Below, piece after piece: positions 1 through 64,000 of a DNA stretch of 64,000 nt. The stretch is taken from assembly GCF_014842925.1 (NCBI RefSeq), contig NZ_JACYXJ010000007.1, forward strand, positions 1 to 64,000. The letters run 5' to 3'. Numbering within the stretch: position 1 is the first letter of the stretch; every line of letters starts with the position of its first letter. A model generated the notes under the pieces. The model was not told the DNA's origin. It was given only the letters and a program-made list of their open reading frames with translations, and did no database searches. The position numbers and the translations under genes are program-made. The DNA is from Roseibium polysiphoniae (GTDB taxonomy: Bacteria > Pseudomonadota > Alphaproteobacteria > Rhizobiales > Stappiaceae).

Positions 1-37
1 CCGTCCGCCAGCGACGTTGCCGCCGTCGATGAACGTG

Positions 38-66
38 GTTATAGGACCACACCCCAAAACCGTCAA
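38..66 (-). promoter_or_regulatory. Strong sigma-70 promoter, probably of a stable RNA operon
   Basis: On the minus strand TTGACG (66-61) is followed by a 17-base spacer and TATAAC (43-38), a near-consensus sigma-70 promoter. The DNA upstream of it, about 70-115, is very A+T rich like an UP element. The transcript would run out of the left edge of the window. The GC-rich initial transcript and the promoter strength resemble alphaproteobacterial rRNA operon promoters, but the RNA itself lies outside, so that identity is inference. Confidence 0.6.
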
Positions 67-204
67 CGACAAACTCCAAAAAAAACAAACTAAATAAAAA
101 TACAAAACTACAACTGTGGACAAAGAGGAAGGAAAGGAGAGGAAAACCTAATTATTTCAATAACTTACGCAGAAGCTACGTCCTCACCTCATAGAGCTAC
201 ACGT

Positions 205-1500
205 TCATCCGAGGCGGGTCAGAACAGCCTCTACGGCTTTGCCACAGGCTAGTAGCGCGGCGTCATTGTTCCTGGCCCCGATCAGCATTGCGCTGAGGGT
301 CAGGTCATTGTGCCCGAAAGGCATGGCGAGGCTGCAGCCATCCGCGCAGTTGGCGAGAGATGGATTGCGCAGCGCGAGCAGATTGGCACGTCCAAATTCC
401 GCGTCGTCCGAAAGGTCCGACACTTTTGGTGGCAACAAAGGTGTCGTCGGCAGCAACAGAAAGTCCCCGCCAAGCTCAGCTGCAAAAGCCTCGGCAAAGG
501 CATTCCTGTTGTTCAGGGCCTGACGGTAGCTGACCGCATCGAGTTCATCTGCGCGGGACATTCTGGAATGAACGCGAGGATCGAAATCTTCGGCACGACC
601 TTGAAAGAGGTCCTCATAATGAGCGCGCGATTCAACCGAGGTCATCTGCCAGGGGGCAAATTTCCCATACAGATCGATACAGCCGAGATCTCTCTCGAGA
701 ATTTTGAAGCCCGCGTCACCCAAGGCGGAAAGGATTGCTTCGAACCCCTCCGCGATCACGGGATCCAACTCGTCGAACCCGAAATTTCGAGCGACGACAA
801 GGCGCCCCACTTCGGGAGCTTCGGGCACGGCCGGCAGACCAGCCATGACCTGCCAGGCAAGTTCGCAGTCGGCAACGGAGCGCGCCATCGGACCAAAGCT
901 GTCGAGCGTATCCGAGAGTGGCTTGCCCCCTGCGAGAGGAACAGTCGCCTGCGTCGGCTTGAAGCCGGTGATGCCGGTGAACGCGGCTGGAATGCGAAGT
1001 GAGCCGCCCGTGTCGCTACCGATCGCGATGTCACACAATCCAAGGGCAACCGAAACAGCGCCGCCACTGGTCGAGCCGCCGGGCGCACAGCCTGGATAGG
1101 CCGGGTTGTCCGGCGTCCCGTAGTGAGGGTTAAGACCAATACCGGAATAGGCAAACTCGGACATGTTGGTCAGACCCAGGAAGACCGCACCGGCCTCGCG
1201 GAGCCTTGCGATCGCAGGTGCGTCCCGTTCCGCAGGCGGTTCGCCCTGCAAAACCTTGGTACCGGCTGTTGTCGTTTCACCGGCAACATCAAACAAGGCC
1301 TTGATGCTGGTGATCGCGCCGGCAAGTGGCGAGGCAATGGACGGCGCCAGCGCTGCCTGCTCGCGTGCGAGGGGACCCAGATCCCTGGTAAAGACCGACG
1401 CAGCCGCGGGGTCCTCGGCCAGTCCCGTCAATGCGCGTTCTGTCCGTTCCGAAGCGATCTCAGCACTCCAAGCAAGGTCGGTCCTGGCACTCATCGTCAT
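205..1500 (-). CDS. Amidase, amidase-signature family
   Basis: A 431-residue amidase-signature hydrolase that should cleave a C-N amide bond with a Ser-cisSer-Lys triad. Visible are the catalytic Lys67 (TSIKALF), the Gly/Ser-rich G-G-S-T-S-G-G segment (141-147) and the nucleophile Ser167 in SDTGGSLR, followed by the usual R-I-P-A-A-F and GFKPT. The length is normal for the short single-domain members. It is the last gene of a minus-strand operon with a TRAP importer, a DUF2848 protein and a DUF1445 protein, so it probably hydrolyses the imported compound or a breakdown product. There is no signal peptide, so it is cytoplasmic. GGAAAG just before the ATG supports the start. The substrate cannot be told from the sequence. 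Confidence 0.9.
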   Translation of the reverse strand: MTMSARTDLAWSAEIASERTERALTGLAEDPAAASVFTRDLGPLAREQAALAPSIASPLAGAITSIKALFDVAGETTTAGTKVLQGEPPAERDAPAIARLREAGAVFLGLTNMSEFAYSGIGLNPHYGTPDNPAYPGCAPGGSTSGGAVSVALGLCDIAIGSDTGGSLRIPAAFTGITGFKPTQATVPLAGGKPLSDTLDSFGPMARSVADCELAWQVMAGLPAVPEAPEVGRLVVARNFGFDELDPVIAEGFEAILSALGDAGFKILERDLGCIDLYGKFAPWQMTSVESRAHYEDLFQGRAEDFDPRVHSRMSRADELDAVSYRQALNNRNAFAEAFAAELGGDFLLLPTTPLLPPKVSDLSDDAEFGRANLLALRNPSLANCADGCSLAMPFGHNDLTLSAMLIGARNNDAALLACGKAVEAVLTRLG

Positions 1501-1606
1501 CTTCTTTCCAAAGTTTCCGCGGTCAATGGCCCGATGTTTCTCGAAGTTCCAGCAATATTACAAGCCGCTGTCCGCCCCAGACGGTACGCCTGAGGTGCCC
1601 GTTTCC

Positions 1607-2260
1607 CTATGAAACAGCGGAGAGACAACGGGTTCGGTACTGCCACTCGATCTTCGCGCCGGAAACCGGATCGCTCAAAGACATCTTGAAATCATCAGCC
1701 GCCCTTACGCCGCCAATGGCGGGCAAGGTTCCGCAAAGCATGGCGGTCCCTTCCGACATCTCGATCCCATCCATCAGACTGGCCAGAGGTAAAATCGATG
1801 CCAGAGTTCCGTCCTGATAGGGCTTCCAAGAGCCGCCTTCCAAAATCCAGGATCGCAGCTCGAGCTGATCAAGACGATCTGAAACGTCGTCAAGCTTCCA
1901 GAGATCGGGAGCGACCGGCTTGGCGCAGATTTGCTTGGAGTGCGCAACGGAATAGGTTTCGAGTGCCCGGTCCGTATGGTCTGACGCAAGCCCCAGCCAG
2001 AGCGTACCGCCTGATTTCAGCAGAAATGGCTCGGCCTCACCAGAACTCTCCGTGCCCAGAACCTGAACCACACTATCTTGCGTCAAAAGTGCGGGAGCGC
2101 ATTGATAGTAAAGAGGCACGGTTGACGGGGCCGGAACACCAATGGCCGCCAGCTCTTCAATATGATGATCGACCGCAGCCCTGTCTCGTCCGGTCCATCC
2201 GGCGACGATCAAAGTGTGCGGCGTGCATTCGAGCACACCAGCCGGTGTCTGAAATTCCAT
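1607..2260 (-). CDS. DUF2848 family protein
   Basis: A 217-residue soluble protein that I recognise as DUF2848. Family members have no established reaction but often sit in catabolic operons with amidases or fumarylacetoacetase-like enzymes. Typical features are the N-terminal V-A-G-W-T-G-R-D segment, the L-Y-Y-Q motif and the central L-W-L-G-L-A-S-D-H-T-D-R-x-L-E stretch, where His and Asp residues could form a site. It lies 12 bases after the TRAP large permease gene and 106 bases before the amidase gene, in one transcription unit. A role in handling the imported amide or acid is inference from position. Confidence 0.75.
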   Translation of the reverse strand: MEFQTPAGVLECTPHTLIVAGWTGRDRAAVDHHIEELAAIGVPAPSTVPLYYQCAPALLTQDSVVQVLGTESSGEAEPFLLKSGGTLWLGLASDHTDRALETYSVAHSKQICAKPVAPDLWKLDDVSDRLDQLELRSWILEGGSWKPYQDGTLASILPLASLMDGIEMSEGTAMLCGTLPAIGGVRAADDFKMSLSDPVSGAKIEWQYRTRCLSAVS

Positions 2261-2272
2261 AATAGGAGCCTT

Positions 2273-3553
2273 TTACAAGCTGGATGGGAGGAAGAGAGCA
2301 AGCTGCGGCGCCAGGATAAGAAGACCGACCATCAGCAGCATTGCGAAGGCATAGGGAATGCAGCCCAGCATGACATCTTTGAATGGCGCCCTGCCCCGGG
2401 CGGACTGAACCACGTAGAGGTTCAATCCAACCGGCGGTGTGATCAAAGCCATTTCGACCAGAATGATCATCAAGATCCCGAACCAGATCTTGTCGTAACC
2501 CAGGTGCACAATGATCGGCACAACAATGGGGATCGTCGCCACCATGAGAGACAAGGTCTCGATGAAAAAGCCGAGGACGATGTACATCAGCACAATCACG
2601 AGGAGGGTCGCGAGCGGCCCCAGACCGAGCCCATTAAGCAAGTCTTGCAACGCACGGCTGACGCCGGCAGCCGTCAGGACGAAATTCAACACATAGGCAC
2701 CAATGACCACCAGCATGATCATGGCCGACGTGCGGACTGCGCCACGCAACGCCTTGGACAGCATATCAAGGCTGAACGCCCTTTGTTGAACAGCGATTGC
2801 CAGCGCAATGCCAACCCCGATGGCCGCAGCTTCAGTGGGCGTCGCCCAGCCAGCATAAATCGAGCCGACGATCGCGGCGAAAAGACCGAAGATCGGGATC
2901 AGGTCAAGGAGCCCGACGAACCTCTCGCGCCAGGCGCTTGGGCGCCGAGGACCGCCGAGAGACGGCCACAGCACGCAAAGGATCACCGTGAAGATCATGA
3001 AGAGCAGCGCCATCAATAGACCCGGCAACAGCCCGGCCAGAAACAGCTGCGGGATCGAGCTTTCGGTCAGGAACCCATAGACAATTAGGTTGATTGAAGG
3101 CGGAATGATAATACCGAGTGTACCGCCAGCGGCGATTGCGCCGGAAAACAGCTTCTCGTTATAGCCCAGCGCCCGCGCCTGAGGCATCGCAACCGTTGCG
3201 ACTGTCGCGGCAGTCGCGACCGACGAGCCGGACGTTGCAGAGAACATGGTCGATGTGGCGATATTCGCATGGATCAGACCACCGGGCAGCCAGGACACCC
3301 ATTTGTCGAGCGCGGTGTAAGTCCTGCTTGCCACACCGCTGCGGACCAGAATTTCTCCCAGCAGCACGAACAACGGAATGGCGATCAAGGTTGCACTGTT
3401 GGAGGACGACCAGACCACCTGGCCAAGGCCGCGCATCAACGGGAACGGACTGAAGAAAAAGTCGATCCCGAAGGCGAGCAGAAACAGAACAATCCCGACC
3501 GGGATGGAAAGGGCAAGAAGGCCGAGAAGACCGAAGGCTGTAAAGGGGATCAT
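2273..3553 (-). CDS. dctM: TRAP transporter large permease (DctM)
   Basis: A 426-residue, very hydrophobic protein of the DctM family, the ion-coupled translocating subunit of tripartite ATP-independent periplasmic transporters. It starts directly with a membrane segment and has about a dozen. Family hallmarks include S-A-T-S-G-S-S-V-A-T-A-A-T-V (about 105-118), the I-I-P-P-S-I-N motif and the later P-I-V-V-P-I-I and T-P-P-V-G-L-N-L-Y-V segments. Its ATG overlaps the stop of the small-subunit gene by four bases (ATGA), so the two are translationally coupled. With the upstream dctQ and dctP genes it forms a complete three-part importer. Confidence 0.95.
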   Translation of the reverse strand: MIPFTAFGLLGLLALSIPVGIVLFLLAFGIDFFFSPFPLMRGLGQVVWSSSNSATLIAIPLFVLLGEILVRSGVASRTYTALDKWVSWLPGGLIHANIATSTMFSATSGSSVATAATVATVAMPQARALGYNEKLFSGAIAAGGTLGIIIPPSINLIVYGFLTESSIPQLFLAGLLPGLLMALLFMIFTVILCVLWPSLGGPRRPSAWRERFVGLLDLIPIFGLFAAIVGSIYAGWATPTEAAAIGVGIALAIAVQQRAFSLDMLSKALRGAVRTSAMIMLVVIGAYVLNFVLTAAGVSRALQDLLNGLGLGPLATLLVIVLMYIVLGFFIETLSLMVATIPIVVPIIVHLGYDKIWFGILMIILVEMALITPPVGLNLYVVQSARGRAPFKDVMLGCIPYAFAMLLMVGLLILAPQLALFLPSSL

Positions 3554-4083
3554 TCGCTTCCCCCCATACCAACGGCTTCTTCAATAGCGTCCTCGTCGCT
3601 GACGAACAGCTTTAGCATGACATAGACAACCAAAAGAACGGCCGAGATCGCAAACCAGAGCCAGCCGGACCACCACAGCAATTGCGGAATCCACAAGGGT
3701 GTTTCCAGCGGCGTGTTGGCCCTTGCACCTGTCGAAAGCGTCTTGGCGACGACCGACCAGCCGCGCCAGGCGACAACCAGTGCAGTCGCTGCAAGGCTCA
3801 TGATGGCAATCGCGTCGAGGAGCGCCCGACCTTTCGACACAAGGCGCTCGCGTACGAGGTCGATACGCACATGCGCTCTCTCGGTCAGGGCGTAGCTCAC
3901 GCCCCAACTTGATGTGATTGCCATTACGTAGCCGGAAATCTCGTCGACTCCGCCCAAGGATCCGCCAAGTTGGCGGGTCAGAATTTCAACGAGTGTATAA
4001 AGGACACAGACCATCAGCATTGCGCCGACGGCAATTGCCACCCGGTCGTTGATTTTCTTCAAGAGATAGATGAGCGGAGTCAC
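3550..4083 (-). CDS. dctQ: TRAP transporter small permease (DctQ)
   Basis: A 177-residue inner-membrane protein with four predicted helices, the DctQ subunit that pairs with DctM. Supporting features are its size, the order dctP-dctQ-dctM and the conserved cytoplasmic-loop pattern around T-E-R-A-H-V-R-I-D-L-V (about 65-75). The C-terminus is acidic. It follows dctP by 12 bases and overlaps dctM by four. Known DctQ proteins help assemble or stabilise DctM. The substrate is decided by DctP. Confidence 0.92.
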   Translation of the reverse strand: MTPLIYLLKKINDRVAIAVGAMLMVCVLYTLVEILTRQLGGSLGGVDEISGYVMAITSSWGVSYALTERAHVRIDLVRERLVSKGRALLDAIAIMSLAATALVVAWRGWSVVAKTLSTGARANTPLETPLWIPQLLWWSGWLWFAISAVLLVVYVMLKLFVSDEDAIEEAVGMGGSE

Positions 4084-4095
4084 GAGTTTCCAGCC

Positions 4096-5142
4096 TTAGT
4101 TCAGGGTCAGTTCAACGCCGGTGACCTTGCCGACGCTGTCGTTCCAACGCTTGGCCCACTCAGGCCCGGCGCGTTCAGCCCATTCGGGCAGAACCTCGGA
4201 GATCAGGACCTCCTTCGCCTTGGCTAGGTCTTCGTCGTTTGCGGCGACAAGGGTCATGTCATGTGCATCACCGTAGGTGCATTCGCCGGTTCCGGTCAGG
4301 CAGGCAATATCGTTTGCAAGTGCACCCTGAGCCGACTGCCAAGCGGGAGCCTCGAACTTTTCCTTGATCGCGCTTTCGAGAGTGCTCTTTTGAGCATCGC
4401 TGAGCGAGTTCCACTTGTCGAGGTTAATCGCGGTGACAACGGGATCCCAGCCACCGAGCGGCAGCGTGATCAAATGGCTCGAAACTTCCCACCAACCCGC
4501 GTTGTAGCCCGAGCCTGCTCCGGTGACGGCGCAATCGACAACGCCGCGCTGCAGGGCGCCTGGCACTTCGCCAAAGCCGATATTGACGCCTTCTGCACCC
4601 AGGGCTTCCAGGAACTTCGCGGTCATGCGGCCCGAAGCACGCACTTTCTTGCCTTTCAGGCCTTCCAAATTGCTGACTTCCCCGTTGCAGAAAACGACCT
4701 GCGGCGGATAGGGCGCAATCGCCAAGACCTTGGCGTTGAAGACGTCCTTGTAGATGTCGTCGACCATCGGGCGTGCCGCTTCAACGGCCTTCTGAGCAGT
4801 GGCAGCATCCGTGGCGATCAGGGGCACATCCAGACCTTCGAGCGCCGCGCTGTCGGCGACCGCATAGTCGCCCACGGTCATTCCCACGTCAAAGACGCCC
4901 TGGGACAGCATCCGGAACACATCTCCGCCAGCAATGCCCATCTGGTCGTGCGTAGTCATTGTGGCCGTCAGGTCGCCTCCGGAGACTTCCGAAAGGGTCT
5001 CGGTCCAGAACGGCATTTCATACTGCTTGTAAAGTGGCAGGCTGCTCCAGCTGCCGACGACGGACAGCTCTTCCGCCTGAACAGCACTTGCTGCGGTGAG
5101 CGCGGCAAGAGAGAGCGTGGATAGTGCGAGAAGTTTTTTCAT
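4096..5142 (-). CDS. dctP: TRAP transporter substrate-binding protein (DctP)
   Basis: A 348-residue periplasmic solute receptor. It has a Sec signal peptide with a KK start, a hydrophobic core of Ala, Leu and Ser, and likely cleavage after A-V-Q-A near residue 23. The central segment K-G-K-K-V-R-A-S-G-R, with the Arg that normally salt-bridges a carboxylate ligand in DctP proteins, is present, and F-G-E-V-P-G-A-L-Q-R-G-V-V-D follows. The frame could open at 5154, but GGAGAACAAC lies just before the ATG at 5142, so I use that. A carboxylate ligand is likely from the family; the amidase neighbour suggests an acid that also carries an amide. Confidence 0.92.
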   Translation of the reverse strand: MKKLLALSTLSLAALTAASAVQAEELSVVGSWSSLPLYKQYEMPFWTETLSEVSGGDLTATMTTHDQMGIAGGDVFRMLSQGVFDVGMTVGDYAVADSAALEGLDVPLIATDAATAQKAVEAARPMVDDIYKDVFNAKVLAIAPYPPQVVFCNGEVSNLEGLKGKKVRASGRMTAKFLEALGAEGVNIGFGEVPGALQRGVVDCAVTGAGSGYNAGWWEVSSHLITLPLGGWDPVVTAINLDKWNSLSDAQKSTLESAIKEKFEAPAWQSAQGALANDIACLTGTGECTYGDAHDMTLVAANDEDLAKAKEVLISEVLPEWAERAGPEWAKRWNDSVGKVTGVELTLN

Positions 5143-5165
5143 GTTGTTCTCCATTCCGGGAAGGT

Positions 5166-6005
5166 TCAGAAAGTCGGTTTTTTATTATCGTTGCAGGGGT
5201 AGATCGGCGCGCATTGTTCGCTGACATCAGCGATGAGCATGGCACCAGGGGCGTGTGTGATCGAAAGAGCGGACTTGGCTTGCATGATCGCAACCTGCGG
5301 AGTGACACCGCAGGCCCAAAAGAGAGGAACTTCGCCCTCCGCTATTTCGACCGCATTGCCCCAATCCGGTTTGCCGACATCCGCAATGCCAATTTCCTCT
5401 GGCGATCCGATGTGGAGCGGCGCGCCATGGGCAAGAGGATAAGATCTGCAGATTTCAAAGACTTCGTCGATCCGGTCTTCATGGATCGGGCGCATGGACA
5501 CAACCGTATCGCCGCCAAAAGGTCCGCACGGAACAGTCTTGATGGACGAGCGGTACATTGGAACCGTTACGTCCATCTCAATGTGGCGCATGGAAATGCC
5601 TGCACGCAGCAGAGCGTTTTCGAAGGTGAATGAGCAACCGATGGCAAAAGCCACAAAATCGGGCTGCCACACATCGATCAAATCCGGCACCTGCTCGGCC
5701 AATACGCCATCGCGGTAGATGTTGTATCGTGCTGCGTCGGTGCGGATGTCTACGGTTTCACCGAGCCGCTCCACCTGCGGATTGCCAGGCTCGGACACGC
5801 CAGCAAGCGGACAGGACTTCGGGTTTAGTCGACAGAATTGGTGAAAGTCATCCGCCAGATCACCGGAGACAATTGCGAGATTACATTGCAGGTGCCCCTT
5901 GGCGAGACCTGCCGTGTGGCCCGTGTACAGACCGGACCGGATTGCACTGCGGACCGCAGCGAAATCGCGCTCGACAAGTTCTGAATAATTGACGGTCTGG
6001 ACCAT
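5166..6005 (-). CDS. DUF1445 family protein (putative hydro-lyase / D-glutamate cyclase-like)
   Basis: A 279-residue cytoplasmic protein of the DUF1445 (YcsI) family, annotated variously as putative hydro-lyase and related to the D-glutamate cyclase domain. Visible family features are G-H-T-A-G-L-A-K-G-H-L-Q-C-N near residue 35, C-R-x-N-P-K-x-C-P, R-T-D-A-A-R-Y-N-I-Y, the F-A-I-G-C-S-F-T-F-E segment, and C-G-V-T-P-Q near the C-terminus. The frame extends upstream to 6056, but GAAGGGG before the ATG at 6005 supports this start. It is the first gene of the TRAP/amidase operon and faces the LysR gene. A role in metabolising a cyclic or dehydratable amino acid derivative is inference. Confidence 0.82.
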   Translation of the reverse strand: MVQTVNYSELVERDFAAVRSAIRSGLYTGHTAGLAKGHLQCNLAIVSGDLADDFHQFCRLNPKSCPLAGVSEPGNPQVERLGETVDIRTDAARYNIYRDGVLAEQVPDLIDVWQPDFVAFAIGCSFTFENALLRAGISMRHIEMDVTVPMYRSSIKTVPCGPFGGDTVVSMRPIHEDRIDEVFEICRSYPLAHGAPLHIGSPEEIGIADVGKPDWGNAVEIAEGEVPLFWACGVTPQVAIMQAKSALSITHAPGAMLIADVSEQCAPIYPCNDNKKPTF

Positions 6006-6076
6006 ACGCACCCCTTCACTCTGGAAAAGGCTGAAGCTGACGGCGTATAAAGTCAAATTGCTATTTCTTGTTCAAA

Positions 6077-6097
6077 GTGATCCAATTTCCTGATCAC
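6077..6097. promoter_or_regulatory. LysR-type operator, ATC-N9-GAT inside a 6-bp inverted repeat
   Basis: A perfect inverted repeat, GTGATC (6077-6082), nine bases, GATCAC (6092-6097), lies in the 109-base space between the divergent DUF1445 and LysR genes and ends 17 bases before the LysR start codon. Its core is ATC-N9-GAT, the classic LysR-type recognition form (T-N11-A). It is the natural site for the adjacent LysR protein to repress itself and activate the TRAP operon. Binding is inference. Confidence 0.6.
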
Positions 6098-6114
6098 CAG
6101 ATAGGACCCACGAC

Positions 6115-7017
6115 ATGACGCTTGAGCAGTTGAGAACTTTCCTTTGGGTTGCACGCCTTGGTGGCGTCCGCCGTGCCGCCGAGCAGATGAACATTTCCCA
6201 ACCTGCGGTCTCCTCGCGCATCGCAAGCCTGGAAGCCTTTCTTGGCGCAGAGCTGTTTACGCGTAGTTCGACCGGCGTGTTTCTGACGAAACAGGGTGTC
6301 CTGCTGCGTGCCCACGCGGAACAGATCGCCGCGCTTGTCGAGCGGATCAAGGCAGACATCATGCCGGCCGACAGCGTGAGCAGTCTTCTCAGGCTTGGCG
6401 TTGCTGAAACGGTGGCCCAGACATGCCTGCCAGATTTCCTGACACGGCTCCACCAAACCTTCCCGAAATTGAAGATCGAAGTCTCGGTCGATATCTCACT
6501 CAACTTGCGCGAAATGCTGCTTGAACGATCCCTGGATCTGGCGATCCTGATGGGACCTATCTCGGAATATACGGTCGACAATGTCGATCTGCCGCCGTTC
6601 CAGCTGAACTGGTATCGCCCACTGAACATGGAGGAGCCAGACCTCAGGGTGACGCCCGTGATTACCTATAACCGGAACTCCAGGCCTCACCGTGAACTGA
6701 CCCGCGAGCTTCGCGAACGCTATGGAAGCACAGCACAGATCTTTCCCACCAATTCGCTGTCCACCGGCTTTGAAATGGTCGCATCCGGACTGGGCGTTGG
6801 CATCCTGCCCCATGCCCTCGGACGCAGATTTGTCGGCGAAAACAAGATCGCCACATTTGATCCAGGCTGGTTGCCCAATCCACTCCAGTTCACAGCCACC
6901 TATATCGGGGAACCACGCGACGAACTGGTTGCCGAAGCCGCCCGGATCCTTCAGGAGGTCGCTGTCGACTATCATCGCCGCATCGCGGATATCGATTGGC
7001 AGACCTCGCAGGGCTAG
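6115..7017 (+). CDS. LysR-family transcriptional regulator of the TRAP/amidase operon
   Basis: A 300-residue LysR-type regulator. The N-terminal winged helix-turn-helix (about 1-60) is clear: T-L-E-Q-L-R-T-F-L-W-V-A-R-L-G-G-V-R-R-A-A-E-Q-M, then N-I-S-Q-P-A-V-S-S-R-I and L-F-x-R. Residues 90-290 form the effector-binding fold, with the usual late segment S-T-G-F-E-M-V-A-S-G-L-G-V-G-I-L-P. It is divergent from the DUF1445-dctPQM-DUF2848-amidase operon and shares a 109-base promoter region holding an ATC-N9-GAT site, so it most probably controls that operon. The ligand is unknown. Confidence 0.92.
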   Translation: MTLEQLRTFLWVARLGGVRRAAEQMNISQPAVSSRIASLEAFLGAELFTRSSTGVFLTKQGVLLRAHAEQIAALVERIKADIMPADSVSSLLRLGVAETVAQTCLPDFLTRLHQTFPKLKIEVSVDISLNLREMLLERSLDLAILMGPISEYTVDNVDLPPFQLNWYRPLNMEEPDLRVTPVITYNRNSRPHRELTRELRERYGSTAQIFPTNSLSTGFEMVASGLGVGILPHALGRRFVGENKIATFDPGWLPNPLQFTATYIGEPRDELVAEAARILQEVAVDYHRRIADIDWQTSQG

Positions 7018-7275
7018 ATAATGACAACAACACCAGCAAATCACTGAATAATTACAATATATTTTCTACGCCTACTAATAATATTTAATCATACAAGAAC
7101 TAAAATCACCAATAAAACTGCTGATATCAAGGTCAATACTTACTGTTTCCAGCCTTCATTTTACCAAAACGACATATTTCCATCACTACCAGGTTAAGTA
7201 GGGATGGTATTTGAGGTCGGGTTTTGCATATCCCCGCCAGCTTACGCAGCTCGCGTCCACCAGGGAGATCCTGAA

Positions 7276-8148
7276 ATGAAGTTTTTGAAAACCGCAGCCC
7301 TCGCGGCTGCTACCCTTGCGCTGTCCGTTACGACGTCTTTTGCAGACAATTTCAAACTGGCTGTGACCGATGTTGAAGGCCTTGAGCGCCTTCAGCTCGA
7401 GTGGGGTCCGTTCAAGGGCGCGCTTGAGACCGCGACTGGCCATACTTTTGAGTTTTTCCCGGTCACCAGCCGCACAGCAGCTGCTGAAGCGCTGCGCGCC
7501 AAGCGCGTCGACTTCGTTGTCACCGGCCCGGCTGAATACATCGTCATCAACAAGCTGACGGAAGCCACGCCTCTGATCGGTCTCGGCCGCCCTGACTATT
7601 TCTGCGCAATCGTTGTTCGCGCCGACAGCGGCATCGTTCGCCCGGCTGAACTTGAGGGCCAGAAGGTTGCTTTCGGCGACATTGGCTCGACATCGAACAT
7701 GCTCTGCCCAATGCAGCTGATGGCTGACTACGGCATCGATCCTGCCAAGGACGTCGATCGTCTGCACACTTCCCGCAACATTGCTCATGAAGCTCTGAAG
7801 AAGGGCGACGTTGCAGCCATCGGAACCAACCACAACTCTTGGATCAGCGTTCGCAACAAGGACGACAGCGTTCCGAACGGTTTCTTCCGCATCATCGCAC
7901 GTTCCGGCGACCTGCCGAACGACATGCTGATGGCCGCCGCACATGTTGACCCCGAGACTGCCCAGGCTGTTCGCCAGGCGATCCTCGACAACAAGGAAAG
8001 CATCATCAGCGGCATCCTCGCTCATGAAGAGAACGACAAGTACTCCGGCATGGACCTGGTCGCGATCGAAGACGGCGCTTACGACATCGTCCGTTCGATG
8101 TACACGACCGCTGGCTTCCCGCAGTACGACAACTTCATCGGCGAATAA
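7276..8148 (+). CDS. phnD: Phosphonate-type ABC transporter substrate-binding protein (PhnD-like)
   Basis: A 290-residue periplasmic binding protein. The signal peptide (about 1-22) ends T-S-F-A before D-N-F. The phosphonate-binding PhnD fold is indicated by F-F-P-V-T-S-R-T-A-A-A-E-A-L-R, R-V-D-F-V-V-T-G-P-A-E-Y, G-Q-K-V-A-F-G-D-I-G-S-T-S-N near the hinge, and A-I-G-T-N-H. GGGAGA before the ATG at 7276 sets the start, although the frame opens at 7204. The stop overlaps the next gene as TAATG. The 258 bases upstream are A+T rich and I see no Pho box in them, so induction by something other than phosphate starvation is possible. The ligand may be a phosphonate or another oxyanion ester. Confidence 0.88.
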   Translation: MKFLKTAALAAATLALSVTTSFADNFKLAVTDVEGLERLQLEWGPFKGALETATGHTFEFFPVTSRTAAAEALRAKRVDFVVTGPAEYIVINKLTEATPLIGLGRPDYFCAIVVRADSGIVRPAELEGQKVAFGDIGSTSNMLCPMQLMADYGIDPAKDVDRLHTSRNIAHEALKKGDVAAIGTNHNSWISVRNKDDSVPNGFFRIIARSGDLPNDMLMAAAHVDPETAQAVRQAILDNKESIISGILAHEENDKYSGMDLVAIEDGAYDIVRSMYTTAGFPQYDNFIGE

Positions 8149-8960
8149 TGCAGACCGCAGCTTTGACCACCGGCGCGCAAGCGCCGGCGGTCCCTCCCCC
8201 GTCGCCGACGTCTCCCGCCAAACCGGATTTGGCAATCCGCGGGCTGTGCAAGTCATTCGAGGCCAATCGCGCGATCCTGACTGATGTTTCCTTTTCCATT
8301 GCCAACAAGGAAGCGGTCGCCCTGATCGGATCAAATGGCGCCGGCAAGTCGACGGCCTTGAGATGTGCCATGCGTCTGATCGAACCCGACAGCGGTGAAG
8401 CGGTGCTCTTTGGCACGGAGCTGCGTTCGGCCAAGGCTCGTCAATTGCGGAAAATCCGCAGCGACGTCGGTTTCGTCTTTCAGAAACACAATCTCGTCCC
8501 GCGCGTCTCGGCACTGACCAACGTCGTACATGGCAATCTGGGCCGAGCGAGCGGAGTACGCGGCTGGAGCCAGGCTTTCTCAGGACGCCAGATCAGAGAA
8601 CGCGCCTATGCCTGCCTCGAAAGGGTCGGGCTGTCCGAACAGGCGATGAAACGGGCGGACCAACTTTCGGGTGGTCAATCACAGCGCGTCGCCATTGCCC
8701 GCGCCCTGATGCAGCAACCCAAAATGATCGTCGCTGATGAGCCGGTCGCCAGCCTGGACCCGGTCGCCGGCCAGGAAGTCATGGATCTGTTTCATCATCT
8801 GGCAAAGGAAGAGGGTATCACCCTGCTCTTCACGACGCACAATGTCGCTCATGCGCTTGCCTATTCGGATCGTGTTGTCGCTCTTCGCGGCGGCAAGGTG
8901 GAACTCGATCAGACCAGCGCCGTCCTTTCCTCCTCCGACCTGAACGAATTCTATGGTTGA
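8148..8960 (+). CDS. phnC: Phosphonate-type ABC transporter ATP-binding protein (PhnC)
   Basis: A 270-residue ABC ATPase. Walker A is G-S-N-G-A-G-K-S-T (61-69), followed by the Q-loop F-V-F-Q-K, signature L-S-G-G-Q-S-Q-R, Walker B M-I-V-A-D-E-P and the H-loop F-T-T-H-N-V. The N-L-V-P-R-V-S-A-L-T-N-V segment is typical of PhnC. It has an extra Pro/Ala-rich N-terminus of about 27 residues before the ABC fold. It starts on the A of the phnD stop (TAATG) and overlaps phnE by eight bases, so phnDCE is tightly coupled. It powers import of the PhnD ligand at the inner membrane. Confidence 0.93.
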   Translation: MQTAALTTGAQAPAVPPPSPTSPAKPDLAIRGLCKSFEANRAILTDVSFSIANKEAVALIGSNGAGKSTALRCAMRLIEPDSGEAVLFGTELRSAKARQLRKIRSDVGFVFQKHNLVPRVSALTNVVHGNLGRASGVRGWSQAFSGRQIRERAYACLERVGLSEQAMKRADQLSGGQSQRVAIARALMQQPKMIVADEPVASLDPVAGQEVMDLFHHLAKEEGITLLFTTHNVAHALAYSDRVVALRGGKVELDQTSAVLSSSDLNEFYG

Positions 8961-9792
8961 GACCTCACAAACCCGGTCGGAGCGCCGGTCGATACCAACA
9001 CGACTCGAGCGGCAAAATCCGCTGACCTTCGTCGCCTACGTCGCGTTGCTCGCTTTTGTTCTTTGGTCATTTCAGGGTGCAGGCTGGTCGTTTTCGGCTC
9101 TTGTCTCGGGTGGTCCGTCGATGGTGGATTTCCTGTCCCGGGCATGGCCTCCGACAACAGAGCGCCTGCCGCAGCTGTCGACCGCCCTGCTCGAAACCTT
9201 TCAAATGGCGCTGGCCGGCACAGTGATCGGCGTCATCTTGAGTGTTCCGCTTGCCATGATGGCAACCAGGGGTCTGACACGGCCAACCGTTCTTGGCCGG
9301 GCATTTGGCGCAAGCGCCCGGCTTCTGATCGCGTTTTTCCGAACAGTTCCGGACCTTGTCTGGGCTCTGGTCTTCGTTATCTCGGTTGGTCTTGGTCCAT
9401 TCGCAGGAACGCTCGCCATCGCGGTCGATACCATCGGCTTTTGCGGCCGCTTCTTTGCCGAGTCCATGGAAGACGTTGAAAAGGGGCCTGGCGAGGCATT
9501 GACAGCCGCCGGCGCAAGCCGATTGGACACGATCTTTTGCGCAGTCATTCCCGCTGCCATGCCGTCCTTCATCACCACGTCTCTTTTCGCGCTTGAAAAG
9601 GCGACGCGCTCGTCCGTGGTTTTGGGCCTTGTCGGCGCCGGAGGCATCGGCATCGAGCTCAAGGTCGCCATGGACTTTTTCGACTACCAGCTCGCGATGA
9701 CCATCATCCTCATGATTTTCGCACTCGTGCTTGTTGTTGAGCGCCTGGGCTCGATCGCGCGCCGCAACATTCTGGAAGGAAACTCGCAATGA
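8953..9792 (+). CDS. phnE: Phosphonate-type ABC transporter permease (PhnE)
   Basis: A 279-residue inner-membrane permease. It has one helix near 25-45 and a BPD-type permease domain, with the coupling EAA-like loop G-P-G-E-A-L-T-A-A-G-A-S-R-L-D-T-I and the preceding F-F-R-T-V-P-D-L-V-W-A-L. The PhnE hallmarks G-L-G-P-F-A-G-T-L-A-I and F-A-L-E-K-A-T-R-S-S-V-V-L-G-L-V-G-A-G-G-I-G are present. It is a single permease gene, so the transporter is probably a homodimer. It overlaps phnC upstream and the methyltransferase gene downstream (ATGA). Confidence 0.93.
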   Translation: MVETSQTRSERRSIPTRLERQNPLTFVAYVALLAFVLWSFQGAGWSFSALVSGGPSMVDFLSRAWPPTTERLPQLSTALLETFQMALAGTVIGVILSVPLAMMATRGLTRPTVLGRAFGASARLLIAFFRTVPDLVWALVFVISVGLGPFAGTLAIAVDTIGFCGRFFAESMEDVEKGPGEALTAAGASRLDTIFCAVIPAAMPSFITTSLFALEKATRSSVVLGLVGAGGIGIELKVAMDFFDYQLAMTIILMIFALVLVVERLGSIARRNILEGNSQ

Positions 9793-10466
9793 GTGAACTA
9801 AACTCTCTCGAACAAACCGATACAGCCCATCTTGAATGGCAAAAACGCTGGCAGACAGAAGACGGTCGCGCCGACTGGCTGGTCGCAGAACCCGATGTCG
9901 CCGCGCTCGTAGAAGAGATGGCCAAAGATGGCCCGAAGACGGCACTGGATCTCGGCTGTGGCGTCGGTCGTCATGCTCTCGCCTTTGCCCGCGCTGGTTT
10001 CAAGACGCAAGCTCTTGATCTCGCCGATGCAGGTTTGGCAGAACTGAGCGCCAGCGCGAAGGCCGAAGGCCTCGATGTTGAGACGCATCTTGGGCCGATG
10101 AACGCGCTGCCGTTTGACGATAACAGCTTCGACTACGTTCTATCATTCAACGTGATCTATCACGGTGATCCCGACATCGTGCGTCAGTGCATCTCCGAAA
10201 TCATGCGGATCCTGAAGCCCGGCGGCGTTTACCAGGGCACCATGCTGTCCAAGCGCAACGTCAATTGCGGCAAGGGCCGGGAGATTGCCCCCGATACGTG
10301 GGTCAACGATGGCGATGACGACAAGGCGCACCCGCACTTCTACTGTAACGCCAAAGAGCTGGTCGCACTCTACGATGGTTTTGAGCTTCGGTCTCTGGAA
10401 GACAAGTTGCACAAGAAACCGGGCTCGTGGCATTGGCACCTGATCGCGGACCTGACTGCCAAATGA
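9789..10466 (+). CDS. Class I SAM-dependent methyltransferase in a phosphonate operon
   Basis: A 225-residue soluble methyltransferase of the UbiE/TehB-like class I fold. Motif I is T-A-L-D-L-G-C-G-V-G-R-H-A-L-A-F-A (about 52-68). D-L-A-D-A-G-L follows as the acidic strand-2 end, then M-N-A-L-P-F-D-D-N-S-F-D-Y-V and I-L-K-P-G-G. It overlaps phnE and phnM by four bases each (ATGA), so it is part of the same translational unit. A methyltransferase here is not part of the known C-P lyase pathway. It might methylate an imported aminophosphonate or a product of it, which is inference. Confidence 0.8.
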   Translation: MSELNSLEQTDTAHLEWQKRWQTEDGRADWLVAEPDVAALVEEMAKDGPKTALDLGCGVGRHALAFARAGFKTQALDLADAGLAELSASAKAEGLDVETHLGPMNALPFDDNSFDYVLSFNVIYHGDPDIVRQCISEIMRILKPGGVYQGTMLSKRNVNCGKGREIAPDTWVNDGDDDKAHPHFYCNAKELVALYDGFELRSLEDKLHKKPGSWHWHLIADLTAK

Positions 10467-11623
10467 GACCCATCCTAATACGCAATGGGCGTGTGCTCAT
10501 TGCCGATACATTGGAAGATGCCGACCTGTTGGTTCAGGATGGCATCATCCAGCCGTTTGGAACGGCGGTACCGGCCGACGCTCTCCAGCTGGATGCCCGC
10601 GACCGGCTGGTATTGCCCGGCATCGTCGATGTTCATGGCGATGCCTTTGAACGCCAGATCATGCCCCGTCCGAAGGTCTCCTTCGACCTTCCGCTAGCAC
10701 TCGCCGAAACCGACCGGCAGCTCGCCGCCAATGGGATCACCACGGCGTATCATGGGCTGACCCTCTCCTGGGAACCGAGCCTGCGCTCGATCGAAGCAGG
10801 AAGCGCCTTTCTGGAAACACTGGATCGCGTGAGAAAGGACTTCTCCGTCGATCACCGCGTGCAGATCCGCTGGGAAACCTTTGCGTTTGAGGCCATCGAC
10901 CTGATTTCAGACTGGCTGAAGCGCCCTCTCGACCTTGCCATCGCCTTCAACGATCACACGAGCTCGACGCATCGAAAAATCGAAGCTGGAAATCACAGCA
11001 AGCTGTCCGATTGGGCAAGCCGTGCAGGCCTTTCGAATGAGGACTATCTGGCCCTCTTTGGACAGGTGTGGGATCGGCGTGCCGCAGTTGGCGATGCGAT
11101 TGACCGCGTCGCGACGATGACGAGAGCATCTGGCGTGCCGATGCTCTCGCATGACGATCTCACGCTGTCAGACCGGACCGCATTTCGCAGCCTTGGATCA
11201 CACATTGCCGAGTTTCCACTGGCTGAAGAAATTGCTGCCAACGCCCGGGCACATGGCGAGCATTGCGTCTTTGGCGCGCCCAATGTCGTGCGGGGCGGCA
11301 GCCATACAAATGCGCCTACCGCTGCCGACATGATCACCCGTGATCTGGGAACGATCCTCGCCTCGGACTACTACTATCCAGCCATGTTCTCGGCTGCGCA
11401 AAGACTGATCAGAGACCATTTGATGCCGCTTGAAAAGGCATGGGCACAGGTTTCGACCAATCCAGCGCAAGCCATGAGGCTTTCCGACCGTGGCAGGATC
11501 GAGCCAGGTCTTCGCGGTGATATCGTCATTGCCCAGGACCTGGCGCAAGACAACGCCAGGATAGAGGCCACACTTTCAAAGGGCACGATCGCCTTTCTGG
11601 CAAACGGAGCCCTCCTCTGCTGA
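10463..11623 (+). CDS. phnM: PhnM-like alkylphosphonate triphosphate diphosphatase
   Basis: A 386-residue amidohydrolase-superfamily enzyme. In the C-P lyase pathway PhnM removes diphosphate from alpha-D-ribose 1-methylphosphonate 5-triphosphate. The metal site begins L-P-G-I-V-D-V-H-G-D-A-F-E (51-63). Downstream come the H-D-D segment (M-L-S-H-D-D) and the late V-R-G-G-S-H-T-N-A, L-A-S-D-Y-Y-Y-P pair typical of PhnM. The ATG at 10463 overlaps the methyltransferase stop; the longer frame from 10427 is not needed. No phnGHIJKL genes are present, so its substrate here may differ from that of the classical enzyme. Confidence 0.88.
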   Translation: MRPILIRNGRVLIADTLEDADLLVQDGIIQPFGTAVPADALQLDARDRLVLPGIVDVHGDAFERQIMPRPKVSFDLPLALAETDRQLAANGITTAYHGLTLSWEPSLRSIEAGSAFLETLDRVRKDFSVDHRVQIRWETFAFEAIDLISDWLKRPLDLAIAFNDHTSSTHRKIEAGNHSKLSDWASRAGLSNEDYLALFGQVWDRRAAVGDAIDRVATMTRASGVPMLSHDDLTLSDRTAFRSLGSHIAEFPLAEEIAANARAHGEHCVFGAPNVVRGGSHTNAPTAADMITRDLGTILASDYYYPAMFSAAQRLIRDHLMPLEKAWAQVSTNPAQAMRLSDRGRIEPGLRGDIVIAQDLAQDNARIEATLSKGTIAFLANGALLC

Positions 11624-11639
11624 GAGCCGCTTAGGTCAG

Positions 11640-12014
11640 TCAGTGACTGATCATCCAGGGGCGTTTCGACGGAAACACCTTGGCGCCATCTGCCGTGAAA
11701 ACAGCACTGGAGCGCGCTGTCGATCCGCCAGAGCAACAGGCGCACCCTATCGGGTGCCTCCTCTTGCGGCTGTCCAGAGCATCGGATTCGCGGCTGTCTC
11801 TTGTGGAGACTTGCGGAGCGTGTTGGGACTTTTCATTGCGTTCGAACGCCGAGCGTCGGTCTGAGCTCAGGCCCGACATATGCGGTGCTTGAAGGAAAGC
11901 ACGTGGAGCTTCCTGCTTGCAGGCCGGGCAACAAATCGGATCGGCATGGGCTGACATGGGCCGAAGAGCGGTGATTGGGCCGCAGCTTTCGCAGATGTAA
12001 TCATAGACTGGCAT
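11640..12014 (-). CDS. fmdB: FmdB-like zinc-ribbon protein
   Basis: A 124-residue protein beginning M-P-V-Y-D-Y-I-C-E-S-C-G and continuing with C-C-P-A-C-K, the paired Cys-x2-Cys knuckles of the FmdB zinc ribbon. A second Cys group, C-A-C-C, lies near residue 90. Members are commonly found next to formamidase genes and were proposed to regulate them, but the role is poorly defined. It is the last gene of the urt-fmd operon, 92 bases after fmdA, and its stop lies 16 bases from the convergent phnM stop. The start at 12014 begins the conserved motif. Confidence 0.85.
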   Translation of the reverse strand: MPVYDYICESCGPITALRPMSAHADPICCPACKQEAPRAFLQAPHMSGLSSDRRSAFERNEKSQHAPQVSTRDSRESDALDSRKRRHPIGCACCSGGSTARSSAVFTADGAKVFPSKRPWMISH

Positions 12015-12106
12015 GGGAACTCCGATTGGACGATCGAAAGAGTGTGGCGGCCAGCCGCAACGCAATTGCTGGAGCGTGGCGACTGGCCTTGCTGCGGTCT
12101 CGAGAC

Positions 12107-13336
12107 TTAGAGGTCCGGTGCGAGCGGAACGTCAATGGAGCCGTCGAGGTACTTCGTCGGCCCATCTGCGCCCGGCATCATGTCGAACTCGAACACGTCC
12201 GTCGGCAACCAGAGCGTTGCGCAGGCATTTGGAATGTCGACGACACCCGAGATATGCCCCTGAACAGGCGCGGTTCCGAGAATCGCGTAAGCCTGCGCGC
12301 CGGTGTAGCCAAACTTCTTCAGGTATTCGATGGCGTTGAGACAGGCCTGGCGGTAGGCGATGTGCACGTCGAGATAGTGCTGGGTGCCGGCTTCATCGAC
12401 TGAAATGCCCTCGAAAATGAGGAAGTCGTCATATTTCGGCTGGATTGGCGAGGGACGGAAGATCGGGTTTTTGACGCCGTATTTTTCCATTCCGCCTTTG
12501 ATCAGGCTGACCTTGATATGAAGCCAACCCGCCATCTCGATGGCGCCACAGAAGGTGATTTCACCATCACCTTGGCTGAAATGAAGGTCGCCCATCGAAA
12601 GGCCTGCGCCGTCCACATAGACCGGGAAATAGACCTTAGAACCGCGAGACAAATCCTTGATGTCGCAGTTGCCGCCATGTTCGCGTGGCGGAACCGTGCG
12701 AGCCCCTTCGGCAGCCGCGGCATCGCGCGCCTCGCCCTTCATCTGCCCCATATGCGCTGACTGGGTCGTCGGCAAAGCAGCCAACTGCGGCACGCGATCC
12801 GGCTCAGTGTCGAAGAGTGCCTTTTCGCGGGTGTTCCACATGTCCAGCATATCTCGGCTCGGGAGACAGCCGATCAATCCGGGGTGAATCATACCTGCAT
12901 ATCGCACACCGGGAACATGCCGCGACTTGGTGAACATTCCCTCGATGTCCCAGATCGACTTCTGAGCTTCCGGGAAATGCTCGGTCAGGAAGCCGCCGCC
13001 ATTCTGCTTGGAGAAGAAGCCGTTGAAGCCCCAGAGCATTTCTTCCTTAGCGCCAATATCAAGAATGTCGACCACCAGGAGATCGCCAGGTTCGGCGCCC
13101 TTCACGCCGATCGGACCAGAAAGGTAATGCACCTGTTCCAGCTCGACATCGCGCACGTCGGCCGCGTCATCGTCGTTCTTGATCTGACCGCCGGTCCAGT
13201 CATAGGTCTCGATCCTGAAGTCGTCGCCGGGCTCCACCCAAACCGCCATGGGAATGTCGGGATGCCAGCGATTGTGAACCTTTTCGTTGGTATGAGGGGA
13301 CTCGCTCAAGTCCACCGAAATCAGTGTATCAGCCAT
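12107..13336 (-). CDS. fmdA: Formamidase (FmdA/AmdA family)
   Basis: A 409-residue acetamidase/formamidase-family enzyme that hydrolyses formamide, and in some members acetamide, to ammonia and the acid. Diagnostic stretches are V-H-N-R-W-H-P-D-I-P near the N-terminus, E-P-G-D-D-F-R-I-E, D-W-T-G-G-Q-I, H-Y-L-S-G-P-I-G-V-K-G-A-E-P-G-D-L-L-V-V, and G-G-N-C-D-I-K-D-L-S-R-G in the middle. The length matches the trimeric or hexameric bacterial enzymes. It directly follows the urea/amide importer genes, as in fmd clusters where the ABC genes take up short-chain amides, so the imported amide and this enzyme together supply nitrogen. Confidence 0.95.
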   Translation of the reverse strand: MADTLISVDLSESPHTNEKVHNRWHPDIPMAVWVEPGDDFRIETYDWTGGQIKNDDDAADVRDVELEQVHYLSGPIGVKGAEPGDLLVVDILDIGAKEEMLWGFNGFFSKQNGGGFLTEHFPEAQKSIWDIEGMFTKSRHVPGVRYAGMIHPGLIGCLPSRDMLDMWNTREKALFDTEPDRVPQLAALPTTQSAHMGQMKGEARDAAAAEGARTVPPREHGGNCDIKDLSRGSKVYFPVYVDGAGLSMGDLHFSQGDGEITFCGAIEMAGWLHIKVSLIKGGMEKYGVKNPIFRPSPIQPKYDDFLIFEGISVDEAGTQHYLDVHIAYRQACLNAIEYLKKFGYTGAQAYAILGTAPVQGHISGVVDIPNACATLWLPTDVFEFDMMPGADGPTKYLDGSIDVPLAPDL

Positions 13337-13390
13337 GGTTTTCTCCTCGGTTGGGCGTGCCTCTTTCGGACGCTATGAATGGATTGGAAA

Positions 13391-14080
13391 TCAGACGGAG
13401 AGGAATCCGGCGACCTTTGCCTCGTCGACGCTGGAACGGGGTTCGTCATGAACCAGGCGGCCGTTTTCAAGGACCAGGATCCGATCAGCGACATCGAGGG
13501 CGAAAGACAGCACCTGTTCCGAAACGATGATCGACAGTCCCCGTTCATCCCTGATGCGCTTCAGAACTCGCGCCATTTCTCTAATGATCGATGGCTGGAT
13601 GCCCTCGGTCGGCTCATCCAGCAGAAGCACTTTCGGATTGGTGGCCAAGGCACGTGCAATGGCGAGCTGTTGCTGCTGCCCGCCAGACAAATTGCCGCCT
13701 CGCCTGCTCTTCATGTCCAAGAGCACCGGAAACAGCTCGTAAATCCCGTCTGGCACCTTGGTGCTTCCAGAAGTGGTCAGGCCGGTCTCGATGTTTTCCT
13801 GAACCGTCATTGTTGGGAAGATCATGCGTCCCTGCGGCACATAGGCGATGCCTCGTGACACACGCTCGAAACTCTTCAACGCCGTGACGTCAATGCCGTC
13901 AACCTGCGCGGAGCCCTGACTTGTCGGGACGATGCCCATCAGAGACTTCATCAGGGTTGTCTTGCCCATGCCGTTACGGCCCATAATCGCGACGATTTCT
14001 CCCGGCGCGACTGTGAAATCCAGGCCGTGAAGCACTTCGCTCTGACCATAGGCAACGTGATAATGATCGATTTGCAGCAT
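13391..14080 (-). CDS. urtE: Urea/short-chain amide ABC transporter ATP-binding protein (UrtE)
   Basis: A 229-residue ABC ATPase of the branched-chain amino acid/urea class. Walker A is G-R-N-G-M-G-K-T-T (34-42), the signature is L-S-G-G-Q-Q-Q-Q-L-A-I-A-R-A-L, Walker B is V-L-L-L-D-E-P-T-E-G-I-Q-P, and the C-terminus carries D-R-I-L-V-L-E-N-G. UrtE hallmarks are G-R-M-I-F-P-T-M-T-V-Q-E-N-I and E-G-I-Q-P-S-I-I. It follows urtD by nine bases and pairs with UrtD as the motor of the importer. Confidence 0.94.
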   Translation of the reverse strand: MLQIDHYHVAYGQSEVLHGLDFTVAPGEIVAIMGRNGMGKTTLMKSLMGIVPTSQGSAQVDGIDVTALKSFERVSRGIAYVPQGRMIFPTMTVQENIETGLTTSGSTKVPDGIYELFPVLLDMKSRRGGNLSGGQQQQLAIARALATNPKVLLLDEPTEGIQPSIIREMARVLKRIRDERGLSIIVSEQVLSFALDVADRILVLENGRLVHDEPRSSVDEAKVAGFLSV

Positions 14081-14089
14081 GGTTGCCCC

Positions 14090-14845
14090 CTAGTGACCCA
14101 GATAGACGTCGATGACTTTGGGATCGGCCTGAACCTTGGCCATAGAGCCCTCTGACAGGATTTTCCCCTGATGCAGGACCGTGACCCGGTGGGCGATGTC
14201 CTCGACAAATTTCATGTCGTGCTCGACCACCAGAACCGACCGGCCCTTGGTGATCTCGTTGAGGAGTTTCGCGGTTTGCTTGCGTTCTGAAACGCTCATG
14301 CCAGCTACGGGCTCGTCGAGCATCAGAAGCTCAGGATCCTGAATCAGCAGCATGCCGATCTCGAGCCACTGCTTTTGGCCATGGCTCAAGAGGGCTGCCT
14401 GCGTATCGAGAAGTTCATCGAGAAACACCATTTCGGCGATCTCGTTGACGCGCGCGATAACCTCATCGTCCCGTTTGAACGTCAGCGCACCAAACACATT
14501 GCGTCCGCGGGGAAAGGAGATCTCCAGGTTCTCGAAAACCGACAGATCCTCGTAGATCGATGGGTTCTGAAACTTGCGTCCCACGCCCTCGCGGACGATT
14601 TCATGCTCCTTCATCTCTGTCAGCTCCTTGTTCCGGAACTTTATGGAGCCGTCAGTTGTCCTGGTGCGGCCGCAAATCAGATCGAGCACAGTGGTCTTGC
14701 CCGCCCCGTTGGGGCCGATGATCACGTGGATCTCGTTTTCATCGACATAGAGATTGAGATCATTGACCGCCTTGAAGCCGTCGAAGGAAACCGAGAGGTT
14801 CTCGATCGACAGAAGGAAATCGGTGTTGTTACCGAGAGTGTTCAT
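14090..14845 (-). CDS. urtD: Urea/short-chain amide ABC transporter ATP-binding protein (UrtD)
   Basis: A 251-residue ABC ATPase of the LivG/UrtD type. Walker A is G-P-N-G-A-G-K-T-T, followed by the long LivG-type loop with I-V-R-E-G-V-G-R-K-F-Q-N-P-S-I-Y-E-D-L-S-V-F-E-N-L. The signature motif is degenerate: L-S-H-G-Q-K-Q-W-L-E-I-G replaces L-S-G-G-Q, which is normal for UrtD. Walker B is L-L-M-L-D-E-P-V-A-G-M-S. It sits between urtC and urtE in the same minus-strand operon. Confidence 0.94.
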   Translation of the reverse strand: MNTLGNNTDFLLSIENLSVSFDGFKAVNDLNLYVDENEIHVIIGPNGAGKTTVLDLICGRTRTTDGSIKFRNKELTEMKEHEIVREGVGRKFQNPSIYEDLSVFENLEISFPRGRNVFGALTFKRDDEVIARVNEIAEMVFLDELLDTQAALLSHGQKQWLEIGMLLIQDPELLMLDEPVAGMSVSERKQTAKLLNEITKGRSVLVVEHDMKFVEDIAHRVTVLHQGKILSEGSMAKVQADPKVIDVYLGH

Positions 14846-14869
14846 GTGTCCGAACTCCAGTTGCAGCGG

Positions 14870-16003
14870 CTATTCGGCGGCCTGAGGGTCTTCGAGAGGC
14901 GGTTTCGCCGAGGTGCTGGAACGTCCGAGCCAGCGATCGACAGCTGGTGCAACATTGGTGCGATAGAGACCGGAAAGTCCGTTGGGGAATACCAGAACAA
15001 CCGCGATGAACAGGGCGCCCAGACCAAAGAGCCAAAGCTCCGGGAAAGTCTCGGAGAACGTTGTCTTCGCCCAATTGACCAGAAGCGTTCCGTAGACCGC
15101 ACCGAAGATGGACAGCCGGCCGCCAACCGCGCAGTAGATCACCATCTCGATGGAGGGCACGATGCCGACGAAGGAGGGCGACATGAACCCCACCTGCAGG
15201 GTGAACATCGCACCGCCGATGGCAGACAGAACAGCGGCAAAGCAGAAGACGAATATCTTGAAGTTGGCAACGTCATAGCCCGAGAACCGCACGCGATCCT
15301 CTTTGTCCCGCACGGCGACGAGAAGTCGGCCGAGCTTGCTCTTCAGCACGAACTGGCAAGCGATCAACACGCCAATCAGCAAAGCGCCATTGAGGAAATA
15401 AAGGACGTACTTTGCACTGTCAGTCCGGATGTCCCATCCCAGGAGAGTTCTCAGATCCGTGATGCCGTTGACGCCGCCGGTATATCCCTGCTGACCGATG
15501 ATCAGGATTGTCAGAATGGCGGCAATCGCCTGGGTAATGATCGCAAAGTACACACCGCCTACCCGCCGCTTGAACATGGCTGCGCCGATGATGAAGGCGA
15601 AGAAAGCCGGCAACACAAAGATCGCGATCAATGTGAACGCAAGGCTGTTGAAGGGCACCCAAAACCAAGGCAACTCCGTGATCTGGTTCCAGTCCATGAA
15701 GTCAGGAATGCCTGGCGTCGACTGTATCTTTGTTGCCTCGGGCGTTGAAGATTCAAGCTTCAGGAACATCGCCATGCAGTAGCCGCCGATGCCGAAGAAA
15801 ACGCCCTGACCTAGGCTGAGAATGCCACCCATGCCCCAGCAGAGAACCAGGCCGATCGCGACAAACGCATAGGTCAGATATTTGCCGATCAGATTCAGGC
15901 GAAAGATATCAATTGAGGCAGGCAGGACGATGAAGATCAGGGCCGCCAGGATCGCGAGACCTAAAAGCTCCTGTCGTCCGAGAAAGAATTTTCCATTTGT
16001 CAT
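14870..16003 (-). CDS. urtC: Urea/short-chain amide ABC transporter permease (UrtC)
   Basis: A 377-residue LivM-type permease with about ten helices. It carries the UrtC signature G-M-G-G-I-L-S-L-G-Q-G-V-F-F-G-I-G-G-Y near residue 55 and an inserted hydrophilic periplasmic loop (about 80-110) containing D-F-M-D-W-N-Q-I, which is typical of UrtC. The open frame extends to 16297 in non-conserved sequence overlapping urtB. GAGGGA lies before the ATG at 16003, where homology begins, so I use that. The urtB stop lies 11 bases upstream. Confidence 0.93.
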   Translation of the reverse strand: MTNGKFFLGRQELLGLAILAALIFIVLPASIDIFRLNLIGKYLTYAFVAIGLVLCWGMGGILSLGQGVFFGIGGYCMAMFLKLESSTPEATKIQSTPGIPDFMDWNQITELPWFWVPFNSLAFTLIAIFVLPAFFAFIIGAAMFKRRVGGVYFAIITQAIAAILTILIIGQQGYTGGVNGITDLRTLLGWDIRTDSAKYVLYFLNGALLIGVLIACQFVLKSKLGRLLVAVRDKEDRVRFSGYDVANFKIFVFCFAAVLSAIGGAMFTLQVGFMSPSFVGIVPSIEMVIYCAVGGRLSIFGAVYGTLLVNWAKTTFSETFPELWLFGLGALFIAVVLVFPNGLSGLYRTNVAPAVDRWLGRSSTSAKPPLEDPQAAE

Positions 16004-16014
16004 GGTGCGCTCCC

Positions 16015-16941
16015 TCAGCGGCGGATCTTGTGTGAGAAAAGACCTTCGGGTCGCAGCATCAGGATGCCGACAACGGTCAGAAGTGTGAGAACCTTCGCCA
16101 TCGACCCGGAGAGAAAGAACTCCATGGTCGACTGTGCCTGGCTGATGGCAAAGGAAGAGGCGATTGTTCCGAGCAGACTGGCGGCGCCGCCGAAAACGAC
16201 GATCAGGAAGGTGTCGACAATATAAAGCTGACCAGCGGTCGGACCTGTCGAGCCGATCATTGTGAAGGCACTGCCGGCAATGCCGGCTATGCCGCATCCA
16301 AGTGCATAGGTCTTACGATCGACCCATTCAGTGTTGATGCCAACAGCTCCCGCCATGACACGGTTCTGAACGACGGCGCGGGTCTGCATACCCATGCGCG
16401 ACTTGAACATGAGGAAATAGACGCCGACAGCGATCACCAGAGTGAGCGCCATGACGAAAAGGCCGTTGATCGGGATCTCGATGATGTCTGTGAGCGCGAT
16501 CGACCCCAGCAGCCAATCCGGAAGCGTAACGCCAACTTCGCGCGCCCCGAAAATGGAGCGGTAGGCCTGCTGCATAATAAGGCTGAGGCCCCAGGTCGCC
16601 AGAAGCGTATCGAGCGGTCGCTTGTAGAGATGACGTATCAGAGCCCATTCGACGAAAGCGCCAAGAGCGCCGGCAGCAACGAAGGCCAAGGCCATTGCAA
16701 TAAAGAAGTAGATGCTGAAAAGCCCTGGCAAAAAGGCCTGAAAGAAATTGGAACAGAGATAGGTGACGTAGGCGCCCAGGATCATGAATTCGCCGTGGGC
16801 CATGTTAATGACGCCCATCTGACCAAAAATGATGGCAAGGCCAAGTGCCATAAGGACGAAGACCGAGAAGAGGATCAGTCCGGCGAAGCCTTGCATGGCA
16901 AAGATGGAACCAAGTTCCGTCCAGGTGTAGTCGGCGAACAT
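16015..16941 (-). CDS. urtB: Urea/short-chain amide ABC transporter permease (UrtB)
   Basis: A 308-residue LivH-type permease. Hallmarks are A-L-G-L-A-I-I-F-G-Q-M-G-V-I-N-M-A-H-G-E-F-M-I-L-G-A-Y (about 31-55), the coupling region A-L-G-C-G-I-A-G-I-A-G, and the C-terminal L-M-L-R-P-E-G-L-F. Many UrtB proteins carry a long periplasmic N-terminal domain; this copy lacks one, resembling the FmdE-type amide permease. The start at 16941 follows GGAGA and begins with M-F-A-D-Y-T-W; the longer frame to 17076 is poorly supported. The urtA stop is about 165 bases upstream. Confidence 0.92.
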   Translation of the reverse strand: MFADYTWTELGSIFAMQGFAGLILFSVFVLMALGLAIIFGQMGVINMAHGEFMILGAYVTYLCSNFFQAFLPGLFSIYFFIAMALAFVAAGALGAFVEWALIRHLYKRPLDTLLATWGLSLIMQQAYRSIFGAREVGVTLPDWLLGSIALTDIIEIPINGLFVMALTLVIAVGVYFLMFKSRMGMQTRAVVQNRVMAGAVGINTEWVDRKTYALGCGIAGIAGSAFTMIGSTGPTAGQLYIVDTFLIVVFGGAASLLGTIASSFAISQAQSTMEFFLSGSMAKVLTLLTVVGILMLRPEGLFSHKIRR

Positions 16942-17106
16942 GCGCGCGTCTCCATGCGGGGGGCAGTACAAGCCCCGGGGAAAAAGCGAAGTTTGGGAGA
17001 TTGATTTTGGGCGCCACACCGGCTGCATTGGCGCAGCGCCCATTTTTTTGCCTAGCTGGCTTCCGGTCCCAAGCAATCAGCCAAGAGACCGAAAGTCGTC
17101 AAAGGC

Positions 17107-18369
17107 TTATTGGTAACCTTCCGGGAAGGGATCCGGCTCCATCAAGTCAGCGGTCTCATAGACCAACTCATACTGGCCATCCGGCTTGGCAAGACCGACA
17201 CGGGTCTTGGACCAAAGGTGATGGTTTTCGTGAACCCGGACGTAGCCTTCAGGCGCCGTCGTCAGCTCGATGCCAGGAGAGGCGAGACGAACCTTGTCGA
17301 TGTCAAAGCTACCAGCCTTTTCGACAGCGGCCTTCCACAACCAAGGGCCAAGATAGGCGGCCTGTGTCACATCGCCGATGACAATATCATCGCCCCAACG
17401 CTCTTTGAATGCCTTCACGAAGGCTTCGTTGTTCGGGTTGTCGAGGGACTGGAAGTACTTCATCGCAGCGTAAGCGCCCGTGATGTTCTCGCCGCCGATG
17501 CCGCGGATTTCGTCCTCGGTCACAGAAATTGTGAGAAGAACCGGCTTCTCCTTGGTCATGTCGATACCAGCAGCTTTGAGCTGCTTGTAGAATGCGACGT
17601 TTGAGCCGCCCACGACGATTGCGTAGATCACATCAGGCTTCTTCAGCTTGATCTTGTTGATCACCGAGTTGAACTGAGTGTGGCCAAGCGGATAGTACTC
17701 TTCGCCGACAACCTTAAGGCCAAGCTTTTCGATGTGCTTACGCGCGATCTTGTTGGACGTACGTGGCCAGATGTAGTCAGAGCCGAGGAGATAGAAGCTC
17801 TTCGCCCCTTTTTCCTTTGCGACCCAGTCGATTCCCGCGATGATCTGCTGCGTGGCTTCCTGGCCGGTGTAGATCACGTTCGGGGACTGCTCCAGGCCTT
17901 CATAGAAGGTCGGATAGTAGAGCATGCCATTGTACTGTTCGAAGACCGGCAGAACCGCTTTACGCGATGCAGATGTCCAGCAACCAAAAACGGCGGCAAC
18001 CTTGTCGTTGACGAGGAGCTTCTTGGCTTTTTCCGCGAAGGTGGGCCAATCAGAAGCCCCATCTTCCTGCGTGTATTCGATCTGACGCCCAAGGACCCCG
18101 CCCATCGCGTTGATCTGCTCGATGGCGAGCTTTTCAGCCTGCACCGAACCGGTTTCGGAGATCGCCATCGTGCCGGTTACCGAGTGAAGGATACCGACCT
18201 TCACGGTATCTTCGGTGACTGCCAACCCGGTCGTATTGACGTCATCCGCATGGGCTGCTGACGGAAAGCCGATCTGGGAGAAGGCAGACAGCGCAAACGC
18301 TGTTGCCGTTCCAAGGATCAGGCCGCGCCGCGATGCGGTCGGGCCCTTTAGTTCGCTCTTGTTGTTCAT
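17107..18369 (-). CDS. urtA: Urea/short-chain amide ABC transporter substrate-binding protein (UrtA)
   Basis: A 420-residue periplasmic receptor of the UrtA/FmdD type. The N-terminus has a Tat-like signal, S-R-R-G-L-I-L followed by a weakly hydrophobic core and A-A-H-A-D. UrtA signatures include K-V-G-I-L-H-S-V-T-G-T-M-A-I-S-E, V-F-G-C-W-T-S-A-S-R-K-A-V-L-P-V, N-G-M-L-Y-Y-P-T-F-Y-E-G-L-E-Q-S-P-N and Y-L-L-G-S-D-Y-I-W-P-R-T-S-N. AGGAGG lies 11 bases before the ATG at 18369. It is the first gene of urtABCDE-fmdAB. The neighbouring formamidase and the absence of urease genes favour formamide or another short amide as ligand, alongside or instead of urea. Confidence 0.93.
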   Translation of the reverse strand: MNNKSELKGPTASRRGLILGTATAFALSAFSQIGFPSAAHADDVNTTGLAVTEDTVKVGILHSVTGTMAISETGSVQAEKLAIEQINAMGGVLGRQIEYTQEDGASDWPTFAEKAKKLLVNDKVAAVFGCWTSASRKAVLPVFEQYNGMLYYPTFYEGLEQSPNVIYTGQEATQQIIAGIDWVAKEKGAKSFYLLGSDYIWPRTSNKIARKHIEKLGLKVVGEEYYPLGHTQFNSVINKIKLKKPDVIYAIVVGGSNVAFYKQLKAAGIDMTKEKPVLLTISVTEDEIRGIGGENITGAYAAMKYFQSLDNPNNEAFVKAFKERWGDDIVIGDVTQAAYLGPWLWKAAVEKAGSFDIDKVRLASPGIELTTAPEGYVRVHENHHLWSKTRVGLAKPDGQYELVYETADLMEPDPFPEGYQ

Positions 18370-18784
18370 GACTATTGCCACCTCCTGTCTGTGGTGCAGG
18401 TGCGGGGCCTGTTTGGCGCTCCGCATGACAGGAGGCTCGCTGGAAATTGTGCGATGCCGCAATGCGTCAGTTGCTGTGGGTTAATTGACTTATTTCACAT
18501 AAATTCGATTTCTGAGATGATTTAGATTTTCTTCCAAATTACGAGTACTCAATTAACTTTACTAAAAACATCAGATCTCCTCCGCTCCCGAAGGAGAAAA
18601 AATAGAAACAACAAATAATATTCACCAAATCAAAACGGCACGAATATTGCTGATCAATTTGCCACAATGGTGATTTTTCAAAAATATCATCGTTTCGCAT
18701 TTCAGATGCGCAAATTGGCATCATTTTTCTCTGCACCGCACAATAAAGGTGCGCCTGCGAGAGAAAAGGCAAGGCTGGGAACAG
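18370..18784. other. Divergent regulatory region between urtA and the hybrid kinase gene
   Basis: This 415-base A+T-rich stretch has no convincing gene. On the urtA side it holds the anti-Shine-Dalgarno hairpin. About 215 bases before urtA, the minus strand at 18596-18585 reads CTCC-TTCG-GGAG, a stable UUCG tetraloop hairpin, which could be part of a long leader. I could not place a convincing sigma-54 or sigma-70 promoter for either gene. Confidence 0.5.
18381..18435 (-). promoter_or_regulatory. Hairpin that can sequester the urtA ribosome binding site
   Basis: In the urtA leader, CCTCCTGTC (18435-18427 on the minus strand) is a perfect 9-base complement of GACAGGAGG (18389-18381), which contains the urtA Shine-Dalgarno sequence. 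The two arms enclose a 37-base loop. This places a strong anti-Shine-Dalgarno element upstream of the first gene of the amide operon and suggests translational control or a protein- or ligand-released block. The pairing is seen directly; the function is inference. Confidence 0.5.
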
Positions 18785-21700
18785 ATGGCGGGTCATCAGC
18801 GGGTTGTGCGCCTGCGCCGAACATACAACCAGTGGGTGGCGAACCAGACCCTGGAAGACTACGCGCTCCGTTTCACCGCGAAAGGCGCAAGACGCTGGTC
18901 GGCTGCTCGGGTCGCCAACACCGCGCTTGGCGCCATCTCCTTCCTTGCTCTGGAAGCCATCGGAGCAGCGATCACGCTCAATTACGGCTTCACGAATTCG
19001 GTCACGGCGATCATGGTCGTGGGTCTTCTTATCTTCATCACCGGCCTTCCGATCTCTTTCTACGCCGTCAAATATGGTGTCGACATTGACTTGCTGACCC
19101 GCGGCGCGGGCTTTGGCTACATTGGCTCGACGGTCACCTCACTGATCTACGCGAGCTTCACCTTCATCTTTTTCGCCCTTGAAGCGGCCATCATGGCGAC
19201 CGCTCTGGAACTTTTCCTCGGCATTCCACTCAATATTGGCTACCTGCTTTGCACGCTCGTGATAATTCCGATGGTGATCTACGGCATCACTCTGATCAGC
19301 CGCCTGCAAGTCTACACCCAGCCACTCTGGATCTTCCTGCAGATCCTCCCGTTTGTGTTCATCGCCTGGCAAGGCGTCGCCCCGTTCGACGAGTGGCGTT
19401 CCTTTTCCGGTCGCCTGGGCGCCGAAAACGGCCAATTCGACCTATTGCTTTTCGGTGCTGCCAGTGCCGTCGTCTTTTCCCTCATCGCCCAGATCGGCGA
19501 GCAGGTGGATTTCCTGCGCTTCCTGCCGCGTGAACGGCGAGGCCGGCGTACCCAATGGTGGCTATCCCTTCTAGCCGCAGGGCCGGGCTGGATCATCATC
19601 GGAGCGATCAAGCTGTTGATGGGGTCGTTTCTAGTGGTTCTTGCCATCGGAAACGGAATGGCGCCTGAATTCGCGGTCGAACCGACCCACCTGTACCTGA
19701 TGGCATTTCAACATGTGGCCAGCCCGGAAGTGGCAATCGCCTTGACCGGCATTTTTGTCATCGTCTGTCAGATCAAGATCAATGTGACGAATTCCTATGC
19801 CGGCTCGATCGCCTGGTCGAATTTCTTTTCGCGTCTGACCCACAGCCATCCAGGCCGGGTCGTCTGGCTGGTCTTCAACGTTGCCATCGCTCTCGCGCTG
19901 ATGGAACTGGGCGTCTACAAGGCGCTGGAGCGAACCCTTGGACTCTACTCGATCGTCGCCGTGGCTTGGATCGGCGCCTTGTTTGCAGATCTGGTGATCA
20001 ACAAGCCGCTCGGACTTAGTCCGAAACACATCGAGTTCAAACGCGCTCACCTTTACGACGTGAACCCGGTCGGCCTCGGCTCCATGGGGCTTGCCAGCCT
20101 TTTGGCCCTTGCCGCCTACTCCGGCGTGTTTGGCGAAACGGGCAGAGCCCTGGCCAGCTATATCGCCCTCTTCACCGCGGTGATCCTGGCTCCTGTTATC
20201 GCCTACCTGACAAAGGGGCGCTATTACATTGCTCGTAAGGCGGACAGCTTTGTCGCCGACGACGGCACGAAGCCTGCAAGCATGGACTGCTGTATCTGCG
20301 AACATAACTTCGAGATCGAGGACATGGCGCGCTGTCCTGTCTACTCGGGCCCAATCTGCTCACTCTGCTGCTCTCTCGATGCAAGATGCGAGGATGATTG
20401 CAAGGAAGAGGCACGGATCGGGGATCAGATCAGTTCATTTCTTCATTCGATCCTTCCAGAGCAGGTTGTCGGCAAGATCGGCGCTCGGCTCGGGCTTTAT
20501 ATCGGCGTCATGCTCGTGGTCAGCCTATCGCTGGGCGGGATCTTGTCGTTTGTCTATTTTCACCTGGATGTGGCAGCAGAGATCGGCGCAAAGGCAGGCA
20601 TTGAACAGGCGCTGACCCAGGTTTTTGTGATCCTGCTGATGATCTCAGGGGTGATGGCATGGCTTTACGTGCTTGTGCATGAAAGCCGCAAGTTCGCGAA
20701 GGAAGAAACCCGGCGCCAAACCAGCCTCCTGATGCAGGAGATCCGCGCGCACAGCAGGACAGACAAGAAGCTGCAAAAGGCCAAGGAAGTTGCGGAATCC
20801 GCCAATGAGGCCAAGAGCCGCTATGTTATCGGCATCAGCCATGAACTCCGCTCGCCGCTGAACGCCATTGCCGGATATGCCCAGTTGATGCAGCGCGACC
20901 CAGCCATTCCTGTTCACAGGCGCGACGCGGTCAAGGTCATCCAGAACTCGGCCGACCATCTCTCTGGCTTGATCGAGGGGTTGCTCGACATCTCCAAGAT
21001 CGAAGCCGGCCATCTGACAATCTACCGGGAACGTTTCAACCTTCATGAGTTCCTGACCCAGATAGTTGATATGTTCCGGCTTCAAGCTGATGCGAAAGCC
21101 CTTCGCTTCGTCTTTGCCCCTGCCGACAATCTGCCTGTCTACGTCTTTGGTGACGAAAAGCGCCTCCGGCAGATCCTGATCAATCTCCTCTCCAACGCGA
21201 TCAAAGCGACCCGCTGCGGGGAAATCACTTTGAAGGTAGAATACCACAGCCAAGTGGCCGAGTTCTTCGTTTCGGATACGGGAACAGGTATCGACCAGAA
21301 AGATCTGGAACGTATTTTCATACCTTTTGAAAGACTTGAGGGAGACGCCGCCTCGACACCCGGGACGGGATTGGGTCTCACCATCACAAAGCTCCTCAGC
21401 GAGATCATGGGCGGCGACATCCAGGTGGAAAGCACACTTGGACGGGGAAGCACATTCAACGTCCGCCTGCTTTTGTCCTCTGCCCAGGCTCCCTCAAGCA
21501 AAACCGCTGTCGAAAAGCAGATCCTCGGTTACGAAGGCCCAACGCAGACGATCATTGTCGTTGACGACGACGCAGCCCAGCGTAGCCTGATGAGTGATTT
21601 CCTCGTGCCGCTTGGCTTCAGGGTCATCGCAGTTCCCAATGCGAATGCCTGTCTTGAAGTCGTCGACACAAATCAGCCTGATGCCTTTCTGCTTGATATC

Positions 21701-22183
21701 AGCATGCCCGGGATGAATGGCTGGGAGCTCGCCAGGGTTTTGCGTCAGTCCGGCCATGGAGCGGCGGTCATGATCATGATTTCGGCAAACGCAGATGAGC
21801 GCGGACGCGACCCGGTCCATCGGATCTATCATGACGACTACCTTGTCAAACCGTTCCGGCTTTCAGAGTTGCTGGAGCGGCTCGAGAGGCACTTGAAGCT
21901 TGTCTGGCGCACCGAGGAAAGTGCGCCGATCGATCAAAGCGCTTCGGTTCATCCCTCTTTCGACAAAGCCGCCATTCCCTCAACGGAAAGCCTGCAGATG
22001 CTGCGCCAGCTCAGTCAAATGGGCTATGTGCGCGGCATAAGGGCCAAACTCGACGATATCGAGTTACAGGAGCCGCAAGCCACCGCATTTGTAACCCACA
22101 TGCGAGAGCTCGTGACAGATTTCGATATCAAACGCTACGAACAGCTATTGGAGGCAGTTGAGCATGATGATGGTCGTTCCTAG
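18785..22183 (+). CDS. Hybrid sensor histidine kinase with an N-terminal NCS1-type permease domain
   Basis: An 1132-residue inner-membrane protein. Residues 1-490 look like a complete NCS1 permease (cytosine/purine/allantoin transporter family, about 12 helices). A Cys-rich segment (about 501-540) with C-C-x-C, C-P-x-Y-S-G-P-I-C-S-L-C-C and two further Cys follows, then two more helices (about 560-640). A HisKA domain has phospho-acceptor His686 in S-H-E-L-R-S-P, a HATPase domain has N-L-L-S-N-A-I-K and G-T-G-L-G-L, and a receiver has the phospho-Asp near 969 (L-L-D-I-S-M-P). About 90 residues follow. GTG at 18749 is an alternative start, but GGGA precedes ATG 18785. It faces the urt-fmd operon and overlaps its response regulator gene, so I infer it senses the amide or a related nitrogen compound through the permease domain. 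Confidence 0.88.
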   Translation: MAGHQRVVRLRRTYNQWVANQTLEDYALRFTAKGARRWSAARVANTALGAISFLALEAIGAAITLNYGFTNSVTAIMVVGLLIFITGLPISFYAVKYGVDIDLLTRGAGFGYIGSTVTSLIYASFTFIFFALEAAIMATALELFLGIPLNIGYLLCTLVIIPMVIYGITLISRLQVYTQPLWIFLQILPFVFIAWQGVAPFDEWRSFSGRLGAENGQFDLLLFGAASAVVFSLIAQIGEQVDFLRFLPRERRGRRTQWWLSLLAAGPGWIIIGAIKLLMGSFLVVLAIGNGMAPEFAVEPTHLYLMAFQHVASPEVAIALTGIFVIVCQIKINVTNSYAGSIAWSNFFSRLTHSHPGRVVWLVFNVAIALALMELGVYKALERTLGLYSIVAVAWIGALFADLVINKPLGLSPKHIEFKRAHLYDVNPVGLGSMGLASLLALAAYSGVFGETGRALASYIALFTAVILAPVIAYLTKGRYYIARKADSFVADDGTKPASMDCCICEHNFEIEDMARCPVYSGPICSLCCSLDARCEDDCKEEARIGDQISSFLHSILPEQVVGKIGARLGLYIGVMLVVSLSLGGILSFVYFHLDVAAEIGAKAGIEQALTQVFVILLMISGVMAWLYVLVHESRKFAKEETRRQTSLLMQEIRAHSRTDKKLQKAKEVAESANEAKSRYVIGISHELRSPLNAIAGYAQLMQRDPAIPVHRRDAVKVIQNSADHLSGLIEGLLDISKIEAGHLTIYRERFNLHEFLTQIVDMFRLQADAKALRFVFAPADNLPVYVFGDEKRLRQILINLLSNAIKATRCGEITLKVEYHSQVAEFFVSDTGTGIDQKDLERIFIPFERLEGDAASTPGTGLGLTITKLLSEIMGGDIQVESTLGRGSTFNVRLLLSSAQAPSSKTAVEKQILGYEGPTQTIIVVDDDAAQRSLMSDFLVPLGFRVIAVPNANACLEVVDTNQPDAFLLDISMPGMNGWELARVLRQSGHGAAVMIMISANADERGRDPVHRIYHDDYLVKPFRLSELLERLERHLKLVWRTEESAPIDQSASVHPSFDKAAIPSTESLQMLRQLSQMGYVRGIRAKLDDIELQEPQATAFVTHMRELVTDFDIKRYEQLLEAVEHDDGRS

Positions 22184-23117
22184 CCCTGGTGACACAATCC
22201 TCGTGGTTGATGACACCCCCTCTTCCCTGGGCATGCTGACCAGTGCCCTGGAAGAATCCGGCTACACGGTGCTGGTCGCTCCGGACGGTCAAAAAGCGTT
22301 AGACATTGCCTCACGGTTTACACCCAACGCCATCCTCATGGATGCCGTGATGCCAAATCTCGATGGCTTCGAGACCAGCAAGAGACTGAAGAAAATGTGC
22401 GGTCTTGAGGATGTTCCCGTGCTCTTCATGACCGGGCTCAGCGACACTGAAAACATCGTCAAGGGTCTGGAAGTCGGCGGGGTGGACTACATCACAAAAC
22501 CGGTGAACCCGGCGGAGTTGCTGGCGCGGCTCAAAGTCCACATCGCCAATGCGCGCAGCAGCAAGAGCGCACATCTTGCCCTCGACGTCTCGGGGCGCTT
22601 CCTGCTTTCCATCGATCTTGCCGGCAGGGTCTGCTGGGCGACGCCCCAGGCCAGAATGCTTCTCGGCCTCGACAGTTCTGACGCTGCGGAGAAAGTCGAA
22701 GCCCAGGTAATGACAAATGCGCTTCCAACAGCCGTCGTCGACTGGCTGCGTCAAATGACCGGAATGTCCGGGCAGCCCTCCCCCTCCGCACGAGAGGATC
22801 TGTTTCTCTCGCTGGAGGCCGGTGAAATGCGCTTTGCCTACGTCGGCGCCATCAATTCCGGCGAGCATCTGCTGCGCGTCACGGAAGGGGGCAGCAAGGA
22901 CGGCAACGAAGCCCTTCGGGCGGAGTTCAATCTGACCGAACGGGAAGCTGAGGTTCTGACGTGGATCACAAACGGCAAATCCAACAAGGAAATCGCCGCG
23001 ATCCTGGACATGAGTCCACGAACCGTCAACAAGCACCTTGATCGCATTTTCGGAAAACTGGGCGTCGAAAACCGAACCGCCGCAGCCGTCCTGTCGCTCA
23101 AGAAGCTGCAGGACTAG
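22164..23117 (+). CDS. LuxR-type response regulator with receiver, middle domain and HTH
   Basis: A 317-residue regulator. The receiver (about 7-125) has the acidic pair V-V-D-D-T, phospho-Asp in I-L-M-D-A-V-M-P-N, and Y-I-T-K-P-V-N-P. Residues 135-235 form a PAS-like middle domain of unclear ligand. The C-terminal LuxR helix-turn-helix (about 250-315) reads L-T-E-R-E-A-E-V-L-T-W-I-T-N-G-K-S-N-K-E-I-A. GGAGG lies nine bases before ATG 22164 inside the kinase gene, and the 20-base overlap makes the two a pair. Targets could be the divergent urt-fmd operon or the palindrome-bearing promoters just downstream; neither is proven. Confidence 0.9.
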   Translation: MMMVVPSPGDTILVVDDTPSSLGMLTSALEESGYTVLVAPDGQKALDIASRFTPNAILMDAVMPNLDGFETSKRLKKMCGLEDVPVLFMTGLSDTENIVKGLEVGGVDYITKPVNPAELLARLKVHIANARSSKSAHLALDVSGRFLLSIDLAGRVCWATPQARMLLGLDSSDAAEKVEAQVMTNALPTAVVDWLRQMTGMSGQPSPSAREDLFLSLEAGEMRFAYVGAINSGEHLLRVTEGGSKDGNEALRAEFNLTEREAEVLTWITNGKSNKEIAAILDMSPRTVNKHLDRIFGKLGVENRTAAAVLSLKKLQD

Positions 23118-23248
23118 ATTTCCACTTTTCGTCGACCACATCTTTGGCATCACCCTCGCCCGCCTCTTTCAAAGATCCGCAGAACGAAAGCCAAACTGTA
23201 TCGCTCCGATCTCCCGGCCCTTCGGCAAATCGGAGCGAATGCAGCCTT

Positions 23249-23266
23249 ATGGGGGATCGACCCCAT
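23249..23266 (+). promoter_or_regulatory. Palindrome A, ATGGGG-N6-CCCCAT, upstream of the Lys/Gly-rich protein gene
   Basis: ATGGGG-GATCGA-CCCCAT. The right half ends 22 bases before CATTCT (23289-23294), a -10-like hexamer, so the site sits just upstream of and touching the -35 position, which itself is poor. The start codon is 81 bases downstream. This geometry is shared with four more sites and suggests an activator site. The 23118-23346 gap contains nothing else I can name. Confidence 0.7.
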
Positions 23267-23346
23267 GGGATGAAAGCTGGCTGAGCGGCATTCTCCTCAC
23301 ATCGGAAACGCGGTGACACACCGCTCACAGATGAGGGGAATTTGAG

Positions 23347-23820
23347 ATGCTTGCACTGTCCATTTTGAAGAAAGCCGCCAAGACGATCACCATGGTCATG
23401 GTCGCCGCCGCAATGTCCTACGGCGCCGTTGAAACCTTTGATCCGTCCATCGCGGAGGCGGGCGCGAAGAAGAAGGTCCAGTTCGTGTCCAAGGGGATCG
23501 GCAAGGTCGGCGGCTTCCTGGAAAAAGCGGGCCGCAAGGCCCAGGCAAAACGCGGCATCGGCAAACATGTCGGCGGCATTTTGAAGAACACCGGCAAGGG
23601 CTTCAAGAAGACCAGCAAGGGCGTCAACAAGGGCATGGGCAAAGTCTCCCGTGGCACGAACAAGTTCCTCGGCAAATCCAAGGTTGGTCGCGGCCTCAAG
23701 AAAGGTTGGCGTAATGTGAAGCAGCGTCAGGATCAGACCATCAACCGGGCCTTCGGCAACTGCGGCGGCCGGTTCTGCAAAGGCGCACGTGAAGGGGTCC
23801 GGTTGTTCGCCCCGATGTAA
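23347..23820 (+). CDS. Exported, strongly basic Lys/Gly-rich protein of unknown function
   Basis: A 157-residue protein I do not recognise. A signal-like N-terminus (L-K-K-A-A-K-T then T-M-V-M-V-A-A-A-M-S-Y-G) leads to possible cleavage near A-E-A-G-A at about 38. The rest is extremely basic and Gly-rich with loosely repeated K-G-x-G-K-V/ K-K-T-S-K-G-V-N-K-G units every 10-12 residues (about 45-125), then N-C-G-G-R-F-C-K-G with two Cys near the end. It could bind nucleic acid, acidic polysaccharide or membranes. GAGGGGAA precedes the ATG. It has its own palindrome-bearing promoter and a strong terminator. Confidence 0.8.
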   Translation: MLALSILKKAAKTITMVMVAAAMSYGAVETFDPSIAEAGAKKKVQFVSKGIGKVGGFLEKAGRKAQAKRGIGKHVGGILKNTGKGFKKTSKGVNKGMGKVSRGTNKFLGKSKVGRGLKKGWRNVKQRQDQTINRAFGNCGGRFCKGAREGVRLFAPM

Positions 23821-23839
23821 GGAACAAGGGTGATCACCC

Positions 23840-23871
23840 AAAATCGGCCGGATGAGAATCCGGCCGATTTT
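23840..23871 (+). terminator. Rho-independent terminator of the Lys/Gly-rich protein gene
   Basis: A perfect 14-base stem, AAAATCGGCCGGAT (23840-23853) with ATCCGGCCGATTTT (23858-23871), encloses a GAGA tetraloop and runs into a T-rich tail. It isolates the gene from the next promoter, whose palindrome begins 29 bases further on. Confidence 0.9.
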
Positions 23872-23899
23872 CTTTTGTCGAAGAGCATTCACCGTGCAG

Positions 23900-23917
23900 A
23901 TGGGGGATCCACCCCAT
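23900..23917 (+). promoter_or_regulatory. Palindrome B, ATGGGG-N6-CCCCAT
   Basis: ATGGGG-GATCCA-CCCCAT, followed after exactly 22 bases by TATCTT (23940-23945) as the -10-like hexamer. The gene it serves starts at 23976, 58 bases after the site. The half-sites and spacer are identical to palindrome C. Confidence 0.72.
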
Positions 23918-23975
23918 GGGGGGGCAAGGAAAGCCCCGGTATCTTTTCACCATGGAAACAGGAAAGGACAGACCG

Positions 23976-24668
23976 ATGAGGAAATTCATTTTTGCAGCCG
24001 GCGCATTGCTCGCCTCAATGGGACCAGGGTTCGCATCGGGCGCTATGGCCGGAGAGGGCCTCGATTTGTCCGGTTACAAGCCAATACCGACAGCCATCCA
24101 TCTTGATTGGACGCCCGAAAAGTCGATGGCCGTCCTTCGATTTTCAACCGGTTGCCTATCGACGCAAACCGGACACATGGTCGCGGAGGATCTGTCGGTT
24201 GAACTGGATCGTGAAACTGGCCGTCTTGAAATCAACGGGAGTTATCTCCAACAACCTCCGGAGAACCCGAGAATGATTGGCTCGGCGGATTGTATGGGTT
24301 CAAGAGTGAAAACAGTCGAAATTCCGCATTTGACAGGTGGCAACTATGAAGTGCTCAGGAATGGCAAATTGCTTTGGAACGTTGAGCTGGCTGACAAGCC
24401 TCTCGAGATGACCTTGGGCCTGGACGAGGCGAAGGCAGGTCAACTGATCAAGCGCAAAACGTTCAAACCGTCATCGAAGGCGTGGATGAGACACGAGGGT
24501 GTCAATGCATCAAGAGGCGCGCTCAGGGCAACAGGCTCGGTGCGGGTTTCCAAAGGAACTCTGGTCTCTGAGAAGAGACAGACACACTCTTCGATGGGAC
24601 CGGGTAAAACGGAAAACCGGCCATGGCGCTTTTGCTACTGCATGCCAAGGAGCATTGGCGGTAACTGA
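23976..24668 (+). CDS. Exported protein, W-P-E-K family member 1, with an extended basic tail
   Basis: A 230-residue exported protein of unknown function. The signal peptide (1-25) ends S-G-A-M-A-G-E. It shares an ordered set of motifs with the protein encoded at 29592: W-T-P-E-K (45-49), F-S-T-G-C-L (56-61), L-D-R-E (77-80) and D-C-M (105-107), with equal spacing from P-E-K to G-C-L. The two conserved Cys may form a disulfide. After about residue 150 it has a basic, low-complexity tail of some 80 residues that the paralogue lacks, which may reflect a lost stop codon. The ATG at 23976 follows AGGAAAGGA. Confidence 0.75.
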   Translation: MRKFIFAAGALLASMGPGFASGAMAGEGLDLSGYKPIPTAIHLDWTPEKSMAVLRFSTGCLSTQTGHMVAEDLSVELDRETGRLEINGSYLQQPPENPRMIGSADCMGSRVKTVEIPHLTGGNYEVLRNGKLLWNVELADKPLEMTLGLDEAKAGQLIKRKTFKPSSKAWMRHEGVNASRGALRATGSVRVSKGTLVSEKRQTHSSMGPGKTENRPWRFCYCMPRSIGGN

Positions 24669-24702
24669 CAGACATGAGAGGATATCGTGGGCGGCGGTGT
24701 TG

Positions 24703-25035
24703 CTACTTGCTCTTCCTGAAATCCTCATCGGCGTTGCGCATTTCAAGCGGAGTTACAATGCCGTCCTTGTTCTTGTCGATGACATTGAAGGCATACCCAT
24801 AGGCTCCGAAGAACCTGATTTTGCGCGCGGTCGATTGCCCGAAATCGGCCATCGCGCGAACAAACGTCCTGAATTCCTTGCGCGTGAGAACCCGATCCTT
24901 GTTCACGTCAGCCTTCAGGAAAGCGGCGATTTCGGATTTCTTCGGTTTCAAGTTAGCGGTCGCGAGCGACGATTGCGGTGTCCAGCCACTGAGACCAAGT
25001 GCCAGCGATGCGATCAAGATGATCCGATTTCTCAT
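24703..25035 (-). CDS. Small exported EF-hand protein
   Basis: A 110-residue protein with a signal peptide (about 1-26) and two canonical 12-residue EF-hand loops. The first is D-V-N-K-D-R-V-L-T-R-K-E and the second D-K-N-K-D-G-I-V-T-P-L-E, both with Asp1, Asn3, Asp5 and Glu12, so calcium binding in the periplasm is likely. The ATG at 25035 is preferred over a GTG at 25044. It is convergent with the W-P-E-K gene upstream. No ATGGGG palindrome lies in front of it, so it seems separate from the shared regulon. Confidence 0.8.
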   Translation of the reverse strand: MRNRIILIASLALGLSGWTPQSSLATANLKPKKSEIAAFLKADVNKDRVLTRKEFRTFVRAMADFGQSTARKIRFFGAYGYAFNVIDKNKDGIVTPLEMRNADEDFRKSK

Positions 25036-25138
25036 GAGCTCCACTCCCTCACCCTACGGAATTTATCTCAGGCTGAGGGAATTGCAAAAAGCCAAATGCG
25101 GCCAATACTGGAGAATTCTGAGGCCTAGCCAGTCGCGT

Positions 25139-27163
25139 TCAAGCCGCAAGCGGGATTTTCAGGACAAACTGCGTCCCGCGGCCTTGTTCTGACCTGCACT
25201 CCAGATCCATGCCGTTGCCTTTGGAAAGCTCAAAGCAGACTGAAAGCCCAAGTCCATGGCCCTCTGAATTCTCGCCTTTATTGTAGGCTTGCGAGAAGGC
25301 CGCGATTTCGCTGTCGTCCATGCCCGGTCCTGTGTCCAGGACGTTCAGCTCAATCTCGTCTCCGGCGCGCCTTACACCCAAGAGCACCGCACCGGTTTGG
25401 GTGTATTTCACTGCATTGGATACAAGGTTGCTGACAATGCGCATGAGGATAAGCGGCGGAACCGCAATTTTTTGCGAGGACGACACTCGTCGCAAGCGCA
25501 AGCCCTTGGAGATGGCTTCTTCATTAAACATCTGCTGTACGGTGTCGATCACGAGCGAGATTTCATAGGGCTCCTGCTCATCTTCGCTTGAGGTCGCATT
25601 GTTCCTGGGCTCACCCGTCGGCGGCAGGGCTTCCCGAACGTTCGACCCGGCGTCGTCATCGTGGGCCCGGTTGGGCGTTGTCTCCTTCAGATAGTCGTTG
25701 GACAGGGCCTCCATGTAGTCGAAGGCTTCGGTTAGGCGTTGTTTGACCTGCGGATCGAGATGCTCCGACAGGCTGTCGACGTTCATTCTGAGGGAGGTGA
25801 TGGGCTGCTTCAGGTCATGAGAGGCCGTCGCCAGTTGCCTTTGGCGCAGGCTCGCCAGTTCCCTGGCTCTGGTGTAGTTGCGCTCTGTCTCCAGCAGTTC
25901 CCGGCTTCTTTTGGCTTCCGCATCGAGAGCTGCCAATTCTGCCTGAACGGCCGATGCATGTTTCTTGCGTAGATTGATGATGTGGCCAGTCAGGCCGGTC
26001 ATTGTGGTGATCAGTAGAACAGTGAAGATGCCTTTGACCGAGGTGGACACAGGAATGATTTCGGCCTGACTGCCAATCACCATCACGGCTATCAAAACAA
26101 CGACCATCAGGACACCAAGGCCTGAAATGATCATGCTTGTCAGATGGATCTCGCCCTGATCGCGTCGCCAACGACTTCCCGCCAGGAAAACAGAGGCAAA
26201 CATCAGCGCAAGCAGTACGTAGCCGACAAAGGCTGCATAGGTGCCTGGCGAAAGAAGTGAGACAATGAAGCCTATGACCGAGAGCCCAGCGAGCGACGTG
26301 AGCGCCAGGGAAAAGAACGTTTCCCGCCCGTCGATCGTGGTCGAGCGACCGGAAATTAGAAAGCCGGTGCCCGACAGTGCATAGAGAAAGAAGAACCCGA
26401 CAGGAGACTGCAAATCCGGAGTGTCGGGGAAAAAGAACCGAAACCACAGTCCGTCGATATAGGCGATAAAACCCAGTCCGACACTAAACTGTGCTGCGTA
26501 AAGGATGCCGATCCAGTTCTTCATCGCCACGTGAAAGCCGAAGAAGAACACAAGACAGGAAATGGCGAAGGCATAAAAAGCTGTGTGGGAAATTCCGGAT
26601 GAAAAGGCTGAGGCTTCCAGTTCAACGGGTGTTTCCAACGCCATATCGAAGGATTGAAAGGGACCAAACTTGAAGTTCACCAGGAGAGTGATCTCTTCTT
26701 GCGGTGCGATCTCGAAAACGGGCGTCCTTAGCCGGGTAACCGAGTGATCTTCGGGTATGAAGGGCTCGAAGATCGAATAATTCAACAGGCTTTCAGTGAA
26801 GCCGCTGTCCCGCACCACATAGGCATCGACCTCGCTTACAAGCGGAAGATCAAGCACCAGAACAAAGGGATCGGGTGCGCGGCCGTCATCCAGTGTGGCA
26901 TTCAAAATGCGGACTGCGGCCCAGGCTTCGGGCGCGTAGTTCGTATCGAGCGCGGAGGCCTCAAGCACTGCCTGGAACTCACCGGCGCGGAAGCTTTTCA
27001 GGATTTGCCCGAGGGAAGAGGATGGGTCCGAGAGATAGGTCAGACTGTGCTTGAGGTCCGCAATACCTCTGCCGGGCTGCAGCTCCACGCTGCCTGCCCA
27101 GGCCGTTCCCGCGAACTGAAGAACGAAAAACATCCATGCCAAAAATCTCAGGGTTCTGGTCAT
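25139..27163 (-). CDS. Sensor histidine kinase with 7TMR-DISM input domain
   Basis: A 674-residue membrane kinase. A signal peptide (1-23) precedes a periplasmic DISMED2-like beta domain (about 30-180, with the Y-S-I-F-E-P-F pattern). Seven transmembrane helices (about 185-395), a coiled linker rich in A-E-L-A-A-L-D-A-E-A-K-R and a HisKA region with His449 in A-S-H-D-L-K-Q-P follow. The HATPase has N-L-V-S-N-A-V-K-Y-T, D-T-G-P-G-M and G-H-G-L-G-L-S-V. DISM receptors often sense carbohydrates or other envelope ligands. It is divergent from the NarL-type regulator at 27217, with 53 bases between, so they likely form a pair. Confidence 0.9.
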   Translation of the reverse strand: MTRTLRFLAWMFFVLQFAGTAWAGSVELQPGRGIADLKHSLTYLSDPSSSLGQILKSFRAGEFQAVLEASALDTNYAPEAWAAVRILNATLDDGRAPDPFVLVLDLPLVSEVDAYVVRDSGFTESLLNYSIFEPFIPEDHSVTRLRTPVFEIAPQEEITLLVNFKFGPFQSFDMALETPVELEASAFSSGISHTAFYAFAISCLVFFFGFHVAMKNWIGILYAAQFSVGLGFIAYIDGLWFRFFFPDTPDLQSPVGFFFLYALSGTGFLISGRSTTIDGRETFFSLALTSLAGLSVIGFIVSLLSPGTYAAFVGYVLLALMFASVFLAGSRWRRDQGEIHLTSMIISGLGVLMVVVLIAVMVIGSQAEIIPVSTSVKGIFTVLLITTMTGLTGHIINLRKKHASAVQAELAALDAEAKRSRELLETERNYTRARELASLRQRQLATASHDLKQPITSLRMNVDSLSEHLDPQVKQRLTEAFDYMEALSNDYLKETTPNRAHDDDAGSNVREALPPTGEPRNNATSSEDEQEPYEISLVIDTVQQMFNEEAISKGLRLRRVSSSQKIAVPPLILMRIVSNLVSNAVKYTQTGAVLLGVRRAGDEIELNVLDTGPGMDDSEIAAFSQAYNKGENSEGHGLGLSVCFELSKGNGMDLECRSEQGRGTQFVLKIPLAA

Positions 27164-27216
27164 TTCCTCTAGGGCATGTCAGTTTCGCGCGGATGTCACC
27201 GGATGGATAGTGAGCC

Positions 27217-27870
27217 GTGAACGAGCAAAAATACAATGCAATTATTGCAGACGATCACGCAATTGTACGGGCAGGGCTGAAAGACGCTTTGGAAAAACCC
27301 GGATTGATCGAGCCGGATGGCATCAAGGTAGTAGCCGAAGCAGGAGATGGGCTGACGGCGATTGCAGAAATCCGGAAACATCGGCCACACCTTCTCCTGC
27401 TGGATGTGTCCATGCCGATGGCCGGCGGTGTGGAAGTTCTTGTCGAAGCCCGCCGATGGTCCCGGGAAACAAAGGTGGTCGTGTTGACCGGCGTCTCCGC
27501 CGTTGGGCTTGTCTCTGACCTGATCGAGGCCGGGGTGGACGGGCTTTTCTCCAAGGCGTCGGACAATACCGAATTCTACCAAAAGCTTCCGGGCATCCTT
27601 CGCGGCCAAAGGCATATCTCGGAGCACTTCCTGAGCATTCTCGAGGAAACGCCGAAGTTGCCTATGCTGACTGACAGGGAGCGCCAGACACTCAACATGA
27701 TCCTCGCCGGTCGATCCAACAAGGAAATCGCCGAAGGGCTGGGGATCAGTATCAAGACGGTCGACAAACACCGCACCAGCTTGATGCAAAAATTGAATGT
27801 GCGCTCTGTGCCGCAGCTGATGGCGCGCGCATTGAAGGAAGGAATGATCGATCCTTCCAAGGAGTTGTAG
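27217..27870 (+). CDS. NarL/LuxR-family response regulator
   Basis: A 217-residue regulator. The receiver (about 5-122) has I-I-A-D-D-H, phospho-Asp in L-L-L-L-D-V-S-M-P and L-F-S-K-A-S-D-N as the Lys switch segment. The HTH (about 150-213) reads L-T-D-R-E-R-Q-T-L-N-M-I-L-A-G-R-S-N-K-E-I-A-E-G-L-G-I-S-I-K-T-V-D-K-H-R. The start is a GTG. It is divergent from the DISM kinase gene and lies 39 bases before palindrome C, in the middle of the five palindrome-bearing promoters. Regulators of this class bind short inverted repeats, so it is one of two candidates for the palindrome-binding protein. Confidence 0.9.
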   Translation: MNEQKYNAIIADDHAIVRAGLKDALEKPGLIEPDGIKVVAEAGDGLTAIAEIRKHRPHLLLLDVSMPMAGGVEVLVEARRWSRETKVVVLTGVSAVGLVSDLIEAGVDGLFSKASDNTEFYQKLPGILRGQRHISEHFLSILEETPKLPMLTDRERQTLNMILAGRSNKEIAEGLGISIKTVDKHRTSLMQKLNVRSVPQLMARALKEGMIDPSKEL

Positions 27871-27908
27871 CCGTTTCACCTAAAGGGAGGGCGCGAAAAC
27901 GTCGGAAA

Positions 27909-27926
27909 ATGGGGGATCCACCCCAT
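27909..27926 (+). promoter_or_regulatory. Palindrome C, ATGGGG-N6-CCCCAT
   Basis: ATGGGG-GATCCA-CCCCAT, identical to palindrome B. TAAATT (27948-27953) follows 21 bases after it as the -10-like hexamer, one base closer than at the other sites. The first gene of the unit starts at 27982. Confidence 0.7.
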
Positions 27927-27981
27927 GCCATTGAACTTCGGCAGGCGTAAATTGGACGCCTAGACATGGAAAGGGAACGTC

Positions 27982-28665
27982 ATGCTCAAGAGCCTTAAGT
28001 TCATCGGCAAACTCGCATTTTGCATCACTGCTGTCTTAGTGGCTGCCGTCATCACTTTCGACGCGCAGGCCCAAACCAGCGAAACGTCCCTTGAGGGCTT
28101 CCGCGAGCTGAAGGTTGCTCCCGGACTTGCCGTTGGCGACGACGTCATCGACGTGTTGATGCCATTTCTGCGTGGCCACCCCGAAAGCGAGGAAGGCAAA
28201 CCCGGTCTTGAGGTGAAACTTCGAAAGGCTGACTACGGCTTTCAGGTCGATATCATCCAGACAGGTTTCCTGGATGACTCCGTTTCAGGCCACCACTTCC
28301 GCGGCGGCGTTATCCGCACGAGCAATGGGCAGTGGGAACTGCTTAACATGCATCTCAGGCCGATCTGCGCCCGGGGCCAAAACGTCGACGGCTATTGCAA
28401 AACCATCGCAAAGCCGGCTCCCCCTGCAATGTTCATTATGCCCGGTGCCAATTCGGCAGGTGCGCTCCATTGCGTAGATGTTGCTGCCGAGGACGTGCTG
28501 AATGTGCGCGAAGGGCCGGGCTCGAGATTTGCAACTGTTGGCGCTCTGGCGCACGACAACTGTAATGTTGCCGTATCAAATGCGTGTGAAGGCAAATGGT
28601 GCAAAGTTCGCTCCGGCGATCTTTCTGGCTGGGCACACACCGGCTATCTTTATGCTGCAAACTAG
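27982..28665 (+). CDS. Exported protein with a C-terminal bacterial SH3 domain
   Basis: A 227-residue protein. The signal peptide (about 1-33) ends F-D-A-Q-A-Q. Residues 35-145 form an unrecognised domain with G-F-R-E-L-K-V-A-P-G-L-A-V-G-D-D-V. The C-terminal 60 residues match a bacterial SH3 (SH3b) fold: D-V-L-N-V-R-E-G-P-G-S-R-F-A-T-V-G-A-L and W-C-K-V-R-S-G-D-L-S-G-W-A-H-T-G-Y-L. Six or so Cys suggest disulfides in the periplasm. SH3b domains often bind cell wall. It is the first gene after palindrome C, with the next gene 30 bases downstream. Confidence 0.82.
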   Translation: MLKSLKFIGKLAFCITAVLVAAVITFDAQAQTSETSLEGFRELKVAPGLAVGDDVIDVLMPFLRGHPESEEGKPGLEVKLRKADYGFQVDIIQTGFLDDSVSGHHFRGGVIRTSNGQWELLNMHLRPICARGQNVDGYCKTIAKPAPPAMFIMPGANSAGALHCVDVAAEDVLNVREGPGSRFATVGALAHDNCNVAVSNACEGKWCKVRSGDLSGWAHTGYLYAAN

Positions 28666-28695
28666 GTACAGCGAGAGTGCTGCCCAGGAGAGGAA

Positions 28696-29490
28696 ATGGA
28701 TGTTTTGCATCCAAGGAAGATTGTGAAAGACCGAATGCTCAATTTCCAAATGCAAGGGTCAGTTTGTGGCAGGTTCTGTTTGGGTATGGCGACAGCCTTG
28801 ACCGTCTGGGCGTTGTCAGAGGCTGCTCTGGCTGGTGACGGCCCAAGGCCGACCTATTTGGAAAGCGGCAGTAATGATCTAATCCAGTTTCAAAAAGGCG
28901 GCGTTCCAACGCCAGAGATCACGGCGTTGGCCCAATCGTCTGCTGCACGAGAGGCAAAGCAGATGACCAACGCAGCGCGGGTGCAAAAAAGCCCAAACAC
29001 TAGAAGCCTGGGCATTGCACGTTCTGACAATCCGACGCCGGGTGCAGGGCTCCTGCAGTCTGCACCGCCCGAGTTGCCTGAGGCGTCCTCTGACGCTGCC
29101 GTCGCCTCTTCGGCAGCACCGCAGGCGGAGATGGTGCAGAAGAAGCAGCGAGCCAGGGTCGGGGTCCGCAGTCTGCCTTCTGCAGCTAGCCCGGAGGCGC
29201 AGCAGGCCCCTCTTGAGGAGGATATCGATCTGCGCCTCGTCACCATATGTCTGACCAATCCGAAACACGCGCAGGGCGCAAAGGGCTTTGACATTCGCCG
29301 TGACGGCCTGCCCCGCTACGTCGCAGAAGTCGGTGAGATGGCTTGTGCTCGGTTCGAGCCGACCCGTCAGATGCTCTATTTCTGGAAGGCTGACGGATCA
29401 GGTGAGCTGACCCCTACGCTCTCCAGCCGTTTGGACCTTAATGACTCTGACGGCACGCTGGTCACGCTCGAATGGTTGCGAGATCACTAA
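28696..29490 (+). CDS. Exported Ala/Pro/Ser-rich protein of unknown function
   Basis: A 264-residue protein I do not recognise. A long N-terminus leads to a hydrophobic core F-C-L-G-M-A-T-A-L-T-V-W-A-L and likely cleavage after E-A-A-L-A. Residues 50-170 are low-complexity and rich in Ala, Ser, Pro and Gln, probably an extended linker. The last 85 residues look folded, with Cys in V-T-I-C-L-T and E-M-A-C-A-R and an F-D-I-R-R-D-G-L-P segment. AGGAGAGGAA immediately precedes the ATG. The 30-base gap suggests co-transcription with the SH3 protein under palindrome C. Confidence 0.75.
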   Translation: MDVLHPRKIVKDRMLNFQMQGSVCGRFCLGMATALTVWALSEAALAGDGPRPTYLESGSNDLIQFQKGGVPTPEITALAQSSAAREAKQMTNAARVQKSPNTRSLGIARSDNPTPGAGLLQSAPPELPEASSDAAVASSAAPQAEMVQKKQRARVGVRSLPSAASPEAQQAPLEEDIDLRLVTICLTNPKHAQGAKGFDIRRDGLPRYVAEVGEMACARFEPTRQMLYFWKADGSGELTPTLSSRLDLNDSDGTLVTLEWLRDH

Positions 29491-29514
29491 ATCATACCTG
29501 AAGGTGCCGTCCGA

Positions 29515-29532
29515 ATGGGGTCTTGGCCCCAT
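29515..29532 (+). promoter_or_regulatory. Palindrome D, ATGGGG-N6-CCCCAT
   Basis: ATGGGG-TCTTGG-CCCCAT. The spacer differs from sites A-C while both half-sites are unchanged, which argues that the half-sites are what is conserved. TACCTT (29555-29560) lies exactly 22 bases after it. The gene starts at 29592. Confidence 0.72.
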
Positions 29533-29591
29533 GCCGATATGTCTGTGGGACCGATACCTTTGCTCATCGAACCTGAGCAAAGGACAAAACC

Positions 29592-30116
29592 ATGAAAATC
29601 TCCGCAAAATCTACCACAGCCGCACTGTCGTTGGCCGCTCTTGTCATGAGCTCCGGCGCCGCCACTGCTTTTGGGCTCAGAGACGCATTCGTAAAATTCG
29701 AGGGTTATACCTTTCTGACATTGGACTCCGATCCTTCTTTGACCCCCGGTATCGTCGCCAAGAACGAGCAGCAGAAAGGCCGTTGGTTTAAACGAAAGCC
29801 GAAGGTGTCTTCCCGGTGGTCTCCTGAAAAACAAACCCTGATATTGATCATCTCATCGGGGTGCCTGCAATCCAGCGCAGGAGACCCGGGGGACCTCGTG
29901 AAGGTCTCGCTCGACCGTGAAAATCGACGCATCGTAGTGACCGGGGCCTTCTGGTACCAAGTTTCCTCAAAGAAACAGACGCGGGATTGTATGCGGACAC
30001 AAACCTATGAACGGGTCTTTCGGGATCTGGACTATGGAGCCTACACATTGCAGGTCGGCGATGAGCCTGAAACACGCTTGATGCTTGGGAATCCTAAATT
30101 CCATGATCCCGTTTGA
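29592..30116 (+). CDS. Exported protein, W-P-E-K family member 2
   Basis: A 174-residue exported protein. The signal peptide (1-26) ends G-A-A-T-A-F. It shares with the protein at 23976 the motifs W-S-P-E-K (76-80), I-S-S-G-C-L (87-92), L-D-R-E (107-110) and D-C-M (132-134). The segment between the signal and the first motif is about 30 residues longer and basic (K-G-R-W-F-K-R-K-P-K). It ends about 40 residues after D-C-M, so this is probably the native family length. Function is unknown. It is followed by a strong terminator. Confidence 0.78.
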   Translation: MKISAKSTTAALSLAALVMSSGAATAFGLRDAFVKFEGYTFLTLDSDPSLTPGIVAKNEQQKGRWFKRKPKVSSRWSPEKQTLILIISSGCLQSSAGDPGDLVKVSLDRENRRIVVTGAFWYQVSSKKQTRDCMRTQTYERVFRDLDYGAYTLQVGDEPETRLMLGNPKFHDPV

Positions 30117-30138
30117 GCTGTCCGAACGGACACGATGA

Positions 30139-30169
30139 AACCGGCGGGTGGGCTGCCCGCCGGTTTTCT
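30139..30169. terminator. Terminator between convergent genes
   Basis: A 10-base stem, AACCGGCGGG (30139-30148) with CCCGCCGGTT (30156-30165), has a seven-base loop and continues into TTCTT on the plus strand. It ends the W-P-E-K gene and may also stop transcription of the convergent VWA gene, whose minus-strand flank reads TTTC. Confidence 0.88.
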
Positions 30170-30187
30170 TGTGTTTCGTGGATAAGG

Positions 30188-31978
30188 CTACTGTTTTGCG
30201 GTCTGTGCGAGCCGCAAGATTGTCAGAAACTCCGAGCGGTATCCGAAGCGGTCGACGCCCTTGTTTTCCCTGGCGAGCTTTTCGCTGTCTTCGTAACTCC
30301 AGTTACCCAGGTAGTCCGTGCCTTTAAGCAACTGGCCGAAGCTGGCGACGGAGGCGGCGAAGAGGGTTTCGGAAACGGGGATATTCTGATCTGTCTCTCT
30401 TACCGGCGTTTCGATCAACTTGCTTTCGTCTTCGCCGGGCGCCTTGTAGCGAAGTTTCACGAAAGCCAATTCACTGGAGTATGCGTCGTCGACACTTGTT
30501 GGTGTTTCTTCTGAAGGGCTGTAGCGGCCGTCGGGGAACTTGATTGCAGGAGAACCAACGGGCGTGATTTCGTAGAGCGCGGTGACATTGTGGCCGGCAC
30601 CGATGTCACCGGCGTCCACCTTGTCGTTCTTGAAGTCCTCCGTCTTCAAGGCACGTGTCTCATAGCCGATCAGCCGGTATTCCGTGACGGTCTGTGGATT
30701 AAACTCGACCTGGATCTTCACATCCTGCGCGATCATAGAGATTGAGCTGACAACCTGATCTACGAGCACTTTCCGAGCCTCGGAAACCGTATCGATATAG
30801 GCGGCAACACCCTGACCGTTTTGCGCAAGCGTCTGCATGAGTTCGTCGTTGTAGTTGCCGTGCCCGAAGCCCAAGACAGAGAGCCCGGTGCCCTGTTCCC
30901 TTTTGCCCGAGACGAAGCGTTTCAGGCTGTCAGGATCGGAAATCCCAACATTGAAGTCACCATCAGTCGCCAGAATGACGCGGGTTTGTTCACCTTCGCC
31001 CGTCATTTTTTCTGCAAGCGCATAAGCCCCCTTTAAGCCGTCATGACCCGCGGTCGACCCACCGGACGTCAGCGCGTTGATCTTGTCGAGTATCTTGTCC
31101 CTGTCTGTCACTCGGGTGGGTTCGAGCAGAACACCCGCCTCTCCGGCATAGGTGACAATCGCAACCTCATCCTCGTCGCGCAGGGAGGTGAGAAGGAGCC
31201 TGAAGGATTGTTGCAATAGGGGCAACTTTGTCTCGTGCTTCATCGACCCGGAAGTATCGATCAGAAACACAAGGTTTTGCGGCGGCAGCTCGGCCAGGGG
31301 AATTTTGTGTCCTTGGATGCCGACTTGCATCAGTTTCGTGTGCTTGTTCCAAGGCGTTTGCACCACGGACACATTGGTCGAGAAGGGTGCCCCCCCTGCC
31401 TCAGGGACCTGGTAGTCGTAGTCGAAATAGTTGAGCATCTCCTCGACGCGAACCGCGTCCGATTTTGGAAGGCGCCCATTGGTAAGGGATCGGCGTACAT
31501 AGGAGTAGGATGCCGTGTCAACATCAATGGAAAACGTCGAAACCGGATCATCACTGACGTTTTTCAAAGGGTTTGCTTCCACCGAGGCAAATTGATCGCC
31601 TTCAGGGGAAAGAAATTGCGGAGGAGGCACATCTGCGCGACGGATCGCGCCTCCGTGTTCTGGGCCTTTCAGAGCGGTCCCTCTTCCTTGCGGTGAAGAG
31701 AGGTTGAGGACGCCACCGCCGCTCGCGCTTGGGGTGCTAGTCTCCGGCGTCGGCGCACGAAGGGTCTTGGTGAAGTTGGACATAGGCGAAGGGGCGGTTT
31801 GCGCGTCTTTTGCCGCGGCGTGTTCATCTTGAGCGAGCTGCACGGCGACTGGTTGTTGGGGCGGGTTTTCCTCCTTGGTCGGCCAGTTGATAGACTGGAC
31901 GGCGATGGCCACAAAGGCAAGCGTGAGGATGGAGGCTGAGCTGATGAGGATGGCTCTCGGTATGTGATTGCCGATCAT
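30188..31978 (-). CDS. YfbK-like von Willebrand factor A domain protein
   Basis: A 596-residue protein with an N-terminal membrane anchor (about 8-30) and a variable Gln/Pro/Ala-rich stretch. The YfbK-type region begins P-V-S-T-F-S-I-D-V-D-T-A-S-Y-S-Y-V-R-R, with E-E-M-L-N-Y-F-D-Y-D-Y. The VWA domain carries the MIDAS motif D-T-S-G-S (from Asp241) and A-T-D-G-D-F-N-V-G. The C-terminal DUF3520-like domain ends A-Q-T-A-K-Q. The bulk is probably periplasmic. Function is not established. The ATG at 31978 follows GGAAAGGA. A TATAAG about 35 bases upstream may be the -10. It interrupts the row of palindrome-controlled genes. Confidence 0.88.
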   Translation of the reverse strand: MIGNHIPRAILISSASILTLAFVAIAVQSINWPTKEENPPQQPVAVQLAQDEHAAAKDAQTAPSPMSNFTKTLRAPTPETSTPSASGGGVLNLSSPQGRGTALKGPEHGGAIRRADVPPPQFLSPEGDQFASVEANPLKNVSDDPVSTFSIDVDTASYSYVRRSLTNGRLPKSDAVRVEEMLNYFDYDYQVPEAGGAPFSTNVSVVQTPWNKHTKLMQVGIQGHKIPLAELPPQNLVFLIDTSGSMKHETKLPLLQQSFRLLLTSLRDEDEVAIVTYAGEAGVLLEPTRVTDRDKILDKINALTSGGSTAGHDGLKGAYALAEKMTGEGEQTRVILATDGDFNVGISDPDSLKRFVSGKREQGTGLSVLGFGHGNYNDELMQTLAQNGQGVAAYIDTVSEARKVLVDQVVSSISMIAQDVKIQVEFNPQTVTEYRLIGYETRALKTEDFKNDKVDAGDIGAGHNVTALYEITPVGSPAIKFPDGRYSPSEETPTSVDDAYSSELAFVKLRYKAPGEDESKLIETPVRETDQNIPVSETLFAASVASFGQLLKGTDYLGNWSYEDSEKLARENKGVDRFGYRSEFLTILRLAQTAKQ

Positions 31979-32060
31979 GGGGGATCCTTTCCCGACGCGA
32001 CACACGAGCGCTTATACGCAAGCGTTGACGACGAAATTGGGTTTCAGGGATGTGACGAGG

Positions 32061-32091
32061 GAGCCACCGTCCTGGTGTCAGGCGGTGGCTC
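32061..32091 (-). terminator. Hairpin downstream of the small secreted protein gene
   Basis: GAGCCACCG (32061-32069) pairs with CGGTGGCTC (32083-32091), and an inner CCTG-GTGT-CAGG extends the stem with one bulged base. It lies 16 bases after the gene at 32107. No clear T-run follows on the minus strand, so it may be a stabilising hairpin or a weak terminator. Confidence 0.5.
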
Positions 32092-32106
32092 GGCTGGGTG
32101 AATGGA

Positions 32107-32514
32107 TCAGCGGAAACTGATCCGGAATGTCTTGCCCTTGGTACAGGTGACCGTATTGGAATTGGCGTACCAGGTTTTCAGGCGATCCCACTTGCCGTTG
32201 GACGTCAGCTTGCGAAACTGAACCCGAATGTAAGTCTTCGCATTGTTCACGCCTTCGAGGTTGCGCTTCCACTTGTAGCTGCCGCCGTGGCTTATCACCC
32301 GGTTGGAGATGTTTTCCGAACGCCAGCGATTGGACCCCAAGTCGCGGTAGTCGAGATCGTAGACCTGGATCGGGGCACCGGTATTGTTCTGGACTGAGAT
32401 ATTGACGTTCTTGCAGCGATCGAAGGCGGCGGCGGCCTGGTTCATCGGAGCAACGGAGGCAATGCCTGCAATGGCGAACACGGCGGCGGCAGCGGCGGTT
32501 GCGAAGAGTTTCAT
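32107..32514 (-). CDS. Small exported basic protein of unknown function
   Basis: A 135-residue protein with a clear signal peptide (about 1-31, ending Q-A-A-A-A) and a mature part of about 100 residues. The mature domain starts F-D-R-C-K-N-V-N-I-S-V-Q-N-N-T-G-A-P-I-Q-V-Y-D-L-D-Y and ends T-C-T-K-G-K-T-F-R-I-S-F-R. It is rich in Lys, Arg and Asn with alternating hydrophobics, so a small beta-sandwich closed by a Cys pair is likely. I do not recognise the family. AGGAAAGG precedes ATG 32514. Its promoter carries palindrome E on the minus strand. Confidence 0.78.
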   Translation of the reverse strand: MKLFATAAAAAVFAIAGIASVAPMNQAAAAFDRCKNVNISVQNNTGAPIQVYDLDYRDLGSNRWRSENISNRVISHGGSYKWKRNLEGVNNAKTYIRVQFRKLTSNGKWDRLKTWYANSNTVTCTKGKTFRISFR

Positions 32515-32608
32515 GGGTCTATTCCTTTCCTGATATGTCTGCTCGTTCAGAGCGGATGTCATCGGTTTGTCGATGAAGGAAAGGTGCCCGACGGCGCGCT
32601 TTGACTGT

Positions 32609-32626
32609 ATGGGGTCAACACCCCAA
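32609..32626 (-). promoter_or_regulatory. Palindrome E, TTGGGG-N6-CCCCAT, minus strand
   Basis: Read toward the gene, TTGGGG-TGTTGA-CCCCAT, with one mismatch in the left half. CACCTT (32586-32581) follows exactly 22 bases after the right half, as at sites A, B and D, and the DNA beyond (TTCATCGA) resembles that of site D. The start codon is about 95 bases downstream. The rest of the 32515-32817 gap shows nothing I can name. Confidence 0.68.
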
Positions 32627-32817
32627 TCATGCTGCCAGCCGAACCGCGCGAATGAGTTGAAGACATGAAACGAATGGGAAATCTTAGAACAGCTTCGCCT
32701 GTCTGACGGGTCGTGCGTGTCAGTTGGTTCGACGAAGGCGTTAGAGACCGTTTAAATCGGACGCCACGCAAACTTGCGCTACGCAATGTCTGAATTCTGA
32801 GATCCTACCACTAGCTG

Positions 32818-33750
32818 TCAGCACTCGTTTCCAATGGCAGCCGCAAAATTCCTGGCTGCCTCGATGGTCATCCTCGCGCTATGGCGGAAATGATTTTCTT
32901 TCAGCTCAATGACGATCGCCGTTCCGGGTAAAACTGTGAGTTGACGCGCCATTTCTGCAAAGTCGATCACACCGAAACCCGGTGGGGCATGCATATCCCC
33001 GATCCCGAAAAACAGACGTTCGCCGTCGTTGTCCCATTGTATTGTTGAGGGCAGACCGGTTGAATCTGAAAAGTGGATATGACCGACATAGGGTGCCAGC
33101 TTCGCGATCTGATCATAGAGGTCATAGCCTTGGAGCACCCTGCCCTGTTGGGCATGGTTGACATCGAGGCAGGCAACCAAAGCCGGATGGTCGACGGCTG
33201 CGATCTGATCGGCCAAAGCAATCAGATCAAGCGCGTATGAAGTCTCGGTACCCGCGATGATGCGACGGTTTGGGCTCATATTTTCATAGGCAATGCGGAC
33301 ACCAAGGGTGTCAGCCCGGTCGGCAAGGCGCGACAACGTTTCTTGTTCGCGTTTGAGCAGACCGCGAAATTTGTCTGCCCATTGTACGGGATGAACACGG
33401 CCGGGATGGAATACGACAACATCTGCGGAACACTCTGCCGCAAGCTCAAGGCTCGCTTCCGCCGCACGGATCTGAAGAGCAAGATGCGCTTCATCCATCA
33501 AATTCACTGCGATGGGCGCATGCAGCGTGTAGCGGATCTGGTGGCTGGAAAGGACGGTCTTCAGCCTGCCCATGCGCTCCGGCAAGAGCTGGCAGGCGGC
33601 AACAACGTCCAGGCGGACAGCCGCTAGCTCGCAAACTTCTGCGCCCAACTCCGTCAGCTCGGCAATTCTCCGATCAAGGGCGCTCAAATCACCCTGCGGT
33701 CCAAAATGGCCCGCATTAAAGCCGGTATAGGTATGATGCTGGTCCATCAT
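32818..33750 (-). CDS. Sugar phosphate isomerase/epimerase-like TIM barrel, copy 1
   Basis: A 310-residue AP-endonuclease-2/xylose-isomerase-like TIM barrel. Likely metal ligands appear in V-V-V-F-H-P-G-R, R-I-A-Y-E-N-M-S, A-C-L-D-V-N-H-A, G-H-I-H-F-S-D-S and V-I-E-L-K. No signal peptide, so cytoplasmic. It overlaps the next copy by four bases and closes a peptide-type ABC operon. The two copies are clearly paralogous, with the same G-F/L-N-x-x-F opening and G-I-G-D-x-H segment. Known relatives isomerise or epimerise sugars, keto-sugars or cyclitols; the actual substrate is unknown. Confidence 0.82.
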   Translation of the reverse strand: MMDQHHTYTGFNAGHFGPQGDLSALDRRIAELTELGAEVCELAAVRLDVVAACQLLPERMGRLKTVLSSHQIRYTLHAPIAVNLMDEAHLALQIRAAEASLELAAECSADVVVFHPGRVHPVQWADKFRGLLKREQETLSRLADRADTLGVRIAYENMSPNRRIIAGTETSYALDLIALADQIAAVDHPALVACLDVNHAQQGRVLQGYDLYDQIAKLAPYVGHIHFSDSTGLPSTIQWDNDGERLFFGIGDMHAPPGFGVIDFAEMARQLTVLPGTAIVIELKENHFRHSARMTIEAARNFAAAIGNEC

Positions 33751-34709
33751 TTCTTCTCCGGCGATCTAACGGCCGTGAGCGCACCCGCCAGCGGCAGGTC
33801 ATCATTCCAATAATCCATGAAAGCCTTGGCCGTCGCAGCGACTTGGTCTTCAACCGCCCGATAGCGGCCGCGCAGCTCGATCATGGCATAGGTGTTCTTT
33901 CGGAATTTCATCGCCGGCAAGACGCTGGTCCAGTCGATCGAACCCCACCCCATAGGCAAGTGTAAATCGCCAATACCCAGCGATACCCGCGAGCCTTCAT
34001 CGGCGTACCCCTTCAAGTCCGGGCGACCAAAATTGTCATGCAGGTGAAGATGCCAAACCTGTTCGGAGAACGTTTTAATCGCTTCCAGGAAATCAAAGTT
34101 CTCGACCGGCGCGGACAGAAAGGCATGACCGAAATCCAGACAGCCACCGATCGCCGGGTGATCGGCCTTGGCAAGCTGCTCCGCCAATCGTCGTGGGTCC
34201 GCGCCCGAAACAACCTTGTTGCCCAGCGGATCGGCGATCAGATTCTCAACCGCAATCTGCACGCCTGCTTCTGCCGCCAGATCTCCCAGGCGCTTCAATG
34301 ATTCTCGCTCAAACTCGAGAAGTTGATCGCGTGAATCCAACCAAACGCTCACCGGTACATTGCCAGAATGCATCACCATCGATGTCATGCCATAACGCCG
34401 GCACAATTCGACTGAGGCCTCTGCAAGAGCCCAATGCACATCAAAATTCGGCAGGTCCATGAAGTTGATCGCGTGGTCGGCATGGAGAACATACTTCAGC
34501 GCATGGGCCTCCAAAACGACCTGCATCACGCCGGCACGCTCTTCTATGATCCGGCCGCCGACGATCACGTCCAACCTGCGCGCCGTGATTTCGACATGGC
34601 TTTGATCATAGGTCTTGTACTGGCCCAGGAGAGCATCCAGGCCGGCCGCATCACCGGCGGCTAGGAAATTGGTGTTGAGGCCGGAGCCGATGCAAATCTT
34701 GTCGGTCAT
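33747..34709 (-). CDS. Sugar phosphate isomerase/epimerase-like TIM barrel, copy 2
   Basis: A 320-residue paralogue of the downstream gene product. Metal-site segments are S-M-V-M-H-S-G-N, Q-I-A-V-E-N-L-I, G-C-L-D-F-G-H-A, W-H-L-H-L-H-D-N-F-G-R and A-M-I-E-L-R, a full set for a divalent-metal isomerase. It follows dppC by three bases. Two adjacent barrels could act as a heteromeric enzyme or on successive intermediates of the imported compound, which is inference. Confidence 0.82.
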   Translation of the reverse strand: MTDKICIGSGLNTNFLAAGDAAGLDALLGQYKTYDQSHVEITARRLDVIVGGRIIEERAGVMQVVLEAHALKYVLHADHAINFMDLPNFDVHWALAEASVELCRRYGMTSMVMHSGNVPVSVWLDSRDQLLEFERESLKRLGDLAAEAGVQIAVENLIADPLGNKVVSGADPRRLAEQLAKADHPAIGGCLDFGHAFLSAPVENFDFLEAIKTFSEQVWHLHLHDNFGRPDLKGYADEGSRVSLGIGDLHLPMGWGSIDWTSVLPAMKFRKNTYAMIELRGRYRAVEDQVAATAKAFMDYWNDDLPLAGALTAVRSPEKK

Positions 34710-34712
34710 TCG

Positions 34713-35612
34713 TCAGTCCTGAAGTGAGGGATCAAAACGGGTGCGCAGCCAATCGCCGAAAATCGACATGGACAGTGTGGTCAAGAAAATGACGGTGCCC
34801 GGCACGACCGCCAGCCACCAGGCGGTAATCATGTAATCCCGACCGTCGCCTAGCATCTGGCCGAGCGAGGTCATCGGCGGACGGATACCGAGACCGAGAA
34901 AGGACAGGGAGGTTTCAAACAGTATGGTCTCGGGGAAATTGATCGTTAGCTGCACAATCAGCGGTGAGAGAATGTTCGGGAGAACATGGCGCAGATAGAT
35001 CGTTGCCGGTTTACCACCAAGGGCGTGAACCGCACGGGCATAGCCTTCCTCACGGGCAGCCAACACCAGCCCCCGCGTGATCCTGGCATAGCGCTCCCAT
35101 CCGTAGAGGCCCATCAGGAACAAGAAGACGATCATGGAGTTACCCATGAACGCGAGCACCGCCAGCGCGATGATAAACCAGGGCATGGCCGCCTGAAAAT
35201 CGACCAGGGTCGAAATAGCCTCATCGACCCACTTGCCGAAGTGCGCGGCAACAAAGCCCAACACCGTGCCCAACACCGCCCCGAACAAGGTTCCGAGCAA
35301 TGCCAATAGCATCGATGTTTGCGTGGCAATCAACAGCCTCGAAAACACATCACGACCGAGCTTGTCCGTGCCGAGCGGGTGGATCCATGTCGAGCCCTCA
35401 AGCGGCAGTGGCGGCGCCAACCGAGCACGCAAATCCATCTGGTCAAACTCGAACGGCAGGATGAAACGCGCAAAGATCGTCACAAAGGCAACCGTCAACA
35501 GAACGGCTACCGCCATCAAGACGCTCCACGGCATTGCTCGAAAAGCTTTCACCAAGCGCGTGACCAGTCCACGTGCCGCGGGTGTAGCGCCGGCCTCGGG
35601 GACAAAGCTCAT
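34713..35612 (-). CDS. Peptide-type ABC transporter permease (DppC-like)
   Basis: A 299-residue inner-membrane permease. The OppC N-terminal helix, P-L-G-T-D-K-L-G-R-D-V-F-S-R-L (the family's G-T-D-x-x-G-R-D motif) and the coupling loop E-E-G-Y-A-R-A-V-H-A-L-G are present, as is S-F-L-G-L-G-I-R-P-P near the end. The ATG at 35612 overlaps the upstream permease stop (ATGA); a longer frame to 35726 is not supported. It pairs with the DppB-like gene. The TIM-barrel neighbours suggest a sugar-like rather than peptide solute. Confidence 0.92.
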   Translation of the reverse strand: MSFVPEAGATPAARGLVTRLVKAFRAMPWSVLMAVAVLLTVAFVTIFARFILPFEFDQMDLRARLAPPLPLEGSTWIHPLGTDKLGRDVFSRLLIATQTSMLLALLGTLFGAVLGTVLGFVAAHFGKWVDEAISTLVDFQAAMPWFIIALAVLAFMGNSMIVFLFLMGLYGWERYARITRGLVLAAREEGYARAVHALGGKPATIYLRHVLPNILSPLIVQLTINFPETILFETSLSFLGLGIRPPMTSLGQMLGDGRDYMITAWWLAVVPGTVIFLTTLSMSIFGDWLRTRFDPSLQD

Positions 35613-36550
35613 CGGTTTGCCCCCTCTCGATTTCCGACCCGAACCCGCGGGTCCATCCAGCCATAAAGAAGGTCCACCGCAAGATTGGACAACACCATGG
35701 TCAGGGCGATCATCATCAAAATGCACTGCACGACGGCCAGATCCCGCATGGCCACGGCAGAAGTCAAGAGACGACCGATGCCGGGCCAGGCAAAGACGTT
35801 TTCGGTAATCACAGCTGAGCCGATCAACTCGCCAACCTTCAAGCCCACAATCGTCACCACCGGAATGGCAGCGTTGGGAAGTGCATGCAGATAGAGGCGC
35901 CGACTGGTCTCTGCCCCTTTCGCATCGGCCGTGCGCATGTAGGGCCGGTTCAAAACATCAATCATGGACGAGCGCGTGTAACGAGCGACCTGCGCTCCAA
36001 ACGAGGTCCCCAGCGTAAAGACAGGCATGATCATGTGCAGCCAGGTTTCCGAGCCCGACGATGGCAACATCCTCAATTGCAACGAGAACCCGAGGATCAG
36101 CAAAATCCCGAGAAAGAAATTCGGCATCGAAAAGCCGAACACCGCCAAGCCCATGACAAACCGGTCAAAGGCCGTGTTCTTTTTCAAAGCTGCCAGGACG
36201 CCAAAAGGAATGCCGAACAACAGCGCAAACCCCAACGCAGTCAGGCCCAAAAGCGCAGTCTTCGGCAACCGGGCAAGGACCAATTGCAAGGCATCTTGAT
36301 TGTCACGAAACGAAACCCCGAAATCGCCCTGGAACAACGCCAGAAAGTAGTTCCAATACTGGACAAAAATCGTCTGATCGAGCCCCCAAAGCTTGCGGTA
36401 GTAATCGATCGTTACCTGGTCAACATCATCTGGCAAAAGCTGTGCAACGGGATCGCCAGTTAGGCGCAAGATGAAAAACACAAACGTCACGACCAGCCAC
36501 ATGGTGACAACCGCGCGCAGAAGCTTCCAGCCAAGATAAGTCAGGGTCAT
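35609..36550 (-). CDS. Peptide-type ABC transporter permease (DppB-like)
   Basis: A 313-residue permease with the DppB hallmarks: F-F-I-L-R-L-T-G-D-P in the first helix region, a G-L-D-Q-T-I-F-V-Q-Y-W-N-Y motif, and G-D-F-G-V-S-F-R after the first periplasmic segment. The coupling loop carries Y-M-R-T-A-D-A-K-G-A, and V-F-A-W-P-G-I-G-R-L-L follows. It overlaps the ATPase gene upstream and the DppC gene downstream, so the whole transporter is translationally coupled. Confidence 0.93.
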   Translation of the reverse strand: MTLTYLGWKLLRAVVTMWLVVTFVFFILRLTGDPVAQLLPDDVDQVTIDYYRKLWGLDQTIFVQYWNYFLALFQGDFGVSFRDNQDALQLVLARLPKTALLGLTALGFALLFGIPFGVLAALKKNTAFDRFVMGLAVFGFSMPNFFLGILLILGFSLQLRMLPSSGSETWLHMIMPVFTLGTSFGAQVARYTRSSMIDVLNRPYMRTADAKGAETSRRLYLHALPNAAIPVVTIVGLKVGELIGSAVITENVFAWPGIGRLLTSAVAMRDLAVVQCILMMIALTMVLSNLAVDLLYGWMDPRVRVGNREGANR

Positions 36551-37569
36551 CGCGGTTCCTCTGAAAAATGGCAGCGAACCTCATGGTCGCCGTTGGCAAC
36601 CAACTGCGGCTCCCGTTGGGCACAGAGCGGCTGGACCTTCAGGCAGCGGGTCCGGAACCGGCATCCGGATGGCGGTGTTTGCGGGCTTGGCGGGTCACCT
36701 GCGAGAAGATGTTTTTCACGCTTGGCCGCCGGATCGGGAACCGGAACCGCAGACAGCAAAGCCTTGGCGTAGGGATGGCGAGGGGCGGAAAACACCTGAT
36801 CCAACGGGCCACATTCAACGATCTGACCAAGATACATAACCGCAACGCGGTCCGCGATCTGACGGACCACCGCAAGATCGTGGGATATGAACAAAAGCGT
36901 CAGCCCCATCTGCGTGCGAATATCCATCAAAAGCGCGATGATTTGCGCCTGGATCGACACATCTAGGGCGGACACCGGTTCATCGCAAATCAGCAAATCA
37001 GGTTCCAGGATCAACGCTCTGGCGATGACGACCCGCTGCTGCTGACCACCGGAGAGTTCACTTGGAACCGCGGCCCACAAATGGCGGCCAAGCTGTACCG
37101 CCTCCAGCATGGCTGCGGCCCGAAGGCTTCGTTCTGAGGGAGACCCGACACCATGCAGATCCAGCGGTTCGCGAACCTGGATTTCAACCGGGAGACGCGG
37201 ATCCAACGACCCCGCAGCATCCTGGAAGATAACCTGAACGCGCTTCCGGCTGCTGCGCCAGTCAGTGTGGCTGAGGCTGGCAAAATCTGTTCCGTTAAAA
37301 ACCGCGCGCCCCTCGCTCGGGTCCATCAAGCCGGCGACGAGGCGGCCAAGTGTCGACTTGCCGCAGCCCGATTCACCCACCACTGCCAGCGTTTCGCCGC
37401 GCTGAAGGTCTAGGGAGACAGTATCGACCGCTTTAAAGCTCAAGGCCTGACGCATCAGGGTCGCTTTGCGATAGACAAAGGACCGGGAGACGGAAAGCAC
37501 CCGCGCAATCGGATCGCTGCTCTCAGATGCCTGATTGGCAGCGGATTGTTGGCCCAGGCTCACACTCAT
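36547..37569 (-). CDS. Peptide-type ABC transporter ATP-binding protein (OppF-like)
   Basis: A 340-residue ATPase. Walker A is G-E-S-G-C-G-K-S-T, the signature L-S-G-G-Q-Q-Q-R, Walker B L-L-I-C-D-E-P-V-S-A-L-D-V, and the H-loop F-I-S-H-D-L. The OppF C-terminal region P-S-P-Q-T-P-P-S-G-C-R-F-R-T-R-C has the Cys pattern that can hold an iron-sulfur cluster in some relatives. The start at 37569 overlaps the oppD-like stop (ATGA); the frame opens earlier at 37671 inside that gene. Confidence 0.92.
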   Translation of the reverse strand: MSVSLGQQSAANQASESSDPIARVLSVSRSFVYRKATLMRQALSFKAVDTVSLDLQRGETLAVVGESGCGKSTLGRLVAGLMDPSEGRAVFNGTDFASLSHTDWRSSRKRVQVIFQDAAGSLDPRLPVEIQVREPLDLHGVGSPSERSLRAAAMLEAVQLGRHLWAAVPSELSGGQQQRVVIARALILEPDLLICDEPVSALDVSIQAQIIALLMDIRTQMGLTLLFISHDLAVVRQIADRVAVMYLGQIVECGPLDQVFSAPRHPYAKALLSAVPVPDPAAKREKHLLAGDPPSPQTPPSGCRFRTRCLKVQPLCAQREPQLVANGDHEVRCHFSEEPR

Positions 37570-38549
37570 AACGGGGTCCCCGTGAGTGGATGATGACAGG
37601 CCAGCGCGCCTCCTGATGCGAGTACCAAGTTTGGTGAGGTCGTCCGGCACTCGTCTGTCGCAAGTCCACATCTGGGGCCAAAAGCACAGCCAGATGGCAT
37701 GGCATTGATCGGCGGAACCTGGCCCTCAATGACCTGAATGGTCTCACGCCGACGGTCCACACGCGGCAAGGAGTTCAAAAGCCCGGCGGTATAGGGGTGC
37801 TTTGGCGCCGCATAAAGCTCCGCTACCGGCGCTCGCTCGACAACCCGGCCAGCGTACATCACCGCAACGGCGTCTGCCATCTCGGCGACTAGTCCGAGAT
37901 CATGGGTGACGAAAATCACGGCCATCCCAAATTCACGCTGCAGATCAGCGATAAGGGCCAGAATTTGCGCCTGGATGGTCACGTCGAGTGCGGTAGTCGC
38001 CTCGTCGGCAATCAGCAGCTTTGGCTGTCCCGCAACAGCCAAGGCGATCATTGCCCGCTGGTTCATGCCACCAGACAACTGGTGTGGAAACTCACGCACC
38101 CGGGTCTTGGGATCTGGCATGCCAACACGGTCTAGTAGATCCAGTGCGCGCGATTTGGCTCTATGCCAGGAAACGTCTTCCCGCAATGCAACAGCTTCGG
38201 CAATTTGCCAGCCGATGGTTTTAACGGGGTTGAGGCCATTGACGGCATCCTGGAATACGAAAGCAATCTGCTTACGCCGAATGTTGCGCATGGCTTTTGG
38301 ATTCTGATCCGCCAGATCCAGGCCATCCAGCACAACACGACCGTGACTGATCGCACCACGTTTGGGTAAGAGCCCCGAAATGGCAAGGCAGGTCATCGAC
38401 TTTCCGCAACCAGACTCACCTACAAGCGCAAGCGTCTGGCCCCGTTCCAGTGCAAAGCTCGCGCTGCGCACCGGGTAAACGACGTCGCCTCCACGCGCCT
38501 TGATAGACACGACCAGGCTGTCGACAGCTAACAATGAGGATGTGGACAT
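37566..38549 (-). CDS. Peptide-type ABC transporter ATP-binding protein (OppD-like)
   Basis: A 327-residue ATPase. Walker A G-E-S-G-C-G-K-S-M has Met in place of the usual Thr/Ser-Thr end but keeps Lys-Ser. The signature reads L-S-G-G-M-N-Q-R, Walker B L-L-I-A-D-E-A-T-T-A-L-D-V and the H-loop F-V-T-H-D-L. Glu of Walker B is followed by Ala rather than Pro, which is common in OppD. I use ATG 38549; a GTG at 38579 is possible. A hairpin separates it from the binding-protein gene. Confidence 0.92.
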   Translation of the reverse strand: MSTSSLLAVDSLVVSIKARGGDVVYPVRSASFALERGQTLALVGESGCGKSMTCLAISGLLPKRGAISHGRVVLDGLDLADQNPKAMRNIRRKQIAFVFQDAVNGLNPVKTIGWQIAEAVALREDVSWHRAKSRALDLLDRVGMPDPKTRVREFPHQLSGGMNQRAMIALAVAGQPKLLIADEATTALDVTIQAQILALIADLQREFGMAVIFVTHDLGLVAEMADAVAVMYAGRVVERAPVAELYAAPKHPYTAGLLNSLPRVDRRRETIQVIEGQVPPINAMPSGCAFGPRCGLATDECRTTSPNLVLASGGALACHHPLTGTPL

Positions 38550-38657
38550 GGAGACTCTCAGGTCAAAACCTGCCCGCACCTCCCGAGGTTTCCGGCAAGG
38601 GCGTCGGCTGGGTCATATCGAGTGAAAGAGAGAGATCAGATCGCAACCCTGGAAAAA

Positions 38658-38680
38658 CCGCGACCGGAGACCGGTCGCGG
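38658..38680 (-). terminator. Attenuating hairpin between the binding-protein and ATPase genes
   Basis: A perfect 10-base stem CCGCGACCGG / CCGGTCGCGG with a three-base loop; on the minus strand TTTTT follows. It lies just after the solute-binding protein gene and before the ATPase gene of the same operon, so it probably lets the binding protein be made in excess. Confidence 0.75.
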
Positions 38681-38694
38681 CACTCACGATCGGA

Positions 38695-40260
38695 TTATTC
38701 AGCAGCGCCGAATTTCAAGTTGTCGGGACGGAAGTCCATGTAATAGAGCGACACCGGCCGCCACTGGATATCCTTTTTCAAGGCATATGTTTCCAGCGGG
38801 TTGTAGAGCATGGTGCCCGGTGCTTCGTCGTTCCAGATTTCCAGAGCTTCGCGATAGGCCTGCTGCCGCACTTCCATATCCGTGCCTGCAACGATGACAT
38901 CATGAAGTTCGTTGAATTTTTCTGGAGCTTTCCACGAACGGGATGCCAATTGCTTGTTGTTCTGAACCGAGGAGTCCTTACCCCATTGCGGCACAAAAGA
39001 GCCGAGCGGATCCGGCATACGGTGAGTGTTTGACCAAGGGCGTATATGCACCGTGGAATCCTTGTCATTCACCTGTGTCCAGTTTTCAACTGGCTCCAGC
39101 TTGACGTTCAGACCCACATCTTTCCACATCTGTTGCATTGCCTGAGCAGCTTCAAGCGAAAGCAGATAGTAGTTGAGTGGCAGTTTGTAGACGATTTCCT
39201 CACCGTCATAGCCAGCTTCACTCAGCAGCTCACGGGCCTTTTCCGGACTGTATTCAAACTCCGGGAAGTCCTTGATGTGCATCACATACGAGGGCAACTG
39301 ATGGCCATTCGGCGTGTAGTTCTTGTCTTCCCAAAGGGCTTCACGCAGCAAGGCGCGATCGATGGACTTTGAAAGCGCCTGGCGAACCAGTTTGCTCTCA
39401 AGCGGACCTTCGTTGAAAAACACCAGCATGTGAGTGTTGTCGAGCACCACTGACTCAACTTTGACGTCGTCGTAGCCATTCAGAACCGGAACCTGATCTG
39501 GTGGAACATTGACGATGATGTCGTATTCACCAGACACCAGACCGGCGATCCGCGCGGAAACTTCGGGCACGACTTTGAAGGTGATCGACTTGGCTGTCGG
39601 CATACCGCCAAAATAATTGTCATGGGCCGCCAGACGGATGTATTCGCCCTCAACCCATTCATCCATCTTGTAGGGACCCGTTCCGACCGGGTTGCGCGCA
39701 AAGGCGTCCTTGCCTTTCAGCATGTATTCGCGGGCGTTGACGATCCACATCGCATAGCCAGCAAGGCGCTGATCAAGAAGCACGTCCGGCTCTTTGGAGA
39801 CGATCCGTACTGTGTATTTGTCGACTGGCTCGACGTGGGACAAGGTCAGCATGAACCGACGCGCAGCACCAACCAAAGGGTTGTAACCATGCCCCCGGCC
39901 CGCTGACAGCGAGAACACAACATCGTCAGATGTTAGCTCATCGCCATTGTGAAACTTCACGCCTTCACGCAACTTGAGTTCCATTGTGCGGTTGTCGATC
40001 TGCGTCCAGCTTTCGGCCAGACCTGGAACCAATTTGGACGATGCACCCGTGTCATCGGCCAGGAAATCGCGGCGGATCAAACTGTCGAACATGGAATAGG
40101 TAATGCGGACAGCCACATTCCCCATTTCCTCGATGGATTCCAGGCTGCCTGGAAGATTGTTTACGGCGACAACTAATTCAGGTCGATCATCAGCGATTGC
40201 TGGCGCAGTAAAGCCAAATGCCAAAACTGCAGCCGCAAGCGCCTTTTTAAAAATGCGCAT
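38695..40260 (-). CDS. Peptide-type ABC transporter substrate-binding protein
   Basis: A 521-residue periplasmic receptor of the SBP family 5 (DppA/OppA type). The signal peptide (1-23) ends A-P-A-I-A-D. Family features are L-A-E-S-W-T-Q-I-D, L-R-E-G-V-K-F-H-N-G-D-E-L-T-S-D-D-V-V-F-S and N-P-V-G-T-G-P-Y-K-M-D-E-W. It heads the operon with two ATPases, two permeases and two TIM barrels. Family-5 receptors bind peptides, but many bind oligosaccharides or other solutes, and the isomerase-like neighbours point that way. Confidence 0.9.
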   Translation of the reverse strand: MRIFKKALAAAVLAFGFTAPAIADDRPELVVAVNNLPGSLESIEEMGNVAVRITYSMFDSLIRRDFLADDTGASSKLVPGLAESWTQIDNRTMELKLREGVKFHNGDELTSDDVVFSLSAGRGHGYNPLVGAARRFMLTLSHVEPVDKYTVRIVSKEPDVLLDQRLAGYAMWIVNAREYMLKGKDAFARNPVGTGPYKMDEWVEGEYIRLAAHDNYFGGMPTAKSITFKVVPEVSARIAGLVSGEYDIIVNVPPDQVPVLNGYDDVKVESVVLDNTHMLVFFNEGPLESKLVRQALSKSIDRALLREALWEDKNYTPNGHQLPSYVMHIKDFPEFEYSPEKARELLSEAGYDGEEIVYKLPLNYYLLSLEAAQAMQQMWKDVGLNVKLEPVENWTQVNDKDSTVHIRPWSNTHRMPDPLGSFVPQWGKDSSVQNNKQLASRSWKAPEKFNELHDVIVAGTDMEVRQQAYREALEIWNDEAPGTMLYNPLETYALKKDIQWRPVSLYYMDFRPDNLKFGAAE

Positions 40261-40378
40261 GAGAAGCCCCTGTTCAGTATGAAGAACAATAAACTTCTAA
40301 CATCATGCTTTATTTCTATTTTGAATGAGCTGTGAATATTCGATGAATTTACTTAATTCTCAAAGCATACGTATAGAT

Positions 40379-40873
40379 TCAATTTGCCAACAAAGAAATA
40401 AAATACCCTATTGCCAAAGGTATCGGCGTTGCCAGCACCATGCGAAACAGCACAAAGCGGGTGCCCATTATGGGGATTTCCCAGACCAAAGTCCGATTTG
40501 ATGACAGTAACAACCAGCCAAGTATAAAAGATACCACCTGTCCATGTCCGGCACCTGCCTCCAGCGCTGCCGCGCCGACCGCAAATGCAACGACCGGCCC
40601 TCCCGGCAGGATCATTCCAGCAACGGAGGCCCCAGCCAGTCCGACGATACCTGACCCCGCTCCCAGATAGGCGCTGACAAGGTCGGCAGGCAAGAGTGCG
40701 GCAACAAAACCAGCGCCCAGAATGCCGATACACAGGCGCGGCGCGATAAAAACAGCTTCGCGCGCAGCGTCCCGCAGGCCGCGGGCAAATGTGCCGTCGC
40801 TCCGTCGAAAGGCAATAGCACCAAGCGTGGCTGTCGCGGTCCAGAGCAAGATTGTGAATAGAACTAGGGCCAT
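40379..40873 (-). CDS. Half-size permease, ArsP/DUF318-like, C-terminal half
   Basis: A 164-residue membrane protein with about four or five helices. The central motif M-I-L-P-G-G-P-V-V-A-F, then A-A-L-E-A-G-A-G-H-G-Q-V-V-S-F and W-L-L-L-S-S-N-R-T-L-V-W-E, closely parallels the upstream protein. In DUF318 (ArsP_1) permeases two such repeats lie in one chain; here they are in two genes. The ATG at 40873 overlaps the stop of the first half by ten bases, so the halves are made together. The P-G-G-P loops suggest an ion or organometal permease; the substrate is unknown. Confidence 0.7.
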   Translation of the reverse strand: MALVLFTILLWTATATLGAIAFRRSDGTFARGLRDAAREAVFIAPRLCIGILGAGFVAALLPADLVSAYLGAGSGIVGLAGASVAGMILPGGPVVAFAVGAAALEAGAGHGQVVSFILGWLLLSSNRTLVWEIPIMGTRFVLFRMVLATPIPLAIGYFISLLAN

Positions 40874-41487
40874 CTGGTTATCCTGGCCAACAGACCCGGG
40901 CAACGACGCTCGAAAACCTGCGCTCCCCATCCGAACAAAAACGGCACCGGCAGACACAGGCCATATCTGAGACCAACCAGGGAATAGTCGAAAAATGCCA
41001 TTTTCCAGACGATGGTGCGATTGGCCCCCAGCAGCAGCCAGCTCGATACGAATGCGACCAGGACTCCGAAACCCGCTCCAGCCTCGTAGAAGGCAACAGC
41101 CAGCGGAAAGGCGGTCATTGGCCCACCCGGCAATATGACCCCGACCAGCACGGCCAGCGACATGCCCTTCAAGCCTTGATGTCCGCCAAAATGTTTGCTG
41201 ATCTTGTCCTTGGGCAGCAGGAGCCGCAGCCAAGCGGCTAGAAGTACGGCGGCCAGCACCTTGGGACCAATACTGGTGATCAAATCGACGCCAGAGCCCA
41301 GAATTTCGAGAACGCGCCCTGCCCCATCGCGATGAAATACTGCGAGACCGGAGGCAAACGTCACACCCAAAACCAAGAAAAATCCAACATCGAAAAAACG
41401 TCTCTTAGGCGCGCTCGGACGGCGCGCTGTTCCCATATCGGGGATCAATTGCCCTTGGGGTGATGGACGATGCTGTGGGGACGTCAT
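40864..41487 (-). CDS. Half-size permease, ArsP/DUF318-like, N-terminal half
   Basis: A 207-residue membrane protein. A hydrophilic, Arg/Pro-rich N-terminus of about 30 residues precedes five helices. V-I-L-P-G-G-P-M-T-A-F-P, F-Y-E-A-G-A-G-F-G-V-L-V-A-F and W-L-L-L-G-A-N-R-T-I-V-W-K align with the second gene product. It probably forms a heterodimer with that protein in the inner membrane. The short unit lies between two ABC operons and has 94 bases upstream before the ATPase gene stop. Confidence 0.7.
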   Translation of the reverse strand: MTSPQHRPSPQGQLIPDMGTARRPSAPKRRFFDVGFFLVLGVTFASGLAVFHRDGAGRVLEILGSGVDLITSIGPKVLAAVLLAAWLRLLLPKDKISKHFGGHQGLKGMSLAVLVGVILPGGPMTAFPLAVAFYEAGAGFGVLVAFVSSWLLLGANRTIVWKMAFFDYSLVGLRYGLCLPVPFLFGWGAQVFERRCPGLLARITRWP

Positions 41488-41581
41488 GAGGCCGCTCGTG
41501 TTTCAGGTACTCTATTACACCATCCGCAACTGGTGTCACCGAATTCGAGCAGGACAAACTTGGATAGGGTCAGGTTAGGAT

Positions 41582-43243
41582 TTATACGGCGATATCCTGG
41601 TGTTCAAGACGATCATCCAACAGCCGCCGCCTTGCCGGATCAGGGCTTGGCACCGCAGCCAGAAGCTTTTGTGTATAGGCGTGCTTGGGATGACGTAAGA
41701 CATCCTCCCATGACCCGGTCTCCACGATCTTGCCCTTGTACATGACCGCTATCCGGTGGCTAACCCGTTCAACCACTGCAATATCATGCGAAATGAACAG
41801 GAATGACAGGCCGTCGCGTTGTTGCAGGTCGAGCATCAGGTCCGTGATCTGACAGGCAATGGAGACATCCAGTGCGGAGACCGCCTCATCCGCAATGATC
41901 AGCTTTGGAGAAACCGATAGTGCCCTGGCAATACATAGACGTTGCCGCTGGCCGCCAGAAAACTGATGCGGAAAACGATCAATCGCGTCTTCCTCCAATC
42001 CGACACGGCTGACCAATGACGCAGCCAGATCCCTAATTTCTCTGGCCTGCACCATGCCATGAATGCGCGCTGGCTCGGTGATAAGGGCCTTGATCGACAG
42101 CCGCGGATTCAGACTTGCGTAAGGGTCCTGAAACACCATCTGGACATTCTTGCGCGAGGCTCTCAATTGCCTTGGCGGCAGACCCGTCAGCAGCTGCCCA
42201 GAAACCTCGACACGGCCGCTCTCAGGTTCGATCAACCGCAATATCGACCGGGCCAAGGTCGACTTGCCGCAACCGCTTTCTCCAACAAGCCCGAGCGTTT
42301 CGCCTTTGCGAACTGTCAGCGAAACACCATCAACGGCCAGCGTTCCGGCATCTGCCTTGCGAAACAATGATTTGCTCTTCGCGAAACGGGTGGACAGATT
42401 GTCGACGGACAGCACCGTTTCGAGACCTGCCTCGCGTGTCGTCGACCCTTCACCCAACTTGGGCGTGGCAGCCATCAATCGCTGTGTATAGGGCGCTTGC
42501 GGCCTTGCAAACAGATCTTCGACCGGGGCTTCTTCAACCTTTTCGCCGTGCCGCAGCACCACCACCCGGTCGGCGATCTCCGCCACCACCCCCATATCAT
42601 GGGTGATGAACAGCACCCCCATTCCGATTTCATCTTGCAGCGATTTGATCAGCCGCAGGATCTCCGCCTGGGTCGTCACATCGAGCGCGGTGGTCGGTTC
42701 ATCGGCGATCAGCACCTTGGGACGGCAGGCAAGGGCCATGGCAATCATGACCCGTTGGCGCAAACCGCCGGAAAGCTCATGCGGATACTGGGACAACCGC
42801 CTAGCCGGCTCGGGAATCCGAACCTCGTCTAGACCCTGTTTCGCGGCTGCAAGGGCATCCCGCTTGCTCATGCCCCGGTGCCGGATGAAGACCTCGGACA
42901 CCTGATCACCGATCTTCAAAACCGGATTGAGTGACGTCATGGGCTCCTGGAACACCATGGAGATCTGGTTGCCGCGAACACCGGTCAGCGCGTCCTCACG
43001 CAGGTGCCTCAGGTCTGTCTTCCCGCCGTCATTCTCCAGCAAGACCGCTCCGCTAGTGATCCTCCCGCCTTCCCGTTCAATCAACCGTAAAATGGATAGG
43101 GCCGTTGCCGACTTTCCCGAGCCGGATTCTCCGACAAGCGCCAGCGTTTCGCGTGCACCCAACTCGAACGACACTCCCTTGACGGCTTCAAAGCCGCCAA
43201 ACGAAACCCTGAGGTCTTCGACCTTTAGCACCGGACCGATCAT
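41582..43243 (-). CDS. Peptide-type ABC transporter, fused double ATPase
   Basis: A 553-residue protein with two complete ABC domains, as in GsiA-type ATPases where OppD and OppF are fused. Domain 1 has G-E-S-G-S-G-K-S-A, L-S-G-G-L-R-Q-R and L-I-A-D-E-P-T-T-A-L-D-V. Domain 2 (from about 270) has G-E-S-G-C-G-K-S-T, F-S-G-G-Q-R-Q-R and I-I-A-D-E-A-V-S-A-L-D-V. It is the last gene of the operon beginning with the HAD gene and overlaps the metallophosphoesterase gene by four bases. It powers the two permeases encoded upstream. Confidence 0.93.
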   Translation of the reverse strand: MIGPVLKVEDLRVSFGGFEAVKGVSFELGARETLALVGESGSGKSATALSILRLIEREGGRITSGAVLLENDGGKTDLRHLREDALTGVRGNQISMVFQEPMTSLNPVLKIGDQVSEVFIRHRGMSKRDALAAAKQGLDEVRIPEPARRLSQYPHELSGGLRQRVMIAMALACRPKVLIADEPTTALDVTTQAEILRLIKSLQDEIGMGVLFITHDMGVVAEIADRVVVLRHGEKVEEAPVEDLFARPQAPYTQRLMAATPKLGEGSTTREAGLETVLSVDNLSTRFAKSKSLFRKADAGTLAVDGVSLTVRKGETLGLVGESGCGKSTLARSILRLIEPESGRVEVSGQLLTGLPPRQLRASRKNVQMVFQDPYASLNPRLSIKALITEPARIHGMVQAREIRDLAASLVSRVGLEEDAIDRFPHQFSGGQRQRLCIARALSVSPKLIIADEAVSALDVSIACQITDLMLDLQQRDGLSFLFISHDIAVVERVSHRIAVMYKGKIVETGSWEDVLRHPKHAYTQKLLAAVPSPDPARRRLLDDRLEHQDIAV

Positions 43244-44112
43244 TTCAGCCGTCCTTCCCGGCGCGCGGCAAACTCAGGATGTTCGGAAAAAACCGGCAGC
43301 GGCGGCGACCAGCGCGCAACAGCCGGGCGGAAGGAGTACGTTACGGGATCGCGGCCCTCCACCGTCCAATTGACGGTGTCATCGAGTTCCAGGATGCCGA
43401 AAGCACCGGCCGGGTCGCCTTGGGTCGTGAAACTCTCGGTCAGCGACTGCTGGGTCAGATGCGTGATGCCGTCGATGGTCGTGATGGTGTTCCAGTGAAC
43501 ATGTCCGGCCAGACAAACAACAGGGACGCTAGCCTGGGCGAGCGCAGCACGCGCGCGCTCAGCCATCGGATAGGTCGAAGCGCCCGGATTATTCTGAAAA
43601 TAGTAATTGCCGACCTGGGAATGGCCGGAGACCGGCACATGACTGACCACAAGAAGCGGCCTGTCAGCATTTTGAACCGTCCTGAGCAACCATAGAAGAT
43701 CCGCCTCCTGGAGGACGAAGCCGCTGTGCTCGGGTCCGCGCAGGATCTTGCTATCGGCCCGCCACAAGGCAATTCGCCAATCTCCTGCATCAAACGCCAT
43801 ATGCTGCAGAGATTGGCCGAGGATTTCCTCATTGTCGGAAACATCCAGATGGTCCCGGTCGTGATTGCCGTTGAGGTGATGGACCGGCGCTTCGACCTTC
43901 TTGAAGGCCTCCGCCACCTCCTGCTCCAGAACCAGATCCGTCTCGCGGTTTTCATCTGAAATCCGGTCGCCAAGGTCGATGACAAAATCGGGCCGGGCGT
44001 CATTGGAGAAGCGTGCAAATTTGTCCATCAGGTCGAGAGCGGTATCGCCTCTTTTTGTAGCGGACGGCTTTCCATGGTGAATGTCGGCGACAACTGCAAT
44101 TCGAACAGGCAC
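43240..44112 (-). CDS. Calcineurin-like metallophosphoesterase
   Basis: A 290-residue phosphoesterase with the full dimetal motif set: A-D-I-H-H-G-K near the N-terminus, D-L-G-D-R, G-N-H-D-R-D, V-V-S-H-V-P-V-S-G-H and G-H-V-H-W-N. No signal peptide, so cytoplasmic. GAGGA lies seven bases before GTG 44112; a TTG at 44127 is the alternative start. It lies between the binding-protein and ATPase genes of an ABC operon that also carries a HAD phosphatase, so it probably removes phosphate or splits a phosphodiester in the imported compound. That role is inference. Confidence 0.85.
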   Translation of the reverse strand: MPVRIAVVADIHHGKPSATKRGDTALDLMDKFARFSNDARPDFVIDLGDRISDENRETDLVLEQEVAEAFKKVEAPVHHLNGNHDRDHLDVSDNEEILGQSLQHMAFDAGDWRIALWRADSKILRGPEHSGFVLQEADLLWLLRTVQNADRPLLVVSHVPVSGHSQVGNYYFQNNPGASTYPMAERARAALAQASVPVVCLAGHVHWNTITTIDGITHLTQQSLTESFTTQGDPAGAFGILELDDTVNWTVEGRDPVTYSFRPAVARWSPPLPVFSEHPEFAARREGRLK

Positions 44113-44144
44113 TGCGATGTTCCTCAATCAATAATACACAAGAG

Positions 44145-44174
44145 GAAGCGCCGCCGGAGTTCCGGCGGCGCTTC
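44145..44174 (-). promoter_or_regulatory. Stable intergenic hairpin after the binding-protein gene
   Basis: A perfect 13-base GC-rich stem, GAAGCGCCGCCGG / CCGGCGGCGCTTC, with a four-base loop. On the minus strand no T-run follows, so it is more likely an mRNA-stabilising or attenuating element than a full terminator. It separates the abundant binding protein from the downstream phosphoesterase and ATPase genes. Confidence 0.65.
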
Positions 44175-44180
44175 TGGATG

Positions 44181-45728
44181 TTAGTTGAAAGAGATAGAGC
44201 CTGCGCGGAAATCCAGCACGTAAGGGATGTGACCTTTTTTCGGCGCCCAGTTGACGTTGGACTTCATGGCCCAGCTTTCAAACGGACGGTAGAGCGGCAG
44301 AACAGGCGGGTCCTGCTTGATACGGTCCATCAGCTCTGCATATGCCGCATTGCGCAGCTCAACGTCACCGTTGAAGCGGAAACGCTCCCACATCTCGGCA
44401 TATTCTTCGTCGGTGTTGAACCGGCCAGCACCTTCCGACGGACCGTCCGGAGCCCACATCACGCCGAAGGAACCGAACGGATCGGCGAAATACATCGGGT
44501 TGGACCAGCTGCGCGCCATCATTTCCGGATCGTTACCGGTCCACTTTTCAGTGACGTTCAGCTTGCCGTTGATGCCGGCTTCCGCCCACATTTCCATAAT
44601 CGCCTGCGCGGCCAGAACACCATTGGTGTAGTAGACCGGGAAGGCATCAAAGACGATTTCCTCGCCGTTGTAGGAGCTTTCGGCCAGAAGGGACTTGGCC
44701 TTCTCCATGTCGTATTCGAAAGTAACCAGATCCGGTTGGTGCAGCTGGCCCATTTCTTCCATGGTGTGGGAGGATGGGACAACCGCCTTGCCGAGCCAAA
44801 GCGCTTCGTTGAGAAGATCACGATCGATCGACAGGGACATGGCCTGGCGGATTTTCGGATCCTTCAGATGCGGGTGGTTCACGTTCATGATCATGACGTG
44901 GAATAGGGCCGTTGCGGAGCCTTCGGTTTTCAGGTTCGGATCGGCGTTGATCAGCTCAAGCTGGTCCGGAGCAATGTTGGTGACAATGTCCGCTTCGCCA
45001 GTCTTCAGAGCCGTGATGCGCGACGCGGTTTCCGGCATGCGGATGACGGTTGCCTTTTCGAGAGGAGCCTGTTCGCCCCAGAAGCCGTCGAACCGCTCAT
45101 AGACCACTTTCTGACCCGGCTGGAATTCCGCTACCTTGTAGGGGCCGGTGCCGACCGGTGTCAGGGAGAAAGCCTCAAAGTCGCTGTCTTCGGCAACTTT
45201 CGGGTCGCCGGTCAGGCCCTTGGTGTACTCTTCAGGAATGATCATGACCTGCTGCAGGTTCAAGAGCGTTTCCCAGAGCGGCTCTTCCCGCTCGACGCGG
45301 ACCTGAACAGTGTAGTCGTCAATCTTGATGGCTTCGGCGAAGTTGCTGAGGCGATCCTTGGACCGGACAACGTATGGAGGGAAAGTCGCCTGGTACATGC
45401 GGTTCAGGGAGAAGACAACATCGTCAGCGGTCAGGTCTTCGCCGTTGTGGAACTTCACGCCTTCGCGCAATTTCAGTTCCATCAGGGTCGGCTCGATGAG
45501 TTTCCACTCGCTCGCGAGCGCCGGCACCCATTCCATCTCCAATCGGTCGTGGTTCTTTCCGACCAGAGTGTCAAAAGCGTTGTAGTAAAACTGCGAACCA
45601 ACGTTGGAGTGGTCACGGCCCGGATCGAGATAATCGGAAACGTTGGCGGCACCAACGGTGACTTCAGCGGCAATTGCGCCAGTTGCCAATAGCGAAGCAA
45701 GCGCGGTCGTTCCAAGTAGTTTCATCAT
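44181..45728 (-). CDS. Peptide-type ABC transporter substrate-binding protein
   Basis: A 515-residue SBP family 5 receptor. The signal peptide (about 1-20) ends T-G-A-I-A-A-E. Family features: L-A-S-E-W-K-L-I-E-P-T, L-R-E-G-V-K-F-H-N-G-E-D-L-T-A-D-D-V-V-F-S-L and T-P-V-G-T-G-P-Y-K-V-A-E-F. GGAGGC eight bases before ATG 45728 sets the start. It is fourth in the operon, after two permeases, which is unusual because the receptor gene normally comes first. Confidence 0.9.
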   Translation of the reverse strand: MMKLLGTTALASLLATGAIAAEVTVGAANVSDYLDPGRDHSNVGSQFYYNAFDTLVGKNHDRLEMEWVPALASEWKLIEPTLMELKLREGVKFHNGEDLTADDVVFSLNRMYQATFPPYVVRSKDRLSNFAEAIKIDDYTVQVRVEREEPLWETLLNLQQVMIIPEEYTKGLTGDPKVAEDSDFEAFSLTPVGTGPYKVAEFQPGQKVVYERFDGFWGEQAPLEKATVIRMPETASRITALKTGEADIVTNIAPDQLELINADPNLKTEGSATALFHVMIMNVNHPHLKDPKIRQAMSLSIDRDLLNEALWLGKAVVPSSHTMEEMGQLHQPDLVTFEYDMEKAKSLLAESSYNGEEIVFDAFPVYYTNGVLAAQAIMEMWAEAGINGKLNVTEKWTGNDPEMMARSWSNPMYFADPFGSFGVMWAPDGPSEGAGRFNTDEEYAEMWERFRFNGDVELRNAAYAELMDRIKQDPPVLPLYRPFESWAMKSNVNWAPKKGHIPYVLDFRAGSISFN

Positions 45729-45793
45729 TTCAACAGCCTCCAAGGCAGCAGGGTTTGTCACTTGGCCGTTTGGGCTTCTGGTTTTTGAAAGGA

Positions 45794-46687
45794 TCATCTC
45801 GATCTCAACCGCACATCAGCGTGGTCGCGGAGCCAGTCGCCGAGGATCTGGACGGCAAAGGTGAGAAGGAGAATTGTCAGCGCAGGTGCAAGGACGATCC
45901 AGGGTGCGGTCGGCAGGTAATCGCGTCCGGTCCCAACCATGGAACCCAGTGTTGCCGTGGGCGGCTGGACGCCCAAACCAAGGAAGGAAAGTGTCGATTC
46001 CCAGATGACAATGTTGGAAAAATTCAATGTGAATTGAACGACAATCGGTGACACCACATTGGGAAGAACGTGGACAAACGCGATGCGGAGCGGCGGCGCA
46101 CCGGCCGCCTGTGCCGCTTCGACGAATGGCATCTGCCTTAGTTTTTTGACTTCCGCCCGAATGATCCGGGCAAATTGCTCCCAGCCATAGATCCCGAGCA
46201 CCAGGATCATAATGTCGATGGAAGAGCCAAAAACCGACAGGGTCAGAAGCGCAATCAACGTCATCGGAATGGCGATCTGCGCATCCACCAGGCCCATGAT
46301 GAGATCATCCAGATGCCCACCGGCAAGGCCCGCAACGAGGCCAAGCGTTCCGCCGATCAAAAGGCTTATGCAAGCTCCGGCGAGGGCAAGTGCAAACGTC
46401 AGTCGCAGGCCGAAGGTGCAGCGAGACAGGATATCCCGGCCCAGTTCATCGGTGCCGAGAAAAAAGCCGTCTTTGTAGCGATCAAAACCCAATGGCGGCC
46501 GAAGCCGCGAAATCAGGCTCTGGTCGTTTGGATCAAACGGTGCGACCAGCGGGGCTGCGACAGAAAGAACAACGAGGGCCAGGCCAACGAGCGTCGCAAT
46601 CCGAACGATCCAGTTCGCTTGTTTCCACAAACCGATGCCCGGGAGCCGGATGGCCTTCAGCGTGAACGAATGGGAAATGTCGGTCAT
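45794..46687 (-). CDS. Peptide-type ABC transporter permease (DppC-like)
   Basis: A 297-residue permease with G-T-D-E-L-G-R-D-I-L-S-R, the coupling segment L-R-Q-M-P-F-V-E-A-A-Q-A-A-G-A, and S-F-L-G-L-G-V-Q-P-P. It begins immediately after the DppB-like gene stop and lies 65 bases before the receptor gene. It forms the channel with the DppB-like protein. Confidence 0.93.
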   Translation of the reverse strand: MTDISHSFTLKAIRLPGIGLWKQANWIVRIATLVGLALVVLSVAAPLVAPFDPNDQSLISRLRPPLGFDRYKDGFFLGTDELGRDILSRCTFGLRLTFALALAGACISLLIGGTLGLVAGLAGGHLDDLIMGLVDAQIAIPMTLIALLTLSVFGSSIDIMILVLGIYGWEQFARIIRAEVKKLRQMPFVEAAQAAGAPPLRIAFVHVLPNVVSPIVVQFTLNFSNIVIWESTLSFLGLGVQPPTATLGSMVGTGRDYLPTAPWIVLAPALTILLLTFAVQILGDWLRDHADVRLRSR

Positions 46688-47617
46688 TCAGGTCCCCTTT
46701 GCCAGGCGAATGCGTGGATCGGCGTAGGCATAGGCAATGTCGACAGCCGCGTTGATCAAGATCACTGCGACCGCAACCGACAGGACACCGAACTGCAGCA
46801 CCGGGTAGTCGCGCTGGATCGCCGAGCGCACGAGCATTTCGCCGATGCCCGGCCAGGAAAAGATCGACTCAACGACCACGGACCCGGCGGCGATCCATCC
46901 GGCAATTTGGAGCCCCATTACCGACAAAAGCGTGATGGATGCGTTGCGCAGACCGTGTTTCAGGATGACCACACGCTCAGGCATGCCTTTGGCCCGCGCT
47001 GTGCGCATATAGTCCTGGCTGAGAACGTCCAGCATGGCATTGCGCGTAAATCGGGTCAGCGCGGCCACCCACATCCCCGACATGGCGATGGTTGGCATGA
47101 TGTAGTGGGAAAATGTGCTGTTTCCGACCACAGGCAGCCAGTTGAGCCAGTAGGAGAAGACCATGATCATGACGATGGCCAGCACGAACGCTGGAACCGC
47201 ATAGCCGAGAAAGGCAATAATCATGATTGCGCTTCCGGCCAGTCGGTCGCGATAGATTGCTGCTGCTATTCCGAGAGGTATCGACACACAAAAAGTGAAC
47301 ACCATCGTGCCGAAAATCAGCTTCAGCGATGGGCCGATCCGCTCGGCGACAATGGCTGATACCGGTCGCCGCTCCAAAAAGGAAAGGCCAAACTCGCCGG
47401 ACAGAATGGACCCCAGATAGTGCCAGTATTGCGTCCAAATGGACCCGTCCAGGCCGTAGTATTTGATGAGGAGCTGCTTGTCGTCTTCCGTGATTCCTAC
47501 GCCGAGGACAAAATCAACCGGATTGCCGGAAAGACGGGTCGCGAAAAACACCAGACTGACAATCACGAAAAGCGTGACCGCCATCTTGATCAACGTCCTG
47601 AGGGTGTATCCGATCAT
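46688..47617 (-). CDS. Peptide-type ABC transporter permease (DppB-like)
   Basis: A 309-residue permease: F-F-A-T-R-L-S-G-N-P-V-D in the first region, Y-G-L-D-G-S-I-W-T-Q-Y-W-H-Y, G-E-F-G-L-S-F-L, the coupling loop Y-M-R-T-A-R-A-K-G-M and I-F-S-W-P-G-I-G-E-M-L-V. Its start overlaps the HAD gene stop by four bases, tying the transporter to that phosphatase. Confidence 0.93.
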   Translation of the reverse strand: MIGYTLRTLIKMAVTLFVIVSLVFFATRLSGNPVDFVLGVGITEDDKQLLIKYYGLDGSIWTQYWHYLGSILSGEFGLSFLERRPVSAIVAERIGPSLKLIFGTMVFTFCVSIPLGIAAAIYRDRLAGSAIMIIAFLGYAVPAFVLAIVMIMVFSYWLNWLPVVGNSTFSHYIMPTIAMSGMWVAALTRFTRNAMLDVLSQDYMRTARAKGMPERVVILKHGLRNASITLLSVMGLQIAGWIAAGSVVVESIFSWPGIGEMLVRSAIQRDYPVLQFGVLSVAVAVILINAAVDIAYAYADPRIRLAKGT

Positions 47618-48396
47618 ATCGTCCTCATTGCCAGCGGCTTGTTGCCCGCGGCAACCAAGAATGGCGGCGCAGACGTGCGGTTGATTTCCGTAAAATCCTT
47701 CCCCATCAACCGTGCGGCCTCGCCATCCGTCTCGGGATTGTCACCGACGAAAACGCTGCGTTCGGGAAGTGTGCCCGACCTTTGAATTGCGGCGCTCAGG
47801 AGGTGCGTTGACGGTTTTCCGAAACACTCATAGGTGAGCCCCGGCAAACAGGCTTCCAGAGCGGCGAGCCAAGCGCCGGTTTCCGGAACCGGATTGCCGT
47901 CTTGGTCCGGATGCGTCTTGTCGATGTTGGCGACCAACAGGCGCGCGCCTTCGTTGAGATCAGCAATGACCTGTTCAAGGCAGTGGAGATTGAACGACGC
48001 CATCCGGTCGAGCAGCACATATTTGGCTCGTTTGGGCGAAAGGTTGAAACCCAGGAGCTCCGCCATCTGGCGCACGGGCGCATCTGTCAGACAACGAAGG
48101 CCAACTTTTGGGCTCACCTCGTTCAAATGGACTACCGCCTGTTCTCCAGCCCGCAGGATGCGGTCTTCGGAGACGGAAATCCCGAGGTCAGACAACCTGT
48201 TCGAGAGCGAGCGGGCAGTATCAGAAGAATTGTTGGAGACAATCCAGAGCCTTTCACCTACCACCGCGGTAAATTCCCGGGCACCCGGCAAGGCTGCACC
48301 GCCCACGATCAGGCAGCCATCCAGGTCGCATAGAACCGCTGCATAGCCGACGACCTTGTCGACTTCCAATCCGGAACAAATCCGATGCCCAGCCAT
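47614..48396 (-). CDS. HAD-superfamily phosphatase, NagD/phosphoglycolate type
   Basis: A 260-residue HAD hydrolase. The nucleophile motif is L-C-D-L-D-G-C-L (about 22-29), with Cys where Thr/Val is common. The second motif is I-V-S-N-N-S-S-D. The C2-type cap lies between, and the third and fourth motifs are G-K-P-S and F-V-G-D-N-P-E-T-D. This fits the NagD/PGP subfamily that acts on small phosphate esters. It is the first gene of an operon with an ABC importer and a metallophosphoesterase and faces a LysR gene. GGAG lies four bases before its ATG. The substrate is likely the imported phosphate ester, by inference. Confidence 0.87.
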   Translation of the reverse strand: MAGHRICSGLEVDKVVGYAAVLCDLDGCLIVGGAALPGAREFTAVVGERLWIVSNNSSDTARSLSNRLSDLGISVSEDRILRAGEQAVVHLNEVSPKVGLRCLTDAPVRQMAELLGFNLSPKRAKYVLLDRMASFNLHCLEQVIADLNEGARLLVANIDKTHPDQDGNPVPETGAWLAALEACLPGLTYECFGKPSTHLLSAAIQRSGTLPERSVFVGDNPETDGEAARLMGKDFTEINRTSAPPFLVAAGNKPLAMRTI

Positions 48397-48419
48397 AAAA
48401 CTCCGTCCAGCCTTGGACA

Positions 48420-48438
48420 GTTCCGGAGATCCCGGAAC
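48420..48438. promoter_or_regulatory. Inverted repeat GTTCCGG-N5-CCGGAAC in a divergent promoter
   Basis: A perfect 7-base inverted repeat with a five-base centre, beginning 24 bases upstream of the HAD gene start in the 217-base space shared with the LysR gene. Its position over or near the operon promoter suggests an operator. The spacing does not fit the ordinary T-N11-A form well, so the binding protein is uncertain. Confidence 0.45.
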
Positions 48439-48613
48439 CGCTGATTTCTATCGAATTGCAAGAGCCCAAGGGAGCCGGATGGCGATCCACTCCACTCGTT
48501 CCGACACCAAAGTTTCGTTTCGCTGTGACGCCCGCGTTACAGACCAAAGCTATGGTTTCATCAAAGCAAACAAGACGTCTTATCAGTGTGCTTCTCTCCT
48601 CTGGAGCGTTTGG

Positions 48614-49513
48614 ATGTCAGTCACCTTGTCGAAAATCCGGGCCCTCAACGCCGTTGCCGAAGCGGGCTCCTATGCTGCCGCTGCCAGACAATTGCGTGTC
48701 AGCCAACCGGCCGTTTCACGACAGGTCCGCGATCTGGAAACCGAATACGCGGTCCGCTTGTTCGACAGGAAGAATGGCCAACTCAAACCCACGCCCCTGT
48801 GCACCGAACTGTGCGACATCGCTGAGCGCATGGCCGAAGCCGAGCGGAACGCTGAGCGACTTCTTAGCCGGAACAATACGTTGGTCAACGGGAGGCTATC
48901 GATCGGCTTGGGGAACTCTATGCCAGGCATGGCGCTGATCGCCGCCTTTCACAAGAAGCACCCCGGCGTCGAGATTTCCGTCGAAACCGGCTCGTTCGAG
49001 AACATCATCAGTGCAGTCATCACCCGGGAAGTCGATGTCGGCGTGCTTCCGGATGTCCCGGGCGACGGACGTTTCCGCCGGGAGCTCCTGATCCGTCAGA
49101 GCGTGGTGGCGATCGTCCATCCGGATCATCCGGCAACAGAGATCGGCCACCTCACGTGCAGAAGTCTGATGCAGGCGCCCCTCATCTTCCGGACAAAGGG
49201 TTCCTCGACCCAACGGGTGGTGGACCGGGCCTTTCGATCCTCGGACCTTATGCCGACGCCCCTCCTGACCCTGGACACGCGCGACGCGGTTTACGAAGCG
49301 GTGGTCAATGGCATGGGTATCGGCTTCATGTGGCGCAATGGCACCGGTCGGAACGACATTGTTCAGCGTGTTCCCGTGCAGGAAATGCAACGAGCCTATG
49401 AAGAGGTCGCCTTCGCACTCACAAGTGAAAAAAGCCTGCTTCTTGAAGCGTTTTTCATGGCCGTGAAGAACTTCCGGAATGGAAAGTTAGCGAACCCGAT
49501 CACTCAAGTGTAA
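48614..49513 (+). CDS. LysR-family regulator of the phosphatase/ABC operon
   Basis: A 299-residue LysR-type regulator. The N-terminal HTH (about 4-62) reads L-S-K-I-R-A-L-N-A-V-A-E-A-G-S-Y-A-A-A-A-R-Q-L, S-Q-P-A-V-S-R-Q-V-R-D-L-E and R-L-F-D-R-K. The effector domain includes L-S-I-G-L-G-N-S-M-P-G-M-A-L-I. The frame is open from 48356 but only the part from ATG 48614 is homologous. It is divergent from the HAD-ABC-phosphoesterase operon and probably controls it. Confidence 0.9.
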   Translation: MSVTLSKIRALNAVAEAGSYAAAARQLRVSQPAVSRQVRDLETEYAVRLFDRKNGQLKPTPLCTELCDIAERMAEAERNAERLLSRNNTLVNGRLSIGLGNSMPGMALIAAFHKKHPGVEISVETGSFENIISAVITREVDVGVLPDVPGDGRFRRELLIRQSVVAIVHPDHPATEIGHLTCRSLMQAPLIFRTKGSSTQRVVDRAFRSSDLMPTPLLTLDTRDAVYEAVVNGMGIGFMWRNGTGRNDIVQRVPVQEMQRAYEEVAFALTSEKSLLLEAFFMAVKNFRNGKLANPITQV

Positions 49514-49619
49514 CCCACTGCTGTAGCGCGCATCGCAGGGGGCAATGCAATCACAAGGTTTGAGAACGCTCTCGAAACAGTCTTTTAAAAACGGTTTAGG
49601 GGAAAATCATTCTAGGTGA

Positions 49620-49696
49620 TGGTGCACCGGGGAGGATTCGAACCCCCGACCCCCAGATTCGTAGTCTGGTGCTCTATCCAGCTGAGCTACCGGTGC
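49620..49696 (-). tRNA. tRNA-Arg (ACG anticodon)
   Basis: A 77-base cloverleaf on the minus strand. The acceptor stem GCACCGG pairs with CCGGTGC, the D-arm carries AGCTCAGCTGGATAGAGC, the anticodon loop CTACGAA gives ACG, the T-loop is GGTTCGAATCC and the encoded 3' end is ACCA. The ACG anticodon is deaminated to ICG in bacteria and reads CGU, CGC and CGA. The identity comes from the anticodon. Confidence 0.97.
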
Positions 49697-49819
49697 GTAG
49701 GCGTATGATCCGTTGTGAGGCTTCGTCGTTTTCGAGCTTCAAGCCGGATCCAGCGCATTGTCCGTATTGGTGCGACGATGGCGTCGCCCCCGGACTGGAG
49801 GGACTTCTACTTTGCCCGC

Positions 49820-49852
49820 CGACGCTTTGCAAGCGCCGTTTTTGTTTTTTTT
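49820..49852 (+). terminator. Rho-independent terminator with no obvious gene in front
   Basis: CGACGCTT (49820-49827) pairs with AAGCGCCG (49831-49838) with one mismatch and a three-base loop, then 13 T in 14 bases. It points along the plus strand, while the flanking kinase and tRNA genes are on the minus strand. The 49697-49984 gap otherwise shows no convincing gene. It may end a short plus-strand RNA or stop antisense transcription. Confidence 0.5.
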
Positions 49853-49984
49853 GAACCACCTGGCAGCCGGTGATTAAAACGAGCAAACCTGCCGTTTTCG
49901 CCTGTGAAAAACTTCCACGGCAAATTTCCAAGTCTCGTTTTTGCTCTATCACTTTTCCACGTCATGATGGCGCGCGCAGTGCTC

Positions 49985-51466
49985 TCAGCGCCGATCGGGC
50001 ATCTGGATCCTGAAGCATGTGCCCTGCCTCGCATCGTCCAGAGAGATTTCCCCGCCGTGTGCCTTGAGAAGCTCTGCGGCGATGGCAAGCCCCAGCCCGA
50101 CCCCGCCCGCCTTGGACCCGCTGTGGAAGGCCTTGAACAGGGCCTTCTTGATATTTGCAGGGATGCCCGGGCCGGTATCAGAGACAAGGATATGGACACA
50201 ATCGCCGCGGCGCTCCGCCTCGAGCACGATCCGTCTGACAAGCGTCTCATCACGCTCAGCCTCCAAGGCTTGAACAGCGTTTCGACACAGGTTCAAAAGG
50301 ACACGAAAGATCTGCTCAGGATCTGCGTCGACCTCCACGCTGCCGTCGACCCGGTTTTCAAATGCAATCGTCGCATGGTCTGGCAGGCCGAGCACCTCGG
50401 CAACATCATCACACACACGCGTCAAGGCAATCAGCCGACGCTTAGGCGCTTCTTCCTGGGCCTTGCCATAAGACATGACCGCCTGAGTGTAAGAAACCGC
50501 ACGGTCGAGGGTTGCCAGGATCTTCGGCGCGAGGCGGTTCACAGTCGGGTCAGGTACATGTTCCAGCCGCTCCAGGAACAATTGGGCCGAAGCAAGCAAG
50601 TTGCGCAAATCATGATTGATCTTTGAAACCGCCAGTCCCAGATCCGCAAGTCTCTGCTTTTGTTGCAAGGCACGGGAGAGCGCCTGCTGCATTGCAGCCA
50701 GGCGGACTTCAGCGTCCCCGAGCTCATCGTTCCGACCGGATGGCGCCGTGATGCGCGAAGCGTCTTCGGGCGCTTCGGCGAAGAAGTCCATCGACCGGGT
50801 AAGCCGTAGCAATGGCCTCACGAAAAGTGCACGCAGGCTGACATAAACCAGTGCTGCCGTGATGATGGATATCACAAGCGACAGCGCCAGAATGCGGCCT
50901 GAAAACGCCAGCATGTCCTGCTGAAGGAGACTGATGGGCAAGACGATATCAACGTGCTCGACCAGGCCCATCTGCCCTGCCCCGACGACGCGCATCAGCC
51001 CGTCGCCGCTATAAAAAAGGGTTCGGAAACTCTCCACAATCGCCCGCAGGGGCGTCATCTGTGCAAGATCGACGACAAACTCGACCTCAAATGGTGCGTT
51101 GCTCATTGCGATCAGGCTGCGACTGCTGCCCAAGTCCAACGAAATGGCAACAGCGCCAGTGGTTCGCAAAAGCTCTTCCTGAAGGCGTGGTGCAATCGTG
51201 TTGGTTTCACTCAGAACCGCGGCTGCCACACCAGCGGTCGTCAGACGATCCGTCAGCCATGTATTGCGAAAATTCGCGACCGAAGGCACATAGATGAAAA
51301 TCTCCGCCAACATCACGAAGACAATCGTCAGCACCAGAAGCTTGCCGGAGAGCCCGCCGAGTTGATAGCGGGATCTTGCGAGCTGATCCCCTGCCGCCGC
51401 AAGGTCGGATGCGTCGTTCCCCACGGAAGGCGCGATTTCGCCCTTGGGAAGACCTTCGTGCTTCAT
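49985..51466 (-). CDS. Orphan sensor histidine kinase with HAMP domain
   Basis: A 493-residue membrane kinase. A first helix (about 37-61), a periplasmic sensor segment, a second helix (about 187-210) and a HAMP linker with R-P-L-L-R-L-T-R-S-M come first. A HisKA-like region has His285 in K-I-N-H-D-L-R-N-L-L, an H-D-L-R-N variant rather than H-E-x-R-T-P. The HATPase has N-L-C-R-N-A-V-Q-A, D-T-G-P-G-I-P and G-V-G-L-G-L-A-I. No response regulator gene is adjacent. The substrate and partner are unknown. Confidence 0.88.
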   Translation of the reverse strand: MKHEGLPKGEIAPSVGNDASDLAAAGDQLARSRYQLGGLSGKLLVLTIVFVMLAEIFIYVPSVANFRNTWLTDRLTTAGVAAAVLSETNTIAPRLQEELLRTTGAVAISLDLGSSRSLIAMSNAPFEVEFVVDLAQMTPLRAIVESFRTLFYSGDGLMRVVGAGQMGLVEHVDIVLPISLLQQDMLAFSGRILALSLVISIITAALVYVSLRALFVRPLLRLTRSMDFFAEAPEDASRITAPSGRNDELGDAEVRLAAMQQALSRALQQKQRLADLGLAVSKINHDLRNLLASAQLFLERLEHVPDPTVNRLAPKILATLDRAVSYTQAVMSYGKAQEEAPKRRLIALTRVCDDVAEVLGLPDHATIAFENRVDGSVEVDADPEQIFRVLLNLCRNAVQALEAERDETLVRRIVLEAERRGDCVHILVSDTGPGIPANIKKALFKAFHSGSKAGGVGLGLAIAAELLKAHGGEISLDDARQGTCFRIQMPDRR

Positions 51467-51541
51467 TCAGGTCACTTTCACCGCTGTTTCATGCAAGGCA
51501 GCAAATCATAAGGGCGAGATCAAGGCACCCTTGCCATCGTC

Positions 51542-52969
51542 TCACCCAAACTGTGTCAGAAATCGCACAAGACGACGCACCCAGGGATTAGAAGGGGCGT
51601 CGGCATAATAGGAGGTCGCCGCGCGGCGTACCAACTCTCCCAATGTCGGGTAAGGCGCAACGAAGCCCGTCAGGTCCTTCATGGTCATTTTCTTGGAGAT
51701 CGCCAGGGACAGAAGGTTGATCACCTCGCCAGCTTGGGCGCCGACGATGTCTGCGCCCAAAAGTTTGCCTCTCGGACCTGCAATAAGTTTCAAGCGCCCG
51801 ATTGTGGCGCCTTCCGCCTGGGCCCGGTCATTCGCAGCATAGTCTGCAGTCAGGATCTTGACCTTGTCGCCATGCTGCTTCCTTGCCTGCGCTTCGTTCA
51901 TTCCAACATGGCCAAGCTCAGGGGACGTATAGGTGACCCAAGGCATGTTGACCCGATCTTCGCGGACAGGAAGGCGGAAGAGGATAGAGCGAATGGCCAA
52001 GCCGCCATGATAGCCCGCCGCGTGAGTGAACTGCAGGCCGCCGATCACGTCGCCAATCGCGTAGATCTTCCGGTTCGAAGTCCGCAGACCCTTGTCCACC
52101 TTTATGCCGCCGCGTTCGACGTCAACTCCAGCGGCCTCGAGGCCAAGCCCGTCGAGGTTGGGCTTGCGGCCCGTCGCGACCAAGAGATGGCTGCCTTTGA
52201 CGGAAACAGCGCCATGAGAGCTTTCGGCATCCACCTGGATCAGGCCGTCCACGGCTGAGACCGACTTGACGGCCGTGCCTTCCAGAATTTCGACGCCGTC
52301 CTTCTTCACGGCACTCAAGACGATGGCCGCGAGTTCCGGATCGTCCTTGCCCAGAGCCTTTTGAGCCTCGACAACTGTGACCCTTGATCCCAATCGTATG
52401 TGCGCCTGCGCCATTTCCAGCCCGATCGGCCCACCCCCGATGATGATGAGGTGTTCGGGAGCCTGGCGAAGCTCGAACAGGCTCTCATTTGTCAGATAAT
52501 CAACATCCGACAGACCGGGGATCGGCGGCACCGCCGGGGATGACCCGGTGGCGACCACAAAGCGCCTGGCTCGAATTTCGGTTTCTCCCGCCATAACCGT
52601 ATCAGGGGATGCGAACCTGGCTGCCGCCTTAATGACATTGACACCCAGCCCTTCGAAACGCTCGACCGAGTCGTGCGGTGCTATGGCAGCTATTACAGAC
52701 CGCACATGATCATTCGCGCTGGCAAAGTTGGCCCCTGAAAATCCCGCCTCTACGCCAATCTTGGGATCCGGGCCATGAGCCTTGGCCGATTTCGCCGCGG
52801 ACAGGAGTGCTTTCGATGGAACGCAGCCATAGTTGAGACAGTCACCGCCCATTAGACCCTTTTCTACAAGCACTACATCGACGCCAAAGGCAGCAGCTGC
52901 CGCGGCGACGGTCAGGCCGCCAGACCCGGCACCAATCACGCAAATATCGGGAGTCAAAATATCAGGCAT
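51542..52969 (-). CDS. MerA-like FAD-dependent pyridine nucleotide-disulfide oxidoreductase
   Basis: A 475-residue flavoprotein. The FAD-binding motif is V-I-G-A-G-S-G-G (11-18), and the redox disulfide C-L-N-Y-G-C (Cys44, Cys49) lies in G-G-D-C-L-N-Y-G-C-V-P-S-K. A second Rossmann motif (I-I-G-G-G-P-I-G-L-E) binds NAD(P)H. In lipoamide dehydrogenases the C-terminus carries H-A-H-P-T; here it is A-P-Y-P-T-L-G-E, so the catalytic His is replaced by Tyr. There is no N-terminal heavy-metal domain and no C-terminal Cys pair, so it is not true mercuric reductase. It lies 54 bases after the TVP38 gene, a recurring pairing. Confidence 0.88.
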   Translation of the reverse strand: MPDILTPDICVIGAGSGGLTVAAAAAAFGVDVVLVEKGLMGGDCLNYGCVPSKALLSAAKSAKAHGPDPKIGVEAGFSGANFASANDHVRSVIAAIAPHDSVERFEGLGVNVIKAAARFASPDTVMAGETEIRARRFVVATGSSPAVPPIPGLSDVDYLTNESLFELRQAPEHLIIIGGGPIGLEMAQAHIRLGSRVTVVEAQKALGKDDPELAAIVLSAVKKDGVEILEGTAVKSVSAVDGLIQVDAESSHGAVSVKGSHLLVATGRKPNLDGLGLEAAGVDVERGGIKVDKGLRTSNRKIYAIGDVIGGLQFTHAAGYHGGLAIRSILFRLPVREDRVNMPWVTYTSPELGHVGMNEAQARKQHGDKVKILTADYAANDRAQAEGATIGRLKLIAGPRGKLLGADIVGAQAGEVINLLSLAISKKMTMKDLTGFVAPYPTLGELVRRAATSYYADAPSNPWVRRLVRFLTQFG

Positions 52970-53023
52970 TTGTTCTCGCTTTCGCGTTGTTATTCGTTCG
53001 AGGCATCTGTCATTGGTAGACGT

Positions 53024-53818
53024 CTAGCTTCCCGCTCCGCGATTGCGGATTTTCTTCAGCGCGACCGGGACCAGGGAGGCGATTCCCAAGGCGAAAAACG
53101 CCGCCAATAGTTCCGGCGTCACCAAAGCTCCAAGATCGACATGACAGGTCCCGGCTGCCGCACAACCCGGATTGGCGGCTTCCTGAGCTGCAATCACGCT
53201 GTCGAGCCCCGCTCCTATGAAGGCAAATGCATATGTCCCGGGAACGATCCCGATCAATGTGGCACCAACATAGGTTGCCAGCGGCACATGGAAGATCGCG
53301 GGTGCGATATTGACCAGCCAAAATGGGAAAACCGGTGTCAGGCGGAGAAAAAGGAGGTAGCTGAAAGCGTTCTCGCGGAAGCCTGAGGCCAGTCTTTCGA
53401 CGAAGGGACCGGCCCGCCGCGTAAAGACCGAACCAAGCGACGAGCGCGCTGCCAGGTAGATGACCGTCGCACCCAGTGTCGCGGCGGCAACTGTCGCCGT
53501 TCCGCTGATCAACCAACCGAAGAGAAAGCCGCCAGCAATGGTAAGGAGCGATGCACCAGGAAAGGAGAGCGCAACTGCGACTGCGTAAAGAAGAATATAT
53601 GCCAGAACAGCGGCAACCAAATTCTCGCTGACATAGCTTGCCAGGTCCTGGCGATTGCGGATCAGTTCTGAAAGCGTGAGGTGTTCATGCAATCCCATGA
53701 ACCAGGCAACCGCCATTGCTACCAAGATGCACAACACCGGGAGCCAGCGACGGATCACATTGCTAGCACCCGCAGGCACTTGTGCATCCTCACTGTCTTC
53801 TGCCGCCTGTTTCGACAT
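53024..53818 (-). CDS. TVP38/TMEM64-family membrane protein
   Basis: A 264-residue inner-membrane protein with about six helices. The SNARE-associated (DedA/VTT) core runs S-F-P-G-A-S-L-L-T-I-A-G-G-F-L-F-G-W, A-A-T-L-G-A-T-V-I-Y-L-A-A-R and F-L-R-L-T-P-V-F-P-F-W-L-V-N-I-A-P-A. This family is linked to lipid scrambling or flipping and membrane homeostasis. The frame is open to 54163, but homology and GGGGCAAG support ATG 53818. It is followed by the MerA-like flavoprotein gene, and I infer a joint membrane-redox role. Confidence 0.88.
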   Translation of the reverse strand: MSKQAAEDSEDAQVPAGASNVIRRWLPVLCILVAMAVAWFMGLHEHLTLSELIRNRQDLASYVSENLVAAVLAYILLYAVAVALSFPGASLLTIAGGFLFGWLISGTATVAAATLGATVIYLAARSSLGSVFTRRAGPFVERLASGFRENAFSYLLFLRLTPVFPFWLVNIAPAIFHVPLATYVGATLIGIVPGTYAFAFIGAGLDSVIAAQEAANPGCAAAGTCHVDLGALVTPELLAAFFALGIASLVPVALKKIRNRGAGS

Positions 53819-54209
53819 ATTTCTTGCCCCACTGAAATTGGATCTTGGCACCGTCAAGTTCATCCTCAATCTGTTCGACGCGCCTGCTTGCAGACAGGTG
53901 TAGTCGAAAAGTGCAAATGAGAACTGTACTTCACCGACAATTGAGAGATGGTTGAACCAATCCGCTCTTAATTCACTCAATTGCGTTCTTTGCCCCGCAA
54001 CAAATGCGGATCCTTTTTCGCTGGTTCTGTGCAAGATATTTGGTGTCTGACGCGTTGACTTGAGGCCTCGTCCCCCGTATAAGCGCGCTCGACCGGGACA
54101 TGCACTCGGATCACAGCCTTTGGTATGGGCGCGCCGATAAGGCGCTTCGAGTGCTTCCTCCAAGAATTTCGAAAAACAAGGGCCGCGCTCATCTGCGCGG
54201 ATAAGAACA
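53819..54209. other. Divergent intergenic region before rpmH
   Basis: This 391-base region holds the rpmH promoter near its right end. I see no convincing gene and no run of DnaA boxes in the rest, so there is no sign of a replication origin next to rpmH here. Confidence 0.55.
54055..54083 (+). promoter_or_regulatory. Sigma-70 promoter of rpmH-rnpA-yidC
   Basis: TTGACT (54055-54060), a 17-base spacer and TATAAG (54078-54083) make a near-consensus promoter about 125 bases upstream of rpmH. It fits the strong constitutive expression expected for a ribosomal protein gene. Confidence 0.8.
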
Positions 54210-54344
54210 ATGAAGCGTACGTATCAACCGAGCCGTCTTGTCCGCAAGCGCCGTCACGGCTTCCGTTCGCGCATGGCTACGGCAAATGGCCGTCAGGTTC
54301 TCGCGCGCCGCCGGGCAAAAGGCCGCAAGCGTCTGAGCGCCTGA
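54210..54344 (+). CDS. rpmH: 50S ribosomal protein L34
   Basis: A 44-residue, extremely basic protein beginning M-K-R-T-Y-Q-P-S and containing [11 protein letters not shown] and [18 protein letters not shown], the full L34 sequence pattern. It binds 23S rRNA in the large subunit. rnpA follows 29 bases downstream, the usual bacterial arrangement. Confidence 0.98.
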
Positions 54345-54373
54345 TCGGCCTCACGCACGCGGCGTTGCCGGTG

Positions 54374-54814
54374 ATGACTGTACCAGACACACAGCCTGCG
54401 CCGCCGATGAAAACACTTAAAAAGCGCTCCGAATTCCTAGCTGTCGCCAAAGGCGGACGGGTGGGTCGGCGCGCTTTTGTGCTTCAAGGCCTCAAGCGCG
54501 ACTGTGATGATGCCCCCCGCATCGGGTATACAGTGACCAAGAAGACCGGGAACTCGGCAGCAAGAAGCCGGATCAAACGCCGTCTGCGCGCAGCTGTCGC
54601 AGCCTTGGATGCGAATGATATTCCACAGCATGCCGATTTCGTCCTGGTCGGACGCGAATCTGCGCTCTCCCTTCCCTTTCAAAATCTGGTATCGGACCTT
54701 AAGTCCGGAATGCCGCTTGCACTCGACCCAAAGTCGGGACAGCGTCGCAGAAAACCGCGCTCGTCAAATGGCAAGCCCGGGCCAGAGACAGTGCCGAGCA
54801 GAAAACAGGGGTAA
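54374..54814 (+). CDS. rnpA: Ribonuclease P protein component
   Basis: A 146-residue basic protein that assists the RNase P RNA in removing 5' leaders from tRNA precursors. Features are L-K-K-R-S-E-F-L-A-V-A-K near the start, R-I-G-Y-T-V-T-K-K-T-G-N-S-A-A-R-S-R-I-K-R-R-L-R (the R-N-R-motif helix, here A-R-S-R-I-K-R-R), and H-A-D-F-V-L-V-G-R. The C-terminus is basic and disordered. An ATG at 54407 is an alternative start directly before the conserved part. It lies between rpmH and yidC. Confidence 0.95.
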   Translation: MTVPDTQPAPPMKTLKKRSEFLAVAKGGRVGRRAFVLQGLKRDCDDAPRIGYTVTKKTGNSAARSRIKRRLRAAVAALDANDIPQHADFVLVGRESALSLPFQNLVSDLKSGMPLALDPKSGQRRRKPRSSNGKPGPETVPSRKQG

Positions 54815-54820
54815 ATCCAG

Positions 54821-56638
54821 TTGTTCTCCGAAAATAGAAATACGATTCTAGCAATCGTGCTATCCCTGATCGTGCTTTTGGGTTGGCAATATTTTGTCGC
54901 CCAGCCGCAACTGGAGCAGCAGCAGGCGGAGCTGCAGGCACAGCAAGCAGCAGAACAAGCGCAGGCCGAACTTAACGGCGACCCGACCAAGCCGACACCG
55001 AATGCGGTGCCCGGGCAAGCGAGTGCTCCGACCAGCGGCGCCACAGTCATAAGCCTCACACGAGACCAAGCGATCGCCAGCTCACAGCGCGTCAAGATCG
55101 AGACACCGAAGCTCTCGGGATCGATCAACCTGACCGGCGCGCGCCTCGATGACCTGCGCCTCAAGGATTATCACGAGACCGTCGACAAGAGCAGCCCGAC
55201 CATCGTGCTGCTGTCGCCCAAAGGCGGCCCGACACCCTACTACGCCGACTATGGCTGGGTTGCGGATCCAGGGTCAGATGTCGCCCTGCCAGAGGCTGAT
55301 ACCCTTTGGACGGTCGAAGACAATGACCAGCTAACGCCGTCGACGCCTGTCACACTGAGCTTTGACAATGGTTCCGGCCTGGTTTTCAAGCGCACATACT
55401 CGCTCGATGAAAACTACATGTTCACAATCGAACAGTCGGTTCAAAACAACACCGACGCTGCGGTGAACCTCTACCCCTATGGCTTGATTGCCAGGAATGG
55501 TCAGCCTGAAACTGCGGGATTTTATATTCTTCACGAGGGCCTGCTCGGCGTATTCGGCGAGGAAGGCCTGCGCGAGATCGACTATTCCGATCTTGAGGAA
55601 GAGAACCAGATCCGCCCTGAAGAAGTCGATCAAGGCTGGCTTGGCATCACTGACAAGTACTGGGCGACAACGCTCATTCCAACGCCAGGTGAGACCTTCC
55701 AGCCTAGCTTCAGCTATTCCACTGTCTCTAAGAACTTCCAGGCAGACTTTCTTGGCCAGGGCGTCAGCGTTCCTGCCGGGGGCGAAGACGGAACGAGCTC
55801 ATATCTCTTTGCAGGGGCCAAACAGAAGCGCCTTCTGGACGCCTACGAAGAAAGCATCGGCGTTGCAAAATTCAACCTCCTGATCGACTGGGGCTGGTTC
55901 TATTTCCTGACCAAACCGATGTTCTTTGCCATTGACTGGCTGTTCCATCTGGTCGGCAACTTCGGTGTGGCGATCCTGCTCGTAACCGTGGGTGTGAAGC
56001 TCGTGTTCTTCCCACTGGCAAACAAGTCCTACGTCTCCATGAGCAAAATGAAGCTCGTGCAGCCGCAAATGACCGAAATTCGCGAGCGCTACTCGGATGA
56101 CAAGGCCAAGCAGCAACAGGCGCTGATGGAGCTGTACAAGAAGGAAAAGATCAATCCACTTGCAGGGTGTTTGCCCGTGCTGATCCAGATCCCAGTCTTC
56201 TTCTCGCTCTACAAGGTGCTTTTCGTCACGATCGAAATGCGGCATGCTCCCTTCTTCGGCTGGATCCAGGATCTGTCAGCTCCTGATCCAACGACGCTCT
56301 TCAACCTCTTCGGGCTGATCCCCTGGGATCCCCCGCAGATGCTGATGCTCGGCGTTTGGCCGTTGATCATGGGCGTCACCATGTTCGTCCAGATGAAGAT
56401 GAACCCGGCTCCGCCCGATCCGACTCAGCAGATGATCTTCACCTGGATGCCAGTGATCTTTACCTTCATGCTGGCCTCATTCCCGGCCGGGCTGGTGATC
56501 TATTGGGCCTGGAACAACACACTCTCTGTGGCGCAGCAGTGGCTGATCATGAGCCGGCAGGGTGTAAAGGTGGAGCTGTTCGACAATCTGAAGTCGACCT
56601 TCAAACGGAAGAAAGCAGAAGTCGAAGACAAGAGCTGA
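54821..56638 (+). CDS. yidC: Membrane protein insertase YidC
   Basis: A 605-residue insertase that places proteins into the inner membrane with or without SecYEG. It has an N-terminal helix (about 6-24) with Q-Y-F-V, a Gln/Ala-rich linker and a large periplasmic beta domain (about 70-355). The conserved five-helix core includes the hydrophilic-groove Arg in L-A-N-K-S-Y-V-S-M and C-L-P-V-L-I-Q-I-P-V-F-F-S-L-Y-K-V-L. The start is a TTG preceded by AGGGG, six bases after rnpA. The length is normal for Gram-negative YidC. Confidence 0.97.
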   Translation: MFSENRNTILAIVLSLIVLLGWQYFVAQPQLEQQQAELQAQQAAEQAQAELNGDPTKPTPNAVPGQASAPTSGATVISLTRDQAIASSQRVKIETPKLSGSINLTGARLDDLRLKDYHETVDKSSPTIVLLSPKGGPTPYYADYGWVADPGSDVALPEADTLWTVEDNDQLTPSTPVTLSFDNGSGLVFKRTYSLDENYMFTIEQSVQNNTDAAVNLYPYGLIARNGQPETAGFYILHEGLLGVFGEEGLREIDYSDLEEENQIRPEEVDQGWLGITDKYWATTLIPTPGETFQPSFSYSTVSKNFQADFLGQGVSVPAGGEDGTSSYLFAGAKQKRLLDAYEESIGVAKFNLLIDWGWFYFLTKPMFFAIDWLFHLVGNFGVAILLVTVGVKLVFFPLANKSYVSMSKMKLVQPQMTEIRERYSDDKAKQQQALMELYKKEKINPLAGCLPVLIQIPVFFSLYKVLFVTIEMRHAPFFGWIQDLSAPDPTTLFNLFGLIPWDPPQMLMLGVWPLIMGVTMFVQMKMNPAPPDPTQQMIFTWMPVIFTFMLASFPAGLVIYWAWNNTLSVAQQWLIMSRQGVKVELFDNLKSTFKRKKAEVEDKS

Positions 56639-56665
56639 CGGTTCTTTGAAATCCTGCTAAAGCAC

Positions 56666-56694
56666 AAGGGCTCCGCATCGCGGGGCCCTTTTTA
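56666..56694 (+). terminator. Terminator after yidC
   Basis: An 11-base stem, AAGGGCTCCGC (56666-56676) with GCGGGGCCCTT (56680-56690), including one G-T pair, has a three-base loop and runs into TTTTT. It separates yidC from the acetyltransferase gene. Confidence 0.88.
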
Positions 56695-56846
56695 TTGATC
56701 TCGATACGAACCCGCCGCCCCGGAGTACCGCGCCAATGATCTCCTAGGTCCAGACCCGTTCTGCAAGGTCTTCACCGACCACCGGGTCAACTGCAGCATC
56801 AGCTGCATTCTTTCCTTGCGCAACATCTGACACTTACGGAGGCCCC

Positions 56847-57488
56847 ATGCACGGTCCGGATCCGCAGGCCCGTTTCCCATTTTCGGGCGCACAACACACC
56901 GTCTTTATCAAAAACGTCATTTCCGGCAGCAATATCGAGGCCGGTGACTACAGCTATTACAATGACCCATTCGAAGCGGAGCGCTTCCAGGAAAAATGCG
57001 TTCGCTATCACTTTGATTTTCTCGGAGACCGCCTGGTCATTGGTAAGTTCTGCGCCCTGGCGACAGGCGTCGAGTTTATCATGAACGGCGCGAACCATGC
57101 CTTCGACGGACTATCAACCTACCCTTTCCATATCTTTCAGGAAGGCTGGGAAACGGGTTACGACACTTCCGTTTTCCCAAAGCAGTCTCGCGGCGACACG
57201 ATCATCGGAAACGATGTCTGGATCGGGACGGGTGCAACCATCATGCCCGGCGTTTGTATCGGCGACGGCGCAATCATTGGCGCCAAGGCCGTCGTCGCCC
57301 GCGATGTCCCTCCCTACTGCGTGGCGGTTGGCAATCCGGCCATGATCGTGAGGCAACGCTTTTTCGACGACATTATCTCCCAGATGCTGGAAATAGCCTG
57401 GTGGGACTGGCCGATCGCCAAGATCACGGAAAACCTATCTGCGATACGCGGAGCCGATCCAGCTGAATTGCGCAAGGTTGACCGCTAA
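56847..57488 (+). CDS. CatB/Vat-type O-acetyltransferase
   Basis: A 213-residue left-handed beta-helix acetyltransferase of the xenobiotic acyltransferase class (CatB, Vat). The hexapeptide repeats run through [17 protein letters not shown], then N-G-A-N-H with the likely catalytic His, [19 protein letters not shown] and [11 protein letters not shown]. Relatives inactivate chloramphenicol or streptogramins, but chromosomal copies often have other acceptors, so resistance cannot be inferred. It lies between yidC and engB, where related genomes usually have other small genes. Confidence 0.88.
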
Positions 57489-57558
57489 CATCAGGCAAGA
57501 CAGGGCGTCCTGCATCGTCTACTCGACGCGGGGCGCAATGCCAGCTAGAAGACCAAAC

Positions 57559-58206
57559 ATGAGCGAAGAAGAAAAATTCACCGAAGACCAGATCGAAGCC
57601 GGCCGCCTGCTTTTCGCCAAGCGCTGGGACTTTCTGACCAGTGTCACCGACATGGCAAACCTCCCCGACATTGGCGACACCGAGATTGCCTTTGCCGGAC
57701 GCTCCAACGTTGGCAAATCCAGCCTCATCAACGCGTTGACCGGACGCAAGGGACTGGCCAGAACTTCGAGCACGCCAGGTCGAACCCAAATGCTGAACTT
57801 CTTTTCAGCAGACGAGGCGCCGCTGACCATCGTCGACATGCCGGGGTATGGATATGCCCAGGCGCCGAAGGAGCTGGTCGAGGCCTGGACAAATCTGGTG
57901 TTTGCCTATCTGCGCGGACGGCCGACCCTGCGCCGCGTCTTCCTGTTGATCGACAGCCGGCATGGCATCAAACCAATCGACCTGCAGGCGATGGCCCTGC
58001 TCGACAAGGCGGCCGTCATCTATCAGGTTGTCTTGACCAAGTCGGACAAGATCAAACCTCCAGCCCTGACACGCCTCAAGGAAGAGACGCTTGCCAACCT
58101 GTCAAAGCGGCCAGCTGCCTTTCCGGCAATCATCGCAACATCCTCGGAAAAGGTGAACGGCATCGAGGAGCTGCGCGCAGAAATCAATCATCTGGTTCTG
58201 AACTGA
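57559..58206 (+). CDS. engB: Ribosome biogenesis GTPase EngB/YsxC
   Basis: A 215-residue GTPase for 50S subunit assembly. G1 is [10 protein letters not shown]2 lies in [10 protein letters not shown]3 is D-M-P-G-Y-G-Y-A, G4 is T-K-S-D-K and G5 is T-S-S-E-K. The start at 57559 is chosen because it follows the acetyltransferase gene and begins the family N-terminus; an ATG at 57538 is possible. argB follows 86 bases downstream. Confidence 0.95.
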
Positions 58207-58292
58207 GTTCAGGCCTTCTGATTGAGACGCGAAACGAAAAAAGCTATCAAGCCACGCACAAGACGTGAATCCAAAGTGAGACCACCCGCCCA

Positions 58293-59180
58293 ATGACTTC
58301 CTCGGATCAGCATAGCCGCGCCCATGTCATCGCTCAGGCCCTGCCGTACATGCAGCGCTATGATGACCGAACGGTTGTGGTCAAATACGGTGGCCACGCA
58401 ATGGGCGACCCGGAGCTTGGCAAGGCCTTCGCTCGCGACATCACCCTGCTGCGGCAGTCCGGCGTCCATCCCGTTGTTGTCCACGGTGGCGGACCCCAGA
58501 TCGGAAAGATGCTCACACGCCTCGGAATCGTGAGTGAGTTCAAGGCAGGGCTGCGTGTAACAGACAAGGCGACGGTCGAGATCGTCGAAATGGTTCTGGC
58601 CGGATCGATCAACAAGGAAATCGTCCAATCGATCAACGCAGAAGGTGGCCGGGCGGTCGGCCTTTGCGGCAAGGACGGCAACATGGTCACGGCCGAGAAA
58701 CTGCGTCGCACCGTTGTCGATCCGGATTCAAACATCGAGAACGTCGTTGATCTGGGTTTTGTGGGCGAGCCGGCGGATGTCAATCCAACGGTCCTGAAGC
58801 TGGTGCTCAAGGAAGACCTCATCCCGGTTGTTGCGCCGGTCGCTCCGGGGCCCGAAGGCGAGACCTACAATATCAACGCCGACACGTTTGCCGGGGCTGT
58901 TGCCGGATCTCTCAATGCAAAACGTCTGCTGTTTCTTACCGACGTTCCCGGCGTTCTCGACGGCGAAGGCAACCTGATCAAGCAGCTGACCGTTGCCAAG
59001 GCACGTGAGCTTATTGCGGATGGCACGATTTCAGGAGGCATGATCCCGAAGGTGGAAACATGTATCGAGGCTCTGGACCAGGGCGTTGAAGGTGTCGTCA
59101 TCCTGGACGGAAAAGTGCCTCACGCCGTGCTGCTGGAACTCTTTACCGATCGCGGCGTCGGGACGTTGATCCGCCCGTGA
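58293..59180 (+). CDS. argB: Acetylglutamate kinase
   Basis: A 295-residue amino acid kinase that phosphorylates N-acetyl-L-glutamate in arginine synthesis. [10 protein letters not shown] and [10 protein letters not shown] are the Gly-rich substrate and phosphate segments, and [11 protein letters not shown] and [12 protein letters not shown] follow. The extended N-terminus with Q-A-L-P-Y-M-Q-R-Y suggests the hexameric, arginine-inhibited form. The stop overlaps the next gene (GTGA). Confidence 0.97.
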
Positions 59181-59917
59181 CCGGCAAGAAAATCATTTCA
59201 CGCGAGGGTTCCCATGCCCATGCGCAGGACCTCAGGGTCTTCAAAGGGGTCGAAGCCTGGATCTTCGATCTCGACAATACTCTGTATCCTGCAGAGACTG
59301 ATCTCTTCAGCCAGATCAATGATCAGATCGCAAGCTATGTCGCCCGCCTGCTCAACCTGGGCAAGGACGAGGCAATGGCGCAGCAGAAGGCCTACTATCA
59401 TCAATATGGCACCACGCTGCGCGGCCTGATGATGGAACACGACATCGACCCTGACGATTTCCTCAGACACGCTCATGACATTGACTATTCAAACATAGCA
59501 CCCGACCCAGCCCTTGGCTCGGCGATTGCTGACCTGCCCGGGCGCAAATTCATTTTTACAAATGGCGACAGGCCCCATGCCGAGCGAACCGCGACAGCTT
59601 TGGGGATCACCGACCATTTTGAAGACATCTTCGACATAGTGGCCGCCGACCTGATGCCGAAACCGAACCGGGAAACCTACGACATTTTCCTGCAGCAAAC
59701 TGGTGTCAGTCCAGCGCGCGCAGCAATGTTCGAAGACCTTCAGAAAAATCTCGATGTCCCGCACCGGCTCGGCATGCGCACTGTTCTGATCGTGCCTTCG
59801 GGAACGAGAGACGTGTTTCGTGAAGGGTGGGACCTGGAAGGCGAGGACCAAAGTCCCGTCGACTTCGTTACCGATCATCTCGCCGGCTTCCTGACCGCTG
59901 TGAAAGGCGCACTCTAG
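59177..59917 (+). CDS. HAD-family pyrimidine 5'-nucleotidase
   Basis: A 246-residue HAD hydrolase of the SDT1-like pyrimidine 5'-nucleotidase group. The nucleophile motif is F-D-L-D-N-T-L-Y (about 31-38), the second is F-T-N-G-D, the Lys motif is K-P-N, and the last is M-F-E-D-L-Q-K-N. The GTG start overlaps argB by four bases. The argB linkage is typical of Hyphomicrobiales, though the reason is unclear. It dephosphorylates UMP/CMP-like nucleotides by family analogy. Confidence 0.9.
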
Positions 59918-59996
59918 GGCACGACTTTAGAACTCTGGCTCTGGGCTTCTGCCTGTCGTATATTGAGCTAATCTCAAACGATAGGTCGGTCGAGCC

Positions 59997-60863
59997 ATGG
60001 CGTCCTTGCGCGCTCTTCATGCATTTTCTCTTCTGGCACGCCATGGCCGGGCAGCACAAGCAGCTGAAGAACTTGGCGTCTCGCCGTCCGCACTTTCCCA
60101 TTTGATGCGCAAGCTGGAGAGTGAGCTTGGTGCAACGCTTGTTCTCAGAGATGGGCGCGGGCTCACGCTCACAGAAGAAGGCCAGCGTCTTGCTCTTGGC
60201 ATAGGCGACGCCTTCGACCGAATTGAAGGTGCCGTCGACAGTTTCAAGCGGCGTGGGCGCACCGAACTCAGAATCAGCACGGTCTCCACATTCGCAACGC
60301 GCTGGCTCATTCCGCGCCTTCCCGATTTTCAAGCGATTCAGCCCGACGTTGAGATCCTGCTGTCTGCCTCGACCCGTGTCATCGACCTCGAACGAGAGAA
60401 TTACGACTGCGCCATTCGCCTGGGTAAAGGCAACTGGCAGGCCATCGACAGCACCTTGCTCTGGCAAGAGCATCTCGCCGTTGCCATGGCGCCTTCTCTG
60501 CTTCCCGGCGAAGGCGGCAAGCCCGGTGAGATACTCTCCAAGCTGCGCTTGCTGCACAGTGCAAGCCGCCGCAATGATTGGTCTCTGTGGCTGAACGAAG
60601 CTGGCCTCGAGCATAGCGAGGCAACATCCGGAACGCTTCTTGAAAGCCGTGATCTGGCAATTCAGGCAGCGATTGCCGGCATGGGCGCAGTCGTTATCGA
60701 CCGACGATTTGTCGAGCAGGAAATCGCCGCCGGTCACCTGGTTATGCCCGATTGGCCTGTTCTCGAATTGGATACCGGCTACTGGTTTGTCCGCTCCCCC
60801 AACCGGCCCTTGTCACGCCCCGTCTCCGCCTTCAGAGACTGGCTCCTCAAGGCCGCGGGTTAA
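59997..60863 (+). CDS. GcvA-like LysR-family regulator
   Basis: A 288-residue LysR regulator. The HTH (about 3-60) reads S-L-R-A-L-H-A-F-S-L-L-A-R-H-G-R-A-A-Q-A-A-E-E-L-G-V-S-P-S-A-L-S-H-L-M-R-K-L-E, the GcvA-type start. The effector domain has R-I-S-T-V-S-T-F-A-T-R-W-L-I-P-R-L and Y-D-C-A-I-R-L-G-K-G. No neighbour points to a clear target; the next gene is the Cys-rich protein 215 bases downstream. Confidence 0.9.
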   Translation: MASLRALHAFSLLARHGRAAQAAEELGVSPSALSHLMRKLESELGATLVLRDGRGLTLTEEGQRLALGIGDAFDRIEGAVDSFKRRGRTELRISTVSTFATRWLIPRLPDFQAIQPDVEILLSASTRVIDLERENYDCAIRLGKGNWQAIDSTLLWQEHLAVAMAPSLLPGEGGKPGEILSKLRLLHSASRRNDWSLWLNEAGLEHSEATSGTLLESRDLAIQAAIAGMGAVVIDRRFVEQEIAAGHLVMPDWPVLELDTGYWFVRSPNRPLSRPVSAFRDWLLKAAG

Positions 60864-61034
60864 GGTTCGCGTAGTGGGCGTGTGCCCATGAGCAACACTG
60901 ACGGTGCTAGATGAAATCCTTTGATTATCCTTTGGCGCTGGACAATTCGGATCCAACCCGGCGCTTGTCAGGCCGCCTCCCCGCCGCCACTTGAACAACC
61001 GCGGCTGTTCACGCCATACTGAAATCGGGGTTAG

Positions 61035-61054
61035 ATGCAGAGTTAAACCTGCAT
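61035..61054. promoter_or_regulatory. Inverted repeat ATGCAG-N8-CTGCAT before a secreted-protein gene
   Basis: A perfect 6-base inverted repeat separated by AGTTAAAC, ending 24 bases before the start codon of the Cys-rich secreted protein. It may be an operator or part of the 5' UTR fold. It is unlike the ATGGGG palindrome. Confidence 0.35.
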
Positions 61055-61078
61055 TCTCAAGTAATTGGGGGAGTATTA

Positions 61079-61468
61079 ATGTTGAAGAGATTGAGCCTCC
61101 GGCTCTTGCTGGTTTTGTGCAGCCTACCTTTCATCCTTATTTTGGACGCTTCGCAGCAGGTCCGAGCGGAAAGCTTGACCTGGGAGTTCCGCAGCGAACA
61201 TCCGAAGATCGTTGATGTTGAGCTTTATTCGGACACCCGGCGCGGGCATGTTTGGCCGGGCAACAATAAGGTTTACGTACTGGACGACTACAGCAACAAG
61301 ACCATTCGCATCTCCTGCCGCTACGGGGAGAAAGTCTGTTATGGAGCCTGGGTCCGAAACCGCAACAACAGTTACTGGGGCGTCGGCTATAACAACCGAA
61401 ACAGATGCCGAAGCTGCTGCTACACCTGCGACGGCGGCAGCACAAAGGTAATTGTTCTCAACCAGTAA
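61079..61468 (+). CDS. Small exported Cys-rich protein of unknown function
   Basis: A 129-residue protein with a strong signal peptide (about 1-30, ending Q-V-R-A-E). The mature part has at least six Cys, including I-S-C-R-Y-G-E-K-V-C-Y-G-A-W and R-C-R-S-C-C-Y-T-C-D-G-G, and is rich in Asn, Tyr and Arg. The Cys spacing suggests a disulfide-stabilised fold. I do not recognise the family. GGGGGAG precedes the ATG. The gene is convergent with the EamA gene, with a 15-base inverted repeat between their ends. Confidence 0.78.
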   Translation: MLKRLSLRLLLVLCSLPFILILDASQQVRAESLTWEFRSEHPKIVDVELYSDTRRGHVWPGNNKVYVLDDYSNKTIRISCRYGEKVCYGAWVRNRNNSYWGVGYNNRNRCRSCCYTCDGGSTKVIVLNQ

Positions 61469-61497
61469 GCCGTCGGGAGCAATTGCCAAGATCAAGC

Positions 61498-61545
61498 CAT
61501 GCTGGCCGTCATGAAGACAGAATGATTCCGATGACGGCCAGCATG
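61498..61545. repeat. 15-bp perfect inverted repeat at convergent gene ends
   Basis: CATGCTGGCCGTCAT (61498-61512) and its exact complement ATGACGGCCAGCATG (61531-61545) are separated by 18 bases. The left arm contains the EamA stop codon and the right arm lies in its last codons. There is no T-run on either strand, so it is a stable 3' hairpin rather than a classical terminator. Confidence 0.65.
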
Positions 61546-62414
61546 ATCAGACTACATCCCAACAGCTCATTGCGTGAAATCGCTTCGCGGAACACAAGCC
61601 ATGATACGGCAAACGTGAAGACCAGCTCGATCTGCGCCAGTGCTCGCACATAGGCCGCAGGCTGAAGTGTCATCGCTGTGAACCAGCCGAGCGAACCGAG
61701 TATTCCAGCCAATCCCACCAGCGTGGATATACGCCAATGGCGTAGTGTAAGGCTCAACTGATGTGGCGTTCGGAAAAACATCCAGCTCGCCATGAGTGCT
61801 GATTGGAACAATTTCACACAGGCCAGTGAGAAGCCCGCCTGCATCAGAAACCCTGGCCCGCCCAGCGACAATGAGGCGGACCGGTAGAAGGCAGCAGAGG
61901 CACCAAACAGAGCTGCCGACGCCAGTCCGATCAGTGCGGATTTTCCGATGAGTGAGCTGGTAATTGCCTGCGCACTGAGCTGCGTGCGCGCCAGTGAAAT
62001 CATGACAACGCCTGCGATGCCAAGAACGATACACATCATGACCGGTAGCGACAGCGTCTCGCCAAGCAGAACAAATCCGAACAGGGCTGCCTGGATCGGC
62101 TCCGTCTTGGAATAAGCTGTCCCGACGGCGAAATTTCGATAGGAGAAGAGATGGATCAGCAAGAAGGTCGCGCCGATTTGCGCCAGACCTCCCAGCGCGC
62201 CAGACACCAGGAATGCGCTATTGATCCGGGGCAATGGCATCCCGGCGAAGACATGCAGGATGCCAACGTAAAGAAGCGCGAATGGAAAACCATAGCCAAA
62301 GCGGACGAAAGTGGCTGCAGTCGTGCCGAAGCTGTCCTTGAGGTGGCGCTGAAGCGCTGAACGGAGATTCTGGCAAAAGGCCGCAAAGACAGTAATCGGG
62401 ATCCACAGTTCCAT
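61509..62414 (-). CDS. EamA-family (DMT) transporter
   Basis: A 301-residue membrane protein with ten helices in two EamA repeats. G-T-A-Y-S-K-T-E-P-I-Q-A-A-L-F-G and Y-V-R-A-L-A-Q-I-E-L-V-F-T-F-A-V-S-W-L-V-F-R-E are the paired conserved segments near the ends of the two repeats. Relatives export amino acids or metabolites; the substrate is not evident. It is transcribed toward the Cys-rich protein gene and away from dapD. Confidence 0.88.
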   Translation of the reverse strand: MELWIPITVFAAFCQNLRSALQRHLKDSFGTTAATFVRFGYGFPFALLYVGILHVFAGMPLPRINSAFLVSGALGGLAQIGATFLLIHLFSYRNFAVGTAYSKTEPIQAALFGFVLLGETLSLPVMMCIVLGIAGVVMISLARTQLSAQAITSSLIGKSALIGLASAALFGASAAFYRSASLSLGGPGFLMQAGFSLACVKLFQSALMASWMFFRTPHQLSLTLRHWRISTLVGLAGILGSLGWFTAMTLQPAAYVRALAQIELVFTFAVSWLVFREAISRNELLGCSLIMLAVIGIILSS

Positions 62415-62811
62415 ATGCCGTCCTTTTCTGTTGGCCTGCGCCGCCCAGCGACTGTCTCCTTTGATCAGGATCTATGTCCCCTGGCCCTCAATACAATTGA
62501 CTTGTGCTCAAGCGAGATGACGGCACCGAGGTTCAGATCACCAAATGCCCGAATGACGGGGGTAAGATCAAATCGCCGATGTGCTGCGGCCCGGAGATGA
62601 TCTGTGTAGCGACCTGGATCTGACCGACGAGGCGATCGGGTTCACTTGAACCGTCGACGCGCAATGCCCAGCCAGCAGCAGCGGCCGCTTTTCTCATTTT
62701 TGCCAAGGCGTCAAAGCCGATTTTGCCGCACCTGCGCTTGACACGCCCGCGCAGCGCGGCTTAGGTCCGCCACACTATTTAACCCGCTTCCTGCCGGAGA
62801 TATTGAGACTG
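62415..62811. other. Intergenic region before dapD
   Basis: This 397-base divergent region between the EamA gene and dapD has no convincing gene. TTGACA at 62738-62743 is a good -35 hexamer for dapD, but the matching -10 is weak. The spacer after it is a GC-rich imperfect palindrome. Confidence 0.45.
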
Positions 62812-63660
62812 ATGACCCACGATCTCGTCAAACTCGCCGCGACCGTCGATGCAGCGTTTGAAGACCGCGCAAACATCGACACCCATACCACCGGCGATGT
62901 GCGTGATGCTGTCGAGAAGACACTCAATCTGCTCGATCGCGGTGAGCTGCGCGTCGCAGAGAAGAAAGACGGCGAGTGGAGCGTAAACCAATGGACCAAG
63001 AAAGCAGTTCTCCTGTCTTTCCGGCTGAACGCGATGGAAGTCATCAAGGGCGGCCCTGGGGACGCCACTTGGTGGGACAAGGTTCCGTCCAAGTTCGACG
63101 GCTGGCGCGGCGTTGATTTCCAGGAAGCCGGCTTCCGCGCGGTTCCAAATTGCACGGTGCGTCGCTCTGCATTCATCGGCAAAGGCGTTGTGCTGATGCC
63201 GTCTTTCGTCAATCTCGGCGCCTATGTCGATGAAGGAACGATGGTCGATACATGGGCGACCGTGGGTTCGTGTGCCCAGATCGGCAAGAACGTTCATCTG
63301 TCGGGCGGCGTCGGCATCGGCGGCGTTTTGGAGCCCCTTCAGGCCGGTCCGGTGATCATCGAAGACAATTGCTTTATCGGTGCTCGTTCGGAAGTCGTTG
63401 AAGGCGTTGTCGTGCGCGAGGGTGCCGTGCTTTCGATGGGCGTCTTTATCAGTGCCTCGACAAAGATCATCGACCGCAACACGGGTGAGATCTTCATCGG
63501 TGAAGTCCCTGCCTACTCGGTCGTCGTTCCCGGCAACATGCCTGGCAAACCGCTTCCGGACGGGACGCAGGGCCCGAGCCTCTATTGCGCGGTCATTGTA
63601 AAGCGTGTCGATGAACAGACGCGCTCCAAAACTTCCATCAACGACCTTCTGCGCGACTAA
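62812..63660 (+). CDS. dapD: 2,3,4,5-tetrahydropyridine-2,6-dicarboxylate N-succinyltransferase
   Basis: A 282-residue enzyme of the succinylase branch of lysine and meso-diaminopimelate synthesis. The N-terminal helical domain has [10 protein letters not shown]. The left-handed beta-helix runs through [34 protein letters not shown] and [15 protein letters not shown] at 62803 is an alternative start. The length is normal. Confidence 0.97.
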
Positions 63661-63682
63661 CGCTCAAACAGACGGCACGACG

Positions 63683-63715
63683 ACACCCGCGCGGCAACGC
63701 TTCGCGGGTGTTTTC
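63683..63715 (+). terminator. Terminator after dapD
   Basis: ACACCCGCG (63683-63691) pairs with CGCGGGTGT (63703-63711) across an 11-base loop, then TTTC. It lies 22 bases after the dapD stop and also abuts the stop of the convergent gene at the right edge. Confidence 0.85.
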
Positions 63716-64000
63716 ATATCGCGCAGACGTTGGGCAACACTGTTGCGAAAAGGTCGGCGATGGAGGCCATCGCAGCGTCATGCACCGCATAGCCCGGCAA
63801 CGAGCCTCCGGTTGGCAGCGGCAGAGGCCGGCTTGCGCAAGCGCTAGCGACCACTGCGCCGCGAAATCCATGTTCAAAACCGCCGCGGATCGTATTTGAC
63901 ACGCACAGGTGGGACATAAAACCGCCAACGATTATGTTCTTGACGCCATCCCGTTGAAGCTGTTCTGCGAGTCCCGTGTCTGCAAAAGCATTTGGTTTGG
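63714..64000 (-). CDS. Isochorismatase-family cysteine hydrolase, 5' end outside the window
   Basis: The C-terminal 95 or so residues of a minus-strand gene that continues beyond the right edge. The frame reads K-P-N-A-F-A-D-T-G-L-A-E-Q-L at the boundary, then N-I-I-V-G-G-F-M-S-H-L-C-V-S-N-T-I-R-G-G-F-E-H-G-F, with the catalytic Cys in H-L-C-V-S as in isochorismatase-like amidohydrolases (the usual form is T-x-x-C-V). Such enzymes hydrolyse vinyl ethers or amides such as nicotinamide. The catalytic Asp and Lys would lie outside the window. Confidence 0.8.
   Translation of the reverse strand, partial: KPNAFADTGLAEQLQRDGVKNIIVGGFMSHLCVSNTIRGGFEHGFRGAVVASACASRPLPLPTGGSLPGYAVHDAAMASIADLFATVLPNVCAI

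What the first reader, a model, noticed from the sequence alone, without database searches (positions are those of the whole stretch)
23249..32626. A local regulon: five promoters with the palindrome ATGGGG-N6-CCCCAT at fixed distance from the -10
Seen directly: ATGGGG-N6-CCCCAT at 23249, 23900, 27909 and 29515, and TTGGGG-N6-CCCCAT on the minus strand at 32626-32609. At four sites a (T/C)A(T/C)(T/C)(C/T)T hexamer starts exactly 22 bases after the right half; at the fifth (27909) TAAATT starts after 21. The spacer differs between sites while the half-sites do not. All five precede genes for exported proteins, and I found no full copy elsewhere in the 64 kb. The site would replace or touch the -35, which is poor in every case, the geometry of an activator. 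Inference: one dimeric regulator switches on a secreted-protein set that I do not know as a described system.
Basis: partly seen in the sequence, partly recalled or inferred. Interest (0 to 1): 0.88.

Follow-up and report, generated by a model that had tools for sequence, protein, structure and literature searches.

The report
Secreted-protein regulon of a two-component regulator
A marine Roseibium-type bacterium carries five promoters marked with one 18-base palindrome, and comparison with relatives indicates that a neighbouring two-component regulator uses it to switch on proteins sent out of the cell.

Summary
ATGGGG-N6-CCCCAT occurs exactly four times in the 4.58 Mb genome, all within 6.3 kb; the fifth site differs by one base. 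The likely reader is the NarL/FixJ response regulator RR2 (27217-27870), divergent from a DISM-type histidine kinase (25139-27163), not the LuxR-type regulator at 22158-23117. Loci fetched by RR2 protein alone have a convincing site in 25 of 26 cases, down to 50% identity in Gammaproteobacteria. In the genus, 16 of 16 genomes with RR2 have the palindrome against 3 of 21 without (p = 9e-8); outside the genus the palindrome alone is at background (10 of 22 genomes without RR2). A -10-like hexamer recurs at exactly 22 nt (19 of 27 in a reduced set; next best offset 4). Sites precede diverse exported proteins and an RTX-toxin acyltransferase clade (8 of 9 clean sites, one degenerate; paralogs 0 of 4). 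Binding, activation and signal are inferred. NarL-family operators are a known kind; I did not find this system in print.

The parts
23249..23266 (+). operator 1 (ATGGGGGATCGACCCCAT), with -10-like CATTCT at 23289-23294
   Evidence: site before the same gene in L047, L100 and L101
23347..23820 (+). target D: 157-aa basic, glycine-rich exported protein, start 80 nt after operator 1
   Evidence: no Pfam hit
23900..23917 (+). operator 2 (ATGGGGGATCCACCCCAT), with -10-like TATCTT at 23940-23945
23976..24668 (+). target C1: exported protein of the C family, start 58 nt after operator 2
   Evidence: no Pfam hit for 23979-24668
24703..25044 (-). EF-hand protein with N-terminal hydrophobic segment, downstream of HK2 on the same strand; companion, found in a minority of loci
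25139..27163 (-). HK2: 674-aa histidine kinase with DISM-type sensor region, divergent from RR2
   Evidence: HK2-like hit (E <= 1e-5) divergent from RR2 in 34 of 37 loci
27217..27870 (+). RR2: NarL/FixJ-type response regulator, the proposed reader of the palindrome
27909..27926 (+). operator 3 (ATGGGGGATCCACCCCAT), with TAAATT at 27948-27953 (offset 21)
27982..28665 (+). target A: 227-aa exported protein with a C-terminal SH3_3 match just below its cut-off
28696..29490 (+). G: protein 31 nt behind A, probably the same transcript
   Evidence: palindrome directly upstream of relatives in L047 and L048
29515..29532 (+). operator 4 (ATGGGGTCTTGGCCCCAT), with -10-like TACCTT at 29555-29560
29592..30116 (+). 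target C2: 174-aa exported protein, distant paralog of C1 (22% identity)
   Evidence: weak model
30188..32005 (-). YfbK-type von Willebrand factor A protein downstream of B; first gene behind the palindrome in L037 and L042 (158 and 212 nt)
32107..32514 (-). target B: 135-aa exported protein, predicted beta-sandwich
   Evidence: in 11 of 37 same-genus genomes, all 11 with RR2 and with the operator
32609..32626 (-). operator 5 (TTGGGGTGTTGACCCCAT read on the minus strand), with -10-like CACCTT at 32586-32581

Best explanation
The palindrome is the operator of the NarL/FixJ-type response regulator RR2, which forms a two-component system with the divergently encoded DISM-type kinase HK2. When HK2 is stimulated, RR2 is phosphorylated and dimerises on WTGGGG-N6-CCCCAT (core mostly TRTYSA). 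It sits centred about 43.5 bp upstream of the start, where the -35 element would be, and recruits RNA polymerase to a poor -10 (YANNNT, often TACCTT or CACCTT) usually exactly 22 nt further on (class II-like activation). The output is a set of exported proteins encoded around the regulator and, in relatives, unlinked ones including an RTX-toxin acyltransferase. Shown by sequence: the sites, their spacing, the oriented core, co-occurrence of site and RR2, and the exported look of most targets. Inferred: direct binding by RR2, phosphorylation by HK2, activation rather than repression, and the signal.
For: Four exact sites in the genome, all here. Loci fetched with the RR2 protein alone carry a convincing site in 25 of 26 cases and a doubtful one in L058, down to 50% identity in Gammaproteobacteria (several of these loci are close relatives of each other); of five weaker matches (25-33%, L061-L065) one has a one-mismatch site. 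Same genus: 16 of 16 with RR2 against 3 of 21 without. Reverse search with palindrome plus -10 in 398 phylum genomes led to four genomes of one family (f49) with RR2 at 49-69% identity, the site close behind RR2 in three. The hexamer is at 22 nt in 44 of 64 curated rows and 19 of 27 in a reduced set, next best offset 6 and 4. A signal-peptide-like ORF follows at 40-130 nt in 45 of 57 oriented matches in RR2 genomes (6 of the 45 are acyltransferases without a real signal peptide, so 39) against 1 of 23 elsewhere. Acyltransferase clade: 8 of 9 clean sites and one degenerate, 50-57% paralogs 0 of 4. In 18 RR2 proteins I177, S178, K180, T181 and R186, at what I take from memory to be the recognition helix, are invariant.
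Against: No binding or expression data. Outside the genus the palindrome alone is not diagnostic: 10 of 22 genomes of other genera without RR2 and 145 of 385 of the class have at least one. Genomes with RR2 also hold stray palindromes without hexamer or exported ORF (L030, L091, L099; others listed were not examined). G060 has two sites before exported proteins (hexamers GATATT and TATCTG) but no RR2 at E <= 1e-25 in an assembly 93% complete with 6% contamination. L058 and L147 have RR2-like proteins without a convincing site, and L140's sites are unlinked. The A promoters of relatives mostly keep only A and T of the hexamer. HlyC and RTX targets are not signal-peptide exports.
Confidence: 0.86

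Rival explanations
1. The other LuxR-type response regulator (22158-23117), next to the transporter-fused kinase, reads the palindrome.
For: It ends about 130 nt before operator 1 and also has a GerE/LuxR DNA-binding domain.
Against: tblastn (E <= 1e-4, at least 40% of its length) found no relative of it in any of the 26 RR2 loci L035-L060, which carry the palindrome. Whether it occurs elsewhere in those genomes was not searched.
Confidence: 0.03
2. RR2 binds the palindrome but represses, the site blocking RNA polymerase at the -35.
For: The site covers the place of the -35, which would also suit a repressor.
Against: The hexamers are poor and no -35 hexamer is left to block; the strict 22-nt spacing over many promoters is what contact with polymerase would require, and repressor sites are usually less strictly placed (recalled).
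Confidence: 0.1
3. The palindrome acts as RNA (5' leader hairpin) or as a terminator-like structure rather than as a DNA operator.
For: It is an inverted repeat usually about 55-105 nt before start codons.
Against: The -10-like hexamer lies between it and the gene at fixed distance, so it would not be transcribed from that start; the asymmetric core and co-occurrence with a DNA-binding regulator fit an operator.
Confidence: 0.03
4. The sites are copies of a repeat spread locally by duplication.
For: Three of five spacers are nearly identical and C1/C2 are paralogs.
Against: By eye the sequence outside the 18 bp and the hexamer differs between sites; unrelated genes in distant lineages carry the same arrangement.
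Confidence: 0.02

Closest known systems
UvrY/SirA/GacA (NarL/FixJ family) and its 18-bp inverted repeat TGTAAG-N6-CTTACA
   Same: Same regulator family, same 6-N6-6 operator plan of 18 bp (PMC4682653, passages seen).
   Different: Half-sites differ (TGTAAG against ATGGGG). The UvrY site of csrB is centred at -183/-182, far upstream of a small-RNA gene (same passages); here the site is near -43.5 before exported-protein genes.
CrbR and the ACTU motif of acetate-use genes
   Same: A LuxR-family response regulator with a short imperfect inverted repeat found by comparative promoter analysis and needed for activation (PMC5715377, passages seen).
   Different: Different motif, kinase type (SLC5-fused) and targets.
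LadS/RetS-type 7TMR-DISM histidine kinases
   Same: HK2 and relatives match 7TMR-DISM_7TM (8 of 13) or DISMED2 (4 of 13). The review PMC7695008 (passages) reports that calcium binds the DISMED2 pocket of LadS.
   Different: LadS and RetS are described there as orphan kinases acting on GacS; HK2 has its own divergent response regulator, and no receiver or Hpt match was reported.
LuxR/lux box class II activation
   Same: Operator centred near -43.5 here against -42.5 (the latter recalled, no call).
   Different: RR2 has a receiver domain, not an autoinducer domain.

Membership tests
NarL/FixJ response regulators | receiver domain followed by LuxR/GerE helix-turn-helix | tested here: met
   Response_reg 1.3e-18 and GerE 1.5e-18, both above cut-off; D12, D13, D63 and K113 invariant in 18 sequences
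NarL/FixJ response regulators | dimer binds an inverted repeat | tested here: inconclusive
   co-occurrence of inverted repeat and RR2; no binding assay
UvrY/SirA/GacA equivalogs | passes the curated family score | tested here: not met
   106.6 bits against cut-off 280
UvrY/SirA/GacA equivalogs | operator TGTAAG-N6-CTTACA | tested here: not met
   the repeat found is WTGGGG-N6-CCCCAW
7TMR-DISM histidine kinases | DISM sensor domains plus kinase core | tested here: inconclusive
   HisKA and HATPase_c in 13 of 13; 7TMR-DISM_7TM in 8 of 13, DISMED2 in 4 of 13; for the window protein DISMED2 scores 19.7 bits, below its cut-off of 22
LadS-type kinases | calcium-responsive sensor | not testable with these tools
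   no solved relative of the sensor region found by sequence at E <= 1
class II activator-dependent promoters | operator in place of the -35 at fixed distance from the -10 | tested here: met
   offset 22 in 44 of 64 curated rows and 19 of 27 in a reduced set; assumes that the hexamer is the -10

The most novel reading that the evidence does not exclude
RR2/HK2 is the core of a 'secretome switch' kept across Alpha- and Gammaproteobacteria: regulator, oriented operator and promoter geometry stay constant while the exported cargo changes lineage by lineage (small beta-sandwich proteins, SH3 and EF-hand proteins, lipoprotein-like proteins, YfbK-type proteins, RTX proteins and their acyltransferase), triggered by a LadS-like sensor that may read calcium or a host surface.
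Probability: 0.25. Interest if true: 0.7.

Novelty: new member of a known kind. Interest (0 to 1): 0.55.

Why it matters
It gives an operator that can be read from sequence and is tied to one regulator family, and so predicts which unknown exported proteins in marine bacteria are deployed together. Of the six exported-protein genes of the window scanned, five have no Pfam match. Joint control with an RTX acyltransferase in relatives hints at contact with other cells. The strict palindrome-to-hexamer spacing makes a clean test case for activation by NarL-family regulators.

Tried and rejected
Structure of target B (mean pLDDT 80.5): beta-sandwich; Foldseek found nothing at E <= 0.001, best 4.8e-3 (PUD-1/2, then ostreolysin, transthyretin and others) with TM about 0.2-0.4, so no function is claimed. 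Structure of C2 is weak (pLDDT 66.5), best hit E 0.15. Calcium as the signal: an EF-hand gene lies beside HK2 in the window, but related genes appear in few loci (window, L035, L047, L048, L049; window, L047, L048, L141 by motif), so it is not a core part. Plasmid search with RR2: no match at E <= 1e-40. The class sample of 385 genomes had RR2 only in our own and G208, too few for a co-occurrence test (most genomes had only 7 candidates scored). G047 has 12 palindromes, 11 of them TTGGGG...CCCCAA forms that look like a separate repeat; I used only the one beside its RR2. The 41% relative in G643 was not counted as RR2; its site is among the 23 controls and has no exported ORF. In one search five of the 12 misses are readings towards the other side of a palindrome; three second sites of control genomes (G455, G467, G784) were not fetched; L088, L091, L099, L101 and L102 were not on its list (L088, L101 and L102 repeat sites of genomes covered elsewhere; L091 and L099 are sites without a promoter-like hexamer). 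The reduced set of 27 still holds two sites in both orientations (L048 4813, L092 2478). Not looked at: the G001 site and the second sites of G018 and G022 in the genus comparison.
Full report
Observation. WTGGGG-N6-CCCCAW has 5 matches in the window against 0.03 expected, 0 of 100 shuffles reaching 5. In the whole genome the exact ATGGGG form occurs four times, all within 23249-29532; the reversed control gives 0. Six other one-mismatch sites in the genome have no YANNNT at 22 nt and no signal-peptide-like ORF (0 of 6).

Which regulator. Two LuxR-type response regulators lie nearby. I fetched loci with the protein of the one at 27217-27870 (RR2); 31 loci came back, named Roseibium/Labrenzia/Stappia, then other Alphaproteobacteria and Gammaproteobacteria. 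That the window is Roseibium-like is my inference from these titles. The 26 loci with RR2 at 50% identity or more (L035-L060) each hold a site with at most one mismatch; 25 are convincing, L058 is doubtful. Several of the 26 are near relatives of each other (for example L051, L052, L054, L055), and some are the same organisms as genomes of the G series. Of the five weaker matches (25-33%, L061-L065) only L063 has a one-mismatch site. The other regulator, 22158-23117, was found by tblastn in none of L035-L060. An HK2-like kinase hit (E <= 1e-5) lies divergent from RR2 in 34 of 37 loci examined; ten of these 37 were chosen after site or RR2 hits in whole genomes.

Phylogenetic profile. Among 37 same-genus genomes (own included), 16 have RR2 at E <= 1e-55, three of them (G005, G009, G016) only a 66-68% form. 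WTGGGG-N6-CCCCAW is present in 16 of these 16 and in 3 of 21 others (Fisher p = 8.7e-8, not corrected for relatedness). The three exceptions hold five sites; the two examined (G018, G022) lie inside open frames of 446 and 495 codons and lack the hexamer. Outside the genus the palindrome alone is no marker: it is in 10 of 22 genomes of other genera without RR2 and in 145 of 385 class genomes. In the other direction, palindrome plus hexamer (TGGGG-N6-CCCCAW-N22-YANNNT) was sought in 398 genomes of the phylum and hit 28. Of the 27 besides our own, five have a relative of RR2 at E <= 1e-40: 69, 67, 50, 49 and 41% identity; I count the first four, all of family f49, which I take to be Rhodobacteraceae (no call names it). 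In three of them the site is close behind RR2; G730 has its sites on other contigs. The other 22 genomes are the chance level.

Promoter geometry. I collected 64 curated rows, oriented by the gene behind them and not by the hexamer (three rows have no assigned gene). YANNNT starts exactly 22 nt after the palindrome in 44 of 64, the next best offset reaching 6; in a reduced set of 27, 19 against 4. In those 27, A is at the second hexamer position in 25. If the hexamer is the -10, the palindrome covers about -52 to -35, centre -43.5. At 27909 and in its nearest relative (L100) the hexamer is at 21; other orthologs of that promoter mostly keep only the A and the T at 22. The N6 core reads mostly T/G-A/G-T-C/T-G/C-A and points to the gene.

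Targets. With a fixed rule (start 40-130 nt downstream, ribosome-binding-like sequence, signal-peptide-like start, at least 90 codons), 45 of 57 oriented matches of palindrome plus hexamer in RR2 genomes pass against 1 of 23 in the control genomes. Six of the 45 are acyltransferases passing through an internal hydrophobic stretch, so 39 is the fair number; five of the 12 misses are readings towards the other side of a palindrome. The rule is crude and not a signal-peptide predictor. In the window the units are D, C1, A-G, C2 and B-vWA. C1 and C2 are distant paralogs (22%); in L085 and L048 C-like and A-like parts sit in one protein (seen by eye; A match in L048). B occurs in 11 of 37 genus genomes, all with RR2, and all 11 have the operator with at most one mismatch and CACCTT at 22 nt.

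Unlinked targets. An RTX-toxin acyltransferase clade (HlyC, PF02794) at 77-100% identity to the L087 query occurs in nine genus genomes, all with RR2. Eight have the operator with at most one mismatch 61-62 nt before the start and TAGCTT or TAGTTT at 22 nt; the ninth (G023) has two mismatches and TAGTTC. In six of the nine it lies away from RR2. Four paralogs (50-57% identity) in the same genomes lack the operator, as does the 32% protein of G013, which has no RR2. In L049 the site precedes an RTX-repeat protein (PF00353). The present genome has no such acyltransferase at E <= 1e-15. Not every palindrome of an RR2 genome is a target: L030, L091 and L099 have neither hexamer nor exported ORF.

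Mechanism. Shown by sequence: sites, spacing, oriented core, co-occurrence, exported look of targets. Inferred: RR2 binds, HK2 phosphorylates it, and the effect is activation, because the promoters have a poor -10, no -35 and a strict operator distance. The signal is unknown. HK2 belongs near DISM-type kinases (7TMR-DISM_7TM in 8 of 13 relatives, DISMED2 in 4 of 13; the window protein is just below the DISMED2 cut-off). The review PMC7695008 (passages) reports that calcium binds DISMED2 of LadS; with an EF-hand protein here and RTX proteins elsewhere, calcium is a candidate, no more.

What is known. The operator has the 6-N6-6 plan of UvrY (TGTAAG-N6-CTTACA, PMC4682653, passages), but RR2 is not a UvrY equivalog (106.6 bits against 280). 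CrbR and its ACTU motif (PMC5715377, passages) are a parallel case. Paper searches for the motif and for such a system found none describing it: searches gave 0 papers; one search gave 32 papers (15 listed) and 965 (12 listed), of which I saw the listings only. Only open-licence PubMed Central papers were searched.

Exceptions. G060 has two sites before exported proteins (L018 with GATATT, L103 with TATCTG at 22 nt) without RR2 at E <= 1e-25, in an incomplete and contaminated assembly. L140 and L147 have RR2 relatives but no linked site.

Noticed in passing
18749-22183: Hybrid histidine kinase with a long N-terminal multi-span membrane (transporter-like) region, a Cys-rich stretch before the kinase core and a C-terminal receiver, overlapping the start of a LuxR-type response regulator (22158-23117) with an extra middle region; CrbS-like in outline, not tested further.
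   Followed up: no
G047: Eleven dispersed TTGGGG-N6-CCCCAA palindromes with cores such as ACTGGT or ACTAGT, on many contigs; looks like a different repeat or operator family.
   Followed up: no
L049:250-5438: An RTX-repeat protein behind the operator is followed by a caspase-domain (Peptidase_C14) protein with a weak peptidoglycan-binding match.
   Followed up: partly
L085:2211-3122 and L048:668-1429: Proteins that carry both a C-like and an A-like part, which are separate genes under separate operators in the window.
   Followed up: partly
L095, L096, L097 (G005, G016, G009): A second RR2/HK2 clade (65-68% identity) in the same genus, sitting next to the operator-bearing acyltransferase gene.
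   Followed up: partly
L018 and L103 (G060): Two operator-like sites before exported proteins in a genome where no RR2 relative was found.
   Followed up: partly
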